From Akkermansiaceae bacterium (lineage in GTDB: Bacteria > Verrucomicrobiota > Verrucomicrobiia > Verrucomicrobiales > Akkermansiaceae), in NCBI GenBank assembly GCA_013001695.1, contig JABDMC010000066.1, forward strand, positions 1-48,151: a stretch of DNA of 48,151 nucleotides, written 5' to 3'. The notes beneath the pieces were generated by a model. The model had not been told where the DNA came from. It searched no databases and saw only the letters and a program-made list of their open reading frames with translations. Made by a program: the position numbers and the translations under genes. Positions 1 through 48,151 of this stretch are shown one piece after another; within the stretch, counting starts at the first letter, position 1; every line of letters starts with the position of its first letter.

Positions 1-1
1 C

Positions 2-757
2 GACCGGACCGTCACGCTCAACTTTACGGAGGGAGGCTCGGTCACCCTCGCGCCGAATGCCGGCGCCAATGTCCTGGCAAGCGTCGAAGTCGAGTCCGAC
101 AGCCGCCGCCTGAACGTCGTGGTGAAAGCCCCCACCGCGCCCAGCCTGGCCGATTTCGCCGGCGTCTGGCGCGGGCAGTTCCTCCGCTACCCCGCGAGAC
201 TCCGCGAGACGTACTACAACTCGGTCACGATGACCTCGCGGACGACGGCCGATTCCTCCGAGTTCGCGGGACCCGACGAGGATCTCGTGGACGTCTTTCT
301 CACCAGCCAGGCCGAGTCCTCGAATGATCTCCTCAATATCGACGCGATGGGGAACGTGAGCGGAGCGTCGCAAGGCACCCTCTCGATCGCCGGCAGCGCC
401 CTGACCTTCACCCCCAGCAGCGGCAATCCGCCGGTCACGGTGTACCCCAACGCCGCGACGGACGTCCTCATCACCGGTGAAGTGTCCGCCGATGACCTCG
501 GGATGATCAACCTCGTGAAGGTGTCCGCGACGCCCGCCGAGACCTTCGACGAGCTTGTGGACCTCAAGGTCACCATCCTGCCGGGCGGCGCGGCGCAGAT
601 CACCTGGAACGAGGGATCGAACTTCCGGCTGGTGAAGTCCACGACCCTCGACGGGGAGTCGTGGACGGAGGTGGGTGGCACCGGGGACTCCGGATCCTAC
701 GAGGATTCCGAGCCGGTCTCGAGCGCCTTCTACCGCATCGAGGCGCTGGGTGACTGA
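2..757 (+). CDS. Exported protein, C-terminal part (partial)
   Basis: The reading frame is open from the left edge, so the start lies outside the window; 251 residues are visible. The sequence is rich in Thr, Ser, Val and Asp and looks like extracellular beta structure. The last 45 residues (NFRLVKSTTLDGESWTEVGG and on to a final FYRIEALGD) resemble the C-terminal beta module that ends many large secreted verrucomicrobial proteins; a comparable ending occurs on the giant protein at 34887-42032. No catalytic motif is visible. The function is unknown. The family resemblance is from memory of such proteins and is tentative; that it is coding is fairly sure because the frame is long and ends 112 bp before the next gene. 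Confidence 0.7.
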   Translation, partial: DRTVTLNFTEGGSVTLAPNAGANVLASVEVESDSRRLNVVVKAPTAPSLADFAGVWRGQFLRYPARLRETYYNSVTMTSRTTADSSEFAGPDEDLVDVFLTSQAESSNDLLNIDAMGNVSGASQGTLSIAGSALTFTPSSGNPPVTVYPNAATDVLITGEVSADDLGMINLVKVSATPAETFDELVDLKVTILPGGAAQITWNEGSNFRLVKSTTLDGESWTEVGGTGDSGSYEDSEPVSSAFYRIEALGD

Positions 758-869
758 TCCCGCCCATCCCCGGCAACGCCTCCCCGGAGCGGCCCTCCCG
801 TTTTTCGGCAATAATTTGCTGCAATCGGTGTCGAGCCTGCGTTTCTCTGGTTTGCACCGCCCCGTCGAA

Positions 870-2795
870 ATGAGATCGCTCTTCGCCTCCCTCGCCACCT
901 GCTTCCCGCTCCTTGCTGCTTCCGCGGCGGCGTCCCCGCCCGCGGTGAGCCCGTCGAATCCCAACATCGTCTACATCATGGCCGACGAGCTCGGGTACTT
1001 CGAGCCGGGCTACATGGGGAACCCGAACATCAGGACGCCGAACCTCGACAGGATGGCGGCCGAGGGGATGCAGTTCACCCAGGCCCTGTCCGGGTCCTCG
1101 GTGTGCGCCCCGACGCGCTGCTGCCTGATGACCGGCAAGCACAGCGGGCACACCTCGGTGCGCTCGAATGGCGGCGGCACGCCCCTGCGCGAGGGCGAAC
1201 CGACGGTGGCGTCCATCCTGAAGCCGCTCGGGTACGCCACGGGCGGTTTCGGCAAGTGGGGATGCGGCGGCCGCGGCTCGACCGGGGTCCCGGAAAAGCA
1301 CGGCTTCGACGTCTTCCTCGGCTACTACGACCAGGTCCACGCGCATTCCTACTACCCGCCGTACATCGTGCGGAACAGCGAGGAGGTCCCCCTCGGCAAC
1401 AACAAGGGCCTCAGCGAGGGCGACACCTACTCGCACTACGTCATCATGGAGGAGGGCCTGAAGTTCATCCGGGAGAACGGGAAAAGGAAGAAGCCGTTCT
1501 TCGCCTACTTCCCGGTCACCCCGCCGCACGGTCTCTTCGACATTCCCGACGACGACCCGGCATGGGCGCTCTACAAGGACCGCGAGGAATGGCCCGAGCC
1601 GGCCCGCCGCTACGCCGCCATGGTCACCATGCTGGACCGCAACGTCGGCGAGATCATCGCGCTGCTGCAGGAACTCGGCCTCGAGGACAACACCCTCGTC
1701 ATCTTCTGCGGCGACAACGGCGGGAACAACTACTTCTCCTCGAAGGATCGCCCGCGCGGCATCCACGGCGCCAACAAGCACCCGCGGACCGGCGTCGAGT
1801 TCCGCGGCGGAAAGGGGAACCTCTACGAGGGCGGCCTCCGCATCCCCTTCCTCGCCCGCTGGCCCGGGAAGATCGCCCCGGGGCAGACCAGCGACCACCT
1901 CTGCTACTTCCCCGACATCATGGCGACCGTGGCGGAACTCACCGGGGCCAGGGCACCGGCGGACACTGACGGGATCTCGATCGTCCCGACGCTCCTCGGC
2001 AAAAAGGCCGCGGGGCGCAAGCAGGAGCAGCACAAATACCTCTACTGGGAGATCGGCTCGCAGGTCGCGGTGCGCATGAAGCACTGGAAGGCGATCCAAC
2101 CGAAGCAAAACGCCCCGTGGGAACTCTACGACCTTGCAACCGACGTCAGCGAGACGAAGGACCTCGCCCGGGAGAAGGCGGACATCCTCGCGAAGCTGCA
2201 GGGATTCGCCGCGGAAGCCCACGAGCCGGTCGTCACCGGCACCTTCCACGATTCCGAGATCCACGAACGCGACCGCCGCGCCAAGTTCGGCGGCAAGGCG
2301 CCCCCGCCGCGGAAACCAAAGGGGAAGAAGGGCACGAGCGCCGGTCTGCCGCCGGAGGGCCTCATCCCCCGAAAGGACCTCAAGGTCATCCGGTTCAGCA
2401 GCGAGAACACCGGAAACCGGAAATACGCCCGCCACGCCATCGACGGCGACCCGGACACGATCTGGCACAGCAAGTTCTCCGGCGGCGTCGACAAGCACCC
2501 GCACGAACTCGTCATCGACCTCGGCAAGGCGCGCACCATCACCGCTTTCCGCTACCTCCCCCGCCAGGACGGCGGGTGGAACGGCACCATCAAGGGCATC
2601 GAGTTCGCGGTGAGCAACGACCCCGCCGCCTTCGGCGCCCCCGCCGCGAAGGCCACCCTCAAGAAGACGCGTGCCGCGAGCGAGATCAAGTGCTCGCCGC
2701 CCGCCACCGGCCGCTACCTCCTGCTCCGCGCCACCTCCGAGATCAATGACGGCCCGTGGGCTTCCGCCGCCGAGATCGGGGTCGTCGGAAACTGA
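870..2795 (+). CDS. S1 sulfatase with C-terminal F5/8 type C (discoidin-like) domain
   Basis: Predicted exported arylsulfatase-type hydrolase, 641 residues. The ATG at 870 is chosen because it opens a clear signal peptide (MRSLFASLATCFPLLAASAA); longer starts would overlap the previous gene. The sulfatase core carries the formylglycine motif C79-A-P-T-R followed by CCLMTGK. The usual Asp-Asp metal pair near residues 39-40 reads Asp-Glu (MADELGY). FCGDNGG and a Lys-rich C-terminal core follow. Residues about 503-641 (from VIRFSSENTG to the end) match an F5/8 type C carbohydrate-binding fold, which probably anchors the enzyme to its polysaccharide. It is the first gene of a three-gene (+) set (27 bp to the next). 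No Shine-Dalgarno is visible. The substrate cannot be told from sequence alone. Confidence 0.92.
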   Translation: MRSLFASLATCFPLLAASAAASPPAVSPSNPNIVYIMADELGYFEPGYMGNPNIRTPNLDRMAAEGMQFTQALSGSSVCAPTRCCLMTGKHSGHTSVRSNGGGTPLREGEPTVASILKPLGYATGGFGKWGCGGRGSTGVPEKHGFDVFLGYYDQVHAHSYYPPYIVRNSEEVPLGNNKGLSEGDTYSHYVIMEEGLKFIRENGKRKKPFFAYFPVTPPHGLFDIPDDDPAWALYKDREEWPEPARRYAAMVTMLDRNVGEIIALLQELGLEDNTLVIFCGDNGGNNYFSSKDRPRGIHGANKHPRTGVEFRGGKGNLYEGGLRIPFLARWPGKIAPGQTSDHLCYFPDIMATVAELTGARAPADTDGISIVPTLLGKKAAGRKQEQHKYLYWEIGSQVAVRMKHWKAIQPKQNAPWELYDLATDVSETKDLAREKADILAKLQGFAAEAHEPVVTGTFHDSEIHERDRRAKFGGKAPPPRKPKGKKGTSAGLPPEGLIPRKDLKVIRFSSENTGNRKYARHAIDGDPDTIWHSKFSGGVDKHPHELVIDLGKARTITAFRYLPRQDGGWNGTIKGIEFAVSNDPAAFGAPAAKATLKKTRAASEIKCSPPATGRYLLLRATSEINDGPWASAAEIGVVGN

Positions 2796-2822
2796 AGATC
2801 AACCCGCCATCCAACCACCAAA

Positions 2823-4523
2823 GTGAAACACCTCGTCCTCATCCTGTTCGCATCCTGCATCCTGAACGCGGCCTCGGCCGCCTCGCGCCCGAACATCATC
2901 ATCATCATGTCGGACGACATGGGATTCTCCGACATCGGGTGCTACGGCGGCGAGATCAAGACCCCCAACCTCGACCGCCTCGCGAAAAACGGGGTCCGCT
3001 TCTCGCAGTTCTACAACACCGGCCGCTGCTGCCCGACCCGCGCCTCCCTCCTGACCGGACTCTACGCCCACCAGGCCGGCGTCGGCCACATGATGGGCGA
3101 CTACGGCCTCCCGCAATACCAGGGGGACCTGAACCGGAAATGCGTCACCATCGCGGAAGCGCTCAAGCCGGCCGGCTACCGGAGCTACATGTCCGGCAAG
3201 TGGCACGTCACGCCCTACAAGGCCAACGAGGTCGAGAACCCGGACCGCGCCAACTGGCCGAGGCAACGCGGCTTCGACCGGTTTTTCGGGACCATCCACG
3301 GCGCCGGGTCACTCTTCGACCCGAATTCGCTCACCCGCGACAATCAATTCATCACCCCCGAGAACGATCCCGAATACCAGCCCGAGGGGACCTGGTACTA
3401 CACGGACGCGATCTCCGACAACGCGGTCCGCTATATCCATGACCACCACCAGGATCACGGGGAAAAGCCGTTCTTCATGTATGTGGCCTACACCGCGGCC
3501 CATTGGCCGATGCACGCCCTCCCGGAGGACATCGCCAAGTACGAGGGGAAATACGACGGCGGCTACACGCCGGCGCGCCAGAAGCGCATTGCGAAACTCA
3601 AGAAGCTCGGGCTGCTGTCCGGCACATGGACGGTCACCCCGCAGGCCGGCGACTGGGAAAAGGTCAAACACAAGGAATGGGAGGCGGCCTGCATGGAGGT
3701 TTATGCCGCCATGGTGGACAACATGGATCAGGGCATCGGCCGGATCGTCGACGCCCTCGAAGGCACCGGCGAGTTCGAGGACACCCTCATCCTCTTCCTC
3801 CAGGACAACGGCGGGTGCGCGGAGGGCTTCGGCCGCGGCAAGCTCGTGGGACCGCTGGAGCGCCCCGAAAAGCCGACCCTCCCACCGATGGGCGTCGATG
3901 AACTCCAGACGCAGATGGTTCCGCCGCAATCGCGCGACGGCTACCCCCTGCGGCGCGGCGACGGCGTCATGCCCGGCCCCCCCGAAACCGAGATCGGATA
4001 CGGCCGCAACTGGGCCAACGTCTCCAACACCCCCTTTCGCGAGTACAAGCACTGGGTGCACGAGGGCGGCATCGCGACGCCCCTCATCGCGCATTGGCCG
4101 GCGGGAATCAAGGGGAAGAACCGCTGGTTCCACGCCCCCGCGCACCTCATCGACCTCATGGCCACCGCGGTGGATCTTGCCGGCGGGACCTACCCGGAGA
4201 AATGGGACGGCCGGGAGATCATCCCCGTCGAGGGCATTTCGCTGCGTCCCGCATTGGAGGGTGGCCAGCTCGAACGCGGCAAGCCGATCTTCTGGGAGCA
4301 CGAAGGCAACCGCGCCGTCCGCGACGGCAAGTGGAAGCTCGTCGCCAAGGGCGTGAAGGGAAAATGGGAACTCTACGACATGGTCGAAGACCGCACCGAG
4401 ATGCACGACCTCGGCGCGAAGTACCCCGAGGTCGCGAAAAAGATGGCCGCCCAGTACGACCACTGGGCCAGGGAACGCGGCGTCGTGCCGTTCGGGTCGT
4501 GGAAAAAGAACCACAAGAAATGA
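2823..4523 (+). CDS. S1 sulfatase (arylsulfatase type)
   Basis: Predicted exported sulfatase of 566 residues that hydrolyses sulfate esters after conversion of its active-site Cys to formylglycine. The start is GTG at 2823, chosen because it opens the signal peptide MKHLVLILFASCILNAASAA; no ATG lies upstream in frame. Asp-Asp metal ligands are present (MSDDMGF, residues 31-32), the catalytic motif is C69-C-P-T-R-ASLLTG, and FLQDNGG carries the usual second metal-site region. The C-terminal part holds the usual WKLV and WELYD motifs. The stop codon overlaps the ATG of the following hydrolase (ATGA), so the two are almost certainly co-translated. About 150 residues between the N- and C-core, including a Pro-rich loop, are longer than in small arylsulfatases. 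Substrate unknown. Confidence 0.93.
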   Translation: MKHLVLILFASCILNAASAASRPNIIIIMSDDMGFSDIGCYGGEIKTPNLDRLAKNGVRFSQFYNTGRCCPTRASLLTGLYAHQAGVGHMMGDYGLPQYQGDLNRKCVTIAEALKPAGYRSYMSGKWHVTPYKANEVENPDRANWPRQRGFDRFFGTIHGAGSLFDPNSLTRDNQFITPENDPEYQPEGTWYYTDAISDNAVRYIHDHHQDHGEKPFFMYVAYTAAHWPMHALPEDIAKYEGKYDGGYTPARQKRIAKLKKLGLLSGTWTVTPQAGDWEKVKHKEWEAACMEVYAAMVDNMDQGIGRIVDALEGTGEFEDTLILFLQDNGGCAEGFGRGKLVGPLERPEKPTLPPMGVDELQTQMVPPQSRDGYPLRRGDGVMPGPPETEIGYGRNWANVSNTPFREYKHWVHEGGIATPLIAHWPAGIKGKNRWFHAPAHLIDLMATAVDLAGGTYPEKWDGREIIPVEGISLRPALEGGQLERGKPIFWEHEGNRAVRDGKWKLVAKGVKGKWELYDMVEDRTEMHDLGAKYPEVAKKMAAQYDHWARERGVVPFGSWKKNHKK

Positions 4524-5671
4524 CTGCCATGCGCCCGTTCTTCTTCCTCGTCCTCGCCTCCGCAACGGCGTCTCACGGCGAGCTCCGCCAAGGCCAGTTC
4601 CGCACCCCGGAGGCCGCCCGTGAGGATCTCGCCGCCCTCGCGCAGCAGTATCCCGACAAGGCCGCCTGGAAGAACCGCGCCGCCCTGGTCCGCAAAGGCA
4701 TCCTCGAAGGCGCCGGACTCGATCCCCTTCCGGAACGCACTCCGCTCAACGCAGTCCGCCACTCGCTGCGCAAGCTCGACGGCTGCACGGTGGAAAACGT
4801 CTCCCTCGAAACCGCCCCCGGCCTTTTCCTCGCCGGCAACCTCTGGCTCCCCGCCGACCCGCCGGACAAGATGCCGGTCGTCCTCGCGCCCCACGGACAT
4901 GGACGCGACCTGAAGCACGTCAATGACGGTCGCTACAGGCCCGAAAAGCAAACCCGACACCAATCCGTCGCCCGCATGGGCTGCGCCGTCCTCTCCTACG
5001 ACATGGTCGGCTACGGCGACTCACGCAAACTCGGCTGGATCCACAAGCAGACCCCCAACGTCCTCCGCCTCCAGACGTGGAACTCGATCCGGGCCCTCGA
5101 TTTCATGCTCGGCCTGCCGAACGTCGACCCGAAGCGCGTCGCGGTCTCCGGCTCCTCCGGTGGCGGCACCCAGACCTTCCTCCTCGCCGCCATCGACGAT
5201 CGCGTCACCCTTTCCGCCCCCTGCGTCATGGTCTCGGCCCACTTCTACGGCGGATGCGACTGCGAGAGCGGCCTCCCGATCCACGTCCGCCCCACCCACA
5301 AGACCAACAACGCCGAAATCGCGGCCCTCATCGCCCCGAAGCCGCTCCTCGTCATCAGTTGCGGCGGCGATTGGACCAGGCACGTCCCCGACCTCGAGTT
5401 CCCCCACCTGCAGCACATCTATTCGCTCCTCGACGCCAAGGAGATGGTCGAGAACGCCCACTTCGCGGACGAAAAGCACGACTACGGGCCGAACAAGCGC
5501 AAGGCCCTCTACGCATTCCTCGGGAAGCACTTCGGACTCGACCCGGCCAGGGCCGACGAGTCCCGCACCAGGCTCCTCAGCCACACCGACCTGCAGGTCT
5601 TCACGGAGAAGCACCCCCTTCCCGCCCACGCCATCAAGTTCGGGGAGACGGTGACCCTGCCCGCGCCGTGA
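4520..5671 (+). CDS. Exported alpha/beta hydrolase (acetylxylan-esterase-like)
   Basis: Predicted secreted esterase, 383 residues. The start at 4520 overlaps the preceding sulfatase stop by ATGA; a second in-frame ATG at 4529 would give a slightly tidier signal peptide (MRPFFFLVLASATASHG). The alpha/beta-hydrolase signature is clear: oxyanion-hole region VVLAPHGHG, nucleophile elbow G211-S-S213-G-G, acid residue near D284 in VISCGGDWT, and a likely catalytic His at 320 in EKHDYG. The ordering resembles the acetylxylan esterase/CE7-like families and the planctomycete hydrolases found beside sulfatases. It probably removes ester groups from the same glycan the two upstream sulfatases act on; that role is inferred from operon position. 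Confidence 0.85.
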   Translation: MTAMRPFFFLVLASATASHGELRQGQFRTPEAAREDLAALAQQYPDKAAWKNRAALVRKGILEGAGLDPLPERTPLNAVRHSLRKLDGCTVENVSLETAPGLFLAGNLWLPADPPDKMPVVLAPHGHGRDLKHVNDGRYRPEKQTRHQSVARMGCAVLSYDMVGYGDSRKLGWIHKQTPNVLRLQTWNSIRALDFMLGLPNVDPKRVAVSGSSGGGTQTFLLAAIDDRVTLSAPCVMVSAHFYGGCDCESGLPIHVRPTHKTNNAEIAALIAPKPLLVISCGGDWTRHVPDLEFPHLQHIYSLLDAKEMVENAHFADEKHDYGPNKRKALYAFLGKHFGLDPARADESRTRLLSHTDLQVFTEKHPLPAHAIKFGETVTLPAP

Positions 5672-5750
5672 CGGCGCCGGCCGCACCCCGCGAGGCCGGT
5701 GCCTGCTTCCTCTTCCAGGCGCCGGACCATCGGTCCGCCGCCACCATGGG

Positions 5751-5846
5751 TCAGGCGCACGCTTCGGCTTCGATCTCGACGACCACCCCGGGCAGGACGA
5801 GGCGTTCCACGCCGATGAGACTCTGGGGCGGCCGCGTGCCCGCGCC
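5751..5846 (-). pseudogene. RidA/YjgF family C-terminal remnant
   Basis: In the gap between two convergent genes, the (-) strand encodes a short open stretch ending at a TGA (5751-5753). It reads RPPQSLIGVERL followed by a VEIEAEACA ending. This is the conserved end of RidA (YjgF/YER057c) deaminase proteins: an Arg-Pro-Pro turn, then a strand of the type IGV-x-RL, then the terminal VEIEA strand. There is no start codon and the first 80 or so residues of the family are missing; the frame runs into the 3' end of the neighbouring glycosidase gene. I read it as the stump of a gene cut off when the glycosidase arrived or the region was rearranged. The similarity is short, so it rests on motif recognition only. 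Confidence 0.55.
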
Positions 5847-5865
5847 GGAGGGCGCTCCGGCGGCA

Positions 5866-8055
5866 CTATTTTTCGACGGCTGCGCGGGTCACCGGAAGCG
5901 GGCAGCCGCGGACTTCGACGCCATCTCGGGTGTATCGCACGGTCGTCCATTGATCCCCGATGGGAAGTCGAATCTCCATCCACTCCCAGCACCTTGGAAC
6001 CGCGGGCCGGATCGTGAAGTTCTGATCGGGAAGGGAATAGTCCAGCCCACCGAAACCCTCCAGGTAGAGCAGAATCTTCCCGGCGTTGAAGTTCGAATAC
6101 TGGTCGCCAAACAGGGTGACATCCCGTTCGTAGGCCTCGGGCGCGACCGGGACCTCCCATTCATCGTGCCAATTGTATCCGGCGAGGTGATTCAGCGTCA
6201 GCTCGGTCGCCTCGTCCACCAGGCCCTGGCGAAACATGCCGTCGAGGGTGAAATAGGCGGTGTCCGGAGTGTAGCCGAATGAGTGGTCAACCTCCGTGGC
6301 AAAGGCCTTCATCGACTGCCTGGACATGGCGAGGGGAAAGAACTCGCCGAAAAAGCCCTTCTCCCGGTCGAGGGCCCACGTCCGGACCATGGCCGCGGCG
6401 AATTCCCTCGGAAAGTGCGGCGAGCGCATCGCCCAGAATCCGTTGGTCGTCAGCATGCCATTGCCGGGAGCGGCGAAGTACTTGGGAACGCCGTTCATCT
6501 CCCAGCGTTGATCGAGCATGAGTCGAATATGCCCGGGATCGCGGGATATGATCTCCTGCCAGTGCTTGACGTCGGCCTCCTTGCCGAGGACGCGCGCCAT
6601 CTTCTCGAGCGTCTCGGCAAGCTCGAACTCGTTCATCGAAAAGTTGGCGAGGCGCTTTCGGTAAAGCTTCTCGAAGTGGTCTTCGTAGCACGCTTTCAGG
6701 AATTCGACGTCGCCGGTGTGCTCGTAGATCTGCCAGGCCCCGAGGACGTGTTCGGAAGTCTCGGCGCCGTACGCTCCGCTGTGCCAGGCGACCCCCTTGT
6801 TGTCGGAGATCATGCGGATGCCGTTGGGCAGTTCGCGATATCGATCGTTCCTGGTGAGGTGCTTCCACGTCAGCACATTCCCGTAGGCGTAGCGGGGTTT
6901 GTCGGCCGTCCACGCACCAACCTTGATCTGGAAGGCGGCGTCGTGGCGATGCATGCCGAGGAAATTGTTCACCGCGGTCTGGGTGTGGTTCTCCCTCTCC
7001 CATCCATCGCCCACCTCGATGTAGTACATGAGATAGAGCGCCCAAAGGTAGTAGTAGATATCGACGAACTTCCTGTCGGGGCAGCGGAACCAGGGGATCT
7101 CCTCGTTGAGCTGCCGGTTCATCTCGTCCGTCTTCGCGGCGAGCATCGGGCCGTGGTTCCGGATGATGTCCTCGACCGCCTCGAGGGCGGCCGGCTCCTC
7201 ATCGTGCATGGCCCACGCAACGGCGGTTCCCTCGCGGTCACAGGGGACCGAGAAGGTGTAATGCTGGACGCCGTTCTCGTCCCGCCTCGTCTCGAGGGTT
7301 TCCGCGATGTGGCGGGAGGCGCTCAGGGCCGTGGTCATCCCGCTGTACACCGACGGGCCGACGCGTTCGGGGCCGTCCGGGTCGGGCCGGGACTTCATGG
7401 TGCCGCCTTCGAGAATCAGGAGCGCGCGCCGGGAGGCGTCGAGCTTGATCGCAGCCCGGGAAGAGACGCTGTTCCTCGTGTGGAAGCTGTGCCCGGAAAA
7501 CTGCAGCGTCACCGGCTTCGAGGCGGTGATGATGGACGCGGCAGCATCGTTGGCGGCTATGAACTTCTCCTCCCGGATGGTAACGCCGGCGACCTCGTAC
7601 ACGCAGATCATCTTGTCCGGCCGCCAACGCATGCTTTTCGGCCTGGGGGTCGCGTGCGTTTTCCCGTCGACGATGACGCTGCCGTAGAGAACCCGGGTGT
7701 CCTTGTAGAATTCCCAACTGAGGTAGTCGTTGCCTCGCCCCGTGTTCTCCCTGCCGCTGATCTCGCTCTCGACCAGGGCCGCCCCGCGGGCCCGGAGGTC
7801 GTGATGGAAGGGATGGGTCAGGCCGATGGTCTCGTCCTCGACGGGCTTCCAGCTGGCATGGTAACCGCCGACGTAATAGGTCACGTTCCCGGCGAGGAAT
7901 CCGTGCTTCCTCCCCTGAATCTCGTGCTCCAGCCGTTGGCAGTAGTCCGTGAACCCGGGCTTCTCGCCGGCGATCAGGTTTCCAATTCCAAGGCAGCACA
8001 GGAACATCGTCACGGCGCGCAGCCATCCCCCGGTGTGTCGATTCTCCGCGCTCAT
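5866..8055 (-). CDS. Exported (alpha/alpha)6-barrel glycosidase-like protein (MGH1/GH63-like)
   Basis: Predicted exported protein of 729 residues. ATG at 8055 is chosen because it gives an N-terminus with a hydrophobic stretch (AVTMFLCCLGIGNLIAG). The N-terminal third is beta-rich; the C-terminal two thirds look like an (alpha/alpha)6 toroid, with WALYLMYYIEVGDGW, GMHRHDAAFQIKVGAW, VAWHSGAYGAETSEHVLGAW, LDQRWEMNGVPKYFA and an ending of the type YSLPDQNFTIRPAVP found in MGH1-like and GH63/GH65-like proteins. That layout suggests cleavage of an alpha-linked glycan. Catalytic acids cannot be assigned with confidence. A cupin gene lies 95 bp upstream on the same strand and may be co-transcribed. 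The family assignment is at the fold level only. Confidence 0.7.
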   Translation of the reverse strand: MSAENRHTGGWLRAVTMFLCCLGIGNLIAGEKPGFTDYCQRLEHEIQGRKHGFLAGNVTYYVGGYHASWKPVEDETIGLTHPFHHDLRARGAALVESEISGRENTGRGNDYLSWEFYKDTRVLYGSVIVDGKTHATPRPKSMRWRPDKMICVYEVAGVTIREEKFIAANDAAASIITASKPVTLQFSGHSFHTRNSVSSRAAIKLDASRRALLILEGGTMKSRPDPDGPERVGPSVYSGMTTALSASRHIAETLETRRDENGVQHYTFSVPCDREGTAVAWAMHDEEPAALEAVEDIIRNHGPMLAAKTDEMNRQLNEEIPWFRCPDRKFVDIYYYLWALYLMYYIEVGDGWERENHTQTAVNNFLGMHRHDAAFQIKVGAWTADKPRYAYGNVLTWKHLTRNDRYRELPNGIRMISDNKGVAWHSGAYGAETSEHVLGAWQIYEHTGDVEFLKACYEDHFEKLYRKRLANFSMNEFELAETLEKMARVLGKEADVKHWQEIISRDPGHIRLMLDQRWEMNGVPKYFAAPGNGMLTTNGFWAMRSPHFPREFAAAMVRTWALDREKGFFGEFFPLAMSRQSMKAFATEVDHSFGYTPDTAYFTLDGMFRQGLVDEATELTLNHLAGYNWHDEWEVPVAPEAYERDVTLFGDQYSNFNAGKILLYLEGFGGLDYSLPDQNFTIRPAVPRCWEWMEIRLPIGDQWTTVRYTRDGVEVRGCPLPVTRAAVEK

Positions 8056-8150
8056 GTCTGACCGGGCATGATGTGGGCGCTGCCTGCAACCTGGCTGCCG
8101 GTCCGCCACCTTGTTCGCTGTCGCGGCGATCGGGCGGTCTCGTGTGACGA

Positions 8151-8537
8151 TCAGCCGGTCAACTGGGCCTTGAGGTGATCCACCACGGCGCAGTGTTCCG
8201 CCTGCGGGCTGAAGAGGATGATCTCGGCATCGGCGCCGACCCGGACCGAATGCCCGGGAGGCCAGTAAAACAGTTCTCCCCCCACGATGGTTTCTTCGGT
8301 TCCGTCCGAATAGGAAACGGTCACCTCACCTTCGATCATGTATCCCCAATGCGGCGATTGGCAGAGATCCGATTCGAGGCCCTTGAGCAGGGGGGCGATG
8401 TCGGTGCCCTCCTTCAGCGAGAAATACTCGCCTGCGATGTCGCCGTAGCCACTGGCGTTGCCAAAATTGAATGCTTGGCGGGCGATGGCGCCCGGGACAT
8501 CAAGCCTTACGGGAACGTCTTCCTTTGCGATTTTCAT
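8151..8537 (-). CDS. Small cupin-domain protein
   Basis: 128 residues with no signal peptide, so probably cytoplasmic. A single cupin barrel is visible: SPHWGYMIEGEVTVSYSDG forms the first motif, with one His and one Glu in ligand positions, and GELFYWPPGHSVR the second, with its His. Proteins of this kind bind a metal and a small ligand; the substrate is not apparent. It is followed on the same strand by the glycosidase at 5866-8055. The 296 bp upstream (8538-8833) separate it from the divergent dehydrogenase gene. Confidence 0.8.
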   Translation of the reverse strand: MKIAKEDVPVRLDVPGAIARQAFNFGNASGYGDIAGEYFSLKEGTDIAPLLKGLESDLCQSPHWGYMIEGEVTVSYSDGTEETIVGGELFYWPPGHSVRVGADAEIILFSPQAEHCAVVDHLKAQLTG

Positions 8538-8833
8538 GATGGTGCGTCTACCGTTCTTTCGTTGGTGTTGCCTTTGCCGAACAGTAATCTCCCCGGACCG
8601 TAGCGGCCCGGTCGCAAGAAGGCAAGGGAACCGCGAAGAGTGCTGATGGCCGGCGCCTTCGGCCGGAAAACGGGGTGATCCAGAGATCTCGAACCGGGAC
8701 CGCGGGGCCCTGCGGTCCGGTCACGGGACGGCATGGGGTGCATGGCGCTTTGGAAACGCCGCCTGAATCACGGTCCCGGGGACGTTTGGAGATTGTATCC
8801 CGGACGCCGGGAGACTTAGCTGGCAACCGGCTG
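8538..8833. other. Divergent intergenic region between cupin and PVC dehydrogenase genes
   Basis: 296 bp with no convincing gene. It must hold the promoters of both flanking genes, but no clean -35/-10 pair stands out. Three small hairpins are visible: GGCCGG/CCGGCC around 8648-8663, GGACCGC/GCGGTCC around 8697-8718, and GGCG/CGCC around 8748-8761. Confidence 0.4.
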
Positions 8834-11800
8834 ATGATTACCCCTACCGGCATGATGCGTGGCGCCTGGTTCGTGGTCCTCCTGTGGTCGACCGGGTCGG
8901 CCGGCCTCGCCGCCCCGCCCAACACCGAGACCACCCCCGGATCCCCGATGCCGGCCGCGGAGGCCGCGGCCACCATGCAGGTCCCGGACGGCTTCAAGGT
9001 CACCGTCTTTGCCGCCGAGCCGGACGTGCAGAACCCCATCGCCTGCTCGTGGGACAGCCGGGGCCGCCTCTGGATCGCGGAGAACTACACCTACGAGCGC
9101 CGCCGCGGCGTCGATCTCCCCGGCGACCTCCACGACCGGGTGCTGATCTTCGAGGACCGGGACAACGACGACGTCCACGACCAGCGCACCGTCTTCGCGG
9201 ACGGCCTCGATACGCTGACCAGCCTCGAGTGGTCGCCCGGCGGCCTCTACCTGATGTGCCCGCCGAACCTGCTCTTCATTCCCGACGCGGACCGCGACGA
9301 CCAGCCGGACGGGCCCGCCGAAGTCGTCCTCGACGGGTTCACCGAACCGTCCGCCAACAACCACAACTTCGCCAACGGCCTGCGCTGGGGACCGGACGGC
9401 TGGCTCTACGGCCGCTGCGGCGCATCCGCCCCGGGGGAAGTCGGCAGGCCGGGAACTCCCGCCGCGGACCGCATTCCCCTGCGCGGCACCATCTGGCGCT
9501 ACCACCCGCGCACCCGCGTCTTCGAGGCCCTCTCGTGCGGGTGCACCAACCCGTGGGGCCACGACTGGGACCGCCACGGCCAGCTTTTCTTCATCAACAC
9601 CGTGAACGGCCACTTCTGGCACCACATCACGGGCAACCACATGAAGCGCTCGCACACTATCGATCCGAACCCCCACAGCTACCAGCTCATGGATCACCAC
9701 GCCGACCACTGGCACTTCGACACGACCGGCGGCTGGGGGAAGTCGCGCCACGGAGCCGCCAACGAGTTCGGCGGGGGCCACGCCCACATCGGCATGATCA
9801 TTTACCAGGGCGACAACTGGCCGGAGGAATACCGGCACAATGTCTACACCGTCAACATGCACGGGAAGCGCATCAACCGCGAGATCCTCGAGCGCCGCGG
9901 CTCGGGGTACGTGGCGAAGCACGCCCCCGACTTTCTCATCGCGAAGGACCCCTTCTTCCGCGCCCTCGAGCTGACCACCGGCCCCGACGGCGGGGTCTTC
10001 CTCCTCGACTGGTCCGACACCGGCGAATGCCACGAGAACACGGGCGTGCACCGCACCAGCGGGCGCATCTACAAGATCACGCACTCCCGGGTCCGCAAGC
10101 CGGGCGGCGGGATCGCCGACAACCGCGTTTTATACCCCTATTGTTCCTCGCCCAACGCCTGGCATTACCGGATGAAGGTCCTGGAGATCCGCGATGATAT
10201 CCATCGCCTCGAGGACGCCGGGCCCGCGGGAGCACGCGATCTGCAGACCCTGCGGACGCGCATTCGCAGGCCATTCGAGTCCATCATGGTCGCGGGTGAC
10301 CCGGCCGTCCGGCTGCGTAAACTCTGGGCCCTCCACCAGTTCGGGGCCCTCGAACCGGAGGAACTTCCCGCGCTTCTCGGGGACCCCCGGGAGCATGTCC
10401 GGGTCTGGGCGATCCGCCTCCTCACCGATCACTTCCCGCTCGACACCGTCGAGGGAAAACGCCGCGAGATGGCGCCGGAAATTGTCTCCGCGATCCGACT
10501 CGCCTCCGAGTTTTCGCGAATGGCGGAAGACGACGGGAGCGCCCTCGTGCGCCTCACCCTCGCCTCGACCATGCAACGCCTCCCCCTGCGCCTGCGCACC
10601 GGGGTGGCGAAAGGCCTCGTGTCGCACCCCGGGGACGCCGGCGATCACAACCTTCCCCTCATGATCTGGTATGGCCTCGCTCCGGTCGCGGAGAAGTTTC
10701 CCGATGATCTCGTGGAAGTCGCGGCAGGGTGCGCCCTTCCGCTCGTCCGCAAGTTCATCGCGCGCCGCCTCGCGGAGGACATCGAGACAAACCCGAAGCC
10801 CATCGACGCGCTCCTCGCCATCGCCGCCGAGAAGCCGGCCGCCTTCCAGCGCGACATCCTCGCCGGCCTCACCGAAGCGTTCCGCGGGTGGCAGAAGGCC
10901 CCCGCCCCGGCCTCGTGGCCGAAATTGTCGGAGGCCGCCGCCAAATCGCCCGATCCCCACATCCGACAACCGGCCCGTGATCTGGCGGTCCTCTTCGGCG
11001 ACGGACGGGCCCTCGACGAGGTGAAGCGCATCGCCCTCGACGGCCGGGAACCGGTCGAAACCCGGAAGGCCGCCCTGCGATCGCTCATCAAGGCGCGGCA
11101 TCCGGAACTGAAGGAGATCTGCATGAAACTCGTGGAGACCCGCTTCCTCAACGCCGTCGCGGCGAAGGGCCTCACGCTCTTCGACGATCCCGCCGCCGCC
11201 GGGAAACTCGCCGGCAGCTTCAGGCGCTTCCACCACTCCGAGTACCACCTCGCCATCGAGGCCCTCGTCTCCCGCCCCGTGTTTGCCGCGGCCCTTCTCG
11301 ATCAGATCGCGGCCGGCAAGATCCCGCGTTCCCGCCTCACCGCCTTCCACGCCCGGCAGATCCGGTCGTTCCATGATGACGCCCTCACCGCGAAGCTTTC
11401 CGCGGTGTGGGGCGACCTGCGCGACACGCCCTCCGACAAGAAGAGGCTCATCGAGGTGCTCAAGCAGCAGCTCGATCTTCGGGCGCTCGCCGCCGCCGAT
11501 CTCGGGGAGGGCCGCAAGGTCTATAACCAGGTCTGCGCGAGCTGCCACAAGCTCCATGGCGAAGGGAAATCGATCGGCCCCGACCTCACCGGCTCGGGCC
11601 GCTCCAACCTCGACTACCTCCTCGGGAACATCATCGACCCCGGCGCGGAAGTCTCCGCCGACTACCGCATGACGGTCGTCACGTTGAAGGACGGGCGCAC
11701 CCTGAACGGCTTCATCCGCTCGCAGAACAAGAAGACCCTCACCCTCCAGACGATGACCGATGCGCAGACCCTCGCGAAGGAGCACATCGCCGGGCTCGAG

Positions 11801-11911
11801 CCCCTCCCGGTCTCGCTCATGCCGGCCGGCTTGCTCGATACCCTCACTTCCAAGCAACAGCGCGACCTCCTCGCCTACCTCATGCACCCCACCCAGGTCC
11901 CCTTGCCGTAG
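8834..11911 (+). CDS. PVC-type membrane-bound dehydrogenase with C-terminal haem-binding site
   Basis: 1025 residues, exported. Start at ATG 8834; ATG 8852 (MMRGAWFVVLLWSTGSAGLA) would also give a good signal peptide. Residues about 50-430 form a beta-propeller of the type named for Pirellula/Verrucomicrobium N-terminal domains (DGFKVTVFAAEPDVQNPIAC, RGRLWIAENYTY, TTGPDGGVFLLDWSDTGECH). Residues about 480-860 are HEAT-like helical repeats. Residues about 890-1025 hold a c-type cytochrome site, C901-A-S-C904-H905, then GPDLTGSGR, VVTLKDGRTLNGF and an LLAYL ending, the standard PVC haem domain. It probably oxidises a sugar or its derivative and passes electrons to an envelope acceptor; the substrate is not known for most of this family. 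It stands alone, with no apparent partner gene. Confidence 0.9.
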   Translation: MITPTGMMRGAWFVVLLWSTGSAGLAAPPNTETTPGSPMPAAEAAATMQVPDGFKVTVFAAEPDVQNPIACSWDSRGRLWIAENYTYERRRGVDLPGDLHDRVLIFEDRDNDDVHDQRTVFADGLDTLTSLEWSPGGLYLMCPPNLLFIPDADRDDQPDGPAEVVLDGFTEPSANNHNFANGLRWGPDGWLYGRCGASAPGEVGRPGTPAADRIPLRGTIWRYHPRTRVFEALSCGCTNPWGHDWDRHGQLFFINTVNGHFWHHITGNHMKRSHTIDPNPHSYQLMDHHADHWHFDTTGGWGKSRHGAANEFGGGHAHIGMIIYQGDNWPEEYRHNVYTVNMHGKRINREILERRGSGYVAKHAPDFLIAKDPFFRALELTTGPDGGVFLLDWSDTGECHENTGVHRTSGRIYKITHSRVRKPGGGIADNRVLYPYCSSPNAWHYRMKVLEIRDDIHRLEDAGPAGARDLQTLRTRIRRPFESIMVAGDPAVRLRKLWALHQFGALEPEELPALLGDPREHVRVWAIRLLTDHFPLDTVEGKRREMAPEIVSAIRLASEFSRMAEDDGSALVRLTLASTMQRLPLRLRTGVAKGLVSHPGDAGDHNLPLMIWYGLAPVAEKFPDDLVEVAAGCALPLVRKFIARRLAEDIETNPKPIDALLAIAAEKPAAFQRDILAGLTEAFRGWQKAPAPASWPKLSEAAAKSPDPHIRQPARDLAVLFGDGRALDEVKRIALDGREPVETRKAALRSLIKARHPELKEICMKLVETRFLNAVAAKGLTLFDDPAAAGKLAGSFRRFHHSEYHLAIEALVSRPVFAAALLDQIAAGKIPRSRLTAFHARQIRSFHDDALTAKLSAVWGDLRDTPSDKKRLIEVLKQQLDLRALAAADLGEGRKVYNQVCASCHKLHGEGKSIGPDLTGSGRSNLDYLLGNIIDPGAEVSADYRMTVVTLKDGRTLNGFIRSQNKKTLTLQTMTDAQTLAKEHIAGLEPLPVSLMPAGLLDTLTSKQQRDLLAYLMHPTQVPLP

Positions 11912-12160
11912 GCTGCGGGGCGATCCCCTTCGACCGTTCCGGAACGAACCTCGCGTCCCGGGCAGCGCCGCCACCGGCGCAAATCGTTCAATTCCCGTCG
12001 GTTGCGCGGCAGGGCGATTTCCCTCCGGATCCCGCCCCGCCTGTCACACATCCTCCCGGATCAAACCCGCTCCACCGCCTCGCGTCTTTCAGAAAAACAT
12101 CGATACAAAACTTTTCCTACTTCCGCGCAACATTCGCATCCGCGGTGCGTTTCTTCCCGC

Positions 12161-12604
12161 ATGAGAACCAAGCTCCTGATCACGCTTCTTGCGGTGGCCG
12201 CCACCTCCACGGTGGTGGCGAGCGGCATCCTCCCGGCTCCGCGCGTCGTGGAGGCCTCCGATTACGCCTTCGACGGAGCCGTCATCGTCACCTGGACATC
12301 CGTCCCCGGCGCCAAATCCTACCGCGTTTACCGGAACACCTCGGACGACTGGCTCGCCGCCAACGAGATCGGTGTCACCTCCGACACCGCCTTCATCGAC
12401 CCCGTCACCTCCCGCCACGACGGCCAGGCCTGCTACTACTGGATCGCGGCGGAAGCCGGCCTCGCGGTCAGCCCGATCAGCGACACCGCCGTCGGCCATC
12501 CCGGGGTCCTGCGCCCCGGCGCCTCCAAGCCCAACACCGCCCGCCTGCGCCAGAACTTCCGCCGCCTCCGCGGCCTCCTGAAGCAATCGCGCCCCTCGGA
12601 GTGA
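12161..12604 (+). CDS. Small exported fibronectin type III-like protein
   Basis: 147 residues. ATG 12161 opens a signal peptide (MRTKLLITLLAVAATSTVVA). Residues about 25-120 look like one fibronectin type III-like domain: DGAVIVTWTSVPGAKSYRVY is the usual Trp/Tyr strand pair, followed by a CYYWIAAE strand. The C-terminal 30 residues are basic and Arg-rich (RLRQNFRRLRGLLKQSR) and may form an amphipathic helix. No Shine-Dalgarno is seen. Function unknown; it is not obviously part of an operon with the dehydrogenase 249 bp upstream. The gap downstream holds two large palindromes. Confidence 0.75.
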   Translation: MRTKLLITLLAVAATSTVVASGILPAPRVVEASDYAFDGAVIVTWTSVPGAKSYRVYRNTSDDWLAANEIGVTSDTAFIDPVTSRHDGQACYYWIAAEAGLAVSPISDTAVGHPGVLRPGASKPNTARLRQNFRRLRGLLKQSRPSE

Positions 12605-12623
12605 ACTCCTCCCCGACGCACAA

Positions 12624-12643
12624 CATCGTTGACGTTAACGATG
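12624..12643. promoter_or_regulatory. LacI-family-like operator, site 1
   Basis: A 20-bp inverted repeat, CATCGTTGACGTTAACGATG, symmetric about a central C-G step with one mismatched pair. The core TCGTTGACGTTAACGA differs by one base from the type sequence TCGTTAACGTTAACGA expected of LacI/GalR-family operators. It lies just after the stop codon of the fibronectin-like gene. No regulator gene is in the window. Confidence 0.4.
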
Positions 12644-12691
12644 GCATGCGTCGCCCGGAGAGCCGGTGAGGGACCCGGGGTGAATCTCCCG

Positions 12692-12733
12692 CCCCTCCCT
12701 TAATTCGTGAACGTTCACGATTTAAGGGAGGGG
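12692..12733. promoter_or_regulatory. 42-bp palindrome containing LacI-like operator, site 2
   Basis: Two 21-base arms meet without a loop and match at 20 of 21 positions (the exception is T12704 against T12721). The centre is the perfect 16-bp palindrome TCGTGAACGTTCACGA (12705-12720), flanked on both sides by CCCCTCCCTTAA/TTAAGGGAGGGG-like arms. It lies between two convergent genes. A terminator is less likely because no T-run follows on either strand and there is no loop; the core fits a LacI-family operator better. Its centre lies 79 bp from that of site 1. Confidence 0.45.
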
Positions 12734-12765
12734 GTGTGGCCCCCGCTCTGACCGGGTCACTTCTG

Positions 12766-13995
12766 CTACCCCGCGGGGTTTTCGTACCAGATCACGCCGA
12801 GCCCGCGGCTCTTGGGTCCGTCGTTTTCCTCGCAGGTGAGCACGTCGAGATCACCGTCGCCGTCGAGGTCGAGCAACTCGAGGCGGTCGAACTTGCTCCC
12901 GCGCTCCCGGCCGCTCACGGGATGCCACGTCCACTCCGCATCGAGCGACTGCCCCGCCCGCGAGAAGCATGCCACCCCGTGCCTGCCCTCCGCCATCCCG
13001 CAGGACACGGCCACGTCGAGTTGCCCGTCCCCATCGATGTCGCCCAGGCCCGCGGCCTTGGCGCGGCCCATCCCGAATTTCTTCAGGCGGATCGAACTCT
13101 CGGCCCACTTGCGGCCCGATTGGTCGAGGCGCCTCGCCACCACCACGACCGACTCCCGCGCGTAGGCCCCGAAGACAACGTCTTCCAACCCGTCGCCGTC
13201 GAGATCCCCGGCATCGAGGAACATGTAGTTGGTCCCCTTCTCCTCCGATCGTGACACGAGGTGGCTCTTCCACGGCATCCGCTGCAACTCGCCCGGCCCC
13301 GGATTCTCCAGCCAGCGGACCGCGGCGTCCGCTCCCTTCCGGTCCGAGATGAGGACATCATCATCGCCGTCCCCGTCCATGTCGCGGGAGCGGATCGACA
13401 TCACCCACCCCACCGGTCCGATCGGGTGGTAACGATATGCGCCGGTCTGCCGGCCGTCCTCCGGCGCCTCGAACCAGCCGATTTCCGCGGCGCGGCCCTT
13501 TCCGCCGGCCACGAGGTCGATCCCGTGCCTCCCATCGACCTGCATGGGCACCGCGAACATCCACATCATCCGTCCCTGCGATGCCGGGAGAGCCTCGGTC
13601 TGCCACGCATCCCCGTCCCGCAGGCGCTTCCCGTCCGCCGGCCCCCAATGCACGAAAATCGATTTCGTCCTTCCTTCACAGCAACTCACCACGTCGAGGC
13701 GCCCGTCACCGTCGAGGTCGACAAACATGGCGTCCTCCACGTGCGGCGTCTTCCCGACCGTCACCGCCGGCCACGCCTCGCGGGCCTTCTCCGGCCCGGG
13801 GTTCAGGCAAACCCGCGTGAACCCGCCTTCTTCCCATCCCGTCACCACGTCCGGCCGCCCGTCCCGGTCGACATCCCCGAGACGCACCCCGTCCGCCCCG
13901 CTCGAGAAGTCGTCGATCCCGTGCCGCGTCCACGATTCCTCCCCCCCGGCGGCGGCCAGCGTGGCCGCCAATGCAAGCATGACGCGCCTCCTCAT
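12766..13995 (-). CDS. Exported FG-GAP/VCBS-repeat beta-propeller protein
   Basis: 409 residues. ATG 13995 opens a signal peptide (MRRRVMLALAATLAAAGG). Six copies of a calcium-binding FG-GAP/VCBS loop can be counted (DVDRDGRPDVVTG, DLDGDGRLDVVSC, DMDGDGDDDVLIS, DLDGDGLEDVVFG, DIDGDGQLDVAVS, DLDGDGDLDVLTC), each followed by a WxxNPG- or WxxAP-like strand. Together they should fold as an integrin-type seven-bladed propeller. The protein probably binds rather than cleaves; it could hold glycan or partner enzymes at the cell surface. It lies 4 bp downstream of the CE15 esterase gene and is the last gene of a tightly coupled (-) operon. Confidence 0.88.
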   Translation of the reverse strand: MRRRVMLALAATLAAAGGEESWTRHGIDDFSSGADGVRLGDVDRDGRPDVVTGWEEGGFTRVCLNPGPEKAREAWPAVTVGKTPHVEDAMFVDLDGDGRLDVVSCCEGRTKSIFVHWGPADGKRLRDGDAWQTEALPASQGRMMWMFAVPMQVDGRHGIDLVAGGKGRAAEIGWFEAPEDGRQTGAYRYHPIGPVGWVMSIRSRDMDGDGDDDVLISDRKGADAAVRWLENPGPGELQRMPWKSHLVSRSEEKGTNYMFLDAGDLDGDGLEDVVFGAYARESVVVVARRLDQSGRKWAESSIRLKKFGMGRAKAAGLGDIDGDGQLDVAVSCGMAEGRHGVACFSRAGQSLDAEWTWHPVSGRERGSKFDRLELLDLDGDGDLDVLTCEENDGPKSRGLGVIWYENPAG

Positions 13996-13999
13996 GACC

Positions 14000-15283
14000 T
14001 CACTGCTTCACCGGCATCCAGCGGTCTGCAAAGTCGAGGTAGTGCCGCCAATCCCACTCGGTGATGTCGTGCCTTCCGGTCCGGAGGTGATAGCGCATCA
14101 CCCTCCCGGCGGGCCGGCCCGGCGCCGGCTGCTCGTCGACCCCGAGGGGATCGTCATGGTAGAGGGCGTAGACCGGCGCCGCGTGCCTCAAGGCCAGGAA
14201 CTCCCCCTTCGGATCCGCCCAGCGGTCGCCGGTGGCGCTCGCCACGTACACCGGGCGCGGCGCGATCAGGGCGATCAGCTGATGCTGATCGACCGGAAGC
14301 TCCCCCTCGTTTTCGTTGTAGCGGCGGAAGTTCGTGCAGAACCAGTGCGGGAAGCTCGTGTTGATGCGTCCCACCGTCTCGCCCACGGCCCGCTTGCTCA
14401 AGGCCGCGCCGCCGCACCCGGAGTTGTTCGAGATGACCATCGCGAAGCGCTCGTCGTTGGCCCCCGCCCACAAGGCGGTCTTGCCGAGCCGCGAGTGTCC
14501 GATCACCGCCACGCGCCCGGCATCGACTTCCTCGATCTCCCCCAGCACATCCAGGAGGCGGCTCAGGCCCCACGCCCATCCCGCGACGGTCCCCCAACTG
14601 TCGCCGGTGCGCTCACCGGGAAACATCCCGTGCACGCCATTCTTGAAGCCATCGTCGAAATCCGGGTCGATGTCCCCGCAGCACGCCGTCGCGAGGGCGT
14701 AGCCCCGCTCCACGAGCATCTTGGCCGGCCAGCGTGTCGCCCCGTCGCCGCGCGACGCCTCGGTGGCGCGGTGGTCCTTCACGGCTTGGCCGCGCCCGAT
14801 GATGTAGCCGTCCTCCATCGTGATGTCCGGATCGGGCTCCACGAGCTGGTTCCCCCGAAAGTTCAGCCCGAGGAAGGCCGGGGAGGGGCCCGCGGCCTTC
14901 TTCGGGACGTAGAGGAGCATCCGGATTTCCGGGCCGCCCTCCGTTCCGAAGCGGACGAGATACTCCCGCCGCACCGCGGTTCCCCCGAGGGCCTCGGTAT
15001 TCTCCTTGGCGACGGTCCAGGTGAGCTTCGGCGCATCACCCGCCGGCACCCGCCCGTAGACGTGCGTGCGAAAGAGCTCCAGGGTCCGCGGCCGCCCGGA
15101 TTCTTCCCACTCCGCGGCGGTGGCCGCCTTCCCGCCGCCTCCCGGCGCCAGCGGGTCCGCCAGTTCGTAGGGCGGCACCTTGGCTTCATCGTAGTTCGGC
15201 ACGAACTTCTTCTCGGCCGCGCCCGCGCTCATCGCACCGGCCAGCATGCACGCCACCCCGCCCATTGTAAGCAAGCAATTCAT
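14000..15283 (-). CDS. CE15 glucuronoyl (methyl)esterase
   Basis: 427 residues, exported. ATG 15283 is chosen because it starts one base after the upstream stop and opens a signal peptide (MNCLLTMGGVACMLAGAMSA). The CE15 hallmarks are plain: nucleophile motif G262-H-S264-R-L-G, then SNNSGCGGAALSKR, FPHWFCTNFRRY, DQHQLIALIAPRPVYVASA and WADPKGEFLA, with the catalytic His in GRHDITEWDW. Family members split esters between 4-O-methyl-glucuronic acid of xylan and lignin or other alcohols; bacterial members have wider uses. Position 263 is His, where fungal enzymes have Cys; bacterial members vary here. It is coupled to the sulfatase-DUF1080 fusion (1-bp gap) and the FG-GAP gene (4-bp gap). Confidence 0.93.
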   Translation of the reverse strand: MNCLLTMGGVACMLAGAMSAGAAEKKFVPNYDEAKVPPYELADPLAPGGGGKAATAAEWEESGRPRTLELFRTHVYGRVPAGDAPKLTWTVAKENTEALGGTAVRREYLVRFGTEGGPEIRMLLYVPKKAAGPSPAFLGLNFRGNQLVEPDPDITMEDGYIIGRGQAVKDHRATEASRGDGATRWPAKMLVERGYALATACCGDIDPDFDDGFKNGVHGMFPGERTGDSWGTVAGWAWGLSRLLDVLGEIEEVDAGRVAVIGHSRLGKTALWAGANDERFAMVISNNSGCGGAALSKRAVGETVGRINTSFPHWFCTNFRRYNENEGELPVDQHQLIALIAPRPVYVASATGDRWADPKGEFLALRHAAPVYALYHDDPLGVDEQPAPGRPAGRVMRYHLRTGRHDITEWDWRHYLDFADRWMPVKQ

Positions 15284-15284
15284 T

Positions 15285-17705
15285 CTAGTGGATTTCCCTG
15301 ATACGGATCTTCCGGAACCGGTGCAGCCCGCCCTTTCCGTGGTGCTGCAACGCCACCGCCCCGCGGGAAAACTTCTCGTCACGCACGTCGGCGGTGAGGA
15401 CGCCGTTCACCCAGGTCCGGATGCGGTCAGCTTCCGCCCGGATGCGAATCGCGTTCCATTCCTCCGGCTGGAAACAATCGCCGGCCATTTCCCGGAAGCG
15501 TTTCTTCTCGGCGGCGCCCTTCGGCCAGACCCACCCCGAACCGATCGCGTAGATCATCCCGGTCTCCTTCCCCGCCACCTCGCACTGGTATCCCCGCGGC
15601 TTTCCCTTCGCCGCCACGCACCGGAAGCCGATTCCCGAGTTGTACTTGTCCGGCGGCATCTTCACCTCGGCCTGCAGCTCGAAGTCGGCGAACTGCCTGC
15701 CGTGCAGGAGCCAGAGGTTTTTTCCTTCCGCCAGGATCCGGATCTCGCCGTCCTTCGCCTCGACCCGGCCATCCGCCAACGCCGTCCACCCCTCGAGGCT
15801 CTCGCCGTCGAACAACGGCACCCACTCGCCGGTGTTCTCCCCGTCCGCCCTTGCCCGCTCGAGGAACGCCTGCGCCGCAAAGCCGATGAACATGGCGAGG
15901 TCCTGCTCGCCCGAGGCCACCACCGTGGCGGGAAGGTCCGGCGGCCGGATCTTGTGCGCCCGCGCGAGGGCCTTCTCCATCGCCGGAACCGCCCCGCGGG
16001 CCGCCGCGCCAAGCAACTCGATGGCGCGCGCCGCATACAGCACCGTGGTGAGATCCGCCGATTCCAGTTCCGCCGTCAGAACCGGCAGGGCCTTCTTCAT
16101 TTCGCCCCGGCGGGCGAGGGCGTCCGCGGCGGCGATGCGCACCGCCGCCGACTTCCACCCGAGTTGTTCCTGCAACTGCCTGTGCTCCGCCTCCGACAGC
16201 TGCGGCTGCTGATTCGCGGCGATTGCCGCCCAGTAACCGCCGATCGCCCGCGGGTCGAGCAGGCGCTCCGCGGCCGGGTTGTCGCCGCGCCGCGACTCCC
16301 ACGGCGTCGTCCCCTTCGCGAGCTTCCACATCTCGATCTCCGGCACGTCCCCGAGATCCCTCGTGTCCCGCATGTGCTTCTGCAGGGCGCGCCGCATGAG
16401 GTTCCGGGTCCCGCGCGAGGCCGCCTCCCCGGCAAGGTTGACGAGGTTGTGCGGGTCGGCCTCGCAGTCGTACAGTTCCTCCGGCGGCCGCGTCGGCCCC
16501 GCGAACTGCCATTGCGCCGCGGTCATTTCGGCCCGGTCGGTCAACCGGTAGAATTCATGACGGATCTCGCCGCCGTCCGGCCAGGCCGTCGGCTGGTTGT
16601 AGCCGAGGTGCGGCATGTAGTTCTTGATGTAGAGGAACCGCTTGTCCCGCACCGACCGGGCCATGTCGATGGCCTCGTCGACGCGGTCGCGGTGCCCGAA
16701 GACGAAGCTGCGCGGCGGGCCGGCCTCATCGCCGAGAAACGCCACGCCCTGCATGTAGTCCGGAATCGGCGCCCCCGCGAGGCTGAGGACCGTCGGCGCG
16801 AAATCCACGAAGCTCACCAGGCGGCCGACCGGTTCCCCGGGCTTCGCCGGGGCGAGGCGGGCGAACTTTTCCGGAAAGCGCACCAGCAGCGGCACGTGCA
16901 TGCCGCTGTCGAAAAGCGCCCGCTTGTGCCGCGGCATCCCGGACCCGTGGTCGGAATAGAAAAAGACGATCGTGTCGTCCGCGAGACCGTCGTCGTCGAG
17001 TTGCTTCAGGATCGCCCCGACCTCCTTGTCCATCGCCGTGACGCAATCGTAATAGCGGGCCACCGTTTTGCGCACCACGGGCGTGTCGACGTAGTAGGGC
17101 GGCAGGGGCACCTTGGCGGGATCGTGAATCTCGTCCGGTGACAGGCGGCCCTGCACCTCCGCCACGAAGCGCTCATGGGGCCAGACCATCGTGCGGCTCT
17201 GGTGGGAGGTCATGAGGTTGAAGGTGCTGAAGAACGGCTTCGACTTCTCCGGCCTCATCCGCCAATGCGCCTCGGCGCTGCTCTCGTTCCACGACTCCTT
17301 CACGATCCGCTCCCAACTCGCGGTGTTGTAGTCCGTCTTGACGTTGTTGGTCGTGAAATACCCCGCCTCCCTGCGCAGGATCGCCGGGAAGCCCGTCATG
17401 AACTCCGGGATCGGGAAGGACGACCGCATCTGCATCGTCCCCAGCGACGGCGCGTAGCAGCCGGTGATCAGGCACGAGCGCGACGGCGAACACACCGGGG
17501 CGGTCGCAAAGGCACGCGTGTAGCGCACGCTTTCCTCCGCGAGCCGGTCGATGTGCGGCGTGGTGGCGAAATCATCGCCATAGCACCCGAGGGTGGCGCT
17601 CATGTCCTCGGCCGTGATCCAGAGGATGTTCGGGCGGGCCCCGCCGCCCACCGCCGCGAGCCCCGTGCCGGAGATCAGGATGGCGAGAAGGAAGAGGCGC
17701 ATCAT
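15285..17705 (-). CDS. Sulfatase-HEAT-DUF1080 fusion protein
   Basis: 806 residues, exported. Start at ATG 17705 (ATG 17702 is the next codon) with signal peptide MMRLFLLAILISGTGLAAVG. Residues about 24-460 are an S1 sulfatase: motif C72-S-P-S-R-SCLITG, second metal-site region FFYSDHGSGMPRHK; the first metal pair is Glu-Asp (TAEDMS). Residues about 520-600 are short HEAT-like helices (VRIAAADALARRGEMKKALP). Residues about 626-806 form a DUF1080/3-keto-disaccharide-hydrolase-type jelly roll (WVPLFDGESLEGW, NSGIGFRC, WNAIRIRAEADRIRTWVNG). Sulfatase and DUF1080 domains usually sit on separate proteins, so one chain may combine sulfate removal with carbohydrate binding or cleavage. It is coupled to the CE15 gene by a 1-bp gap. 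Confidence 0.9.
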   Translation of the reverse strand: MMRLFLLAILISGTGLAAVGGGARPNILWITAEDMSATLGCYGDDFATTPHIDRLAEESVRYTRAFATAPVCSPSRSCLITGCYAPSLGTMQMRSSFPIPEFMTGFPAILRREAGYFTTNNVKTDYNTASWERIVKESWNESSAEAHWRMRPEKSKPFFSTFNLMTSHQSRTMVWPHERFVAEVQGRLSPDEIHDPAKVPLPPYYVDTPVVRKTVARYYDCVTAMDKEVGAILKQLDDDGLADDTIVFFYSDHGSGMPRHKRALFDSGMHVPLLVRFPEKFARLAPAKPGEPVGRLVSFVDFAPTVLSLAGAPIPDYMQGVAFLGDEAGPPRSFVFGHRDRVDEAIDMARSVRDKRFLYIKNYMPHLGYNQPTAWPDGGEIRHEFYRLTDRAEMTAAQWQFAGPTRPPEELYDCEADPHNLVNLAGEAASRGTRNLMRRALQKHMRDTRDLGDVPEIEMWKLAKGTTPWESRRGDNPAAERLLDPRAIGGYWAAIAANQQPQLSEAEHRQLQEQLGWKSAAVRIAAADALARRGEMKKALPVLTAELESADLTTVLYAARAIELLGAAARGAVPAMEKALARAHKIRPPDLPATVVASGEQDLAMFIGFAAQAFLERARADGENTGEWVPLFDGESLEGWTALADGRVEAKDGEIRILAEGKNLWLLHGRQFADFELQAEVKMPPDKYNSGIGFRCVAAKGKPRGYQCEVAGKETGMIYAIGSGWVWPKGAAEKKRFREMAGDCFQPEEWNAIRIRAEADRIRTWVNGVLTADVRDEKFSRGAVALQHHGKGGLHRFRKIRIREIH

Positions 17706-17823
17706 GCCACCGGCAAGGGGATGGGAAATGCCCCCGCGCCGCAAGGAGAAAGGCCGGGGAGACGCCCCGGAAGGCGGCCACGGATACGGCCGATGGCCGC
17801 CGCCCTCCCCCGATCGTCCCCGT

Positions 17824-19353
17824 CTACTCGCAGGAAAGCCGGAGGGCCTCGAGGATGGGCCTCGATTTGTTCTCCGTCGAATCCTCGAGCTTCAGCTCCA
17901 CTTGAAATCCGAATCCGGCGGGCAGCCCGGAGAGATCCATCTCGGCCGGAGTCCTGCTGACCTGCTTGGAAAACCCCGGGATGTAGTCGTAGGTTTCCTT
18001 GACCTCCTGCCACGGTGTCCATTCGTCGATGGCGCCATCCCCGGTTGTGTCGACCCCGACGCGGGCGGACACCGTCTCGACCCACGGGCCCGGGCTGACG
18101 TAGTCCGTCTTCTGCTGCGTCGCGAGGTAGAATTGCCCTTCCGCGAAGCAGATGTCCGGGTCGGGGTGCCCGTTGCCGATCTTGTCGCACCAGGCAAACT
18201 GCTGATCGATCGACGGCGAGGTGAACCACCCGACGCTCATCTGATGGCCGTCCGCGGGATCGTAGTCGCCGAACAGGTAGTACTGCCCTCCGACCGCGAT
18301 CGCCGCCCAGTCGCCGTAGGCTTCCTGCGCGGGCTCGTGGACCTCGTACTCGGCGACGTTTGTCTTGTAGTGTTCCGGGTCCTCCTTGGCCCAATGGGGG
18401 TGGGTGTAGGTCCGCTTCTCCCCGGTCGGCTTGGTCCGGTTGTCGACGGCGTAGCCCCGAATCTCGAACCGGTCGATTCCGTTCGGGCTGACCGCGTGCC
18501 CGGCGAGCGGCGAGTCCCATGACCGTTTGCTCGCGTTGATCGGGCTCCAGTCCTCGAAGATGACGTGCACCTTGCCATCGAGGGCGCGGATGAACCCGGC
18601 ATCGGAACCATGCGAGGGGTCGTCCACGGCCTTCCCCTTGTTCTCCCCGGGTTCGCCGTCGGTGAGGTCCTCGTCGACGTAGACGTGCGAATCCTGGTCG
18701 TTCGGGAAGTCGTAGTAGATCATCGTCTTTCCGTCGACGTGCTCGGCACTGGTGACCCATGCCGAGAACCGCTCCGTCACCGGTCCGTGATGGACCCAGT
18801 TCACCATGTCGCGGCTCTGCCACGCATGATATCCGCCCGTGCGGGGTTTCAATCCGCCGGGGGCGTCGAACTGGTTGGGAAAGCGGGTGGTCAGGAGGGG
18901 AACGTCAAAGCCTTCGAGGGTGGCGGGTTCGGGCTTGAACTCGGGCAACGCCTTCGGCTTCCGGCCTTTCTTCCGCCGCGGTTGGCCGCTTCCGTAGCGG
19001 CCGAACATCCAGTAGTCGTCGGGCCCGATGGTGAGGAGGACGGGCGCATCGCCGAGGTTCACCGGGCCGAGGTTCTCGATCGGATTCCAGTTTTGCCAGA
19101 TCGGCGACTGCGTGATCCGCAGCGACTTCGCGGAGCGCTTCTTGTCGAATCTCCGGATGCTGGTCTTCAGCGTTCCCGATTTTCCGGTGAGGGTGGCCGT
19201 CCCGTCGGCGATCACGATTCCCTCGGAGGCGCTGACCGCCTTTTGCCACTCCTCCTGGGTGTCGATGTTCCATCCTGCCCCGGCGGCCGGGGCCGGGGAG
19301 ATTGCGAGGCACAGGATTCCGGGGAGGACGACGTGTCTACGGATGGGTGTCAT
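17824..19353 (-). CDS. Exported GH43-like five-bladed beta-propeller protein
   Basis: 509 residues with signal peptide MTPIRRHVVLPGILCLAISP from ATG 19353. The middle part repeats the pattern of GH43/GH32-type propellers: WMFGRYGSG, SRDMVNWVHHGPVT, MIYYDFPNDQD, SPNGIDRFEIRGY, GGQYYLFGDYDPADG, DPDICFAEGQFYLATQQKTD. The Asp and Glu residues at these blade ends could be catalytic but cannot be assigned safely. The C-terminal portion (VGVDTTGDGAIDEWTPWQEV and on) is a further beta domain. Likely role: an arabinosidase-, xylosidase- or galactosidase-like enzyme on a side chain. It lies 24 bp downstream of the EF-hand sulfatase gene and 118 bp upstream of the sulfatase-DUF1080 gene. Confidence 0.75.
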   Translation of the reverse strand: MTPIRRHVVLPGILCLAISPAPAAGAGWNIDTQEEWQKAVSASEGIVIADGTATLTGKSGTLKTSIRRFDKKRSAKSLRITQSPIWQNWNPIENLGPVNLGDAPVLLTIGPDDYWMFGRYGSGQPRRKKGRKPKALPEFKPEPATLEGFDVPLLTTRFPNQFDAPGGLKPRTGGYHAWQSRDMVNWVHHGPVTERFSAWVTSAEHVDGKTMIYYDFPNDQDSHVYVDEDLTDGEPGENKGKAVDDPSHGSDAGFIRALDGKVHVIFEDWSPINASKRSWDSPLAGHAVSPNGIDRFEIRGYAVDNRTKPTGEKRTYTHPHWAKEDPEHYKTNVAEYEVHEPAQEAYGDWAAIAVGGQYYLFGDYDPADGHQMSVGWFTSPSIDQQFAWCDKIGNGHPDPDICFAEGQFYLATQQKTDYVSPGPWVETVSARVGVDTTGDGAIDEWTPWQEVKETYDYIPGFSKQVSRTPAEMDLSGLPAGFGFQVELKLEDSTENKSRPILEALRLSCE

Positions 19354-19377
19354 GGGTCACGGGCGTTGAGGTCGGGG

Positions 19378-21471
19378 CTATCTTGCCGAGTCGATGACGT
19401 ATTCTTTGCGCGAGACCACGCCGTCGCCATTCTTGTCGAAATTCCTGAACCGCCGCTCGAGGTTTTTGCCGGTCTGCCCGGCAAGGTACTCCGCCAGCGT
19501 GAGGATGCCGTCCCGGTCCGTATCCCACCGGTTGAAGGGAACATTGCGGTCCCCCTTCGCCCGCTTTGCCGGTGCCGTCGGCCCGGCATCGCTCCCGCCC
19601 TCCGCAGGCAAGGCCGAACCGGCAAAGGAGTTCTTTCCGGGAACCACCTCCGGGTAACTGCGGAGGAACCGGTTCTCATCCACCAGGTTGAGGTAGTAGT
19701 GGGTCGTGCCATCCGGGAGTTCCGCCGTGACGCGGTTCCCGTCGTGCAGCTTCGCCGGCAGTCGAAACCACTCCTCGTATCGCGCCCCGCCGTTGCGGGT
19801 GTAGATCACGTCGGCCTGCACCACCCCGGCTCCCCTCTCCTCGAACCGGAACTCGACCGTTCGGCCGGTCCTGCGGTGGCTTTGCACGATGCAGACCTCG
19901 TCCTTGTGGGGCAGCGGGGCCTGGCAGTGCGGGTTGTAATAGGGATAGCTGGCGTTCATCCCGTTGAGAATCGCGGTCAGGCGGGCGTTCATTTCGCGCG
20001 TCTTGCCGGGCATGGCCTCCGCCAGGTTGTGGGCCTCCTCGATGTCGGCCCGCTTCTGCCCGCCGCCGGTCGTCTCGTAGAGCCGGAAGAGCTCGAGCCC
20101 GCTGGTCGACGGGTTCCCGACGTGGTCGTAGTTGCGCACCAGCTTGAAGTCGCCGGTTCGAATCGTGCTTTCGAGGGCCACGCCGTGGGGGAAGTGCCAG
20201 ACCATCGTGTCGCGGACCGACCCGTCGGGGTGCCTGACGAGCCGCGGATCGGCCGGGTTCTTCCGCAGGAGCGGCAGCAGGTCGCATCCGTCGAGGTTCT
20301 TCCCCTTCGGCCGCGGGGTGCCGGTCATCGACAGGATGGTGGGATAGAAGTCGAGGCCGTTGGCCATCACGTCGGTTTGCACGCCCGCCGGAATCCCCGG
20401 CCCCGTGATGATGAGGGGCACCCGCGTCCCGCCTTCCATGGCGGAGATCTTGCCCCGGGCCAGCGGCCGGTTGTCGGTGTAGCGTTCCTCCGGCCCGCCT
20501 TCCATGCCGCCGTTGTCGGAGGTGAAGATCAGGTAGGTGTTCTCGCTGAGCTTGTGCCCCGGCCAGCGTGGATCGTCGGTCTCGTCCAGGTAGTCGAACA
20601 GGATGCCCAGGTAGTAGTCGAGCTCCTCGACCATCGCGCAGTAGAACGGATTCAGCTGGCCCGGGGTGTCCTGCTTCGGGGTGGCCGCCGGATCGATGCC
20701 GAGGCGCTTGGCGTACTTCTCGAGGCGCTCCTTCGAGCGGGTGTGGATCGGCGAATGCACCAGCCACGTCGCGTAGTAGAGGAAGAACGGCTTGCCCTTG
20801 TTCTCCCTCAGGAACGTGAGGGCATCCTCGTTGGTCTGGTGATACGGATAGCCGTTCGCGTCGAGCCGATACGGATCGCCGGCCGCCTTCGTGGCGAACC
20901 CGGCGAGTCGATCCTTCATCGCACCCCGCGAGCCGCGATCGGACCGCGTGAAATCGAAGCCCACATCGCCGGGCTGGGGAAAGGCGTTGTGGTTGATGGC
21001 GACGTGCCACTTGCCGGAGTGACCGGTGGTGTATCCGTTGCGCCGCAGGATCCTCGCCAGCGTCAACTCGTCCTCCGGCATCCTCCCGCTGTACCACGGA
21101 TCCATCATGCGGGCGTGGCGGTTGCGGGCACGGGGCGGCGCCCCGCCGACCACGTGCGTCTTCTGGGCCCGGGCCGGATGATTGCCGCTCAGGATCGCGC
21201 ACCGCGACGGCGCGCAGGTCGGAGCGGGCGCGTACCCCTGCCAGAACATGACGCCCTTCTTCGCGAGGGCGTCGAGATTCGGCGTCTCCATCGGGCTGGC
21301 CTCGTCGATGTCGTAGCACTTCACATCCTGCCAGCCGAGGTCGTCGGTGAGGATGAGAACCACGTTGGGCTTCGCGGGACGCCCGTCAGCGCCGCGCGCC
21401 TCGCCGGGAACCAGCAGTCCCCCCGCGGCCGCGGCGGTTGCCAGGATGAAAGTGATTGGCGTGTCCCGCAT
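19378..21471 (-). CDS. S1 sulfatase with C-terminal EF-hand pair
   Basis: 697 residues, exported (MRDTPITFILATAAAAGGLL from ATG 21471). S1 sulfatase core: Asp-Asp metal pair in LTDDLGW (residues 43-44), motif C86-A-P-S-R-CAILSG, SGKWHVAINH and FTSDNGGMEGG. Residues about 540-620 form an extra beta domain (VEFRFEERGAGVVQADVIY). Residues about 643-697 hold two EF-hand calcium loops, DTDRDGILTLAE (from D650) and DKNGDGVVSRKE (from D679), probably for calcium-dependent stability or docking. A -10/-35 pair stands 24 bp upstream (21495-21523), so this gene probably leads the five-gene (-) cluster reaching to 12766. Confidence 0.92.
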   Translation of the reverse strand: MRDTPITFILATAAAAGGLLVPGEARGADGRPAKPNVVLILTDDLGWQDVKCYDIDEASPMETPNLDALAKKGVMFWQGYAPAPTCAPSRCAILSGNHPARAQKTHVVGGAPPRARNRHARMMDPWYSGRMPEDELTLARILRRNGYTTGHSGKWHVAINHNAFPQPGDVGFDFTRSDRGSRGAMKDRLAGFATKAAGDPYRLDANGYPYHQTNEDALTFLRENKGKPFFLYYATWLVHSPIHTRSKERLEKYAKRLGIDPAATPKQDTPGQLNPFYCAMVEELDYYLGILFDYLDETDDPRWPGHKLSENTYLIFTSDNGGMEGGPEERYTDNRPLARGKISAMEGGTRVPLIITGPGIPAGVQTDVMANGLDFYPTILSMTGTPRPKGKNLDGCDLLPLLRKNPADPRLVRHPDGSVRDTMVWHFPHGVALESTIRTGDFKLVRNYDHVGNPSTSGLELFRLYETTGGGQKRADIEEAHNLAEAMPGKTREMNARLTAILNGMNASYPYYNPHCQAPLPHKDEVCIVQSHRRTGRTVEFRFEERGAGVVQADVIYTRNGGARYEEWFRLPAKLHDGNRVTAELPDGTTHYYLNLVDENRFLRSYPEVVPGKNSFAGSALPAEGGSDAGPTAPAKRAKGDRNVPFNRWDTDRDGILTLAEYLAGQTGKNLERRFRNFDKNGDGVVSRKEYVIDSAR

Positions 21472-21494
21472 CTCGTTCGCTTCGTCGCGGCCGG

Positions 21495-21523
21495 ATTATT
21501 CGAGATGCGGCCCCCGGGCGCAA
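21495..21523 (-). promoter_or_regulatory. Probable sigma-70-type promoter of the sulfatase operon
   Basis: Read on the (-) strand: TTGCGC (21523-21518), a 17-bp spacer, then AATAAT (21500-21495), matching the -10 consensus at 5 of 6 positions and the -35 at 3 of 6. Transcription would begin near 21488 and give a leader of about 17 nt before ATG 21471. Confidence 0.5.
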
Positions 21524-21639
21524 CCCCCATTGCGGACCGGGGCCGGTTGCCAGGGCGCATCACCAAGAACCTCGCCGCGGTCCCTGTCCGGACCTACCAT
21601 CCCGAGGCGGTCCGCGGCAACGAAGCCATCAGCGCGCAC

Positions 21640-21665
21640 CAGCGAACATCAGCGGTGGCCGCGCC
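21640..21665 (+). repeat. Dispersed 26-bp repeat, copy A
   Basis: Begins CAGCGAACATCAGCGGTG and ends CCGCGCC. It matches copy B (22618-22643) at 25 of 26 positions. Both are intergenic. A partial copy of the first seven bases (ATCAGCG) also lies about 10 bp upstream. Confidence 0.6.
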
Positions 21666-21741
21666 GTCAGCAAACAGGAGGGAGAGCAGGACCGGACCCA
21701 TCCCGATGCGCACCCGGAATGAGCCGCTTCCTGCGCCACGT

Positions 21742-22332
21742 TCATCGCCGGCGACGCAGGCCCAGCACGAGGCCGAGCATGGCGAGGACCGTTCCCGAGG
21801 GTTCCGGAACGATGGTGAGACTCAGCCCGTCGACCACCAGGCCGGACCCCGTCACGATTCCGGATCCGGTCCCGAGATTGAAATCGCTGAAGGTCGCGCC
21901 CGCCGGGGACACGTCGATGGTGCCATTCCCCGAGATCGTATAGGCATCGCCGTTCGTCACCGCGAGATTCGAGTTGAAATCGAGCCGCAGATCGTCCTGT
22001 CCCCCGCCGACAGGATCGTCATGGTCGAAGCGGATGTTCACCAGGGAGGTGCTCTGGGCAGTGGTGGTGTTCGTCAGGATGCCGGTTCCCGTGATGCCGT
22101 AGTTCTGCGTGACGTCGAAAATAGGATCAAACGGATCGGAACTCAGGGCGACCACCACAATCATGTTGTCCAACCCCCCGGCCGAAAAAATCCCCGCCCC
22201 GCTCAGGGTGTAATTGATAATCGAGGACCCCGGCGTCCCCGAGAATACCAGGCTCACCGCTCCGGCGCCGGGGAGCGCGCCCATCAGCAGCAGCGCCGCA
22301 ACCGTTCCAAATTGCTTTGTTCGTGTCTTCAT
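21742..22332 (-). CDS. PEP-CTERM-sorted exported protein
   Basis: 196 residues. ATG 22332 is chosen because it opens the signal peptide (MKTRTKQFGTVAALLLMGAL) and is preceded by a strong Shine-Dalgarno, GAAGGGAG at 22335-22342, rare in this window. The body is a Gly/Asn/Thr-rich beta protein (SIINYTLSGAGIFSAGG; NSNLAVTNGDAYTISGNGTI). The C-terminus is a PEP-CTERM sorting signal: VPEP, hydrophobic SGTVLAMLGLVLGL, then RRRR. Such proteins are moved to the surface or matrix by EpsH/exosortase systems, which are not in this window. Binding function unknown. A promoter with a perfect TTGACA lies 98 bp upstream. Confidence 0.92.
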   Translation of the reverse strand: MKTRTKQFGTVAALLLMGALPGAGAVSLVFSGTPGSSIINYTLSGAGIFSAGGLDNMIVVVALSSDPFDPIFDVTQNYGITGTGILTNTTTAQSTSLVNIRFDHDDPVGGGQDDLRLDFNSNLAVTNGDAYTISGNGTIDVSPAGATFSDFNLGTGSGIVTGSGLVVDGLSLTIVPEPSGTVLAMLGLVLGLRRRR

Positions 22333-22334
22333 GG

Positions 22335-22342
22335 CTCCCTTC
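22335..22342 (-). promoter_or_regulatory. Strong ribosome binding site of the PEP-CTERM gene
   Basis: GAAGGGAG read on (-), two bases before ATG 22332. It decides the start against longer in-frame options. Confidence 0.6.
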
Positions 22343-22405
22343 CGCCCTTGTTCCGGGCAGGCATCCCACGACACCCCCGCCGGAATTCGGGTCGTTTCGT
22401 ACCGC

Positions 22406-22435
22406 ATCGTCAGAAACGGCGACCCCCCTTGTCAA
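22406..22435 (-). promoter_or_regulatory. Probable sigma-70-type promoter of the PEP-CTERM gene
   Basis: On the (-) strand a perfect -35, TTGACA (22435-22430), is followed after 18 bp by GACGAT (22411-22406), a fair -10 (A2, A5 and T6 conserved). The leader would be about 66 nt. Confidence 0.4.
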
Positions 22436-22617
22436 TCGCGTCCCGCCCGCGCCCCGGAATCCTCACTTCCTCCTGCTCGTCTCAGGCCGTCTTGATGATC
22501 CGGCATCGGTGCCATCCAAGGTGTCACGATTTTCAAGCCCAATTCCCAGGAGGTGGAATCGGCACCCGGAGTGCCGGGACAGCTGAACCAGGAAAGGCTC
22601 CCCGGCAAGAACGCTAT

Positions 22618-22643
22618 CAGCGAACATCAGCGGTGCCCGCGCC
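22618..22643 (+). repeat. Dispersed 26-bp repeat, copy B
   Basis: Same orientation as copy A (21640-21665), differing at one base (C for G after CAGCGGTG). It is intergenic, about 980 bp away. Confidence 0.6.
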
Positions 22644-22781
22644 CACGTCGGAAGTGCGCCGCATCGGGCTCGGACCGGTTTCTCGTCTGCCCCCGGTTCC
22701 CGGCCTCCCTTGCTGGCGGGACGACAATCCGCGGCGCGCAAGCCACGCCAATGGGCATGTTCGATCCCGCCGGCCGCCCCG

Positions 22782-23708
22782 TCACTCGCCGACCGGGCCG
22801 ACGTACTCGCGCGCGATGACGACATTGTCGAAGCAGACGGTGTTCACCGGGTTCTTCGTCCAGCGGTCCGTGACGTAGCTTTCGAGGGTCAGGGCGTTGG
22901 CGTGCAGGGTGGGGCTCGTGCGCCAGCTGATGCCCTTCCAATGGCCGCGGAGCTGGCCGTCGATCCAGAAGGCCTGTTCCCCGTCCCGCTTCCCGGGGGT
23001 GTTTTCCTTCAGCATGAACTCGGCGCAGATCCACTTCTCCTTCACGATGGCCGGTTGCGCCGCGGGCCGGAAGGCGTTCCCCCAGAACTTCTTGTCGGGC
23101 GCCGGGCTCATCTCGTGCCAGTAGCTGTAGAAATTCCACTTCCCCGGCGGATCGTTCTTTCCCCAGTCGCCCCACGGCTCGAGGGCGGTCGAGAACCGTT
23201 CGTCGCCGGCCGGCTTCAGCCCGGCCCCGCCGAACCCGCTCCAGCGATCGCCGCCTTGCAGGGACTTGTTGGCGCGCAGGGTCACGAAGTGGTGCACGTA
23301 ATCGCAATCCTTGTCGAAGCGCGTGTAAAAGCGCACGAAGACGACGGGCGCCGGCTTGAACCACTTCGTCATCCCTCCCCCGGTATCGTTCCCGAGGTGC
23401 GCCTCGACGCGCAGGCTGCGTTTCCCGGCCGGCCCGCCGCCCGCATCCACCAGGCTGAGGACCGTTTCCTTGTTGCGGGTCTCGTCCCATCGCGCGCCCA
23501 CCTCCCCCGCCTCGAAATCGTCGGCGAAGATGACGGCGGGATGGTTCGCGACCGCCCCTTCCCCGCCGGCCTTCGCCGCCAGGCCGGCCCCCTCCGGCAG
23601 CGAACTGGCCGCGGCGACATTCCGCGCCCCGTCCGGGTCGCCCCCCGCCAGCGCGACGACCGGCAGGGACACAAGGGCGGCAAGCGGGCCGATCGGACGT
23701 CCCTTCAC
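22782..23708 (-). CDS. Exported jelly-roll (concanavalin-like) protein, possible polysaccharide lyase relative
   Basis: 308 residues. The start is GTG 23708, giving a signal peptide (MKGRPIGPLAALVSLPVVAL); no in-frame ATG occurs before residue 100. From residue about 60 the sequence reads as a single beta-jelly roll: FADDFEAGEVGARWDE, GGMTKWFKPAPVVFVRFYTR, YSYWHEMSPAPDKKFWG, EKWICAEFMLKENTPG, FWIDGQLRGHW, and a VCFDNVVIAREYVG ending. This order is like PL14/PL20-type or LamG-like secreted proteins. No catalytic dyad can be assigned, so it may only bind glycan. It lies 79 bp downstream of the following sulfatase gene on the same strand. Confidence 0.7.
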   Translation of the reverse strand: MKGRPIGPLAALVSLPVVALAGGDPDGARNVAAASSLPEGAGLAAKAGGEGAVANHPAVIFADDFEAGEVGARWDETRNKETVLSLVDAGGGPAGKRSLRVEAHLGNDTGGGMTKWFKPAPVVFVRFYTRFDKDCDYVHHFVTLRANKSLQGGDRWSGFGGAGLKPAGDERFSTALEPWGDWGKNDPPGKWNFYSYWHEMSPAPDKKFWGNAFRPAAQPAIVKEKWICAEFMLKENTPGKRDGEQAFWIDGQLRGHWKGISWRTSPTLHANALTLESYVTDRWTKNPVNTVCFDNVVIAREYVGPVGE

Positions 23709-23787
23709 CCCTGTAATCTAGTCGGCCGCCCCGAGGGCGGGAAAGTCATTTCGGGACCCCGGGCCGGTGGCCCCTACCGGTGCCGGG

Positions 23788-25149
23788 TCAGAACTGTCCC
23801 GGCCATTCCTTCGACTCGCGGCGCGATGAACTCATGAGGGCGCGCAGTTTCCGGACGATATCTCCATGCCGGGCAGCAAGGTCGTTGGCCTCGGCCGGAT
23901 CCTTCGCGAGGTCATAGAGTTCGACTCCCTGCCCTCCCTTCGCCCGGATCGCCTTCCAATGCTTCCAGCGCACCGCCTGGCCGGCGCCGCGTTCGTGGAA
24001 CTCCCAGTAGAAGTGCCGGCCTTCGAACGTGGAAGGATCGCAGGCGGTGAGGGTTTCCACCACGCTGATCCCGTCTATTCCGTCCGGGGCCTCCACCCCG
24101 GCGAGGTCCGCGCAGGTTGGGAGGACGTCCGCGAACCACCACGGGACGTCGCAGGTCTTCCCCGCCGGAACGCTTCCCTTCCAGCGGACGATCATCGGGG
24201 TGCGCAGTCCGCCTTCGGTCAGGTCGCGCTTCCGCCCCCGCAAGGGGCCGGAGCTGTCGAAGCGCCCCTCCCATCGCCTCGCCGCCCCGTTGTCGGAGCA
24301 GAAGAAGACGATGGTCTCCTCCGCGAGGCCAAGTTCATCGAGGAGGTCGAGGATCCGCCCCGCGTCGCGGTCGATGCGCGTCACCATGGCGGCGTGCGAG
24401 ATCTCGTTCGGTTTCCAGTCCATCCGCCCGTAGCCATGATCCTGCGGGGGCATCTGGTACTTGTCGTGCGGCGGCGTCCACGGGACATAGAGGAAGAATC
24501 TCCGGTCCTTGTGGCGGCGGATGAAGTCGAGGGCGAAGTCGGTGCACAGGTCGTGCGCGTAGGTCCCCTCCCGGCCGTCGGCATTCCCCGGCAGCGGGAC
24601 CTTCTCGCGGTTTCGCCAGAGATAGTCCGGGTAGTGGTTGTGGGCCCGGCGCTGGTTGAGGAACCCGAACCACTCGTCGAATCCCTGGGCGTTCGGTTCG
24701 CCGCTGGTGCCCGGTTCGCCCAGCCCCCACTTGCCGGTCATCCCGGTCACGTAACCGGCAGCCTTCAGCACCTCCGCCACGGTCACATCGTCCGCCCGCA
24801 GCGGCACGCGGCCCTTGGCACCCCCGAGTCCCTGCACCCCGCCAATCCCGGTGTTGCCGCGCACGGTCGTGTGTCCGGTGTGCTGCCCGGTCATCAGGAC
24901 GCTGCGTGACGGCGCGCACACCGTCGACCCGGCGTAGCATTGCGTGAAGCGCGTCCCCTCCCGCGCCATGCCGTCGAGGCGCGGGGTGCGGATCACCTCC
25001 TGCCCGTAGCAACCGAGGTCCCCGTAGCCGAGGTCATCCGCCATGATGAAGACGATGTTCGGGCCGCGCTCCGCCTCCTCGGCCGCCCGCACGCTCGCCG
25101 CCACCAGGAATCCCAGCGCCAAACCCAACCCGAATCGCCACGAAGTCAT
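23788..25149 (-). CDS. S1 sulfatase (arylsulfatase A-like)
   Basis: 453 residues, exported. ATG 25149 is preferred; the GTG one codon earlier is possible. Signal peptide MTSWRFGLGLALGFLVAASV. All usual residues are in place: Asp-Asp pair in MADDLGYGDLGCYG (residues 38-39), motif C78-A-P-S-R-SVLMTG, TGMTGKWGLGEPG, PWTPPHDKYQMP and FFCSDNGAA. The length is near the family norm and the C-terminal part (WKHWKAIRAKGGQGVELYDL) is standard. It is probably co-transcribed with the jelly-roll protein 79 bp downstream. Substrate unknown. Confidence 0.93.
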   Translation of the reverse strand: MTSWRFGLGLALGFLVAASVRAAEEAERGPNIVFIMADDLGYGDLGCYGQEVIRTPRLDGMAREGTRFTQCYAGSTVCAPSRSVLMTGQHTGHTTVRGNTGIGGVQGLGGAKGRVPLRADDVTVAEVLKAAGYVTGMTGKWGLGEPGTSGEPNAQGFDEWFGFLNQRRAHNHYPDYLWRNREKVPLPGNADGREGTYAHDLCTDFALDFIRRHKDRRFFLYVPWTPPHDKYQMPPQDHGYGRMDWKPNEISHAAMVTRIDRDAGRILDLLDELGLAEETIVFFCSDNGAARRWEGRFDSSGPLRGRKRDLTEGGLRTPMIVRWKGSVPAGKTCDVPWWFADVLPTCADLAGVEAPDGIDGISVVETLTACDPSTFEGRHFYWEFHERGAGQAVRWKHWKAIRAKGGQGVELYDLAKDPAEANDLAARHGDIVRKLRALMSSSRRESKEWPGQF

Positions 25150-25307
25150 CACGCTGAATAATCACTTTCCAAAGACCCGGCCCGCCTTCCGGACGGAGCG
25201 GTCCCCCGGGTGCCTTCCCGGGCACCGCGTCCACCCTTCGTATCCCATCCCCGCGGCCTCGGAAAGCACTCATGAGCACCATTACCCGCCGGGAGCGCCC
25301 CTGCCGG

Positions 25308-25329
25308 CGCCCCGCTCCGGAGCGGGGCG
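25308..25329. promoter_or_regulatory. 22-bp perfect GC palindrome in a divergent gap
   Basis: A perfect palindrome with no loop, core CCCCGCTCCGGAGCGGGG, lies between the divergent genes starting at 25149 (-) and 25428 (+). It may be an operator or a REP-like element; no T-run follows, so a terminator is unlikely. No regulator is nearby. Confidence 0.35.
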
Positions 25330-25427
25330 GGATCCTCCCCATCCGGCCCGGGCGGCGATTTCCGGGCCCTCCTCCTGCATAAGTGCGGCCGTGGTTCGTC
25401 ACATCAACGGCCAGACGCAAGGGACTC

Positions 25428-26012
25428 ATGATATTCACGCACAAACACAGACTTCTCCCGGCCCTCGCCGGAATGACGGCCGTCGCCCTCACCGCCACCG
25501 CCCTTGCCGGGCCGCCCCATCGCCACCAACCGGCGCAGCACCGCCTCGCCATCAAGCAGGAACCGTCGCCGGAGAGCCACCCGCTCTCGATGCACTTCCG
25601 CGGCGCCGTCGCGAACGCGCCCGACTTGACCCTCACCGACGTGACCGTCGAGCGGATCAGGTTGCGCGGCCGGCAATTCGCCGCCCGCCTGCGGGTCACC
25701 GTGATCAATGTCGGGACCGCCGACTGGAAGAGCGACCTGCACCAGCAGGCGGTGATGGCCCACGTCGGCGACGAACCGTTTCTCGTCGGCACCAAGCTCA
25801 AGTCGCTGCGGGCCGGCGCATCGCGCACCTTCACCGTCACCCTTCCGCTCCTCTGGGGGGCCGGCCATGGCGACGCCCCGCCGCTGAAGATCGCGCTCGA
25901 GATGGACGACGACATCCATCGCGACGGCAACCCCGCCAACGACGACGCCGACGCCTCCGACAATCACATCACGCTCGAAGGCTCCACCGTGAATGCCATG
26001 GTGGGACCCTAG
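25428..26012 (+). CDS. Exported CARDB-like protein of unknown function
   Basis: 194 residues. ATG 25428 is chosen because AAGGGA precedes it by a few bases and it opens a signal peptide (hydrophobic LLPALAGMTAVALTATALAG after a basic MIFTHKHR). The mature part (residues 65-190) reads as a CARDB/APHP-type beta-sandwich: FAARLRVTVINVGTADW, GDEPFLVGTKLKSLRAG, SRTFTVTLPLLWG, then an Asp-rich tail (MDDDIHRDGNPANDDADASD) that could bind calcium. A clean intrinsic terminator follows at 26049-26082, so it is probably monocistronic. Partner unknown. Confidence 0.75.
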   Translation: MIFTHKHRLLPALAGMTAVALTATALAGPPHRHQPAQHRLAIKQEPSPESHPLSMHFRGAVANAPDLTLTDVTVERIRLRGRQFAARLRVTVINVGTADWKSDLHQQAVMAHVGDEPFLVGTKLKSLRAGASRTFTVTLPLLWGAGHGDAPPLKIALEMDDDIHRDGNPANDDADASDNHITLEGSTVNAMVGP

Positions 26013-26048
26013 GCAGCACGCTCTCTCGCCCCCAAAAACCCCCGATCA

Positions 26049-26082
26049 GGAGAGGCGGCCCCCGGGCCGCCTCTCCCATTTT
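26049..26082 (+). terminator. Intrinsic terminator
   Basis: A perfect 12-bp stem GGAGAGGCGGCC / GGCCGCCTCTCC with a 4-nt loop (CCCG), followed by CATTTT. It lies 37 bp past the stop of the gene at 25428-26012 and is the clearest terminator in the window. Confidence 0.75.
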
Positions 26083-26141
26083 CCGCGGGGTGCAATCTCC
26101 GGCCTCCCCGGGCCGTAGTATGGGTTCAAACCCGATTGCCC

Positions 26142-26267
26142 ATGTCGCGCGCCCTCCTGGCCCTGATCCTCGCCGCCAAGCCGGTCCCGGTCGCCAATGC
26201 CGGGAAGGCCCGGAAGCCGAATACCAGGAAGAGGGAGGGGAAGAACCGCAAGCCTGCCGCCTCGTGA
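26142..26267 (+). CDS. Possible 41-residue basic miniprotein
   Basis: A short open frame from ATG 26142 to TGA 26265-26267. It starts with a short hydrophobic run (MSRALLALILAAKPVPV) and ends in a Lys/Arg-rich tail (RKPNTRKREGKNRKPAAS). It is out of frame with, and 25 bp upstream of, the esterase gene. No Shine-Dalgarno is visible. It might be an exported peptide or a leader; equally it might be chance. No family is recognised. Confidence 0.25.
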   Translation: MSRALLALILAAKPVPVANAGKARKPNTRKREGKNRKPAAS

Positions 26268-26292
26268 CGGGTCCCGGAACCAACAGCAGCTC

Positions 26293-27210
26293 ATGAAATC
26301 CGCACTCCTTGCCATCCTCTCGCTCTGGTTGCTCGCCCCCGCCACCGCGCGGGAGTTGGGCGGCCGACTCGCGGGTGACCGCCACGTTTACAAGACGGCC
26401 GGGGACGCCGAGCTCGCGCTGTACGTCTACAAGCCACCCGGGCACAAGGCGTCCGACCAGGCTGCGGCGATCGTCTTTTTCTTCGGGGGCGGATGGAAGA
26501 ACGGGAACCCGCGGCAGTTTGAACCGCACTGCCGGCACCTCGCCGCGAAGGGCATGGTCGCCATCACCGCCGACTACCGGGTCTCCTCCCGGCACGACGT
26601 GAAACTCGAGGACTGCGTCGCCGACGCCCGCTCCGCCATGCGCTGGGTGCGCGGGAATGCCGGGAAGCTCGGCATCGATCCGGGGCGCATCGCCGCGGGC
26701 GGGGGATCGGCCGGGGGGCACCTGGCCGCCGCGGTGGCCCTCATGGACGAGTTCGATGCCGCCGGCGACGACGACTCCGTCAGCGCCGAACCGGATGCCA
26801 TGGTGCTCTTCAATCCCGCCCTCGCCATTGCGCCCGACGAGGCGCTGCCGGATGCCTACAACGCCGAGATCGGGGCACGCCTCCGCAACCGGAGCCACGG
26901 GCCGGTCCGGAAGGTGTCCCCGCTGACCTTCGCCGCGAAGAAACAGGCGCCCTGCATCATGTTCTTCGGCACCGCCGACAAGCTCCTCGCCGGGGCCGAG
27001 GCCTACCGCAAGGAATCGACCGCCGCCGGCAACGAGTGCCGTATCGTCACCTACGACGGCCAGGGGCACGGCTTCTTCAATCACGGGAAGGGCGACAACA
27101 AGCACTACGACCTCACCGTGGCGGAAATGGACCGGTTCCTCGAGGCCCGCGGATTCCTCCCGGCGCCGCGCCCGGCCACCGGTGCGCGGACCGGGCCGGC
27201 GAAGGACTGA
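26293..27210 (+). CDS. Exported alpha/beta hydrolase (esterase/lipase, BD-FAE-like)
   Basis: 305 residues, exported; ATG 26293 opens MKSALLAILSLWLLAPATAR. Standard alpha/beta-hydrolase elements: oxyanion-hole segment VFFFGGGWKNG (residues 62-71), DYRVSSRH, nucleophile elbow G-G-S139-A-G-G-H, Asp in MFFGTADKLL and His in GQGHGFFN. The order and length fit the esterase group that includes many carbohydrate esterases, such as feruloyl or acetylxylan esterases. It likely removes ester groups from polysaccharide in the periplasm or outside the cell. Neighbours do not narrow the substrate. Confidence 0.85.
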   Translation: MKSALLAILSLWLLAPATARELGGRLAGDRHVYKTAGDAELALYVYKPPGHKASDQAAAIVFFFGGGWKNGNPRQFEPHCRHLAAKGMVAITADYRVSSRHDVKLEDCVADARSAMRWVRGNAGKLGIDPGRIAAGGGSAGGHLAAAVALMDEFDAAGDDDSVSAEPDAMVLFNPALAIAPDEALPDAYNAEIGARLRNRSHGPVRKVSPLTFAAKKQAPCIMFFGTADKLLAGAEAYRKESTAAGNECRIVTYDGQGHGFFNHGKGDNKHYDLTVAEMDRFLEARGFLPAPRPATGARTGPAKD

Positions 27211-27249
27211 AGCGGGCCCGCCGGGGCGCCCCCCGGCCGGGCGAATCGC

Positions 27250-28047
27250 TCATCCCGCGAGCCGCATGCTCTCGATGCTGGCGAAGGCGTTGTTGGCGGC
27301 GTGCATGGCGATCGGGATCCACAGGTTCCCGGTGCGTTCCCGCGCGTACCCGAGCAGGATTCCCAGCAGGAAGATGTGCGCGAGGATCGCGAACTCGTAC
27401 TGCGCGGCGTGCATGAGCGTCCACAGCAGGGATGTCACGATGATCGTTCCCCACACGCCGAGGGCCGAGACGCGCCAGCCCCGGAACAGCAGCCCCCGGA
27501 AGATGAACTCCTCGAGGAGCGGGGCGCCCGCCACCACCCCCACCAGCAGGAAGACGGGCCAATCGGTGGAGCGCACGATATCGAGCATGAACTCGGGGGT
27601 TTCATCGACGCCCATGGCCGGGGCCGCGAGGTTGAACAGGAGCCCCACCACGAGGACCACCACCGACCACGCCAGCACCGGCCGGAGGCGCGGGCTGCCG
27701 AGGGCAAGGTATCCGGTCCCGGTGAATCCCCGCTTGATCTTCCCGAGAAGCAAGCAGAGCGGACAGATCACCGCCGCGGTGAGGACCGTCGCGAGTCCCA
27801 GGAAATCTCCGTCCATGGCGATGTCCTCGAGCCGTTGCGGAAGCCGATCGGGGTTCATACTGCCCCCTTCGATGGCGAGGAAGACGAGAAGGAACGCGAC
27901 CTGCACGGACATCCACACCCCCATGAGGACCACGAGCCACAACAGCGTCATCCACCCGTTCCACGGCCGCGGGGGGGGCAGGGGAGGCGGCCCGGGAGAG
28001 GGCGATTCGGTCCCCTCGCTGCTGCCTGTTGCGCCTCCGATCTCCAT
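27250..28047 (-). CDS. CPBP-family intramembrane metalloprotease
   Basis: 265 residues, cytoplasmic membrane. ATG 28047 opens a Pro-rich N-terminus followed by hydrophobic segments at about 33-60, 84-103, 124-145, 164-180, 198-216 and 222-236. The CPBP/CAAX-protease motifs are visible: E179-E180-F-I-F-R184, a His at 213 (WTLMHAAQ) and H249 with following Asn residues (AMHAANNAF). Such proteins cleave prenylated or other membrane substrates; most bacterial ones have unknown targets. It converges on the esterase gene. Confidence 0.85.
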   Translation of the reverse strand: MEIGGATGSSEGTESPSPGPPPLPPPRPWNGWMTLLWLVVLMGVWMSVQVAFLLVFLAIEGGSMNPDRLPQRLEDIAMDGDFLGLATVLTAAVICPLCLLLGKIKRGFTGTGYLALGSPRLRPVLAWSVVVLVVGLLFNLAAPAMGVDETPEFMLDIVRSTDWPVFLLVGVVAGAPLLEEFIFRGLLFRGWRVSALGVWGTIIVTSLLWTLMHAAQYEFAILAHIFLLGILLGYARERTGNLWIPIAMHAANNAFASIESMRLAG

Positions 28048-28099
28048 GCGCGGCCAGCCTAGACGCACCGGCGGCCTCCTGGCAACCACAGGCGCCGCC

Positions 28100-28468
28100 C
28101 TAGTCCTCCTGGAAGGCGTGGGCCGCCAGGTCCTCGCGATCGATGAACTCCAGCGTGGAGAGGTGCGTCGCTTCGAGAACCACCGGCGGCGCGCACCCCG
28201 CATCGAAGGCTTCCTTCCAGCGCATGGCGCACAGGCACCACCGGTCGCCCGGCTTCAGGCCCGGGAAATGATACTCGGGCCGCGGCGTGGAGAGGTCGTT
28301 GCCCCGCCTCTGGCTGAAGGTCAGGAACTCCTCGGTCACCACCGCGCACACGGTATGCACCCCGGTATCACCCGGTCCGAGCCGGCAATGGCCGTCGCGC
28401 ATGAAGCCGGTCAGGGGGTCGGTTCCGCAGGCTTCGAGCGGGCCATCGAAGATGTTGAGCGCTTTCAC
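28100..28468 (-). CDS. DUF2237 family protein
   Basis: 122 residues, starting at GTG 28468; the length and the NIFDGPLEACGTDPLTGF start match the family. Conserved DUF2237 segments are plain: GDTGVHTVCAVVTEEFL, SRRGNDLSTPRP-like FSQRRGNDLSTPRPEYHF, GLKPGDRWCLCAMRW, APPVVLEATHLSTLEF. Cys residues at about 14, 41, 78 and 80 could bind metal. The family has no assigned function and occurs widely in bacteria. No signal peptide, so probably cytoplasmic. It lies divergently to the Tat-type sulfatase. Confidence 0.88.
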   Translation of the reverse strand: MKALNIFDGPLEACGTDPLTGFMRDGHCRLGPGDTGVHTVCAVVTEEFLTFSQRRGNDLSTPRPEYHFPGLKPGDRWCLCAMRWKEAFDAGCAPPVVLEATHLSTLEFIDREDLAAHAFQED

Positions 28469-28616
28469 GGGGTGGACTTTCGCTGATCTGGCCGCGGATG
28501 CAACGCCGGACGAAACGGCCGCCGCCCTCCGGAGGCCTCGACCGGCACAAGTGCCGTCACGCCCACCCGCCCGCAATTGATTTGCGGTCAGGCATCTGCG
28601 CCGCTATGCAGGCAGC

Positions 28617-30113
28617 ATGAAACGTCGCCGCTTTCTTGCCACCACCGGGGGAGCCCTGGCCGCCGCGCCACACGCCTCGAGATCCCGGGAAGCCGCCAGC
28701 GCGGCGCATCCGAACATCCTCTACCTGTTCTCCGACCAGTGGCGGAGCACCGACCACGGCTACGCCGGCAACACCGAGGTCCGGACGCCCCACATCGACG
28801 GCCTCGCCCGGGAAGCGGTCAATTTCTCCAACGCGGTATCGGGCATTCCGGTCTGCTGCCCGCACCGGGCGTGCCTGTTGACCGGCCAGTACCCGCTCAC
28901 CCACGGCCTCTTCCTGAATGACCTGCGCCTCAATACCAATGCCCCCTCGTTTGCCCACGCCCTGGCGTCGGCGGGCTACGATACCGGTTACATCGGGAAG
29001 TGGCACCTCGACGGCACCGGCCGCTCGGCCTACATCCCGCCCGAGCGCCGCCAGGGATTCGACTACTGGAAGGTCCTCGAGTGCACGCACAACTACAACA
29101 AGTCGCAGTACTACGACAAGACCGGGACGGAGCCGAAGGTGTGGGACGGCTACGACGCCTACGCGCAGACGCGCGACGCGGTCCGCTACATCCAGTCCCG
29201 GGCCCGCCCCTCGGGGGAAGATGGCGCTGCCGACGAAGGCAAACCGTGGTCGTTGTTTCTCTCCTGGGGCCCGCCCCACGCGCCGTACCGGACCGGTCCG
29301 AAGAAGTGGCTCGACCGCTACGACAAGGAGAACCTCACCCTCCGGAAGAACGTGCCGCCCGGCAAGGCGAAGGTCGCGCAGGAAACCTACGCCGGCTACT
29401 ACGCGCACTGCAGCGCCCTCGACGAGTGCGTCGGCTGGCTCATGGACGCCCTGCGGGAATCCGGGCAGCTCGAGCACACCATCATCGTCTACACGTCCGA
29501 CCACGGGGACATGCTCTGGTCGCGCGGACAGCTGAAGAAGCAGCGCCCCTGGGACGAATCGCTGCGGGTCCCCTTCCTGGTGCGCTGTCCGGAGTCCATG
29601 AAGGTCACGCCGAAGACCATCGCGGCGCCGATCAACACCCCGGACATCATGCCCACCGTGCTCTCCCTCGCCGGGGCGGGCGTTCCCGACTCGGTGGAGG
29701 GCGAGGACTTCTCCCCGGTGATCCGTGGCGAGAAGACCATGGACGACAACCACGCCCTCATCACCTGTCCGGCGCCGTTCGGCCAGTGGCAGCGCAAGGA
29801 CGGCGGCCGGGAATACCGCGGCATCCGCACCAACCGCTACACCTACACCCGCGCTCTCGACGGCCCGTGGGAGCTCTTTGACAACCAGGCCGACCCCTTC
29901 CAGCAGGAGAATCTCCTCGGCAAGCCGGGGCGCAAGGCCCTCCACGACGAGCTCGAGGACAAGCTCCGGGAGCGCCTCGCGCAAACCGGCGACGACTTCG
30001 CCCCGGCCGCCGAACTGATCAAGCGCGGCGGCTACCGGGTCGACGCCGGCGGGACCGTCGGCTATCGCGACGAGAAGTCGCTGGGCCAGGTCTCGAAGCC
30101 CTGCCGCGGATAG
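28617..30113 (+). CDS. Tat-exported S1 sulfatase with CCPHR motif
   Basis: 498 residues. The N-terminus is MKRRRFLATTGGALAAAPHA, a twin-arginine-type signal. Core: metal region LFSDQWRS (Asp-Gln in place of Asp-Asp), motif C80-C-P-H83-R-ACLLTG, GYIGKWHLDGTG, SWGPPHAPYRTGP and YTSDHGDMLWSRG. His at the fourth motif position, where most family members have Ser, Thr or Ala, is less common; Cys80, Pro82 and Arg84 are kept, so conversion to formylglycine should still be possible. The Tat route suggests folding with metal before export. The gene is alone, with a patatin gene 140 bp downstream. Confidence 0.92.
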   Translation: MKRRRFLATTGGALAAAPHASRSREAASAAHPNILYLFSDQWRSTDHGYAGNTEVRTPHIDGLAREAVNFSNAVSGIPVCCPHRACLLTGQYPLTHGLFLNDLRLNTNAPSFAHALASAGYDTGYIGKWHLDGTGRSAYIPPERRQGFDYWKVLECTHNYNKSQYYDKTGTEPKVWDGYDAYAQTRDAVRYIQSRARPSGEDGAADEGKPWSLFLSWGPPHAPYRTGPKKWLDRYDKENLTLRKNVPPGKAKVAQETYAGYYAHCSALDECVGWLMDALRESGQLEHTIIVYTSDHGDMLWSRGQLKKQRPWDESLRVPFLVRCPESMKVTPKTIAAPINTPDIMPTVLSLAGAGVPDSVEGEDFSPVIRGEKTMDDNHALITCPAPFGQWQRKDGGREYRGIRTNRYTYTRALDGPWELFDNQADPFQQENLLGKPGRKALHDELEDKLRERLAQTGDDFAPAAELIKRGGYRVDAGGTVGYRDEKSLGQVSKPCRG

Positions 30114-30253
30114 CGGCGGCGGCCACCGGACCGGCACAATTGTGATTGCAGATCGCCGGGGCGGCCTTCACAAATCGGCCCCGCCCATTCGCAGGCCGTC
30201 ATCCGGATGACGGCCCGCGCAGTCCAGCGCCACCTCCACCCCGCCCGCTCCGC

Positions 30254-31162
30254 ATGACCCCCCGCAAGTCCGTTTCCCTCGTCCTCGGCTCCGGCGGCGC
30301 CCGGGGGTACGCCCACATCGGCGTCATCCGGTGGCTCCTGCAGAACGGCTACGAGATCAGGTCCATTGCGGGGTGCTCCATGGGCGCCCTCGTCGGCGGA
30401 ATCTACGCCGCCGGCAAGCTCGATGAATACACGGAGTGGTCCATCGCCCTCGGGAAGTTCGAGATCTTCCGGCTGCTGGATCCCGCCTTCGGGGCCGGCG
30501 GCCTCCTCAAGGGTGAACGGATCATCAACACCCTCCGGGAACTGCTCGGCGACTGCCAGATCGAGGAACTGCCCCTCAAGTTCACCGCCGTCGCGACCGA
30601 CATCGATTCCCAGGAGGAGGTTTGGATTGAGCACGGCTCGCTGTTCGATGCCATCCGGGCCTCCATCGCGATCCCCACCGTCTTCACCCCCTTCACGCAT
30701 GACGGCCGGCGGCTCCTCGACGGCGGCCTCGTCAATCCCCTCCCGGTCGAACCGGTCCTCCAGGACGACACCGACCTCACCATCGCGGTGAGCCTCTCCG
30801 GACGGCCGGAACCGCCCCGCGTGGCCGCCGAAGACCCCCCGCCGGAGGACACCAGCGAGACCCTGAGCAAACGGGAGCGCGTGCGCGAGTTCCTCAACGA
30901 GATGCAGGAACGCTTCAAGCGCGACAAGCCCGGGAACGAAAAGGACAGCCCCTTCGACCTCGTCTCGAGCTCGATCGAGACGATGCAGAACACCATCGCG
31001 GCGCTGAAGCTCGAGACCACCCCGCCGGACGTCATGATCTCGGTCCCGCGGAACATCGCCATGTTCTACGAGTTCCACCGCGCCGCGGAACTCACCTCCC
31101 TCGGCCACCGCCTCGCCGCGGAAACCCTCGGGTCCGGGAAGGGCGCGCCCGCTACTTCTTGA
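30254..31162 (+). CDS. Patatin-like phospholipase
   Basis: 302 residues, starting at ATG 30254. The patatin catalytic dyad is clear: glycine-rich LGSGGARGYAHIG, nucleophile motif G40-C-S42-M-G, and the DGG motif at D156 (RRLLDGGLVNPLP). No signal peptide is seen, so it is probably cytoplasmic or peripheral, acting as a lipid acyl hydrolase on phospholipids. About 85 residues after the DGG are charged and probably helical (ETLSKRERVREFLNEMQERF). Its 3' end overlaps the 3' end of the convergent MuiA-like gene by 11 bp. Confidence 0.9.
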   Translation: MTPRKSVSLVLGSGGARGYAHIGVIRWLLQNGYEIRSIAGCSMGALVGGIYAAGKLDEYTEWSIALGKFEIFRLLDPAFGAGGLLKGERIINTLRELLGDCQIEELPLKFTAVATDIDSQEEVWIEHGSLFDAIRASIAIPTVFTPFTHDGRRLLDGGLVNPLPVEPVLQDDTDLTIAVSLSGRPEPPRVAAEDPPPEDTSETLSKRERVREFLNEMQERFKRDKPGNEKDSPFDLVSSSIETMQNTIAALKLETTPPDVMISVPRNIAMFYEFHRAAELTSLGHRLAAETLGSGKGAPATS

Positions 31163-33053
31163 AGGCCCGCTTCGACTGCTGGATGAACTCGGTGCGCACC
31201 CGGGTCTTCTGCTCGCGCGTGATGTCCTGCAGGGTGAGGCTCTTGTCGAACTCCAGCGAGTAGTCGTAGCGCAGCGAGGTGGCGTCCTTGCCGGAGCCGG
31301 GCTTCACCTCGAGATCCCAAAGGAGGATCCCCTTCGGCCGCTCGAACCGCTGGTAATCGGCATCGGTGCTCAGCGGTTGCGACAATTCCCCGAGCGCCAC
31401 CCGCAGGCTCGCGGTGTCCTCCATCGTCGGGGTCCGCTCGCGCACCCGCAGCTTCACCGGCTCATCCGCGTAATTGTCCACCACGACTTCCACCGAGATC
31501 TCGACCTGCTGGTTTCCGCCCTGCACCGCGGAGCGCCGGTCGACGAGGCTGCGGCGGGCCCGCAGGCGGCCGTCGACCCCGAAGCCGAGCGTGAAGTTCC
31601 GCCCGCGCGCGATGCTCGGAATCTCGGTGCGTCCCGTGAACCGCCCGTCGAGGTAAACGTTCACCTTCCCGCCGAGGAGGTCCTGCCGGGTGGCGTTCAC
31701 CAGCTCCGCCTCGCGGAAGACCGCCGGCGTCAGGATCGGGACCGCCACGTGGTAGAATTTCGCCGCGCTCTTGTGCTGCAATACCGGCACCATCTGGTCC
31801 TGCCGGCGGCTCACGATCGTCACCGGCCGCTGCAGGTCGTATTCGATGCTCAGGTCATCGGAGGTGCTGTCCTCCTGGATCCGGCGCAACTCGCTCATGC
31901 GCTCCGACAGTTCGATCAACTGCACGCTGGCCGCCGATTCGTTCGCCGCGTAGTTCGCGTCGGCGGCCTCCGCCACCGTTTGCCCGCGGTACTGGTCCTT
32001 GATGGCGGCCTTCTGCCCGGCGCGCGCCTGCGTGTAGGCCGCCTGCACCTGCCCCGATTGCCCGCCCTGTTGCTGGCCGTTGGCCGTCATGCGCACGTAG
32101 AGCGGCGCCAACTGGGGGTTGTAGGCGCTCACCGTCGGCGACGCCGTCGACAGGGAGAGCTTCGCCCGTTCCCACGTCTCGCCGCTGACCTGGTGAATGA
32201 GGGCGTTGAACTCGATCTCGATCTGACCCTGCGCCGAATCGCCACGCACGTTGTAGACCGGCGACCAGCCGCAATCCTTCACGAGGTAGTTCAGGTTCAG
32301 CTTCCCGGCCCCGGCTTCCGGGCGCTCGAGGTAAAGGATCGCGTCGTAGGTGACCGGCGGACCGGCGGCGAGTTTCTCGCGCTCCTTCTTCATCACCCCC
32401 AGCGCCTCGCTGTCGGCCTCGATCTCGACATCGAGTTTCATGATCTCCTGCGAGGCGGTCTCGTACTCGGTGAAGTGCATCTTGGTCACCTTCTCGAGTT
32501 CCTCGGCCTGCAGGACTCCGTGCGTCATCTCCTGCATGGCGGCCGGGGCCACGAAGCGTTCCAGCCCGCGCAGGTAGTCCTGGCGGATCCGCCGCAGGGC
32601 GATCTCGTTCCGCGAGTTCGCGATCTTCTGCGTCAGTTCCCGGATCTGGTCGTCGAGCTTCGCGACCTGTCCCTTCACCGCCTGCGCCTCGGCGGGAGGA
32701 CGCGACCGGCACGCCACCGACCGGATCTCGACGCCGTCCGCCTTGTCGGCGAAGACCGAGGCCGGATCGGTGGCCGTCGGCAGCGGCGAAACCACCACCT
32801 CGAACGGACCGGCCGGCCCGGCGGGCAATTCCACCGCGCGGGTCACGAGGGCCGTGCCCTGGTAGACGGTCACTTCCTGGATCGTCCCGGTCAGGTCCTT
32901 CGCCCCCGCCGGCTCCGCGGGGGCCACCTCCTCTGCGGGCGCCGCGGCGGGCTGCGCCGCGTCCGGATCAGGCGGGGGGGCGCCTTCCTGCCCCGTCGCC
33001 ACACCCGCCAGCAAGATCCCGATCCCCATGACCACCTTCGCGTTCGTCCTCAT
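31152..33053 (-). CDS. MuiA-type protein (mucoidy inhibitor A family; DUF4140 + DUF4139)
   Basis: 633 residues, exported (MRTNAKVVMGIGILLAGVATG from ATG 33053). A Pro/Ala/Glu-rich linker (22-50) is followed by a DUF4140-like domain (about 55-150: GTIQEVTVYQGTALVTRAVE), a coiled coil (about 120-225), and a DUF4139 beta-rich domain (about 235-620: LNYLVKDCGWSPVYNVRGDS; VYLDGRFTGRTEIPSIARG). The family is named after a protein that suppresses mucoid colonies; its biochemical role is unsettled. A possible link to exopolysaccharide or surface matter fits this polysaccharide-rich window but is an inference. Stops of this and the patatin gene overlap by 11 bp. Confidence 0.9.
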   Translation of the reverse strand: MRTNAKVVMGIGILLAGVATGQEGAPPPDPDAAQPAAAPAEEVAPAEPAGAKDLTGTIQEVTVYQGTALVTRAVELPAGPAGPFEVVVSPLPTATDPASVFADKADGVEIRSVACRSRPPAEAQAVKGQVAKLDDQIRELTQKIANSRNEIALRRIRQDYLRGLERFVAPAAMQEMTHGVLQAEELEKVTKMHFTEYETASQEIMKLDVEIEADSEALGVMKKEREKLAAGPPVTYDAILYLERPEAGAGKLNLNYLVKDCGWSPVYNVRGDSAQGQIEIEFNALIHQVSGETWERAKLSLSTASPTVSAYNPQLAPLYVRMTANGQQQGGQSGQVQAAYTQARAGQKAAIKDQYRGQTVAEAADANYAANESAASVQLIELSERMSELRRIQEDSTSDDLSIEYDLQRPVTIVSRRQDQMVPVLQHKSAAKFYHVAVPILTPAVFREAELVNATRQDLLGGKVNVYLDGRFTGRTEIPSIARGRNFTLGFGVDGRLRARRSLVDRRSAVQGGNQQVEISVEVVVDNYADEPVKLRVRERTPTMEDTASLRVALGELSQPLSTDADYQRFERPKGILLWDLEVKPGSGKDATSLRYDYSLEFDKSLTLQDITREQKTRVRTEFIQQSKRAFKK

Positions 33054-33126
33054 CCATTGAGAAACGTCCTCTGGCCGGATTCCTGTTCAAGATTCTGGCC
33101 GGGATGCCGCGGCGTTCGGGGTTGGT

Positions 33127-33145
33127 CGATACTTTGTATATCCAA
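33127..33145. promoter_or_regulatory. AT-rich island in divergent gap
   Basis: TCGATACTTTGTATATCC-like stretch between the divergent MuiA-like (33053, -) and sulfatase (33283, +) genes, the only AT-rich patch in about 1 kb. It contains TATAT-like -10 candidates for both directions but no convincing -35. Confidence 0.25.
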
Positions 33146-33282
33146 GGGACCCGGGGCGTTTCGGCGAAGGGAGCGCCCGGCCCGTCCCGCCCGGCCGGCT
33201 CGTGAAACCGCTCAAGCCGTCACGCCAAACTCCCCCGCCTTCCCTGACAGCTTGGCGTGAAATCCCGAGTAGTCCCCCCGTC

Positions 33283-34773
33283 ATGCGCCTTCTCCTCATT
33301 CTCGCGCTCGCCGCCTGCGGCCCGTTCTCCGCCGCCGCCGAGCGCCAACCCAACGTCATCCTTTTCGTCACCGATGACCAGAGCCCCATCGCGGGATGCT
33401 ACGGCAACCGGGTCATCCGGACCCCGCATCTCGACGCCCTCGCCGCGGAAGGAACGCGCTTCACCCACGCCTTCGCCACCACCGCTTCCTGTTCGGCAAG
33501 CCGCTCGGTCATCCTCTCCGGCCTGCACAACCACCGCAACGGCCAGTACGGCCACACCCACGCCTTCCACAAGTTCGAGTCGTTCGAATCCGTCGCGGCG
33601 GTGAGCCTGCCGCTCCAGATGGCGCAGGCCGGCTACCGCACCGCTTCCATCGGGAAGTATCACGTCGCCCCGGAACGCGTCTTCCACTTCGACCACTACC
33701 TCCCGGGGAACGGCCGCAACGCCCGCGAGATGGCCGGCAACTGCAAGGCGCTGATCGGGGAAGAATCGGAGCAGCCGTTCTTCATCTACTTCTGCACCAG
33801 CGATCCCCATCGCGGCGGCGGAACGGACAAGAACTTCCCCGGGAAGCACAAGCCCGACCTCTTCGGCAACAAGCCCGACAAGGGCGCCCACAAGGGGATC
33901 AAGGAGGTCATCTACTCACCCGCCGATGTCATCGTCCCGGAGTTCCTCCCCGACACCCCCGAGTGTCGCGCCGAGGTCGCGCACTATTACCAGTCGTGCT
34001 CCCGCATCGACCAGGGGCTCGGTCACCTCGTGCAGATCCTCAAGGACGCCGGGAAGTGGGACAACACCGTCCTCATTTTCACCGCCGACCACGGGATGGC
34101 GTTTCCCGGCGGCAAGACCACCGTCTACGAAGCCGGCCTGCGCGTCCCCTTCGTCGTCCGGCACCCGCAGGCCGCGAAGAAGGGCGTGGTCAACAATGCC
34201 ATGATCTCCCACGTCGACATCACCCCCTCGATCCTCGATCTCGCCGGAGCGTTTGATGCGCCACGGCGCGCCCCGCGGAAACTCGTCGGGGTCCCGAAGG
34301 CGCCCCGCGGCGAGAACTACGGCAAGGTCCCCAAGGCCTACCACGGCCGCTCGTGGATCCCGATCCTCTCCGAGAGCAACCCGGAGGGCTGGGACTCCAT
34401 CGACGCCTCCCACACCTTCCACGAGATCCAGATGTACTACCCGATGCGCGTCGTCCGCGACCGCAATTACAAGCTCATCTGGAACGTCGCCTACCGGCAG
34501 CCGTATCCCTTCGCCTCCGACCTCTGGGCCGCGGCCACCTGGCAGGCGCAATGGGACCAGGGCCCCGAGGCCAAGTACGGCGGGCGCAGCGTCGACTCCT
34601 ACATCAACCGCCCGCAGTTCGAGTTCTTCGACATCTCGTCGGACCCCTCCGAATCCCGCAACCTCGCCGCCGACCCGAAATACGCCGGCCTCCTCGAGAC
34701 CTACAAGGCCAAGGTCAAGGAGATGCAGAAACGCACCGGCGACCCGTGGATCATGAAGTGGTCCTACGAGTAG
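33283..34773 (+). CDS. S1 sulfatase, N-sulfoglucosamine sulfohydrolase-like, possible lipoprotein
   Basis: 496 residues. ATG 33283 opens a short signal with a lipobox (MRLLLILALAACGPF: LAAC, so Cys12 could be lipid-modified). Core: Asp-Asp in VTDDQSPIAGCYG, motif C70-S-A-S-R-SVILSG (Ala replaces the usual Pro), SIGKYHVAPERVFHFDHYL, FCTSDPHRGGG and FTADHGMAFPGGKTTVYEAG. The DDQSP and CSASR pair and the GKYH stretch are the pattern of the heparan sulfamidase/S1_8 group, so the preferred substrate may be an N-sulfated or glucosamine-type sugar; that is inference from motif likeness. It is convergent with the giant gene at 34887. Confidence 0.9.
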   Translation: MRLLLILALAACGPFSAAAERQPNVILFVTDDQSPIAGCYGNRVIRTPHLDALAAEGTRFTHAFATTASCSASRSVILSGLHNHRNGQYGHTHAFHKFESFESVAAVSLPLQMAQAGYRTASIGKYHVAPERVFHFDHYLPGNGRNAREMAGNCKALIGEESEQPFFIYFCTSDPHRGGGTDKNFPGKHKPDLFGNKPDKGAHKGIKEVIYSPADVIVPEFLPDTPECRAEVAHYYQSCSRIDQGLGHLVQILKDAGKWDNTVLIFTADHGMAFPGGKTTVYEAGLRVPFVVRHPQAAKKGVVNNAMISHVDITPSILDLAGAFDAPRRAPRKLVGVPKAPRGENYGKVPKAYHGRSWIPILSESNPEGWDSIDASHTFHEIQMYYPMRVVRDRNYKLIWNVAYRQPYPFASDLWAAATWQAQWDQGPEAKYGGRSVDSYINRPQFEFFDISSDPSESRNLAADPKYAGLLETYKAKVKEMQKRTGDPWIMKWSYE

Positions 34774-34886
34774 GGCCGGCCGCGGTCATGCCCCGCCTCC
34801 GGCCCGCCCCGGTTGCGGACCGCGTCGACGGGACCGCCGCCGCGAGAAATTCCGACGTCGCTCCCCGCCATTCCACGGGCGCCGGC

Positions 34887-37800
34887 TCACGGTGAGATGC
34901 CGGCCGCGACCCGCGTCACGCGGACCCGCAGGAAACTCTTGATGGCCCCCGAGATCGGCGTCGTCTCGCAAACCACCACCGTCTCGGTGCCGTCGCCGTT
35001 GGGCGTCGCGGTCAGTTCCTCGATCTCACCGGCGTCCGCCAGGGCCCAGCCGGCAAGGTCGGAGCCGCGCTCGATTCCGTAGAGGAGGTCGAGGTTGTCG
35101 ATCCGGCGGCGGTAGATGATCCCGAAGTGCCGTTCCCCGGTGCCGACCTTCTCCACCACGGTCGGCTTGACCCGCGCCTCGCGGCTGTACTCCTTCGGCT
35201 TTCCGCCGAGGGCGTACTCGAGGAGGGTCACGAGGGCATCCCGGTCGATGTCGGCCGTCAGCCCGCTGACCGCCGGGTCGGCCAGCTCCGCCGCGGTGAA
35301 CTCCCCGAACCGCCAGCCGTCGAGGGGCGTGTCCTCGATCGTGACGATGGCCGACCCCGAGGCGCCGATGGTGTAGGCCGCGTCCGGCGTGATGGTGAGG
35401 GTCGCCGACTCGGGGCCTTCCGCGTCGTTGTCGAGGAAGGGCGTGAGGTCAACCGGCGCCGAGAGCGCCCCCGCCGGAATGGTGGCGCTGCCCGCAAGGG
35501 CGAGGTAGTCGAGGCCCTCGGTGGCGGTCCCGCTCATGGCGTAGAGGACCGTCACGCTGCTCGATACGTCGCCGGTGCGGGTCAGGTAAAACTGTCCCGA
35601 GATCGACCCCAGCTCGCGGGCGACGGGCACCCAGGCCGTGACCTCCACCGCCTGTCCGGGGAAGCTGTCGGCGTCGATGGGATCGGTCCCGGCGGCGATC
35701 TCGGTGGCATTGTCGGCCCCGTCGCCGTCGAAGTCCGCCGTCCCGAGGACGTCGTCGATCTTGGTGATGGCATCGAGCGGGTCGGCATCGACGATGCGCA
35801 GCTCCTCGAAGTCGTCGAGGAGGTCGGCATCGCGGTCGAGCGACGAGAGGCCGCCGGCTTCGGTCGTCGAGAACTTGCGCAGCTCGACCGGGCCGTCATT
35901 GTCGAAGAGACTGAAAATTTCGGCGGCGTGCGCCCCGGCGACCGGCACCGCCACCAGCCCGTCGTAGATTCCCGGCGAATCGGTGGTGACCTCGGCCGGA
36001 CCGGCGAGGAGGACCCCGGCGGCATCGACGTAGGCGAAGCGGATGTTGGTGCGGTCCGCGCCGGTGGTCCACGTCACGAAGTAGTGGGTGGCGATCCCGT
36101 CATCCACTGCGGCGAGGTCGAGGGAGCCCGGCGACGAATCCGCGATGATTCCCGGGAGGGCCGGCGGCGCGGGAACCGGCATCCACGGCGCGGCGCCCGT
36201 CTTAGAGAACATCCCGATCACCCCGTCGGGGCTTTCGTAAACCGCCACGAAGCTGTCGTCCGGGCCGGAGGTGAGGGCGCAGTGCTCCTGCGCGAGGGCG
36301 CCGGTGTCGAGACCCACCGTGGGCGTCACGGTGGTCCCGTCCCATCCCAGCGCCACGAATCCCCCGATGTCGGTGAAGGCCACGACCTGGGCGGGCTCGC
36401 TGCCGCCGAATCCCGGCCCCGCGGCATCCCACCCCTGGACGACGACGTCATCGAAGAGCGTCGCGGGCGCACTCCACGCCCCCGCCGCAAAGAGCGCCCC
36501 CTCGAGATCCACCACCGTCGATCCCGGCCCGCGCTCGCTCTCGAGCCACAGCAGCCCGAGGTCCCCGCCCGGCATGGCCAGCAGGCGGAAGTCAAAGACG
36601 GTCCCGGGCACCGCCGTCAACGTGGCGGGCACCGTCCAGCTCACCCCGTCCGCGGAGGTGGCATACTTGATGGTGGTGGCCGGCGCGAAGTCCCCGAGCG
36701 CCCCGGGGCCGATCTCGGACCAGACCAGCATCCATCCGCCGCCCGCCAGCGGGTGCAGGCCCACCCCGATGATGGCGGGGGCGCCGGCAACCTCCACCGG
36801 GGCACCCCACGTGGCGCCCCCGTCGAGGGCGACCTTCAGCTTCATGCCCCCGCCGCCCGGGTCCGGGTCGAGGAATGCGAGGGCCGCGCCGGATGCCGCG
36901 TATCGGGCCAGCGGGAAGTGATCCGCAACGAGGTGCGGTTCGAGCCCGCACCAGCTGGCGGCGGGCGCCCCGGCGAGGGTGAGGGTGCTCTCCGAGACGT
37001 CCATCTCGACGAGGAAGAAGAGCGCCTCGGTGTTGAAGGGCCGGTCGATCGGGAACGTCGCCAGCGTCCACTCCTTACCGACCCGGAAGATCCAGGCCTT
37101 CAGGAAGAGCTCCGCGCTGACGTCCACCGCCCCGCGCACGCGCTTGATCATGGGCGTGTCCCCGAAGCCGTTGACCTCGAGCTCCAGGGCGGGAAACCCG
37201 AGGACGGGATTCTTCGACCCCACCGTCTCGGCCTTGATCGAACCGCCAAGGCTGCCGCCCGCGATCTCCATCCCGAGGCTCGTCTCGAGCCCGAGCAGCA
37301 ACATCGCTTCGAGCTTGTCCTCGTCGACGATCGGGACGAACTCCTCGCCGAGGAAGAAGTTCCGCTCGCCATTCGGGTTCGGGTCCCGGTACTTCGCCGG
37401 CACGTCGCCCGGCACGGCGGCCCTTTCGCGAAACCGCGTGATGAGGGTCCGCTCGAACGCCGCCCCGCCGCGCGGCTCGATCGCAAGGGTGAATTTCAGG
37501 AGCTCGCTCTCGCGGATCGCCGCCAGCACCGCCGCAAACTGCGGGGCGGCCGCAAGATTCCGGTAGAGGGCCCGCAGGAGGTCGACCTCGATGCGCAGGC
37601 CGACCCCGCCGCCCGCCGTCAGGCTGAGCTGCGTCTCGAGCGGCGTGATCTCCTGTCCGGCGGTGTACGGGACGCCGAGGGACGAGAGCGCCTTCACCTT
37701 GGCGCTCGCATTCAGGCGCAGGCTCGGGTTGATCACGGTGGGCTTTCTCGGTTTGACCCCCGGGAGGTTCGGCTCGTAGGCGTCCTTGTCGGCGAGGTCG

Positions 37801-40800
37801 CCGATGGTGATGCCCACCCCGGCGCCGCCGCCGATCCGGAAGACCGGCGCGCCCGCGACGACCTTCACCGGTTCGTTCTCGGCGTTGTAGTAAAGCTTGG
37901 CGCCGTCGAGGCCGATCTCGAGGACGCCGCGGATGCGCAGCCCCGCGAACCCCGATCCCATCCCGAGGATCCCCGTCCCGGGGGTTTCCTCGCCGAGCGA
38001 GAACTTCGTCGTGAGCTTGTAGTCGTAGTCGAGCGTCTTGTCGCCGGTGACCTTGATGTCGGCCTCCAGTTCCGGTTCAAACTCGAAGATCCCGGCCGGG
38101 AGGGAGGTCTCGAGGGCCACCTTCACGTCGCCCGCGCCTTCCTGGGCGGCCTTCACGGTCCCGAGGAGATCCGCCACCGATGCCAGCCACCGCGGGAGCT
38201 TCATCCCGTAGAGCTCGAAGAAGAGCGGATCGGTGGGGGTGCGCTTCCACTGGTGGTACTCCACCGCGCCACTGCGCGTTTCCACGATGATCCACGGCTG
38301 GAAGAGCCCCGGCGGCAGGGACGCCAGGTCGATCGTCCCCGCACCGGTCGACTTGAGCCGCCCGCCGTCGATCGTGAAGGGCCGGTTCGGGGCGAAGGTG
38401 AGGAAGGCATTCGGATGCTCCGGCTCGGGGTCACCGCCACCCGCGGGCACCACGAACTTGCCGAACTCGTTCAGGAAATCCCGCATCTCGATGTGGAAGA
38501 GCGGGTTCGGGTCGCCCATGGCGTCGAACTTCGCCGGCAGCGTGATGGGGGTGGCGTCGACGTCCCCCGGGTTCCCGTCGAAGGCGCGCGGATCGATGAT
38601 CCAGATGTTGCGGACCGGGTCGGCGACCGCCAGCGGCGCCTCGGGCCGGAGCCCCCCGGTGGACGAATCGAAGTTCCCCAGCCCGTAGGTGTGGGTCTCG
38701 GCGGTGTCGGCCCGCACCTCCCAGGCCATCTCGACCGCCGGGTCGTTGCCCGTCACGCCGCCGTCCTTGCCGGTGCGCACCCCCACCAGGAAGACCCCGC
38801 GACGGTCGAAGATGTCCGGCTTGTTGGTGATGAGCGGCGCCGGAAGCGGCTTCAGGGTGATGGTGCCCGCATCGAAATCGAGGTCCGCCCCGTCTTCCGG
38901 CGTCGCCGGGGTGGAGGCGATGCGCACCAGCTTGCGCTCGTACCCGGGCACCGCGATGTCCACGAAGAGGACCTCGCTGCGCTTGATGGCCGCCGGCCTC
39001 GTGTCGAACTTCCCGTCCGCCGCGGTGGGAAGCAGCTCCCGCAGGAAGTTCCCGTGGCGATCGCGAATCGTGACCCGCGCCCCCTCGACCGGCTTCGTGA
39101 TGCTCGCCGTCGTGTCGGTGTCGGGCATCTCCGCCATCACCTCGCCCCTCACCTGCGAGCCGCGAATGAAGAGGAGGGTCGTCTCCACCGTGGGCGTCTC
39201 GAGCTGCGCGTTCACATCCAGTTCGAAGGTCGGGGAACTCGCATCGCACGAGACGGGTTTCCACTTCGCGGAGTCCGTCCCGCCGGTGATCTCGTCCGGG
39301 AGGTAGGAGGCGGTCCGGGCCCCGTCCATGAAGGGCAGGGGCTCGGAAACCACGGTGGCATCCGACATGAGGGTCGTGATGCCCGCCAGGGCGTGGGCCC
39401 GGTTGTCGGCGTTCAAGGCCCGCATCGTGAAGCTGTAGGTCGGTGTCGGGGCATTCGCCACCACCGTCGGCCCCCCCGCCCCGGGGTGCTCTTCCTCGAG
39501 CTTGAAGTCGATCGTGATGGTGGCCGGGTCGGTCGGTCCCACCGAGAAGGTCCGTTCATACCAGTGCGCGCCGTCCTTGGCCCAGATGGTCCACGGCCCG
39601 TCGGTCATCGAGAACCCGGCGTAGCCCCGGAAGAGCCGCGTCCCGAGCCCCGGGTGCGTGAAGAAGTTCGGCATGGTGCGCATGCTGCGGACCACCGGGT
39701 CGCCCATGGGATCCTTCCCGATGAAGCGGATCAGCAGCGAGTGATCGCCCTTGTAGTCGCCCGTGAAGGGATCCGTCAGGCCGAAGGCGGCGTCGACCTG
39801 GCCCCAGTTGTTTTCCATCGGAATGATGTTGTCTCCCGAGCCGCCTTCCCCGGGGAATCCGTAGTCGGGCAGGTGAACAAGCTCGAAGATCCCGCTCGGA
39901 AGGGCGAAGTGCGGATGCTCGAGGGTCACCTTGTGCGTCCCGGCGGGCGCCTTGATGAGGAACGTCCCGGTGGTATCCGGAATCCGGGAACCGCCGGCGG
40001 TGATGCTGATCCCCTGCTCGAGCGGAAACTCGACCTCCCCGGGCGGCGCCGCGTCATTCTCGTCGAACTTCACCTTCCCGAGGCCGGGGGCCGCAAAGTG
40101 GCTGAAGTCGGCGGTCAGGGCGTCGACCCCGGTGCCGGTGCGGGCCACCACCCGGTCGAGCGCCGGGCTGGTCAGCGCCATCGGGGCGGTGTCGGTCACG
40201 ATCGCCCCGTCGAGGAAGTAGAGTTGCTTGCGCACGAAGAGGTCGATCTCGAGATCGTCGCCGGAGCTGATCGGGATGCCGCGGCTCCCGAACGGGTGCA
40301 GCGGGATGCCGCCCGAGGCGGCCGGATCCACCGCGTACGGCCACCCGAACTCGAAGATCTCGCCGGTGACGGTATTGACCGACCGGTAGTTGCTGCCGAA
40401 GTACTCGGTGAGCCCGGGGATCTTCACCCCGTAGAAGCCCGGCAAGACCGTCAGGGTGAAGACGCCGTCCTTGCCGGCGCTGGCGCCCACGATCTCGAGC
40501 CCGGGCGGCAGGATCGCCGCCAGGGCGCTCTGCGTGAACTCGATGCCCGGCTGCTCGGCGGCCTCGTAGGCCGGCCCCTTCCAGCGGTCCTGCACGCTGG
40601 GAACCTCGTTCGGCGTCCCCGGCACCTCGCTCCGGTGGTCGGCCTTGAAGAAGCGTCCCCGGATCACGGCCGGCACCACCTCCGCCTCGAGGACATGCGT
40701 GTTGAAGCCCGTCGCCACCTCCACGAAATCGTCCCCCCGGAAGTGGATGTCGATCGTCGCCATCCCGTCCTCGAGCGCCGGGACCGGCGGCGTCGTGATC

Positions 40801-42032
40801 GGCTGGTCGATGCTCACCCGGTAACGGCCGGGGAGGATCCCCATGAATTCGATCCGCGCCCCGCCGAACGGCAGCCCGGGTTCCGGCGGAAGGATCATGG
40901 TCGGCTCGATGCGCTCGATGCCGGTGGTGGCGGTGCCTTCCAGCCCCCCGAGTCCCTCCAGCTTCACGAAGAGCCCCGTCATGACGTCCGGCGTCGTGTA
41001 GGGACTCGTCACGATGACCTCCAGCACGGTGATCGGCGCGAGGTCGAGGACGTGCGGGTGGGTGGCCGGCAGGGTGCCGGCCCCGGCGGGAACCATCAGC
41101 GTCTGCGGTCCGCCGTAGCCGAGCTTCTTGCCATCCACGATGATCTTGGTGGGCGGCAGGCCGGTGAAGGTGACCATCCCGGCGTCGTCGGTGCGTCCCA
41201 CCAGCGGCGCGGTGGTCGGGATCGCGACGTCGGTCAGGGCCTGCGCCATCGGATCAAATCCCGGCGGCGGCGCAAAGTCGGGCGTGGTGGGCGTCAACTC
41301 CACCCACACGTTGGCGAGCGGTGCCGCCGTGCCGAGTTCCGGCTTGGCGGGATCCGGACCGGTCACCGCGACCGTCACGGTCTGCTTGACGGCGAGAAGC
41401 TGCGCGATGACGGTGTGCGGCTTCTCGAGAGTCACCTTGGCGGGGCGGTCGAGCGATCCGTAGAAGACCGCCGGCGTGCCGTCGGCCGCGTCATTGAACC
41501 GGAAGGTGTAGCGTCCCTTCGGCTGGCTGCGGAGCTTGACGTTTCCATCGGCGTCGGTGACCTTCACGATCGTCTCCTCGAGGACCGCCGGGCCGGCCAG
41601 GCTGAACCGCTGGACGCGCACCGGAACCGACGGGAGCGGGACCATGGTGCTCGTGTCGCGCACCACGATGAACAGGTCGATCGTCGAACTCCCCGGGTCG
41701 ACGGGGACCAGCGCGATGTCTTCCGAGGCCAGTTCGTCCGTGGCGTAGGTCCGGGCCTCGGAGAAGGGCGTATATCCCGGGTGGGAGGCGGCGAGGGTGT
41801 AGTCCCCCGGCGGGATGGCGTCGAACTCGTATCGCCCGAAAACATCGGTGGTGGTGGCGATCGCCGGTCCCCCGCCGTCCGGGGTGACCGAGACGGCGGC
41901 CTCCACCAGGGAGGCGCCGGTGAGAAAGTCCGTGACGCGTCCGCGGAGCTCGGCGTCGCCGGCGGTCGCGAGGGTGGGAAGCATCCCCGCCATCACGGCG
42001 AGAAGGAGCAAAGACACAGCGTGCATGTTCAT
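34887..42032 (-). CDS. Giant 2381-residue modular secreted protein
   Basis: Largest gene in the window. ATG 42032 opens signal peptide MNMHAVSLLLLAVMAGMLPT; a TTG 27 bp earlier is less likely. Residues about 28-105 match a carboxypeptidase-regulatory-like domain (ELRGRVTDFLTGASLVEAAV), followed by further beta-sandwich repeats of the same style. About 1300-1650 is a beta-rich stretch I do not recognise. About 1735-1800 carries Asp-box-like motifs (DGGATWGAPVEV; TSADGVSWTVP), suggesting a sialidase-type propeller. About 2060-2122 has type-3 calcium repeats (DRDADLLDDFEE; DFDGDGADNATEI). About 2139-2232 is a Calx-beta domain. The end (2244-2381) is a secreted C-terminal module. Probably a surface adhesin or glycan binder. 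It may be co-transcribed with the gene at 42335, 302 bp upstream. Confidence 0.88.
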   Translation of the reverse strand: MNMHAVSLLLLAVMAGMLPTLATAGDAELRGRVTDFLTGASLVEAAVSVTPDGGGPAIATTTDVFGRYEFDAIPPGDYTLAASHPGYTPFSEARTYATDELASEDIALVPVDPGSSTIDLFIVVRDTSTMVPLPSVPVRVQRFSLAGPAVLEETIVKVTDADGNVKLRSQPKGRYTFRFNDAADGTPAVFYGSLDRPAKVTLEKPHTVIAQLLAVKQTVTVAVTGPDPAKPELGTAAPLANVWVELTPTTPDFAPPPGFDPMAQALTDVAIPTTAPLVGRTDDAGMVTFTGLPPTKIIVDGKKLGYGGPQTLMVPAGAGTLPATHPHVLDLAPITVLEVIVTSPYTTPDVMTGLFVKLEGLGGLEGTATTGIERIEPTMILPPEPGLPFGGARIEFMGILPGRYRVSIDQPITTPPVPALEDGMATIDIHFRGDDFVEVATGFNTHVLEAEVVPAVIRGRFFKADHRSEVPGTPNEVPSVQDRWKGPAYEAAEQPGIEFTQSALAAILPPGLEIVGASAGKDGVFTLTVLPGFYGVKIPGLTEYFGSNYRSVNTVTGEIFEFGWPYAVDPAASGGIPLHPFGSRGIPISSGDDLEIDLFVRKQLYFLDGAIVTDTAPMALTSPALDRVVARTGTGVDALTADFSHFAAPGLGKVKFDENDAAPPGEVEFPLEQGISITAGGSRIPDTTGTFLIKAPAGTHKVTLEHPHFALPSGIFELVHLPDYGFPGEGGSGDNIIPMENNWGQVDAAFGLTDPFTGDYKGDHSLLIRFIGKDPMGDPVVRSMRTMPNFFTHPGLGTRLFRGYAGFSMTDGPWTIWAKDGAHWYERTFSVGPTDPATITIDFKLEEEHPGAGGPTVVANAPTPTYSFTMRALNADNRAHALAGITTLMSDATVVSEPLPFMDGARTASYLPDEITGGTDSAKWKPVSCDASSPTFELDVNAQLETPTVETTLLFIRGSQVRGEVMAEMPDTDTTASITKPVEGARVTIRDRHGNFLRELLPTAADGKFDTRPAAIKRSEVLFVDIAVPGYERKLVRIASTPATPEDGADLDFDAGTITLKPLPAPLITNKPDIFDRRGVFLVGVRTGKDGGVTGNDPAVEMAWEVRADTAETHTYGLGNFDSSTGGLRPEAPLAVADPVRNIWIIDPRAFDGNPGDVDATPITLPAKFDAMGDPNPLFHIEMRDFLNEFGKFVVPAGGGDPEPEHPNAFLTFAPNRPFTIDGGRLKSTGAGTIDLASLPPGLFQPWIIVETRSGAVEYHQWKRTPTDPLFFELYGMKLPRWLASVADLLGTVKAAQEGAGDVKVALETSLPAGIFEFEPELEADIKVTGDKTLDYDYKLTTKFSLGEETPGTGILGMGSGFAGLRIRGVLEIGLDGAKLYYNAENEPVKVVAGAPVFRIGGGAGVGITIGDLADKDAYEPNLPGVKPRKPTVINPSLRLNASAKVKALSSLGVPYTAGQEITPLETQLSLTAGGGVGLRIEVDLLRALYRNLAAAPQFAAVLAAIRESELLKFTLAIEPRGGAAFERTLITRFRERAAVPGDVPAKYRDPNPNGERNFFLGEEFVPIVDEDKLEAMLLLGLETSLGMEIAGGSLGGSIKAETVGSKNPVLGFPALELEVNGFGDTPMIKRVRGAVDVSAELFLKAWIFRVGKEWTLATFPIDRPFNTEALFFLVEMDVSESTLTLAGAPAASWCGLEPHLVADHFPLARYAASGAALAFLDPDPGGGGMKLKVALDGGATWGAPVEVAGAPAIIGVGLHPLAGGGWMLVWSEIGPGALGDFAPATTIKYATSADGVSWTVPATLTAVPGTVFDFRLLAMPGGDLGLLWLESERGPGSTVVDLEGALFAAGAWSAPATLFDDVVVQGWDAAGPGFGGSEPAQVVAFTDIGGFVALGWDGTTVTPTVGLDTGALAQEHCALTSGPDDSFVAVYESPDGVIGMFSKTGAAPWMPVPAPPALPGIIADSSPGSLDLAAVDDGIATHYFVTWTTGADRTNIRFAYVDAAGVLLAGPAEVTTDSPGIYDGLVAVPVAGAHAAEIFSLFDNDGPVELRKFSTTEAGGLSSLDRDADLLDDFEELRIVDADPLDAITKIDDVLGTADFDGDGADNATEIAAGTDPIDADSFPGQAVEVTAWVPVARELGSISGQFYLTRTGDVSSSVTVLYAMSGTATEGLDYLALAGSATIPAGALSAPVDLTPFLDNDAEGPESATLTITPDAAYTIGASGSAIVTIEDTPLDGWRFGEFTAAELADPAVSGLTADIDRDALVTLLEYALGGKPKEYSREARVKPTVVEKVGTGERHFGIIYRRRIDNLDLLYGIERGSDLAGWALADAGEIEELTATPNGDGTETVVVCETTPISGAIKSFLRVRVTRVAAGISP

Positions 42033-42334
42033 GGTTCTCGTGGTTATCGGTGCGTCCAAGGATCTGTTGGCCTTTCCAACCGGACACTCCCCTCATGCTT
42101 ACCAAAAAAGACCAATGTGGCGCAAGATTGGGGCGCGCCGCGGGCCGCCGCACCGCCACGGGATGCCGTCATGGAAGCGGTCCAAAACACCGGAGCACCG
42201 GGGCCTGCCCGCCGGAAGCTAAGGAAATGCGAAACGGGGCCCGCTCGGCGCCGCGGAACCGCCCGCTCGTTCCCGCTGCGCATATCCCATCATGCCGCGG
42301 TCGCGGTGACGGGGGGCATTTCCCCGCCCGCGCT
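42033..42334. other. Intergenic region upstream of the giant gene
   Basis: 302 bp between two (-) genes. It holds GTTGG/CCAAC near 42069-42083 and a GGGG/CCCC hairpin near 42311-42325, just past the stop of the PQQ-like gene. No clean promoter or other feature was recognised. Confidence 0.4.
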
Positions 42335-43666
42335 TCACCGCGCGCTCGTTCCGGCGGCAAGCTCCACCCGCACGATCTCCTGGTCGCTGCGGGCGAAGCA
42401 CGACTTCATCGCAAAGGCCGGTTGCGACCAGATGATCTTCCGACCGTAGGCTTCATTCGTCGGTTCGAGGATCCGCCGCCGTCCCAGTTCCCGGTAGCCC
42501 TCTTCCGACAATTCCGCGAGGATCAGGTCGCCGGTCTCGCTGAAGATCCAGAATTGCCCGTTGGCCTCGTGGTGGACCAGCATCGCGGTGCCGTGGCGGG
42601 CCCGCGGCGGGGCATCCGGCGCCAGGCACGGCCGGGTGGTCGCCCAGAGAATCCTCCCGTCGTCCATCGAGACGGCCCGCAACTCGCTCGTCTCGGCATC
42701 GACCCCGTAAACGACGCCGTCCATGAGGTGCGGCGTGCTGTTGAGGGTGTTGACGGCGTTCTTCGGCGTTCCCCGCCAGAGGACCTTCGCGTCCGGCCGC
42801 GCGTCGTTCAGCTCGATCATGGCGGCCACCTTCCCCGGGCCGCTCACGTAGAGCCGGCTTCCGAGTTTCCGGGGCATGGTGTTGGAGATGGCGAAGCGCG
42901 GCTTCAGGCTCACCGCCCAGTATTGCCTGCCGGTTGCGGGGTTCAGCGACGCCAGCGCCGCCGGGTACCAGATCAGGAGTTGTTCGACCCCGCCGTGCTC
43001 GATGAGGGTCGGCGGACAGTAGCCCTGCGCATCGGCATCCAGCGCCCGCCAGCGTTCCTCGCCGCTCTTCTTGTCGAAGGCCACCGCAATGCTCCCCTCG
43101 CCGCCGACGATGTGATACACAAGATCCCCGTGCACGAGCGGGTGCGCCGCGAACCCCCAGCGCGGCGGTTCGGTATGATACTCGCTCACGAAGTCGTGCT
43201 TCCACCGCAACTCCCCGGTGGCGGCATCGAGCGCGCGGCAGTTTCCCATCGCCCCCACGAAGTGCACCAGGCCGTCCTGCACCGTCGGGGTCACCCGCGG
43301 ACCGCTCGGGTAGGCGATGGTGTAGGTCACCGGGTAATCGTGCGTCCAGATTTCGCGGCCCGTGCCGGCATCGAGGCAGCGGATCCGCTCCCGCCCCTTG
43401 AGGACCTTCCCGCGCTGGTTGCCGCCCTGGAACTCGCCCTCCGTGACGACGAAATCCGGCACGTAGACCCTGCCATCCGCCACCGCCGGGCCGGCATACC
43501 CCCACGACACCGGCGCCCGCCAGCGAATCTGCGGCTTCTCCTTCCCCCAGTCGGTCCGGATCCCCTCTTCGCGCCACACCGCGTCGCGCCGCTCGCCCAG
43601 CCACTGCGGCCAGTCGTCGCCGCGGCACACCGCGGCGAGAACCACCAGGAAGAGAACGGTTCTCAT
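42335..43666 (-). CDS. Exported PQQ-like beta-propeller protein
   Basis: 443 residues. ATG 43666 opens signal peptide MRTVLFLVVLAAVCRGDDW. The rest is a run of PQQ-like propeller repeats: DDWPQWLGERRDAVW, PAVADGRVYVPDF, RIRCLDAGTGREIWTHDYP, CRALDAATGELRWKHDF, IAVAFDKKSGEERWRALD, LASLNPATGRQYWAV, LRAVSMDDGRILWATTRP. The repeats have the A-x-D-x-x-x-G-x-x-x-W look but lack the haem or calcium site of true PQQ dehydrogenases. It is likely a surface or periplasmic binding/scaffold protein of the outer-membrane-assembly or PVC propeller type. Function open. Confidence 0.85.
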   Translation of the reverse strand: MRTVLFLVVLAAVCRGDDWPQWLGERRDAVWREEGIRTDWGKEKPQIRWRAPVSWGYAGPAVADGRVYVPDFVVTEGEFQGGNQRGKVLKGRERIRCLDAGTGREIWTHDYPVTYTIAYPSGPRVTPTVQDGLVHFVGAMGNCRALDAATGELRWKHDFVSEYHTEPPRWGFAAHPLVHGDLVYHIVGGEGSIAVAFDKKSGEERWRALDADAQGYCPPTLIEHGGVEQLLIWYPAALASLNPATGRQYWAVSLKPRFAISNTMPRKLGSRLYVSGPGKVAAMIELNDARPDAKVLWRGTPKNAVNTLNSTPHLMDGVVYGVDAETSELRAVSMDDGRILWATTRPCLAPDAPPRARHGTAMLVHHEANGQFWIFSETGDLILAELSEEGYRELGRRRILEPTNEAYGRKIIWSQPAFAMKSCFARSDQEIVRVELAAGTSAR

Positions 43667-43798
43667 GGTTCCCGACCTTTGCCAGGCCGGGTTAAAAGTC
43701 AATCTTGTCCTCGTATCCTCCCCCCCGCCGGCCCCATCTTTTCCCTGTGATGACAGGTCGTCGCAGTCCGCACCCCGCCCGCGCCCGGCGTCCGCACC

Positions 43799-43904
43799 GT
43801 GGCATGACCGTCGCGGTCATGAACATCCCCCGGGCCGCGAGGCGGCCGAAGTTTCCGGCCCGATGGGCGGTCGTTGCCGGTCATGACCGGGACGTTCATG
43901 CCAC
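43799..43904. promoter_or_regulatory. Array of GGTCAT/ATGACC palindromes, probable operators
   Basis: Two sites face each other. Site 1 (43803-43821) is CATGACCG-TCG-CGGTCATG. Site 2 (43877-43890) is the perfect palindrome CCGGTCATGACCGG. The two 26-base regions 43799-43824 and 43879-43904 are inverted copies of each other, matching at 23 of 26 positions. They lie in the divergent gap between the PQQ-like gene (start 43666, -) and the enolase-type gene (start 43964, +), where a shared regulator would act. Confidence 0.5.
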
Positions 43905-43963
43905 CGGGTTCTCCTTCCCCCGCGCCGGCGGAAATCATCGCGCCGCTGCGCGCTCATCTTCCC

Positions 43964-45373
43964 ATGGGTAAGTCCACCGATGTCACCATCACCGGGGTCG
44001 ATTACTTCCTCCTGCCGGTGGAAACGCGTGTCCCGCTGAAATTCGGCACCGAGACGCTCACCAGCGTGACGTGCGTGCGGGTCCGGACCGAGGTGCGCAG
44101 GACCGACGGCACCACCGCGGCAGGTTGGGGCGAAACGCCGCTCAGCGTCCAATGGGTGTGGCCCAGCGCCAGCGCGTATGAAGCGCGCTTCGCCGCCCTC
44201 CTCGAGTTCACCGCGATCATCGCGCGCTCCTTCGCCGATTTCAGCGAGGGCGGGCATCCCCTCGAGATCAGCCACGATTTCCAGGAGACCGTCCTGCACG
44301 ACGAATTGGGCAATTTCAATCGCGACCGGGACGGCGAGGCCATGCCGTGGCTCGCCGCCCTCGTGGCCTTCTCGGCCTTCGACATCGCCCTGCACGACGC
44401 CTATGGGATCGCGCACGATTCTCCCGTCTACGACACCTACAACGCGTCCTTCATGAACCGCGACCTCGCGGCCTTCCTCGCGCCGGCGCCGGACGCCGGG
44501 GTCTCCTTTCACGGCGTCTTTCCCGATCAATTCCTCGTGAGGGAGGTGCCCTCGACGCTCCCCGTCTGGCACCTCGTCGGCGGCCTCGACCTCCTCACCG
44601 ACGACGAGAAGACCGGCGACGAACCCGACGACGGCTACCCGGTCACCCTCACCGGGTGGATCGAGACCGACGGCCTGACCTGTCTCAAGATCAAGTTGCG
44701 CGGGAACGATGCGGCGTGGGACTACGCCCGCCTCGTGAAGGTCGGGGAGATCGCCCTCGCCCACGGCGTCACGCACCTCACCACCGACTACAACTGCACG
44801 GTCACCGACCCGGCCTACGTGACGCGGCAACTCGACCGGCTGCAGGAGGAGCACCCCGCCATCCACGACCTCATCCTTTACGTCGAGCAGCCCTTTCCCT
44901 ACGAGCTCGAGGAGCTTCGCATCGACGTCCACAGCGTCTCGGAGCGCAAGCCGCTCTTCCTGGACGAAAGCGCCCATGATTGGCGTCACGTCCGGCTCGG
45001 CCGGGAACTCGGCTGGACCGGGGTGGCCCTCAAGACCTGCAAGACCCAGACCGGCGCCCTCCTCAGCGCATGCTGGGCGAAGGCCCACGGCATGGATCTC
45101 ATGGTCCAGGACCTCACCAACCCGATGCTTGCCCAGATTCCGCACGTTCTTCTCGCCGCCCACGTCGGCACCATCATGGGGGTGGAAAGCAACGGCATGC
45201 AGTTCTACCCGGACGCGTCCCGGCCCGAGGCCGCCGTCCACCCGGGTCTCTACCGGCGGCGGCACGGGCACCTCGACCTCGCCACCATCGCGGGCCCCGG
45301 ATTCGGCTACCGGTTGGGGGAGATCGAGCGGACCCTGCCCGCCCCGCCGGCCGATCCGCTCCGCGATCCGTAG
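43964..45373 (+). CDS. Enolase-superfamily enzyme (mandelate racemase/muconate-lactonising type), long form
   Basis: 469 residues; ATG 43964 is used, as a longer start at 43874 would put the GGTCAT palindromes inside the gene. No signal peptide, so cytoplasmic. Superfamily residues appear in order: K242-I-K244 (LKIKLRG), metal ligands D275 (TTDYN), E308 (YVEQPF) and D334-E335 (FLDES), and K357 (ALKTCKTQ). It should abstract a proton next to a carboxylate, as in sugar-acid dehydratases or racemases. Typical members have 350-400 residues; the excess lies at about 150-235, a long acidic stretch (DDEKTGDEPDDGYPV) between capping domain and barrel. A sugar-acid role fits the glucuronoyl-esterase nearby, but this is inference. 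Confidence 0.85.
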   Translation: MGKSTDVTITGVDYFLLPVETRVPLKFGTETLTSVTCVRVRTEVRRTDGTTAAGWGETPLSVQWVWPSASAYEARFAALLEFTAIIARSFADFSEGGHPLEISHDFQETVLHDELGNFNRDRDGEAMPWLAALVAFSAFDIALHDAYGIAHDSPVYDTYNASFMNRDLAAFLAPAPDAGVSFHGVFPDQFLVREVPSTLPVWHLVGGLDLLTDDEKTGDEPDDGYPVTLTGWIETDGLTCLKIKLRGNDAAWDYARLVKVGEIALAHGVTHLTTDYNCTVTDPAYVTRQLDRLQEEHPAIHDLILYVEQPFPYELEELRIDVHSVSERKPLFLDESAHDWRHVRLGRELGWTGVALKTCKTQTGALLSACWAKAHGMDLMVQDLTNPMLAQIPHVLLAAHVGTIMGVESNGMQFYPDASRPEAAVHPGLYRRRHGHLDLATIAGPGFGYRLGEIERTLPAPPADPLRDP

Positions 45374-45439
45374 GGCCGGCCCTCCGCCAACCGGCGGGCG
45401 CCAAGATCCGGCTTCCGGCAGGCGGAGCGCCCGCCCTAC
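45370..45439. repeat. 70-bp imperfect hairpin overlapping the stop codon
   Basis: Left arm 45370-45388 (GTAGGGCCGGCCCTCCGCC) pairs with 45421-45439 (GGCGGAGCGCCCGCCCTAC), 17 of 19 positions. The left arm starts on the enolase-type gene's TAG. The right arm is part of repeat copy 1. It may end transcription or be a REP-like mobile unit. Confidence 0.5.
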
Positions 45440-45576
45440 AATTGCCCGCCGGTCTCACGGGGGGACTCGCATGGTCTGGTCTGGGCAGGCGGAGCGCCCG
45501 CCCTACAATTGGCCATGGGTCACACGGGGGCTTGCATGGTCTGGTTTCGGCAGGCCGAGCGCCCTCCCTCCAATCC
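45417..45576 (+). repeat. About 66-bp tandem repeat, three copies
   Basis: A 28-bp core starting GGCAGGCGGAGCGCCC and ending ACAATTG occurs at 45417-45444 and, identical, at 45484-45511; a third copy at 45549-45576 has 23 of 28 matches. Spacings are 67 and 65 bp, and CATGGTCTGGT recurs between the cores. This fills most of the 216-bp gap before the esterase gene. Short tandem GC repeats of this kind are typical intergenic elements in PVC genomes. Confidence 0.7.
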
Positions 45577-45589
45577 CGCATCTTGAACC

Positions 45590-46525
45590 ATGAAACCGCA
45601 CCTCATCGCCCTCGTGTTCCTCCTCGCGCTTCCCGTTGCGGCCGGCCCGCCCGGCGACGAGGCGCTGCGCAAATTGCTCGGCCGTGACGACGGCACCGTC
45701 GTGCCGCTGTGGCCCGGCGACGGGGTCCGCCCGGACGACCCCGCGACGGACCTCGCCGAGACGCTCCAGGAAAAGGGCGACGACAAGCTCCGCATCACGG
45801 GGGTGACCAAACCGACCCTCCACCTCTGGCCCGCGCCGAAGCCCGACGGCCGCGCCGTCATCATCTTCCCCGGCGGCGGGTACAACATCCTTGCCGCCCA
45901 GCATGAAGGCACGGAGGTCGCGGAGTGGCTCAATTCCCAGGGCATCACCGCCTTCGTTGCCAAGTACCGGGTCCCACGGCGCAAGGGGCGCGAGCCGCAT
46001 GCCGCCGCCTTGCAGGATGCCCAACGCGCCATCCGCCTCGTGCGCACCCGCGCGGCCGAATTCGGCATCGATCCCGGCCGGATCGGCGTCCTTGGTTTTT
46101 CGGCGGGAGGAAATCTCGCCGCCCTCACCATCCATCACGCAGGCAAGCCGGCCTACGAGGCTATCGACGCCATCGACCAGGCGAGCGCCCGCCCGGACTT
46201 CGCGGTGCTCATCTATCCCGCCTACCTCGCCGCCGACCGCGACGGCGACGGCCTCCATCCCTCCGTCGCCCCCCTTCCGCATCGCAGCGATTACCCGCCG
46301 ATCTTCATCGCCACCGCGGCCGATGACCGCTTCACCACCGGCGCGCTCCGCTATTACCTCCATCTCAACCAGCGGAAGGCCCCCGGCGAGCTCCACGTCT
46401 ATGCCAAGGGGGGCCACGGCAAGGGGCTGCGCAAGGACGGTTATCCGTTCTCCACCTGGGCGCTCCCATGCGCCCGCTGGCTCGCCGATTTAGAAGCCGG
46501 GACGATCGGCCCTCCCCGGCCTTGA
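45590..46525 (+). CDS. Exported alpha/beta hydrolase (xylan esterase-like)
   Basis: 311 residues, exported (MKPHLIALVFLLALPVAAGP from ATG 45590). The alpha/beta-hydrolase set is complete: oxyanion-hole IIFPGGGYNILA (residues 91-102), nucleophile G169-F-S171-A-G-G, Asp in ATAADDRFTTG and His in AKGGHGKGL. The arrangement matches the bacterial acetylxylan esterase/endoxylanase-annotated group that often sits in polysaccharide gene clusters. It likely removes acetyl or other esters from polysaccharide. The tandem repeat lies immediately upstream, and no Shine-Dalgarno is seen. Its end is 24 bp from the convergent repeat-protein gene. Confidence 0.87.
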   Translation: MKPHLIALVFLLALPVAAGPPGDEALRKLLGRDDGTVVPLWPGDGVRPDDPATDLAETLQEKGDDKLRITGVTKPTLHLWPAPKPDGRAVIIFPGGGYNILAAQHEGTEVAEWLNSQGITAFVAKYRVPRRKGREPHAAALQDAQRAIRLVRTRAAEFGIDPGRIGVLGFSAGGNLAALTIHHAGKPAYEAIDAIDQASARPDFAVLIYPAYLAADRDGDGLHPSVAPLPHRSDYPPIFIATAADDRFTTGALRYYLHLNQRKAPGELHVYAKGGHGKGLRKDGYPFSTWALPCARWLADLEAGTIGPPRP

Positions 46526-46549
46526 TGGCGCCGCCCCGGTGTGCGGTGG

Positions 46550-48151
46550 TCAGGAGTTCATCTTTTCCCGGTCGCGGGACCGGCCGGATTCCTTCCCGCC
46601 GCCGCTTCCATCCGCGCCGGGTTTCGCCCGGCGCCAGAATGAGAGACGCTTCTTGCGCCGCGCGGCCGCTTCCAGCTCCGCGGCAAGCTCCTCGTCGGAG
46701 AGCAGTTCCGGCCGCGATGCGATGAGCGCTTCCTTCGTCGGCCGCCGGTGATCATGAGGCGGGGTCTTGCCGGCCGTCTTCGGCGCCGCGGCGGGCCGGC
46801 TTCCTTGGCCGTTGCGCTGCGTGGTGCCCGCCGGACGCCCCGGGCCGGATCGCTCCTTCCTGGCGGCTTCCTGTTCGGCGCGTTCGCGGGCCGTCTTGCG
46901 GCTGATCTCCTCGGCCTCGATCTCGGCTTCCACGATCGCTTCGATCTCGTCGGCGGGCACGTCCGGCATGCGCTTCTTCATCCATGACAACGGATTGAAG
47001 ATCGAGCGGCGGGTCGCCCCGGCTTCCTCGTCCCGGGAATCACCCCTGGCGGAGTCGGCTTCCGCCTGGGCCTGCGCAAAGGGGTTCTTGTAGGCCCGGG
47101 CCTCCTTCTCCCGGGCCCGCTCGGCGCGTTCCGCGCGCTCCCTGGCTTCGCTTTCGGCCCGCTCCCGGGCCTGGCGCAGGGCCGTCTCCTTGGCGTCCCG
47201 CGCCGCGCGCTCCTTTCGCTCACGTGCGGCGGCCTCGCGTTTCTGCTTCTTGGATTCTCCTCGGTCCACCTTCGCCTTGGATGCCTGGGCGGCCTTGCTC
47301 TCCCGGGCTTTCGCCCGGCGTTCGGCTTCGCGTTTCGCGGCCGATCCGGTGGCTTCCGGCGCATCACGCCGCGCTTTCTCTTCCCGCTCGGCCCGCGCCC
47401 GGGCTTCCCGCCCGGCCCGTTCCTTGGCGGCACGTTCCGCCCGCGCCTTGGCAGATTCCTCGGCCTTCTCCTTCGCCTCGCGATCGGCCGTCTCCTTCGC
47501 TTCGCGCTCGGCCTTCTCCTTGGCTTCGCGAGCGGCCTTCTCCTTCGCTTCGCGGGCGGCTTTCTCCTTGGCCTCGCGGGCGGCCTTCTCCTTCGCTTCG
47601 CGGGCGGCCTCCTCCTTGGCCTCGCGGGCGGCCTTCTCCTTGGCCTCGCGAGCGGCCTTCTCCTTGGCCTCGCGAGCGGCCTTCTCCTTGGCCTCGCGAG
47701 CGGCCTTCTCCTTGGCCTCGCGGGCGGCTTTCTCCTTGGCCTCGCGATCGGCCTTCTCCTTGGCCTCGCGGTCGGTCTTCTCCTTCGCTTCGCGGTCAGC
47801 CTTCTCCTTTGCTTCGCGCTCTGCCTTCTCCTTCGCTTCGCGGTCAGCCTTCTCCTTGGCTTCGCGGTCGGTCTCCTCCTTGGGCTCGCGTTCGGTCTTC
47901 TCCTTGGCCTCGCGAGCGGTCTTCTCCTTGGCCTCACGGTCGGCCTTCTCTTTCGCCTCGCGTGCGGCCTTCTCCTTGGCTTCGCGGGCGGCTTTCTCCC
48001 TGGCTTCGCGCTCGGCGTCTTCGCGGGCCTTGCGTTTGGCGGCCTCTTTTGCCTCGCGGGCGGCACGCTTCTTCTCTTCCTTTTCCTTGCGGGCGCGTTC
48101 CTTGCGTTCCGCCTTTTCGCGGGCGGCCTGCTCCTTCGCTTCGATCTTGGC
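46550..48151 (-). CDS. Charged-helix repeat protein, C-terminal part (partial)
   Basis: The frame is open to the right edge, so the start lies outside; 533 residues are visible. Residues encoded by 47462-48013 are 23 copies of an 8-residue unit, mostly AREAKEKA with A/D/E/T at position 1 and A/T at position 8. The alternation of Glu and Lys/Arg every 3-4 residues is the pattern of a stable single alpha-helix (like TolA or myosin charged helices). The C-terminal part has NPFAQAQAEADSARG, FNPLSWMKKRMPDVPADEIE and a final ELLSDEELAAELEAAARRKK, all helical. No family is recognised; it may span the envelope or act as a spacer. The DNA repeat is 24 bp long. Confidence 0.8.
   Translation of the reverse strand, partial: AKIEAKEQAAREKAERKERARKEKEEKKRAAREAKEAAKRKAREDAEREAREKAAREAKEKAAREAKEKADREAKEKTAREAKEKTEREPKEETDREAKEKADREAKEKAEREAKEKADREAKEKTDREAKEKADREAKEKAAREAKEKAAREAKEKAAREAKEKAAREAKEKAAREAKEEAAREAKEKAAREAKEKAAREAKEKAAREAKEKAEREAKETADREAKEKAEESAKARAERAAKERAGREARARAEREEKARRDAPEATGSAAKREAERRAKARESKAAQASKAKVDRGESKKQKREAAARERKERAARDAKETALRQARERAESEARERAERAERAREKEARAYKNPFAQAQAEADSARGDSRDEEAGATRRSIFNPLSWMKKRMPDVPADEIEAIVEAEIEAEEISRKTARERAEQEAARKERSGPGRPAGTTQRNGQGSRPAAAPKTAGKTPPHDHRRPTKEALIASRPELLSDEELAAELEAAARRKKRLSFWRRAKPGADGSGGGKESGRSRDREKMNS
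47462..48013 (-). repeat. 23 tandem copies of a 24-bp coding repeat
   Basis: The (+) strand reads GGCCTTCTCCTTGGCCTCGC plus four more bases, repeated every 24 bp in register with codons. Copies vary mainly at third codon positions and at the first residue of the unit. Frame is kept throughout, so the array is translated. Confidence 0.85.

Follow-up and report, generated by a model that had tools for sequence, protein, structure and literature searches.

A five-gene sulfatase and glucuronoyl-esterase cluster of an Akkermansiaceae bacterium, read as the lineage-specific middle of an older CE15–sulfatase locus

Do five neighboring genes that code for sulfatases, a GH43-like protein, a glucuronoyl-esterase homologue and an FG-GAP repeat protein constitute one conserved unit for breakdown of a single glycan, or were they brought together within a locus that is older than most of them? 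The question is raised by a stretch of 48,151 nucleotides from an Akkermansiaceae bacterium (contig JABDMC010000066.1 of assembly GCA_013001695.1), hereafter the window, in which these genes, designated A to E, lie on one strand. The reading favored here, to which we give a probability of roughly 0.6, is that A–E form the lineage-specific middle of an older CE15–sulfatase locus, which would serve the catabolism of a sulfated, uronic acid-containing glycan outside the cytoplasm.

The genes A–E are five long open reading frames with coding-like codon usage, and the types of protein originally ascribed to them were borne out by the frames, the codon usage and the domain matches, B being GH43-like only (Table 1). 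The very short gaps claimed for the last three genes were found as well, i.e., 1 bp between C and D (C stop TAG at 15287–15285, D ATG at 15283–15281) and 4 bp between D stop and E ATG. The A/B spacing is 24 bp, and that of B/C is 79–118 bp, set by the choice of the C start, for which the frame opens at TTG 17744 and ATG 17705 or 17702 is likelier. A terminator-like hairpin (17770–17754) lies between B and C, where folding is no better than in shuffles (z −0.04); because of this gap and the weak hairpin, C–D–E is the tightest part of the cluster. The promoter-like pair proposed for positions 21495–21523 can be seen by eye (TTGCGC (3/6) and AATAAT, spaced by 15 nt, with its end 24 nt short of the A ATG), yet a promoter scan gave it no backing, since no site was returned where shuffles would yield 1.1. 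Signal-peptide-like N termini were judged by eye to be present in all five proteins, which speaks for their export, as had been claimed, to the extent that such judgement allows; export is thus predicted, and co-transcription of A–E is a possibility, with tight spacing confined to C–D–E. The GC and GC3 contents of A–E are those of the window and of the genome, and the idea that A–E is foreign DNA by composition was rejected.

Table 1. Location and type of the window genes discussed in the text
Feature	Position	Strand	Description
A	19378..21471	(-)	sulfatase, closest PDB chain S1_16 k-carrageenan sulfatase; C-terminal EF-hands
B	17824..19353	(-)	divergent GH43-like protein, putative five-bladed beta-propeller, predicted exported
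C	15285..17705	(-)	fusion: S1_8-like sulfatase – HEAT-like – PF06439 (DUF1080, 3-keto-disaccharide hydrolase)
D	14000..15283	(-)	CE15 glucuronoyl-esterase homologue
E	12766..13995	(-)	FG-GAP repeat protein, predicted exported
Sulfatase 2823	2823..4523	(+)	closest PDB 7all, 1hdh; conserved skeleton member
Second CE15/AXE-like hydrolase	4529..5671	(+)	PF22244 27.9 bits vs. cut-off 27
GH65/GH78-like protein	5866..8055	(-)	729 aa; weak family matches
PL14-like jelly-roll protein	22782..23708	(-)	candidate uronate lyase; upstream of A, same strand
Sulfatase 23788	23788..25152	(-)	closest PDB 7ana, 1.9e-81; conserved skeleton member
Sulfatase 28617	28617..30113	(+)	PF00884 173.7 bits; conserved skeleton member
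Sulfatase 33283	33283..34773	(+)	PF00884 164 bits; conserved skeleton member
2382-aa exported protein	34887..42032	(-)	carboxypeptidase-regulatory-like domain N-terminal; no Pfam match beyond

Protein A falls within the S1 sulfatases by its PF00884 match above cut-off (144.5 bits) and by its cysteine motif CAPSR, which fits C/S-x-P/A-x-R. Its closest PDB chain is 9fo1 (3.6e-65), and its EF-hands (EF-hand_1, 28.8 bits) lie outside the reach of the relatives' matches, which stop near residue 610–620. No copy of A was found in any of the 14 genus-mates at E 1e-130, and homologues of 45–71% identity are present in scattered genera. For B, no Pfam family is matched at cut-off (PF04616, GH43, gives 14.1 vs. 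32.2 bits, E 0.03), and GH43 is matched by 16 of 23 aligned B relatives (best 2e-9). The AF2 model of B (mean pLDDT 86.8) retrieved GH43 structures first in Foldseek (8hcj, 4.9e-9, probability 1.0), but with low TM-scores of 0.3–0.4, and no informative match came from a viral fold library; the protein may thus be termed GH43-like only, and divergent. Across genomes, A and B tend to be found together (Fisher p 3e-4, without correction for relatedness).

The sulfatase half of protein C, with its motif CSPSR and a PF00884 match above cut-off (148 bits), is also of the S1 type, and the five top-ranking PDB matches all carry the S1_8 name (S1_8A 9bb9, 1.1e-65); it is termed S1_8-like, subfamilies being taken here from PDB names. 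In C itself the HEAT stretch does not reach the cut-off, which HEAT_2 exceeds in two related S1_8 proteins. The C-terminal part matches PF06439 (DUF1080) at 121.9 bits against a curated cut-off of 26.8, and it is predicted to be a 3-keto-disaccharide hydrolase; the family includes the 3-ketotrehalose hydrolase BT2157, and a putative 3′-ketolactose hydrolase was proposed in it (PMC9007349). Such a fusion had been called unusual, which has to be narrowed. The sulfatase–DUF1080 fusion itself is recurrent: three are encoded by the source genome (C and two open frames, of 722 aa on C37 and of 1424 aa on C223), DUF1080 is fused N-terminal to S1_8-HEAT in 20 distinct relatives, with further cases when the order was sampled more widely, and L323 and L332 join DUF1080 to a third type of sulfatase. 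What was seen nowhere else, among the sequences searched, is the domain order of C (sulfatase, then DUF1080), opposite to the DUF1080–S1_8 order common in its S1_8 relatives, and the location of its gene only 1 bp ahead of one for a CE15 enzyme. In the open-access literature naming both terms, titles and abstract beginnings held no pointer to a sulfatase–DUF1080 fusion.

How could this order have arisen? As its sister in the S1_8 tree, C has a protein of G065 that lacks DUF1080 (99/96). A first DUF1080 tree made the DUF1080 domain of C the sister of those from the N-terminal fusions (100/99), a placement suggestive of a circular permutation. A wider search brought in a standalone secreted DUF1080 protein of G033, 63% identical to the C domain, and in the tree that includes it the two pair (99/74), so that permutation is disfavored. 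Since the DUF1080 domain closest to that of C belongs to a standalone gene, a separate event is likelier, and C probably arose by its own, independent C-terminal fusion. Among the DUF1080 domains closest to that of C is also the one in L314:6961-10263, a cytochrome c–DUF6797–DUF1080 fusion. Relatives of the S1_8 part are fused to esterases too, i.e., S1_8-HEAT to a C-terminal CE15-like hydrolase (L108:1018-4305) and to a C-terminal BD-FAE-like esterase (L117:532-3381); in the window, C followed by D corresponds to the former in unfused form, and a functional link between C and D is supported by these esterase fusions.

Protein D matches PF22244 at 109.9 bits and, over its full length, OtCE15A of Opitutus terrae (PDB 6syr, 1.3e-124). 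Its residues S264, R265, K268, E302, D353, W355 and H405 are those of OtCE15A; the triad (S264, H405, and D353) and the GlcA-binding R265, K268, E302, and W355, which mark D as a CE15 member, vary little or not at all among 63 CE15 relatives. D may therefore be described as a CE15 homologue with a kept active site, for which activity on glucuronoyl esters is predicted. The source genome holds only two PF22244 matches, D and the second CE15/AXE-like hydrolase, both of which are in the window and directly behind a sulfatase gene, the second hydrolase following sulfatase 2823 at 5 bp. Protein E contains FG-GAP repeats (PF13517, 112.9 bits) and has homologues of 43–51% identity in 13 of the 14 genus-mates, on contigs that differ from those of D.

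Is the cluster conserved as a whole? The original prediction took the five genes for one unit and named the absence of their order in relatives as one of the results that would speak against it. The order A–B–C–D–E was found in none of 98 related genomes, searched round A–E homologues with the flanks read for part of the matches, so that tight five-gene conservation was rejected among up to 98 relatives; this refutes the A–E unit, not the substrate idea. What relatives keep is D with other sulfatases. The genus-wide D locus consists of sulfatase 2823, the CE15 gene and sulfatases 23788, 28617, and 33283 (60–79% identity). In 9 of 14 genus-mates, a copy of sulfatase 2823 (76–79% identical) is no more than ~4 kb away from D, and orthologues of 23788 (68–71% near D), 28617 (~71–74%), and 33283 (75–77%) are present in the D locus wherever the contig reaches far enough. 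The order and orientation of this skeleton are the same as in the window wherever several members share a contig. The places of A, B, C, and E are taken by other genes in the genus-mates; at L132, the sister locus examined most closely, D and sulfatase 23788 are separated by genes for a SASA esterase and for a Gfo/Idh oxidoreductase, and the closest match of this oxidoreductase in the source genome is only 35% identical. Homologues of B and E in relatives are sited elsewhere than the D locus, as are the counterparts of C, which are of the DUF1080–S1_8-HEAT type. Because these counterparts have separate homes, gain of A, B, C, and E here is tentatively favored over their loss in sisters.

A parallel comes from a Bacteroidota contig (L220), where homologues of sulfatases 23788 and 2823, a CE15 gene with a DUF1080 gene directly behind it, a third sulfatase and a second CE15 gene lie on one strand; 23788 and 2823 are the best-matching of the window's seven sulfatases for the two on L220. 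The 2823 homologue (L220:5913-8699) is fused to an aldose 1-epimerase. Among named CE15 loci, a sulfatase is present in 10/66 and DUF1080 in 9/66 (up to 10 kb on each side, less on short contigs), hence the association is a minority one and most CE15s serve other contexts.

One may ask if the neighborhood came about by chance, in a sulfatase-rich, shuffling genome that placed unrelated exported enzymes side by side, the functional unit being only D with the skeleton sulfatases. The genome does have 109 sulfatase matches, which amounts to an expectation of ~1.0 in 48 kb against 7 in the window, and 35 matches of PF06439; A, B, C-like, and E-like genes occupy unrelated places in relatives, A is absent from the genus-mates, and a hairpin possibly separates B and C. 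Against this stand the 1- and 4-bp gaps of C–D–E, the S1_8–esterase fusions of relatives, the co-occurrence of A and B, and the CE15–DUF1080–sulfatase cluster in Bacteroidota, and we regard chance as a possible but rather unlikely account. In favor of A–E as the middle of an older locus were counted the genus skeleton, the L220 cluster, the location of both CE15-like genes of the genome in the window, the kept residues of D, the PL14-like fold described below, the S1_8-HEAT fusions and the A/B co-occurrence.

Which glycan could be the target? The proposed sulfated polymer with uronic-acid esters is still a reasonable reading, strengthened by the uronate-binding residues kept in D and by the PL14-like fold next to the cluster, and a sulfated, uronate-containing glycan is the probable target. 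The PL14-like protein itself does not reach the PF21294 (PL14) cut-off (13.4 vs. 27 bits), and all 17 aligned members match the family weakly (best 2e-4); for its AF2 model (pLDDT 82) the top eight Foldseek matches are PL14, Aly36B, vAL-1, and glucuronan lyases, i.e., alginate and glucuronan lyases, with an ulvan lyase well below them. In the family of the GH65/GH78-like protein, 11 of 15 aligned members match GH65C (best 4e-6) and 5 of 15 Bac_rhamnosid6H (best 0.002); its homologues, mostly 60–77% identical and from scattered genera, adjoin a sulfatase in many relatives. Profile searches with both proteins against PDB sequences gave nothing useful. Several points count against the favored reading: no glycan-specific anchor enzyme has a firm family call; B and the PL14-like and GH65/78-like proteins are below Pfam cut-offs; the sulfatases with the nearest PDB structures belong to a variety of glycan systems, so that subfamily does not fix the substrate; and the A–E cluster has no 3-keto oxidase. 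The locus was also described as free of SusCD, and no SusC/SusD domain is present in the window frames scanned, which sets it apart from Bacteroidota-type PULs; but such absence is expected in Verrucomicrobiota (PMC8857213).

An ulvan-type target (rhamnose, uronic acid, xylose, and sulfate) would be a special case of the favored reading, with the S1_8 sulfatase acting on xylose-2-sulfate, B as a xylosidase, the GH65/78-like protein as a rhamnosidase and the PL14-like protein as the lyase. Sulfated xylose is the substrate of P32_S1_8 in the Formosa ulvan system, Xyl-Rha3S is attacked by GH43 xylosidases (PMC9096561, PMC8360166), and the rhamnosidase-like hint in the 5866–8055 protein and the low-ranking ulvan lyase in the Foldseek list point the same way. 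However, the scanned frames contain no PL24, PL25, PL28, PL40 or GH105 domain, the closest PDB match of A is a carrageenan sulfatase and the domain matches are weak, which together make ulvan an unlikely target. A land-plant target, with the CE15 enzyme cutting lignin–glucuronoxylan esters as in Opitutus terrae, B acting on xylan side chains and the sulfatases as mere bystanders, agrees with the action of OtCE15A, the closest solved relative of D, on glucuronoxylan esters, but is quite improbable given four sulfatases in the conserved skeleton and no xylanase domain in the scanned window frames.

If A–E and its surroundings act on a sulfated uronate glycan, the reactions may be ordered as follows. 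The PL14-like protein would first cut the polymer at uronates, D would free the uronate carboxyl of its esters, sulfates would be stripped by A and by the sulfatase half of C together with the neighboring sulfatases, and B would trim a side sugar. An oxidoreductase encoded elsewhere would then make the 3-keto sugar, and the DUF1080 half of C would cleave the glycosidic bond. The joining of sulfatase and DUF1080 in C would be explained by a need to remove the sulfate next to the oxidized carbon before 3-keto cleavage, which suggests that desulfation precedes it. For sulfated glycans, such linkage of sulfate removal to 3-keto cleavage would be a route undescribed in the open-access literature searched. 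A bolder and distinctly doubtful idea is that S1_8-HEAT sulfatases are a modular chassis, in which repeated fusion with DUF1080 or esterase domains, in either order, ties desulfation to 3-keto (oxidation–elimination) glycan cleavage or to de-esterification. Were it true, sulfated glycans would be broken down by a desulfate-then-oxidize route without ordinary glycosidases, and C and D would bring desulfation, 3-keto cleavage and de-esterification side by side. Genomes of this kind hold about a hundred sulfatases whose partners are little understood, and the genus skeleton, the Bacteroidota parallel and the repeated S1_8 fusions with DUF1080 or esterases offer concrete, testable pairs.

With the SusCD-free CAZyme–sulfatase clusters of Verrucomicrobiota (PMC8857213) the window shares glycan-active genes and sulfatases without SusCD, but it is centered on CE15 and DUF1080, while those are centered on fucosidases. 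Protein C shares PF06439 with 3-keto-disaccharide hydrolases such as BT2157 (PMC9007349), from which it differs in that the domain is fused to a sulfatase and no oxidase adjoins. Its sulfatase half resembles S1_8 sulfatases of known structure (PDB 9bb9, 9bbd, and 9bba; 1e-65 to 9e-61), to which C adds the HEAT-like stretch and the C-terminal PF06439 domain. Both enzyme domains are common to C and the DUF1080–S1_8-HEAT proteins of genus-mates (L092 to L114; sulfatase part 53–63% identical among the matches listed), but in the latter the domain order is reversed and the genes occupy other genomic places, away from CE15. Finally, D keeps the nucleophile Ser, the His, the Arg, the Asp356 position and the GlcA-binding Lys271, Glu305, and Trp358 of OtCE15A (6syr), whereas Glu290 of that enzyme, in which loss of either acid cuts kcat only 1.5- to 3-fold (PMC6937553), is Asn in D, and the genomic setting of D is rich in sulfatases.

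Follow-up and report, generated by a model that had tools for sequence, protein, structure and literature searches.

The proteins closest to the one described here are each comparable with a part of it. Sialidases have a conserved arginine triad, and in the inverse autotransporters (intimin/invasin) the membrane barrel comes first and is followed by the binding head. CylK is reported to be an enzyme in which a Ca-binding beta-roll at the N-terminus precedes the propeller (PMC8916777). We analyzed a 48,151-nucleotide stretch of an Akkermansiaceae genome (contig JABDMC010000066.1, the window) which encodes a giant protein having likenesses to these proteins, to the PLL-type lectins and, in its center, to outer-membrane beta-barrels. 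Judged from sequence, this protein belongs to a real and coherent family, the center of which is absent from the libraries searched.

The gene and its product

The features of the gene and its product, all on the minus strand, are as follows.

34887..42032 (-), whole coding sequence, 2381 aa (open frame; relatives align over its full length)
41961..42032 (-), signal-peptide-like start, residues 1-24 (by eye; hydrophobic starts also seen by eye in relatives)
41754..41948 (-), CarboxypepD_reg domain, residues 29-93 (Pfam PF13620, E 3.8e-20)
38847..41954 (-), carboxypeptidase-regulatory-like beta-sandwich region, residues 27-1062 (further copies in relatives, hhalign of halves, Pfam)
38247..38849 (-), conserved block without a family, residues 1062-1262 (no Pfam match)
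36963..38240 (-), center, residues 1265-1690, a family-specific domain of predicted long amphipathic beta-strands (sequence scans, alternation, models)
35850..36932 (-), beta-propeller of sialidase/PLL-lectin type, residues about 1701-2061 (AlphaFold2, Foldseek, VIA, weak BNR_2)
35655..35837 (-), TSP3-like Asp-rich loop, probably calcium-binding, residues 2066-2126 (TSP3_bac E 0.12; passes in L050)
35328..35591 (-), Calx-beta-like domain, residues 2148-2235 (below cut-off; above it in L053)
34890..35327 (-), C-terminal module, residues 2236-2381 (recurs in other ORFs of the genome, mostly at their ends)

The initial annotation had described a secreted protein of 2381 residues, and the open frame was confirmed. 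The ORF list and the translation agree on an ATG at 42032, a stop at 34887-34889 and 2381 codons on the minus strand, and residues 1-24 (MNMHAVSLLLLAVMAGMLPTLATA) have the look of a signal peptide when judged by eye. The third-position GC content (GC3) of 0.92 together with relatives in the same frame argues that this is a real coding gene. The plus strand of the same DNA carries an ORF of 2440 aa (35127-42449), which has no support of the GC3 or relatives kind and was read as an antisense shadow, probably a by-product of the high GC3.

Distribution of the family

We aligned 15 full or nearly full-length members (the window protein and 14 relatives), which have a median pairwise identity of 24% up to residue 2060. 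All 15 share a single architecture with the same domain order. The C-terminus of L063 is cut by a contig end, and two further copies were excluded from the alignment, the broken-looking frame of genome G650 (L060) and a contig-cut third copy of genome G169. Scans of family libraries with the center used 12 members (without L059, L063 and L064), and scans of entire proteins against Pfam included the window protein plus 12 of the 14 relatives (all but L054 and L063).

Used as a single query, the center detected a single relative among 57 other genomes and five relatives in a draw of the phylum (6 of 387 genomes, with its own genome). A profile of the center matched 6 of 387 genomes in the phylum draw, 6 of 239 in the order draw and 5 of 384 in the class draw; these draws overlap and each count includes its own genome. 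In total, fourteen genomes (its own included) and one record, L064, carry the family, which is by these searches patchily spread in Verrucomicrobiota, Lentisphaerae included. No relative was found in 14 genomes of the same genus (70-96% complete), either with the single sequence or with the center profile, whereas a genome from another family of the same order (G586, locus L053) has a copy 45% identical to the window protein over its whole length. This combination points to transfer or repeated loss. No relatives were found on plasmids by single-sequence search or on viral contigs by pattern search, and no description of the family was seen among the titles and abstract openings listed in a literature search.

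Genome G169 has two full copies, which share 58% identity and group as sisters in the tree; the third, cut by a contig end, was seen there as well (L036, L054 and L082 are the loci of this genome). Nearly full-length matches to the center profile all lie in ORFs of at least 1922 aa, the exception being G650, where the copy (L060) seems to be split between two minus-strand frames (5913-8741, 8777-10234). As a stand-alone protein the center was never found in the genomes searched.

The N-terminal sandwiches

The match of PF13620 to residues 29-93 scores 72.5 bits against a curated cut-off of 32.3, which places this stretch in the CarboxypepD_reg family. The domain is present in the window protein and in all 12 relatives scanned, the best-matching stretch being N-terminal in 10 of the 12 and lying at 993-1050 in L035 and 898-961 in L064. 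Further copies were sought with a model built from the first sandwich of the family itself, so that its first match is one by construction. In relatives this model gave additional matches at E<1, mostly weak, at about residues 120-220, 217-315, 468-567, 625-735 and 892-1057, and a copy beyond residue 890 was present in 10 of 14 relatives. It detected no sandwich beyond the first in the window protein. Upon comparison of residues 27-470 with residues 470-1062 by hhalign, the two halves aligned at 92% probability. A Kustd1514-type anammox S-layer glycoprotein model (NCBIfam NF052345) also matched residues 23-162 weakly (E 6.6e-7). However, the score of 27.1 bits compares with a cut-off of 1400 and the match is confined to the CarboxypepD_reg part, so the protein does not belong to the Kustd1514 group.

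The conserved block that follows (residues 1062-1262) had no Pfam match in the window protein or the relatives scanned, and its block means in the structure model were 32-69. Thus, the stretch without a known family is wider than the 1300-1650 of the initial annotation.

The center matches no family in the libraries scanned and is probably built of long amphipathic strands

In every aligned member the center occupies an equivalent position, with a length of about 400 residues, and it is absent from the three family libraries scanned. The initial annotation had it match no known fold, a claim that a clear match to a known family would have overturned. We looked for such a match in Pfam, NCBIfam, PHROGs and the PDB sequences and found none: 0 of 12 members matched Pfam (E<=1), 0 of 12 matched NCBIfam or PHROGs (E<=0.1) and a 7-member profile had 0 matches among PDB sequences (E<=10). 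The idea that the center diverged from a copy of the propeller or of the N-terminal sandwiches was rejected, hhalign giving 0.1% for each. The columns common to at least 12 of the 15 members are Gly, Pro, Leu, Ile, Tyr, Trp, Thr and Asn, none of them charged, a pattern that reads as structural; the most conserved charged columns are E1346 (11/15) and K1653 (10/15).

Hydrophobic residues alternate with a period of two in the center at 1.44 times the shuffled value (15 members), the strongest alternation of the regions tested (1.16, 1.14, 0.93 and 1.00 in other regions of the same proteins), and 25% of its windows exceed the alternation threshold of 3.0 versus 9% upon shuffling. Five E. coli barrels gave 1.06-1.23 and seven soluble proteins 0.91-1.19. 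As the soluble beta-protein ElfG reached 1.19, this measure cannot separate barrels from soluble beta-proteins. Long amphipathic strands in the center are nonetheless well supported by the sequences, independently of any model. The hydrophobic face is rich in Leu, Ala, Val and Ile and the polar face in Gly, Glu, Asp, Lys, Ser and Thr. Aromatics make up 12% of the hydrophobic face versus 18% in the barrels, and charged residues make up 36% of the polar face (31% in barrels and 35% in the N-terminal sandwiches), a composition that does not decide between a membrane and a soluble setting. Alignments of the center profile by hhalign were negligible both with the five E. coli barrels, used as single sequences (<=0.7%), and with eight soluble controls (<=0.2%). 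A sixth barrel control, OmpA, was dropped as the sequence retrieved for it cut the gene and was read out of frame, leaving the five.

Structure prediction, which the initial annotation had proposed as a check, was run on the center with an alignment of only 6 sequences and gave about 12 mostly long antiparallel strands, but at low confidence (mean pLDDT 52) and with no significant Foldseek match. In the AlphaFold2 model of the window protein (pTM 0.44) every residue of 1277-1512 had a pLDDT below 50, with ten-residue means of 21-47. The model of the L062 center, the best of five, had a mean pLDDT of 51.9, a pTM of 0.47 and block means of 45-78 over its residues 141-360. Eleven of its 12 antiparallel strands are 10-23 residues long and the other has 5; helices stand ahead of the first strand and between the sixth and the seventh. 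Neither Foldseek nor the viral structure library gave a match at E<=0.001 with this low-confidence model. Among the best 50 Foldseek rows 45 had titles of outer-membrane or organelle beta-barrels, the best at E 5.4e-3. The best 50 VIA rows were all outer-membrane or organelle barrel proteins (Z 8.7-11.8, rmsd 4.4-10.3), counting 4q35, titled merely 'membrane protein', which we take to be a barrel protein. CymA was the top row (Z 11.8, rmsd 7.1, 223 residues aligned), where the tool gives 7-8 as the typical best Z for models without a clear match. VIA re-aligns the candidates of Foldseek and is thus dependent on it, and absence from its lists excludes no family. Taken with the alternation, the center is likely a barrel-like meander of long amphipathic strands.

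Whether such a meander would sit in a membrane or in solution can be argued from both sides. It is possible, though less likely than not, that the center is a mid-chain barrel of some 12 strands that spans the outer membrane and anchors the protein there in a manner resembling autotransporters, though not by descent from them, with large parts on both sides. The barrel proteins that fill the best rows of Foldseek and VIA, the Z of 11.8 and the strong alternation are consistent with it. However, long strands may draw a poor model toward barrels by default, alternation is not specific to barrels, and neither the absence of a Foldseek match at E<=0.001, nor the negligible hhalign values, nor the face composition favors a membrane barrel; the center also never stands alone as a protein of its own. 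We consider it possible, if doubtful, that the center is instead a soluble domain of long amphipathic sheets around a hydrophobic interior, such as a trough that holds lipids or other hydrophobes, or a closed soluble barrel. The division into a Leu/Ala/Val/Ile face and a polar face would suit such a domain, and microsomal triglyceride transfer protein appeared twice among the best 50 Foldseek rows (E 0.041 and 0.16), but these matches are weak (prob 0.18 and 0.12), are fewer than those to barrels and have no counterpart in a sequence match to a lipid-protein family in Pfam. The fullest version of the membrane proposal, a new transmembrane barrel family in mid-chain with a sandwich stalk on its N-side and a lectin-like propeller plus exchangeable tails on its C-side, all in one chain of more than 2000 residues, seems to us unlikely.

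The likeness of the center to outer-membrane beta-barrels (autotransporter beta-domains, CymA, FhuA, LptD, BamA) lies in its predicted long amphipathic antiparallel strands, a feature of barrels though not exclusive to them, and these proteins are neighbors of a low-confidence model. The center differs from them in its mid-chain position and in that no sequence kinship was found with Pfam or with hhalign against the five E. coli barrels. If the center is a barrel, the order of barrel and then binding head would recall intimin and invasin. However, about 1240 residues precede the candidate barrel here, whereas the barrel is N-terminal in intimin and invasin, and no Pfam match to the barrel of that family was found in the center or elsewhere in the window protein, which sets it apart from type Ve. 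A membrane barrel in mid-chain would give a display design unlike that of either the classical (barrel last) or the inverse (barrel first) autotransporters. To our knowledge little is known of outer-membrane secretion in Verrucomicrobiota, and such a barrel would be a new way of displaying giant proteins in this phylum. A soluble center would still be a new domain, always found together with a lectin-type propeller.

The propeller follows the center

The initial annotation had taken Asp-box-like repeats as a hint of a sialidase-type propeller in the center. The propeller exists, but it follows the center (residues about 1701-2061) rather than lying in it, and the repeats did not stand. The window protein has a single copy of the eight-residue Asp-box pattern (1735-1742), as does each of 3 of the 14 relatives. 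Two other Asp-box patterns had hits at 1736, at 1823 and, among the sandwiches, at 281-289, and none of the patterns used occurs within 1300-1650. In the AlphaFold2 model 30 of 36 ten-residue blocks of the propeller have a pLDDT of 74-90 and the others 56-69. Foldseek matched it to a putative neuraminidase (3h6j, E 2.7e-9), several sialidases (E 1.6e-8 to 1.6e-7) and PLL lectins (E about 1e-8); sialidases, PLL-type lectins, CylK and PL25-like lyases recur in the Foldseek and VIA matches. In VIA, CylK, a rhamnosyl-glucuronate lyase, BP39L, PLL lectins, BT3686-like hydrolases (GH145-like) and PL25 lyases scored Z 25.9-29.2. Since enzymes are among the closest folds and unrelated propellers (Elp2 and ribosomal RACK1-like) still reach Z 22-24, the fold alone gives no verdict on function.

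Kinship with sialidases is faint in sequence: BNR_2 matches L064 at E 0.0011, below the cut-off, and the NanC sialidase matches the profile at E 0.036. The likeness to sialidases and BNR-type proteins is that of the fold (3h6j) and of this weak BNR_2 match, whereas the family has single Asp-boxes (4 of 15 members, one each) and no conserved arginine triad was found in residues 1700-2061 of the 15 members, aligned at about 24% identity. Arg is conserved in at least 9 of 15 members at just two columns, 1737 (12/15; Asp in the window protein) and 2052 (12/15, at the propeller edge), and His at none. Tryptophans of the propeller are shared across the family. In fold the propeller resembles the PLL-type lectins of Photorhabdus and BP39L/CV39L, which are sugar-binding propellers with seven blades; VIA scores these at Z 26.3-28.6, with an rmsd of 2.7-3.3 for some 300 aligned residues. 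They differ in that identity is 10-13% and the propeller here, with a putative sugar-binding role, is one domain of a giant protein. CylK had the top VIA Z on the propeller (29.2; rows within 1 are tied), but identity is 8%, and its other domain is a parallel beta-roll whereas the center model is an antiparallel long-strand meander. Binding seems a likelier role than catalysis. An acidic loop after a Trp, with columns 1775 (Asp in 9/15) and 1778 (Asp in 12/15; about 36697-36710 of the window), may bind a metal or a ligand; the window protein has Gly and Ala at these two columns.

Neighboring sulfatases

The gene is at the border of a region rich in sulfatases, of which seven matches occur at 675-34773 of the window, some with F5/8 type C, 3-keto-disaccharide hydrolase or EF-hand matches. 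The host assembly (5.13 Mb, 399 contigs) has 109 in all, the genome mean being about one per 47 kb. The 3' neighbor is a sulfatase gene on the plus strand (33202-34773), convergent and 113 bases away, and the 5' neighbor, on the same strand as the giant gene, encodes a PQQ-type propeller protein (42335-43702). We compared the neighbors of 15 genes by blastp (1e-5; ORFs of at least 70 aa; flanks of unequal length, those of L051 being 1.7 and 0.1 kb). No conserved operon was found among the 15 loci. Neighbor families were common to two pairs of loci: the sulfatases of the window have a counterpart near L065, and L053 and L059 share one pair of other ORFs. The L065 sulfatase was the only case of a window neighbor family in the loci of the 14 relatives.

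The substrate capture for adjacent sulfatases put forward in the initial annotation was not borne out and is improbable. The density of sulfatases (seven in 48 kb) and the lectin-like propeller are in its favor. Against it, the adjoining sulfatase gene is convergent rather than co-directional, the neighborhood is not conserved, and closeness to sulfatases is weak evidence because this genome alone has 109 sulfatase matches. A link with sulfatase-rich genomes was likewise rejected, as 13 other genomes with the family have between 4 and 92 matches (inexact in the richest, where only 87 candidates were scored). Still more improbable is a propeller acting as a glycoside hydrolase or polysaccharide lyase on a sulfated polysaccharide together with these sulfatases. 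The PL25 ulvan lyase, the BT3686-like hydrolases and the rhamnosyl-glucuronate lyase do score Z 25.9-28.9 and seven sulfatase matches lie in the window, but PLL lectins fit equally well, conservation at 9 or more of 15 members extends to two Arg columns and no His, and neither the neighborhood nor the sulfatase counts point to such a partnership.

L062, the member from Lentisphaerae, has a long ORF with RHS/YD repeats immediately upstream of its giant gene (L062:1-7374, partly seen in L033:3-4820). An RHS gene as part of the system was rejected since a motif scan of flanks of unequal length found it at 1 of 15 loci.

Proposed role of the protein

The sequences or confident models give at least one N-terminal sandwich, the family-specific center, a propeller of sialidase/PLL-lectin fold and differing C-termini. 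Our preferred reading, for which we see about an even chance, is that the protein belongs to a patchy family in Verrucomicrobiota whose giant secreted members are non-catalytic binding proteins, probably displayed at the surface, with a sandwich stalk, a glycan- or ligand-binding propeller head and a long-strand, barrel-like center. The beta-sandwiches would act as the stalk and the propeller as the head binding a glycan or other ligand, and the center would be a barrel-like structural block of long amphipathic strands joining or anchoring the two; we infer surface display, ligand binding and the stalk from the architecture. The non-catalytic part of this reading rests on the uncharged columns conserved in at least 12 of 15 members of the center and on the propeller having no His and two Arg columns at 9 or more of 15. 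The fairly conserved polar columns (E1346 in 11, K1653 in 10 and R1737, R2052 and D1778 each in 12 of 15) could still belong to a family-specific active site. The poor models of the center, the enzymes among the closest propeller folds (CylK, PL25 lyase, GH145-like hydrolases and rhamnosyl-glucuronate lyase) and the detection of a single sandwich in the window protein count against the preferred reading.

The C-terminal region

Known modules had been claimed for both ends of the protein. The N-terminal CarboxypepD_reg domain is clear, whereas the C-terminal Calx-beta and TSP3_bac matches are below cut-off in the window protein. TSP3_bac matches residues 2100-2121 at E 0.12 and is above cut-off in L050; Asp columns of this loop are common to 9 to 14 of 15 members, and it probably binds calcium. 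Calx-beta matches residues 2148-2235 at E 0.0015 and is above cut-off in the closest relative, L053. Beyond the loop the members differ. Tails of the window-protein type (2130-2381) are present, 32-44% identical, in L035, L050, L053 and L059, the L032 tail has MBG/YDG repeats and L034, L036, L051, L052 and L054 have other tails as judged by eye. By these comparisons the C-terminus is exchangeable between members.

The tail of the window protein had 15 matches in its own genome at E<=0.01, itself included. Ten of those loci were recovered by tblastn, and in 8 (itself included) the match ends no more than 38 residues from the stop; the exceptions were L080, where it ends 372 residues ahead of the stop, and L076, where no stop was seen. 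The recurrent module may be a sorting or anchoring signal. It comprises about 140 residues and was observed in this genome toward the end of several ORFs (34890-35327 and L068-L074).
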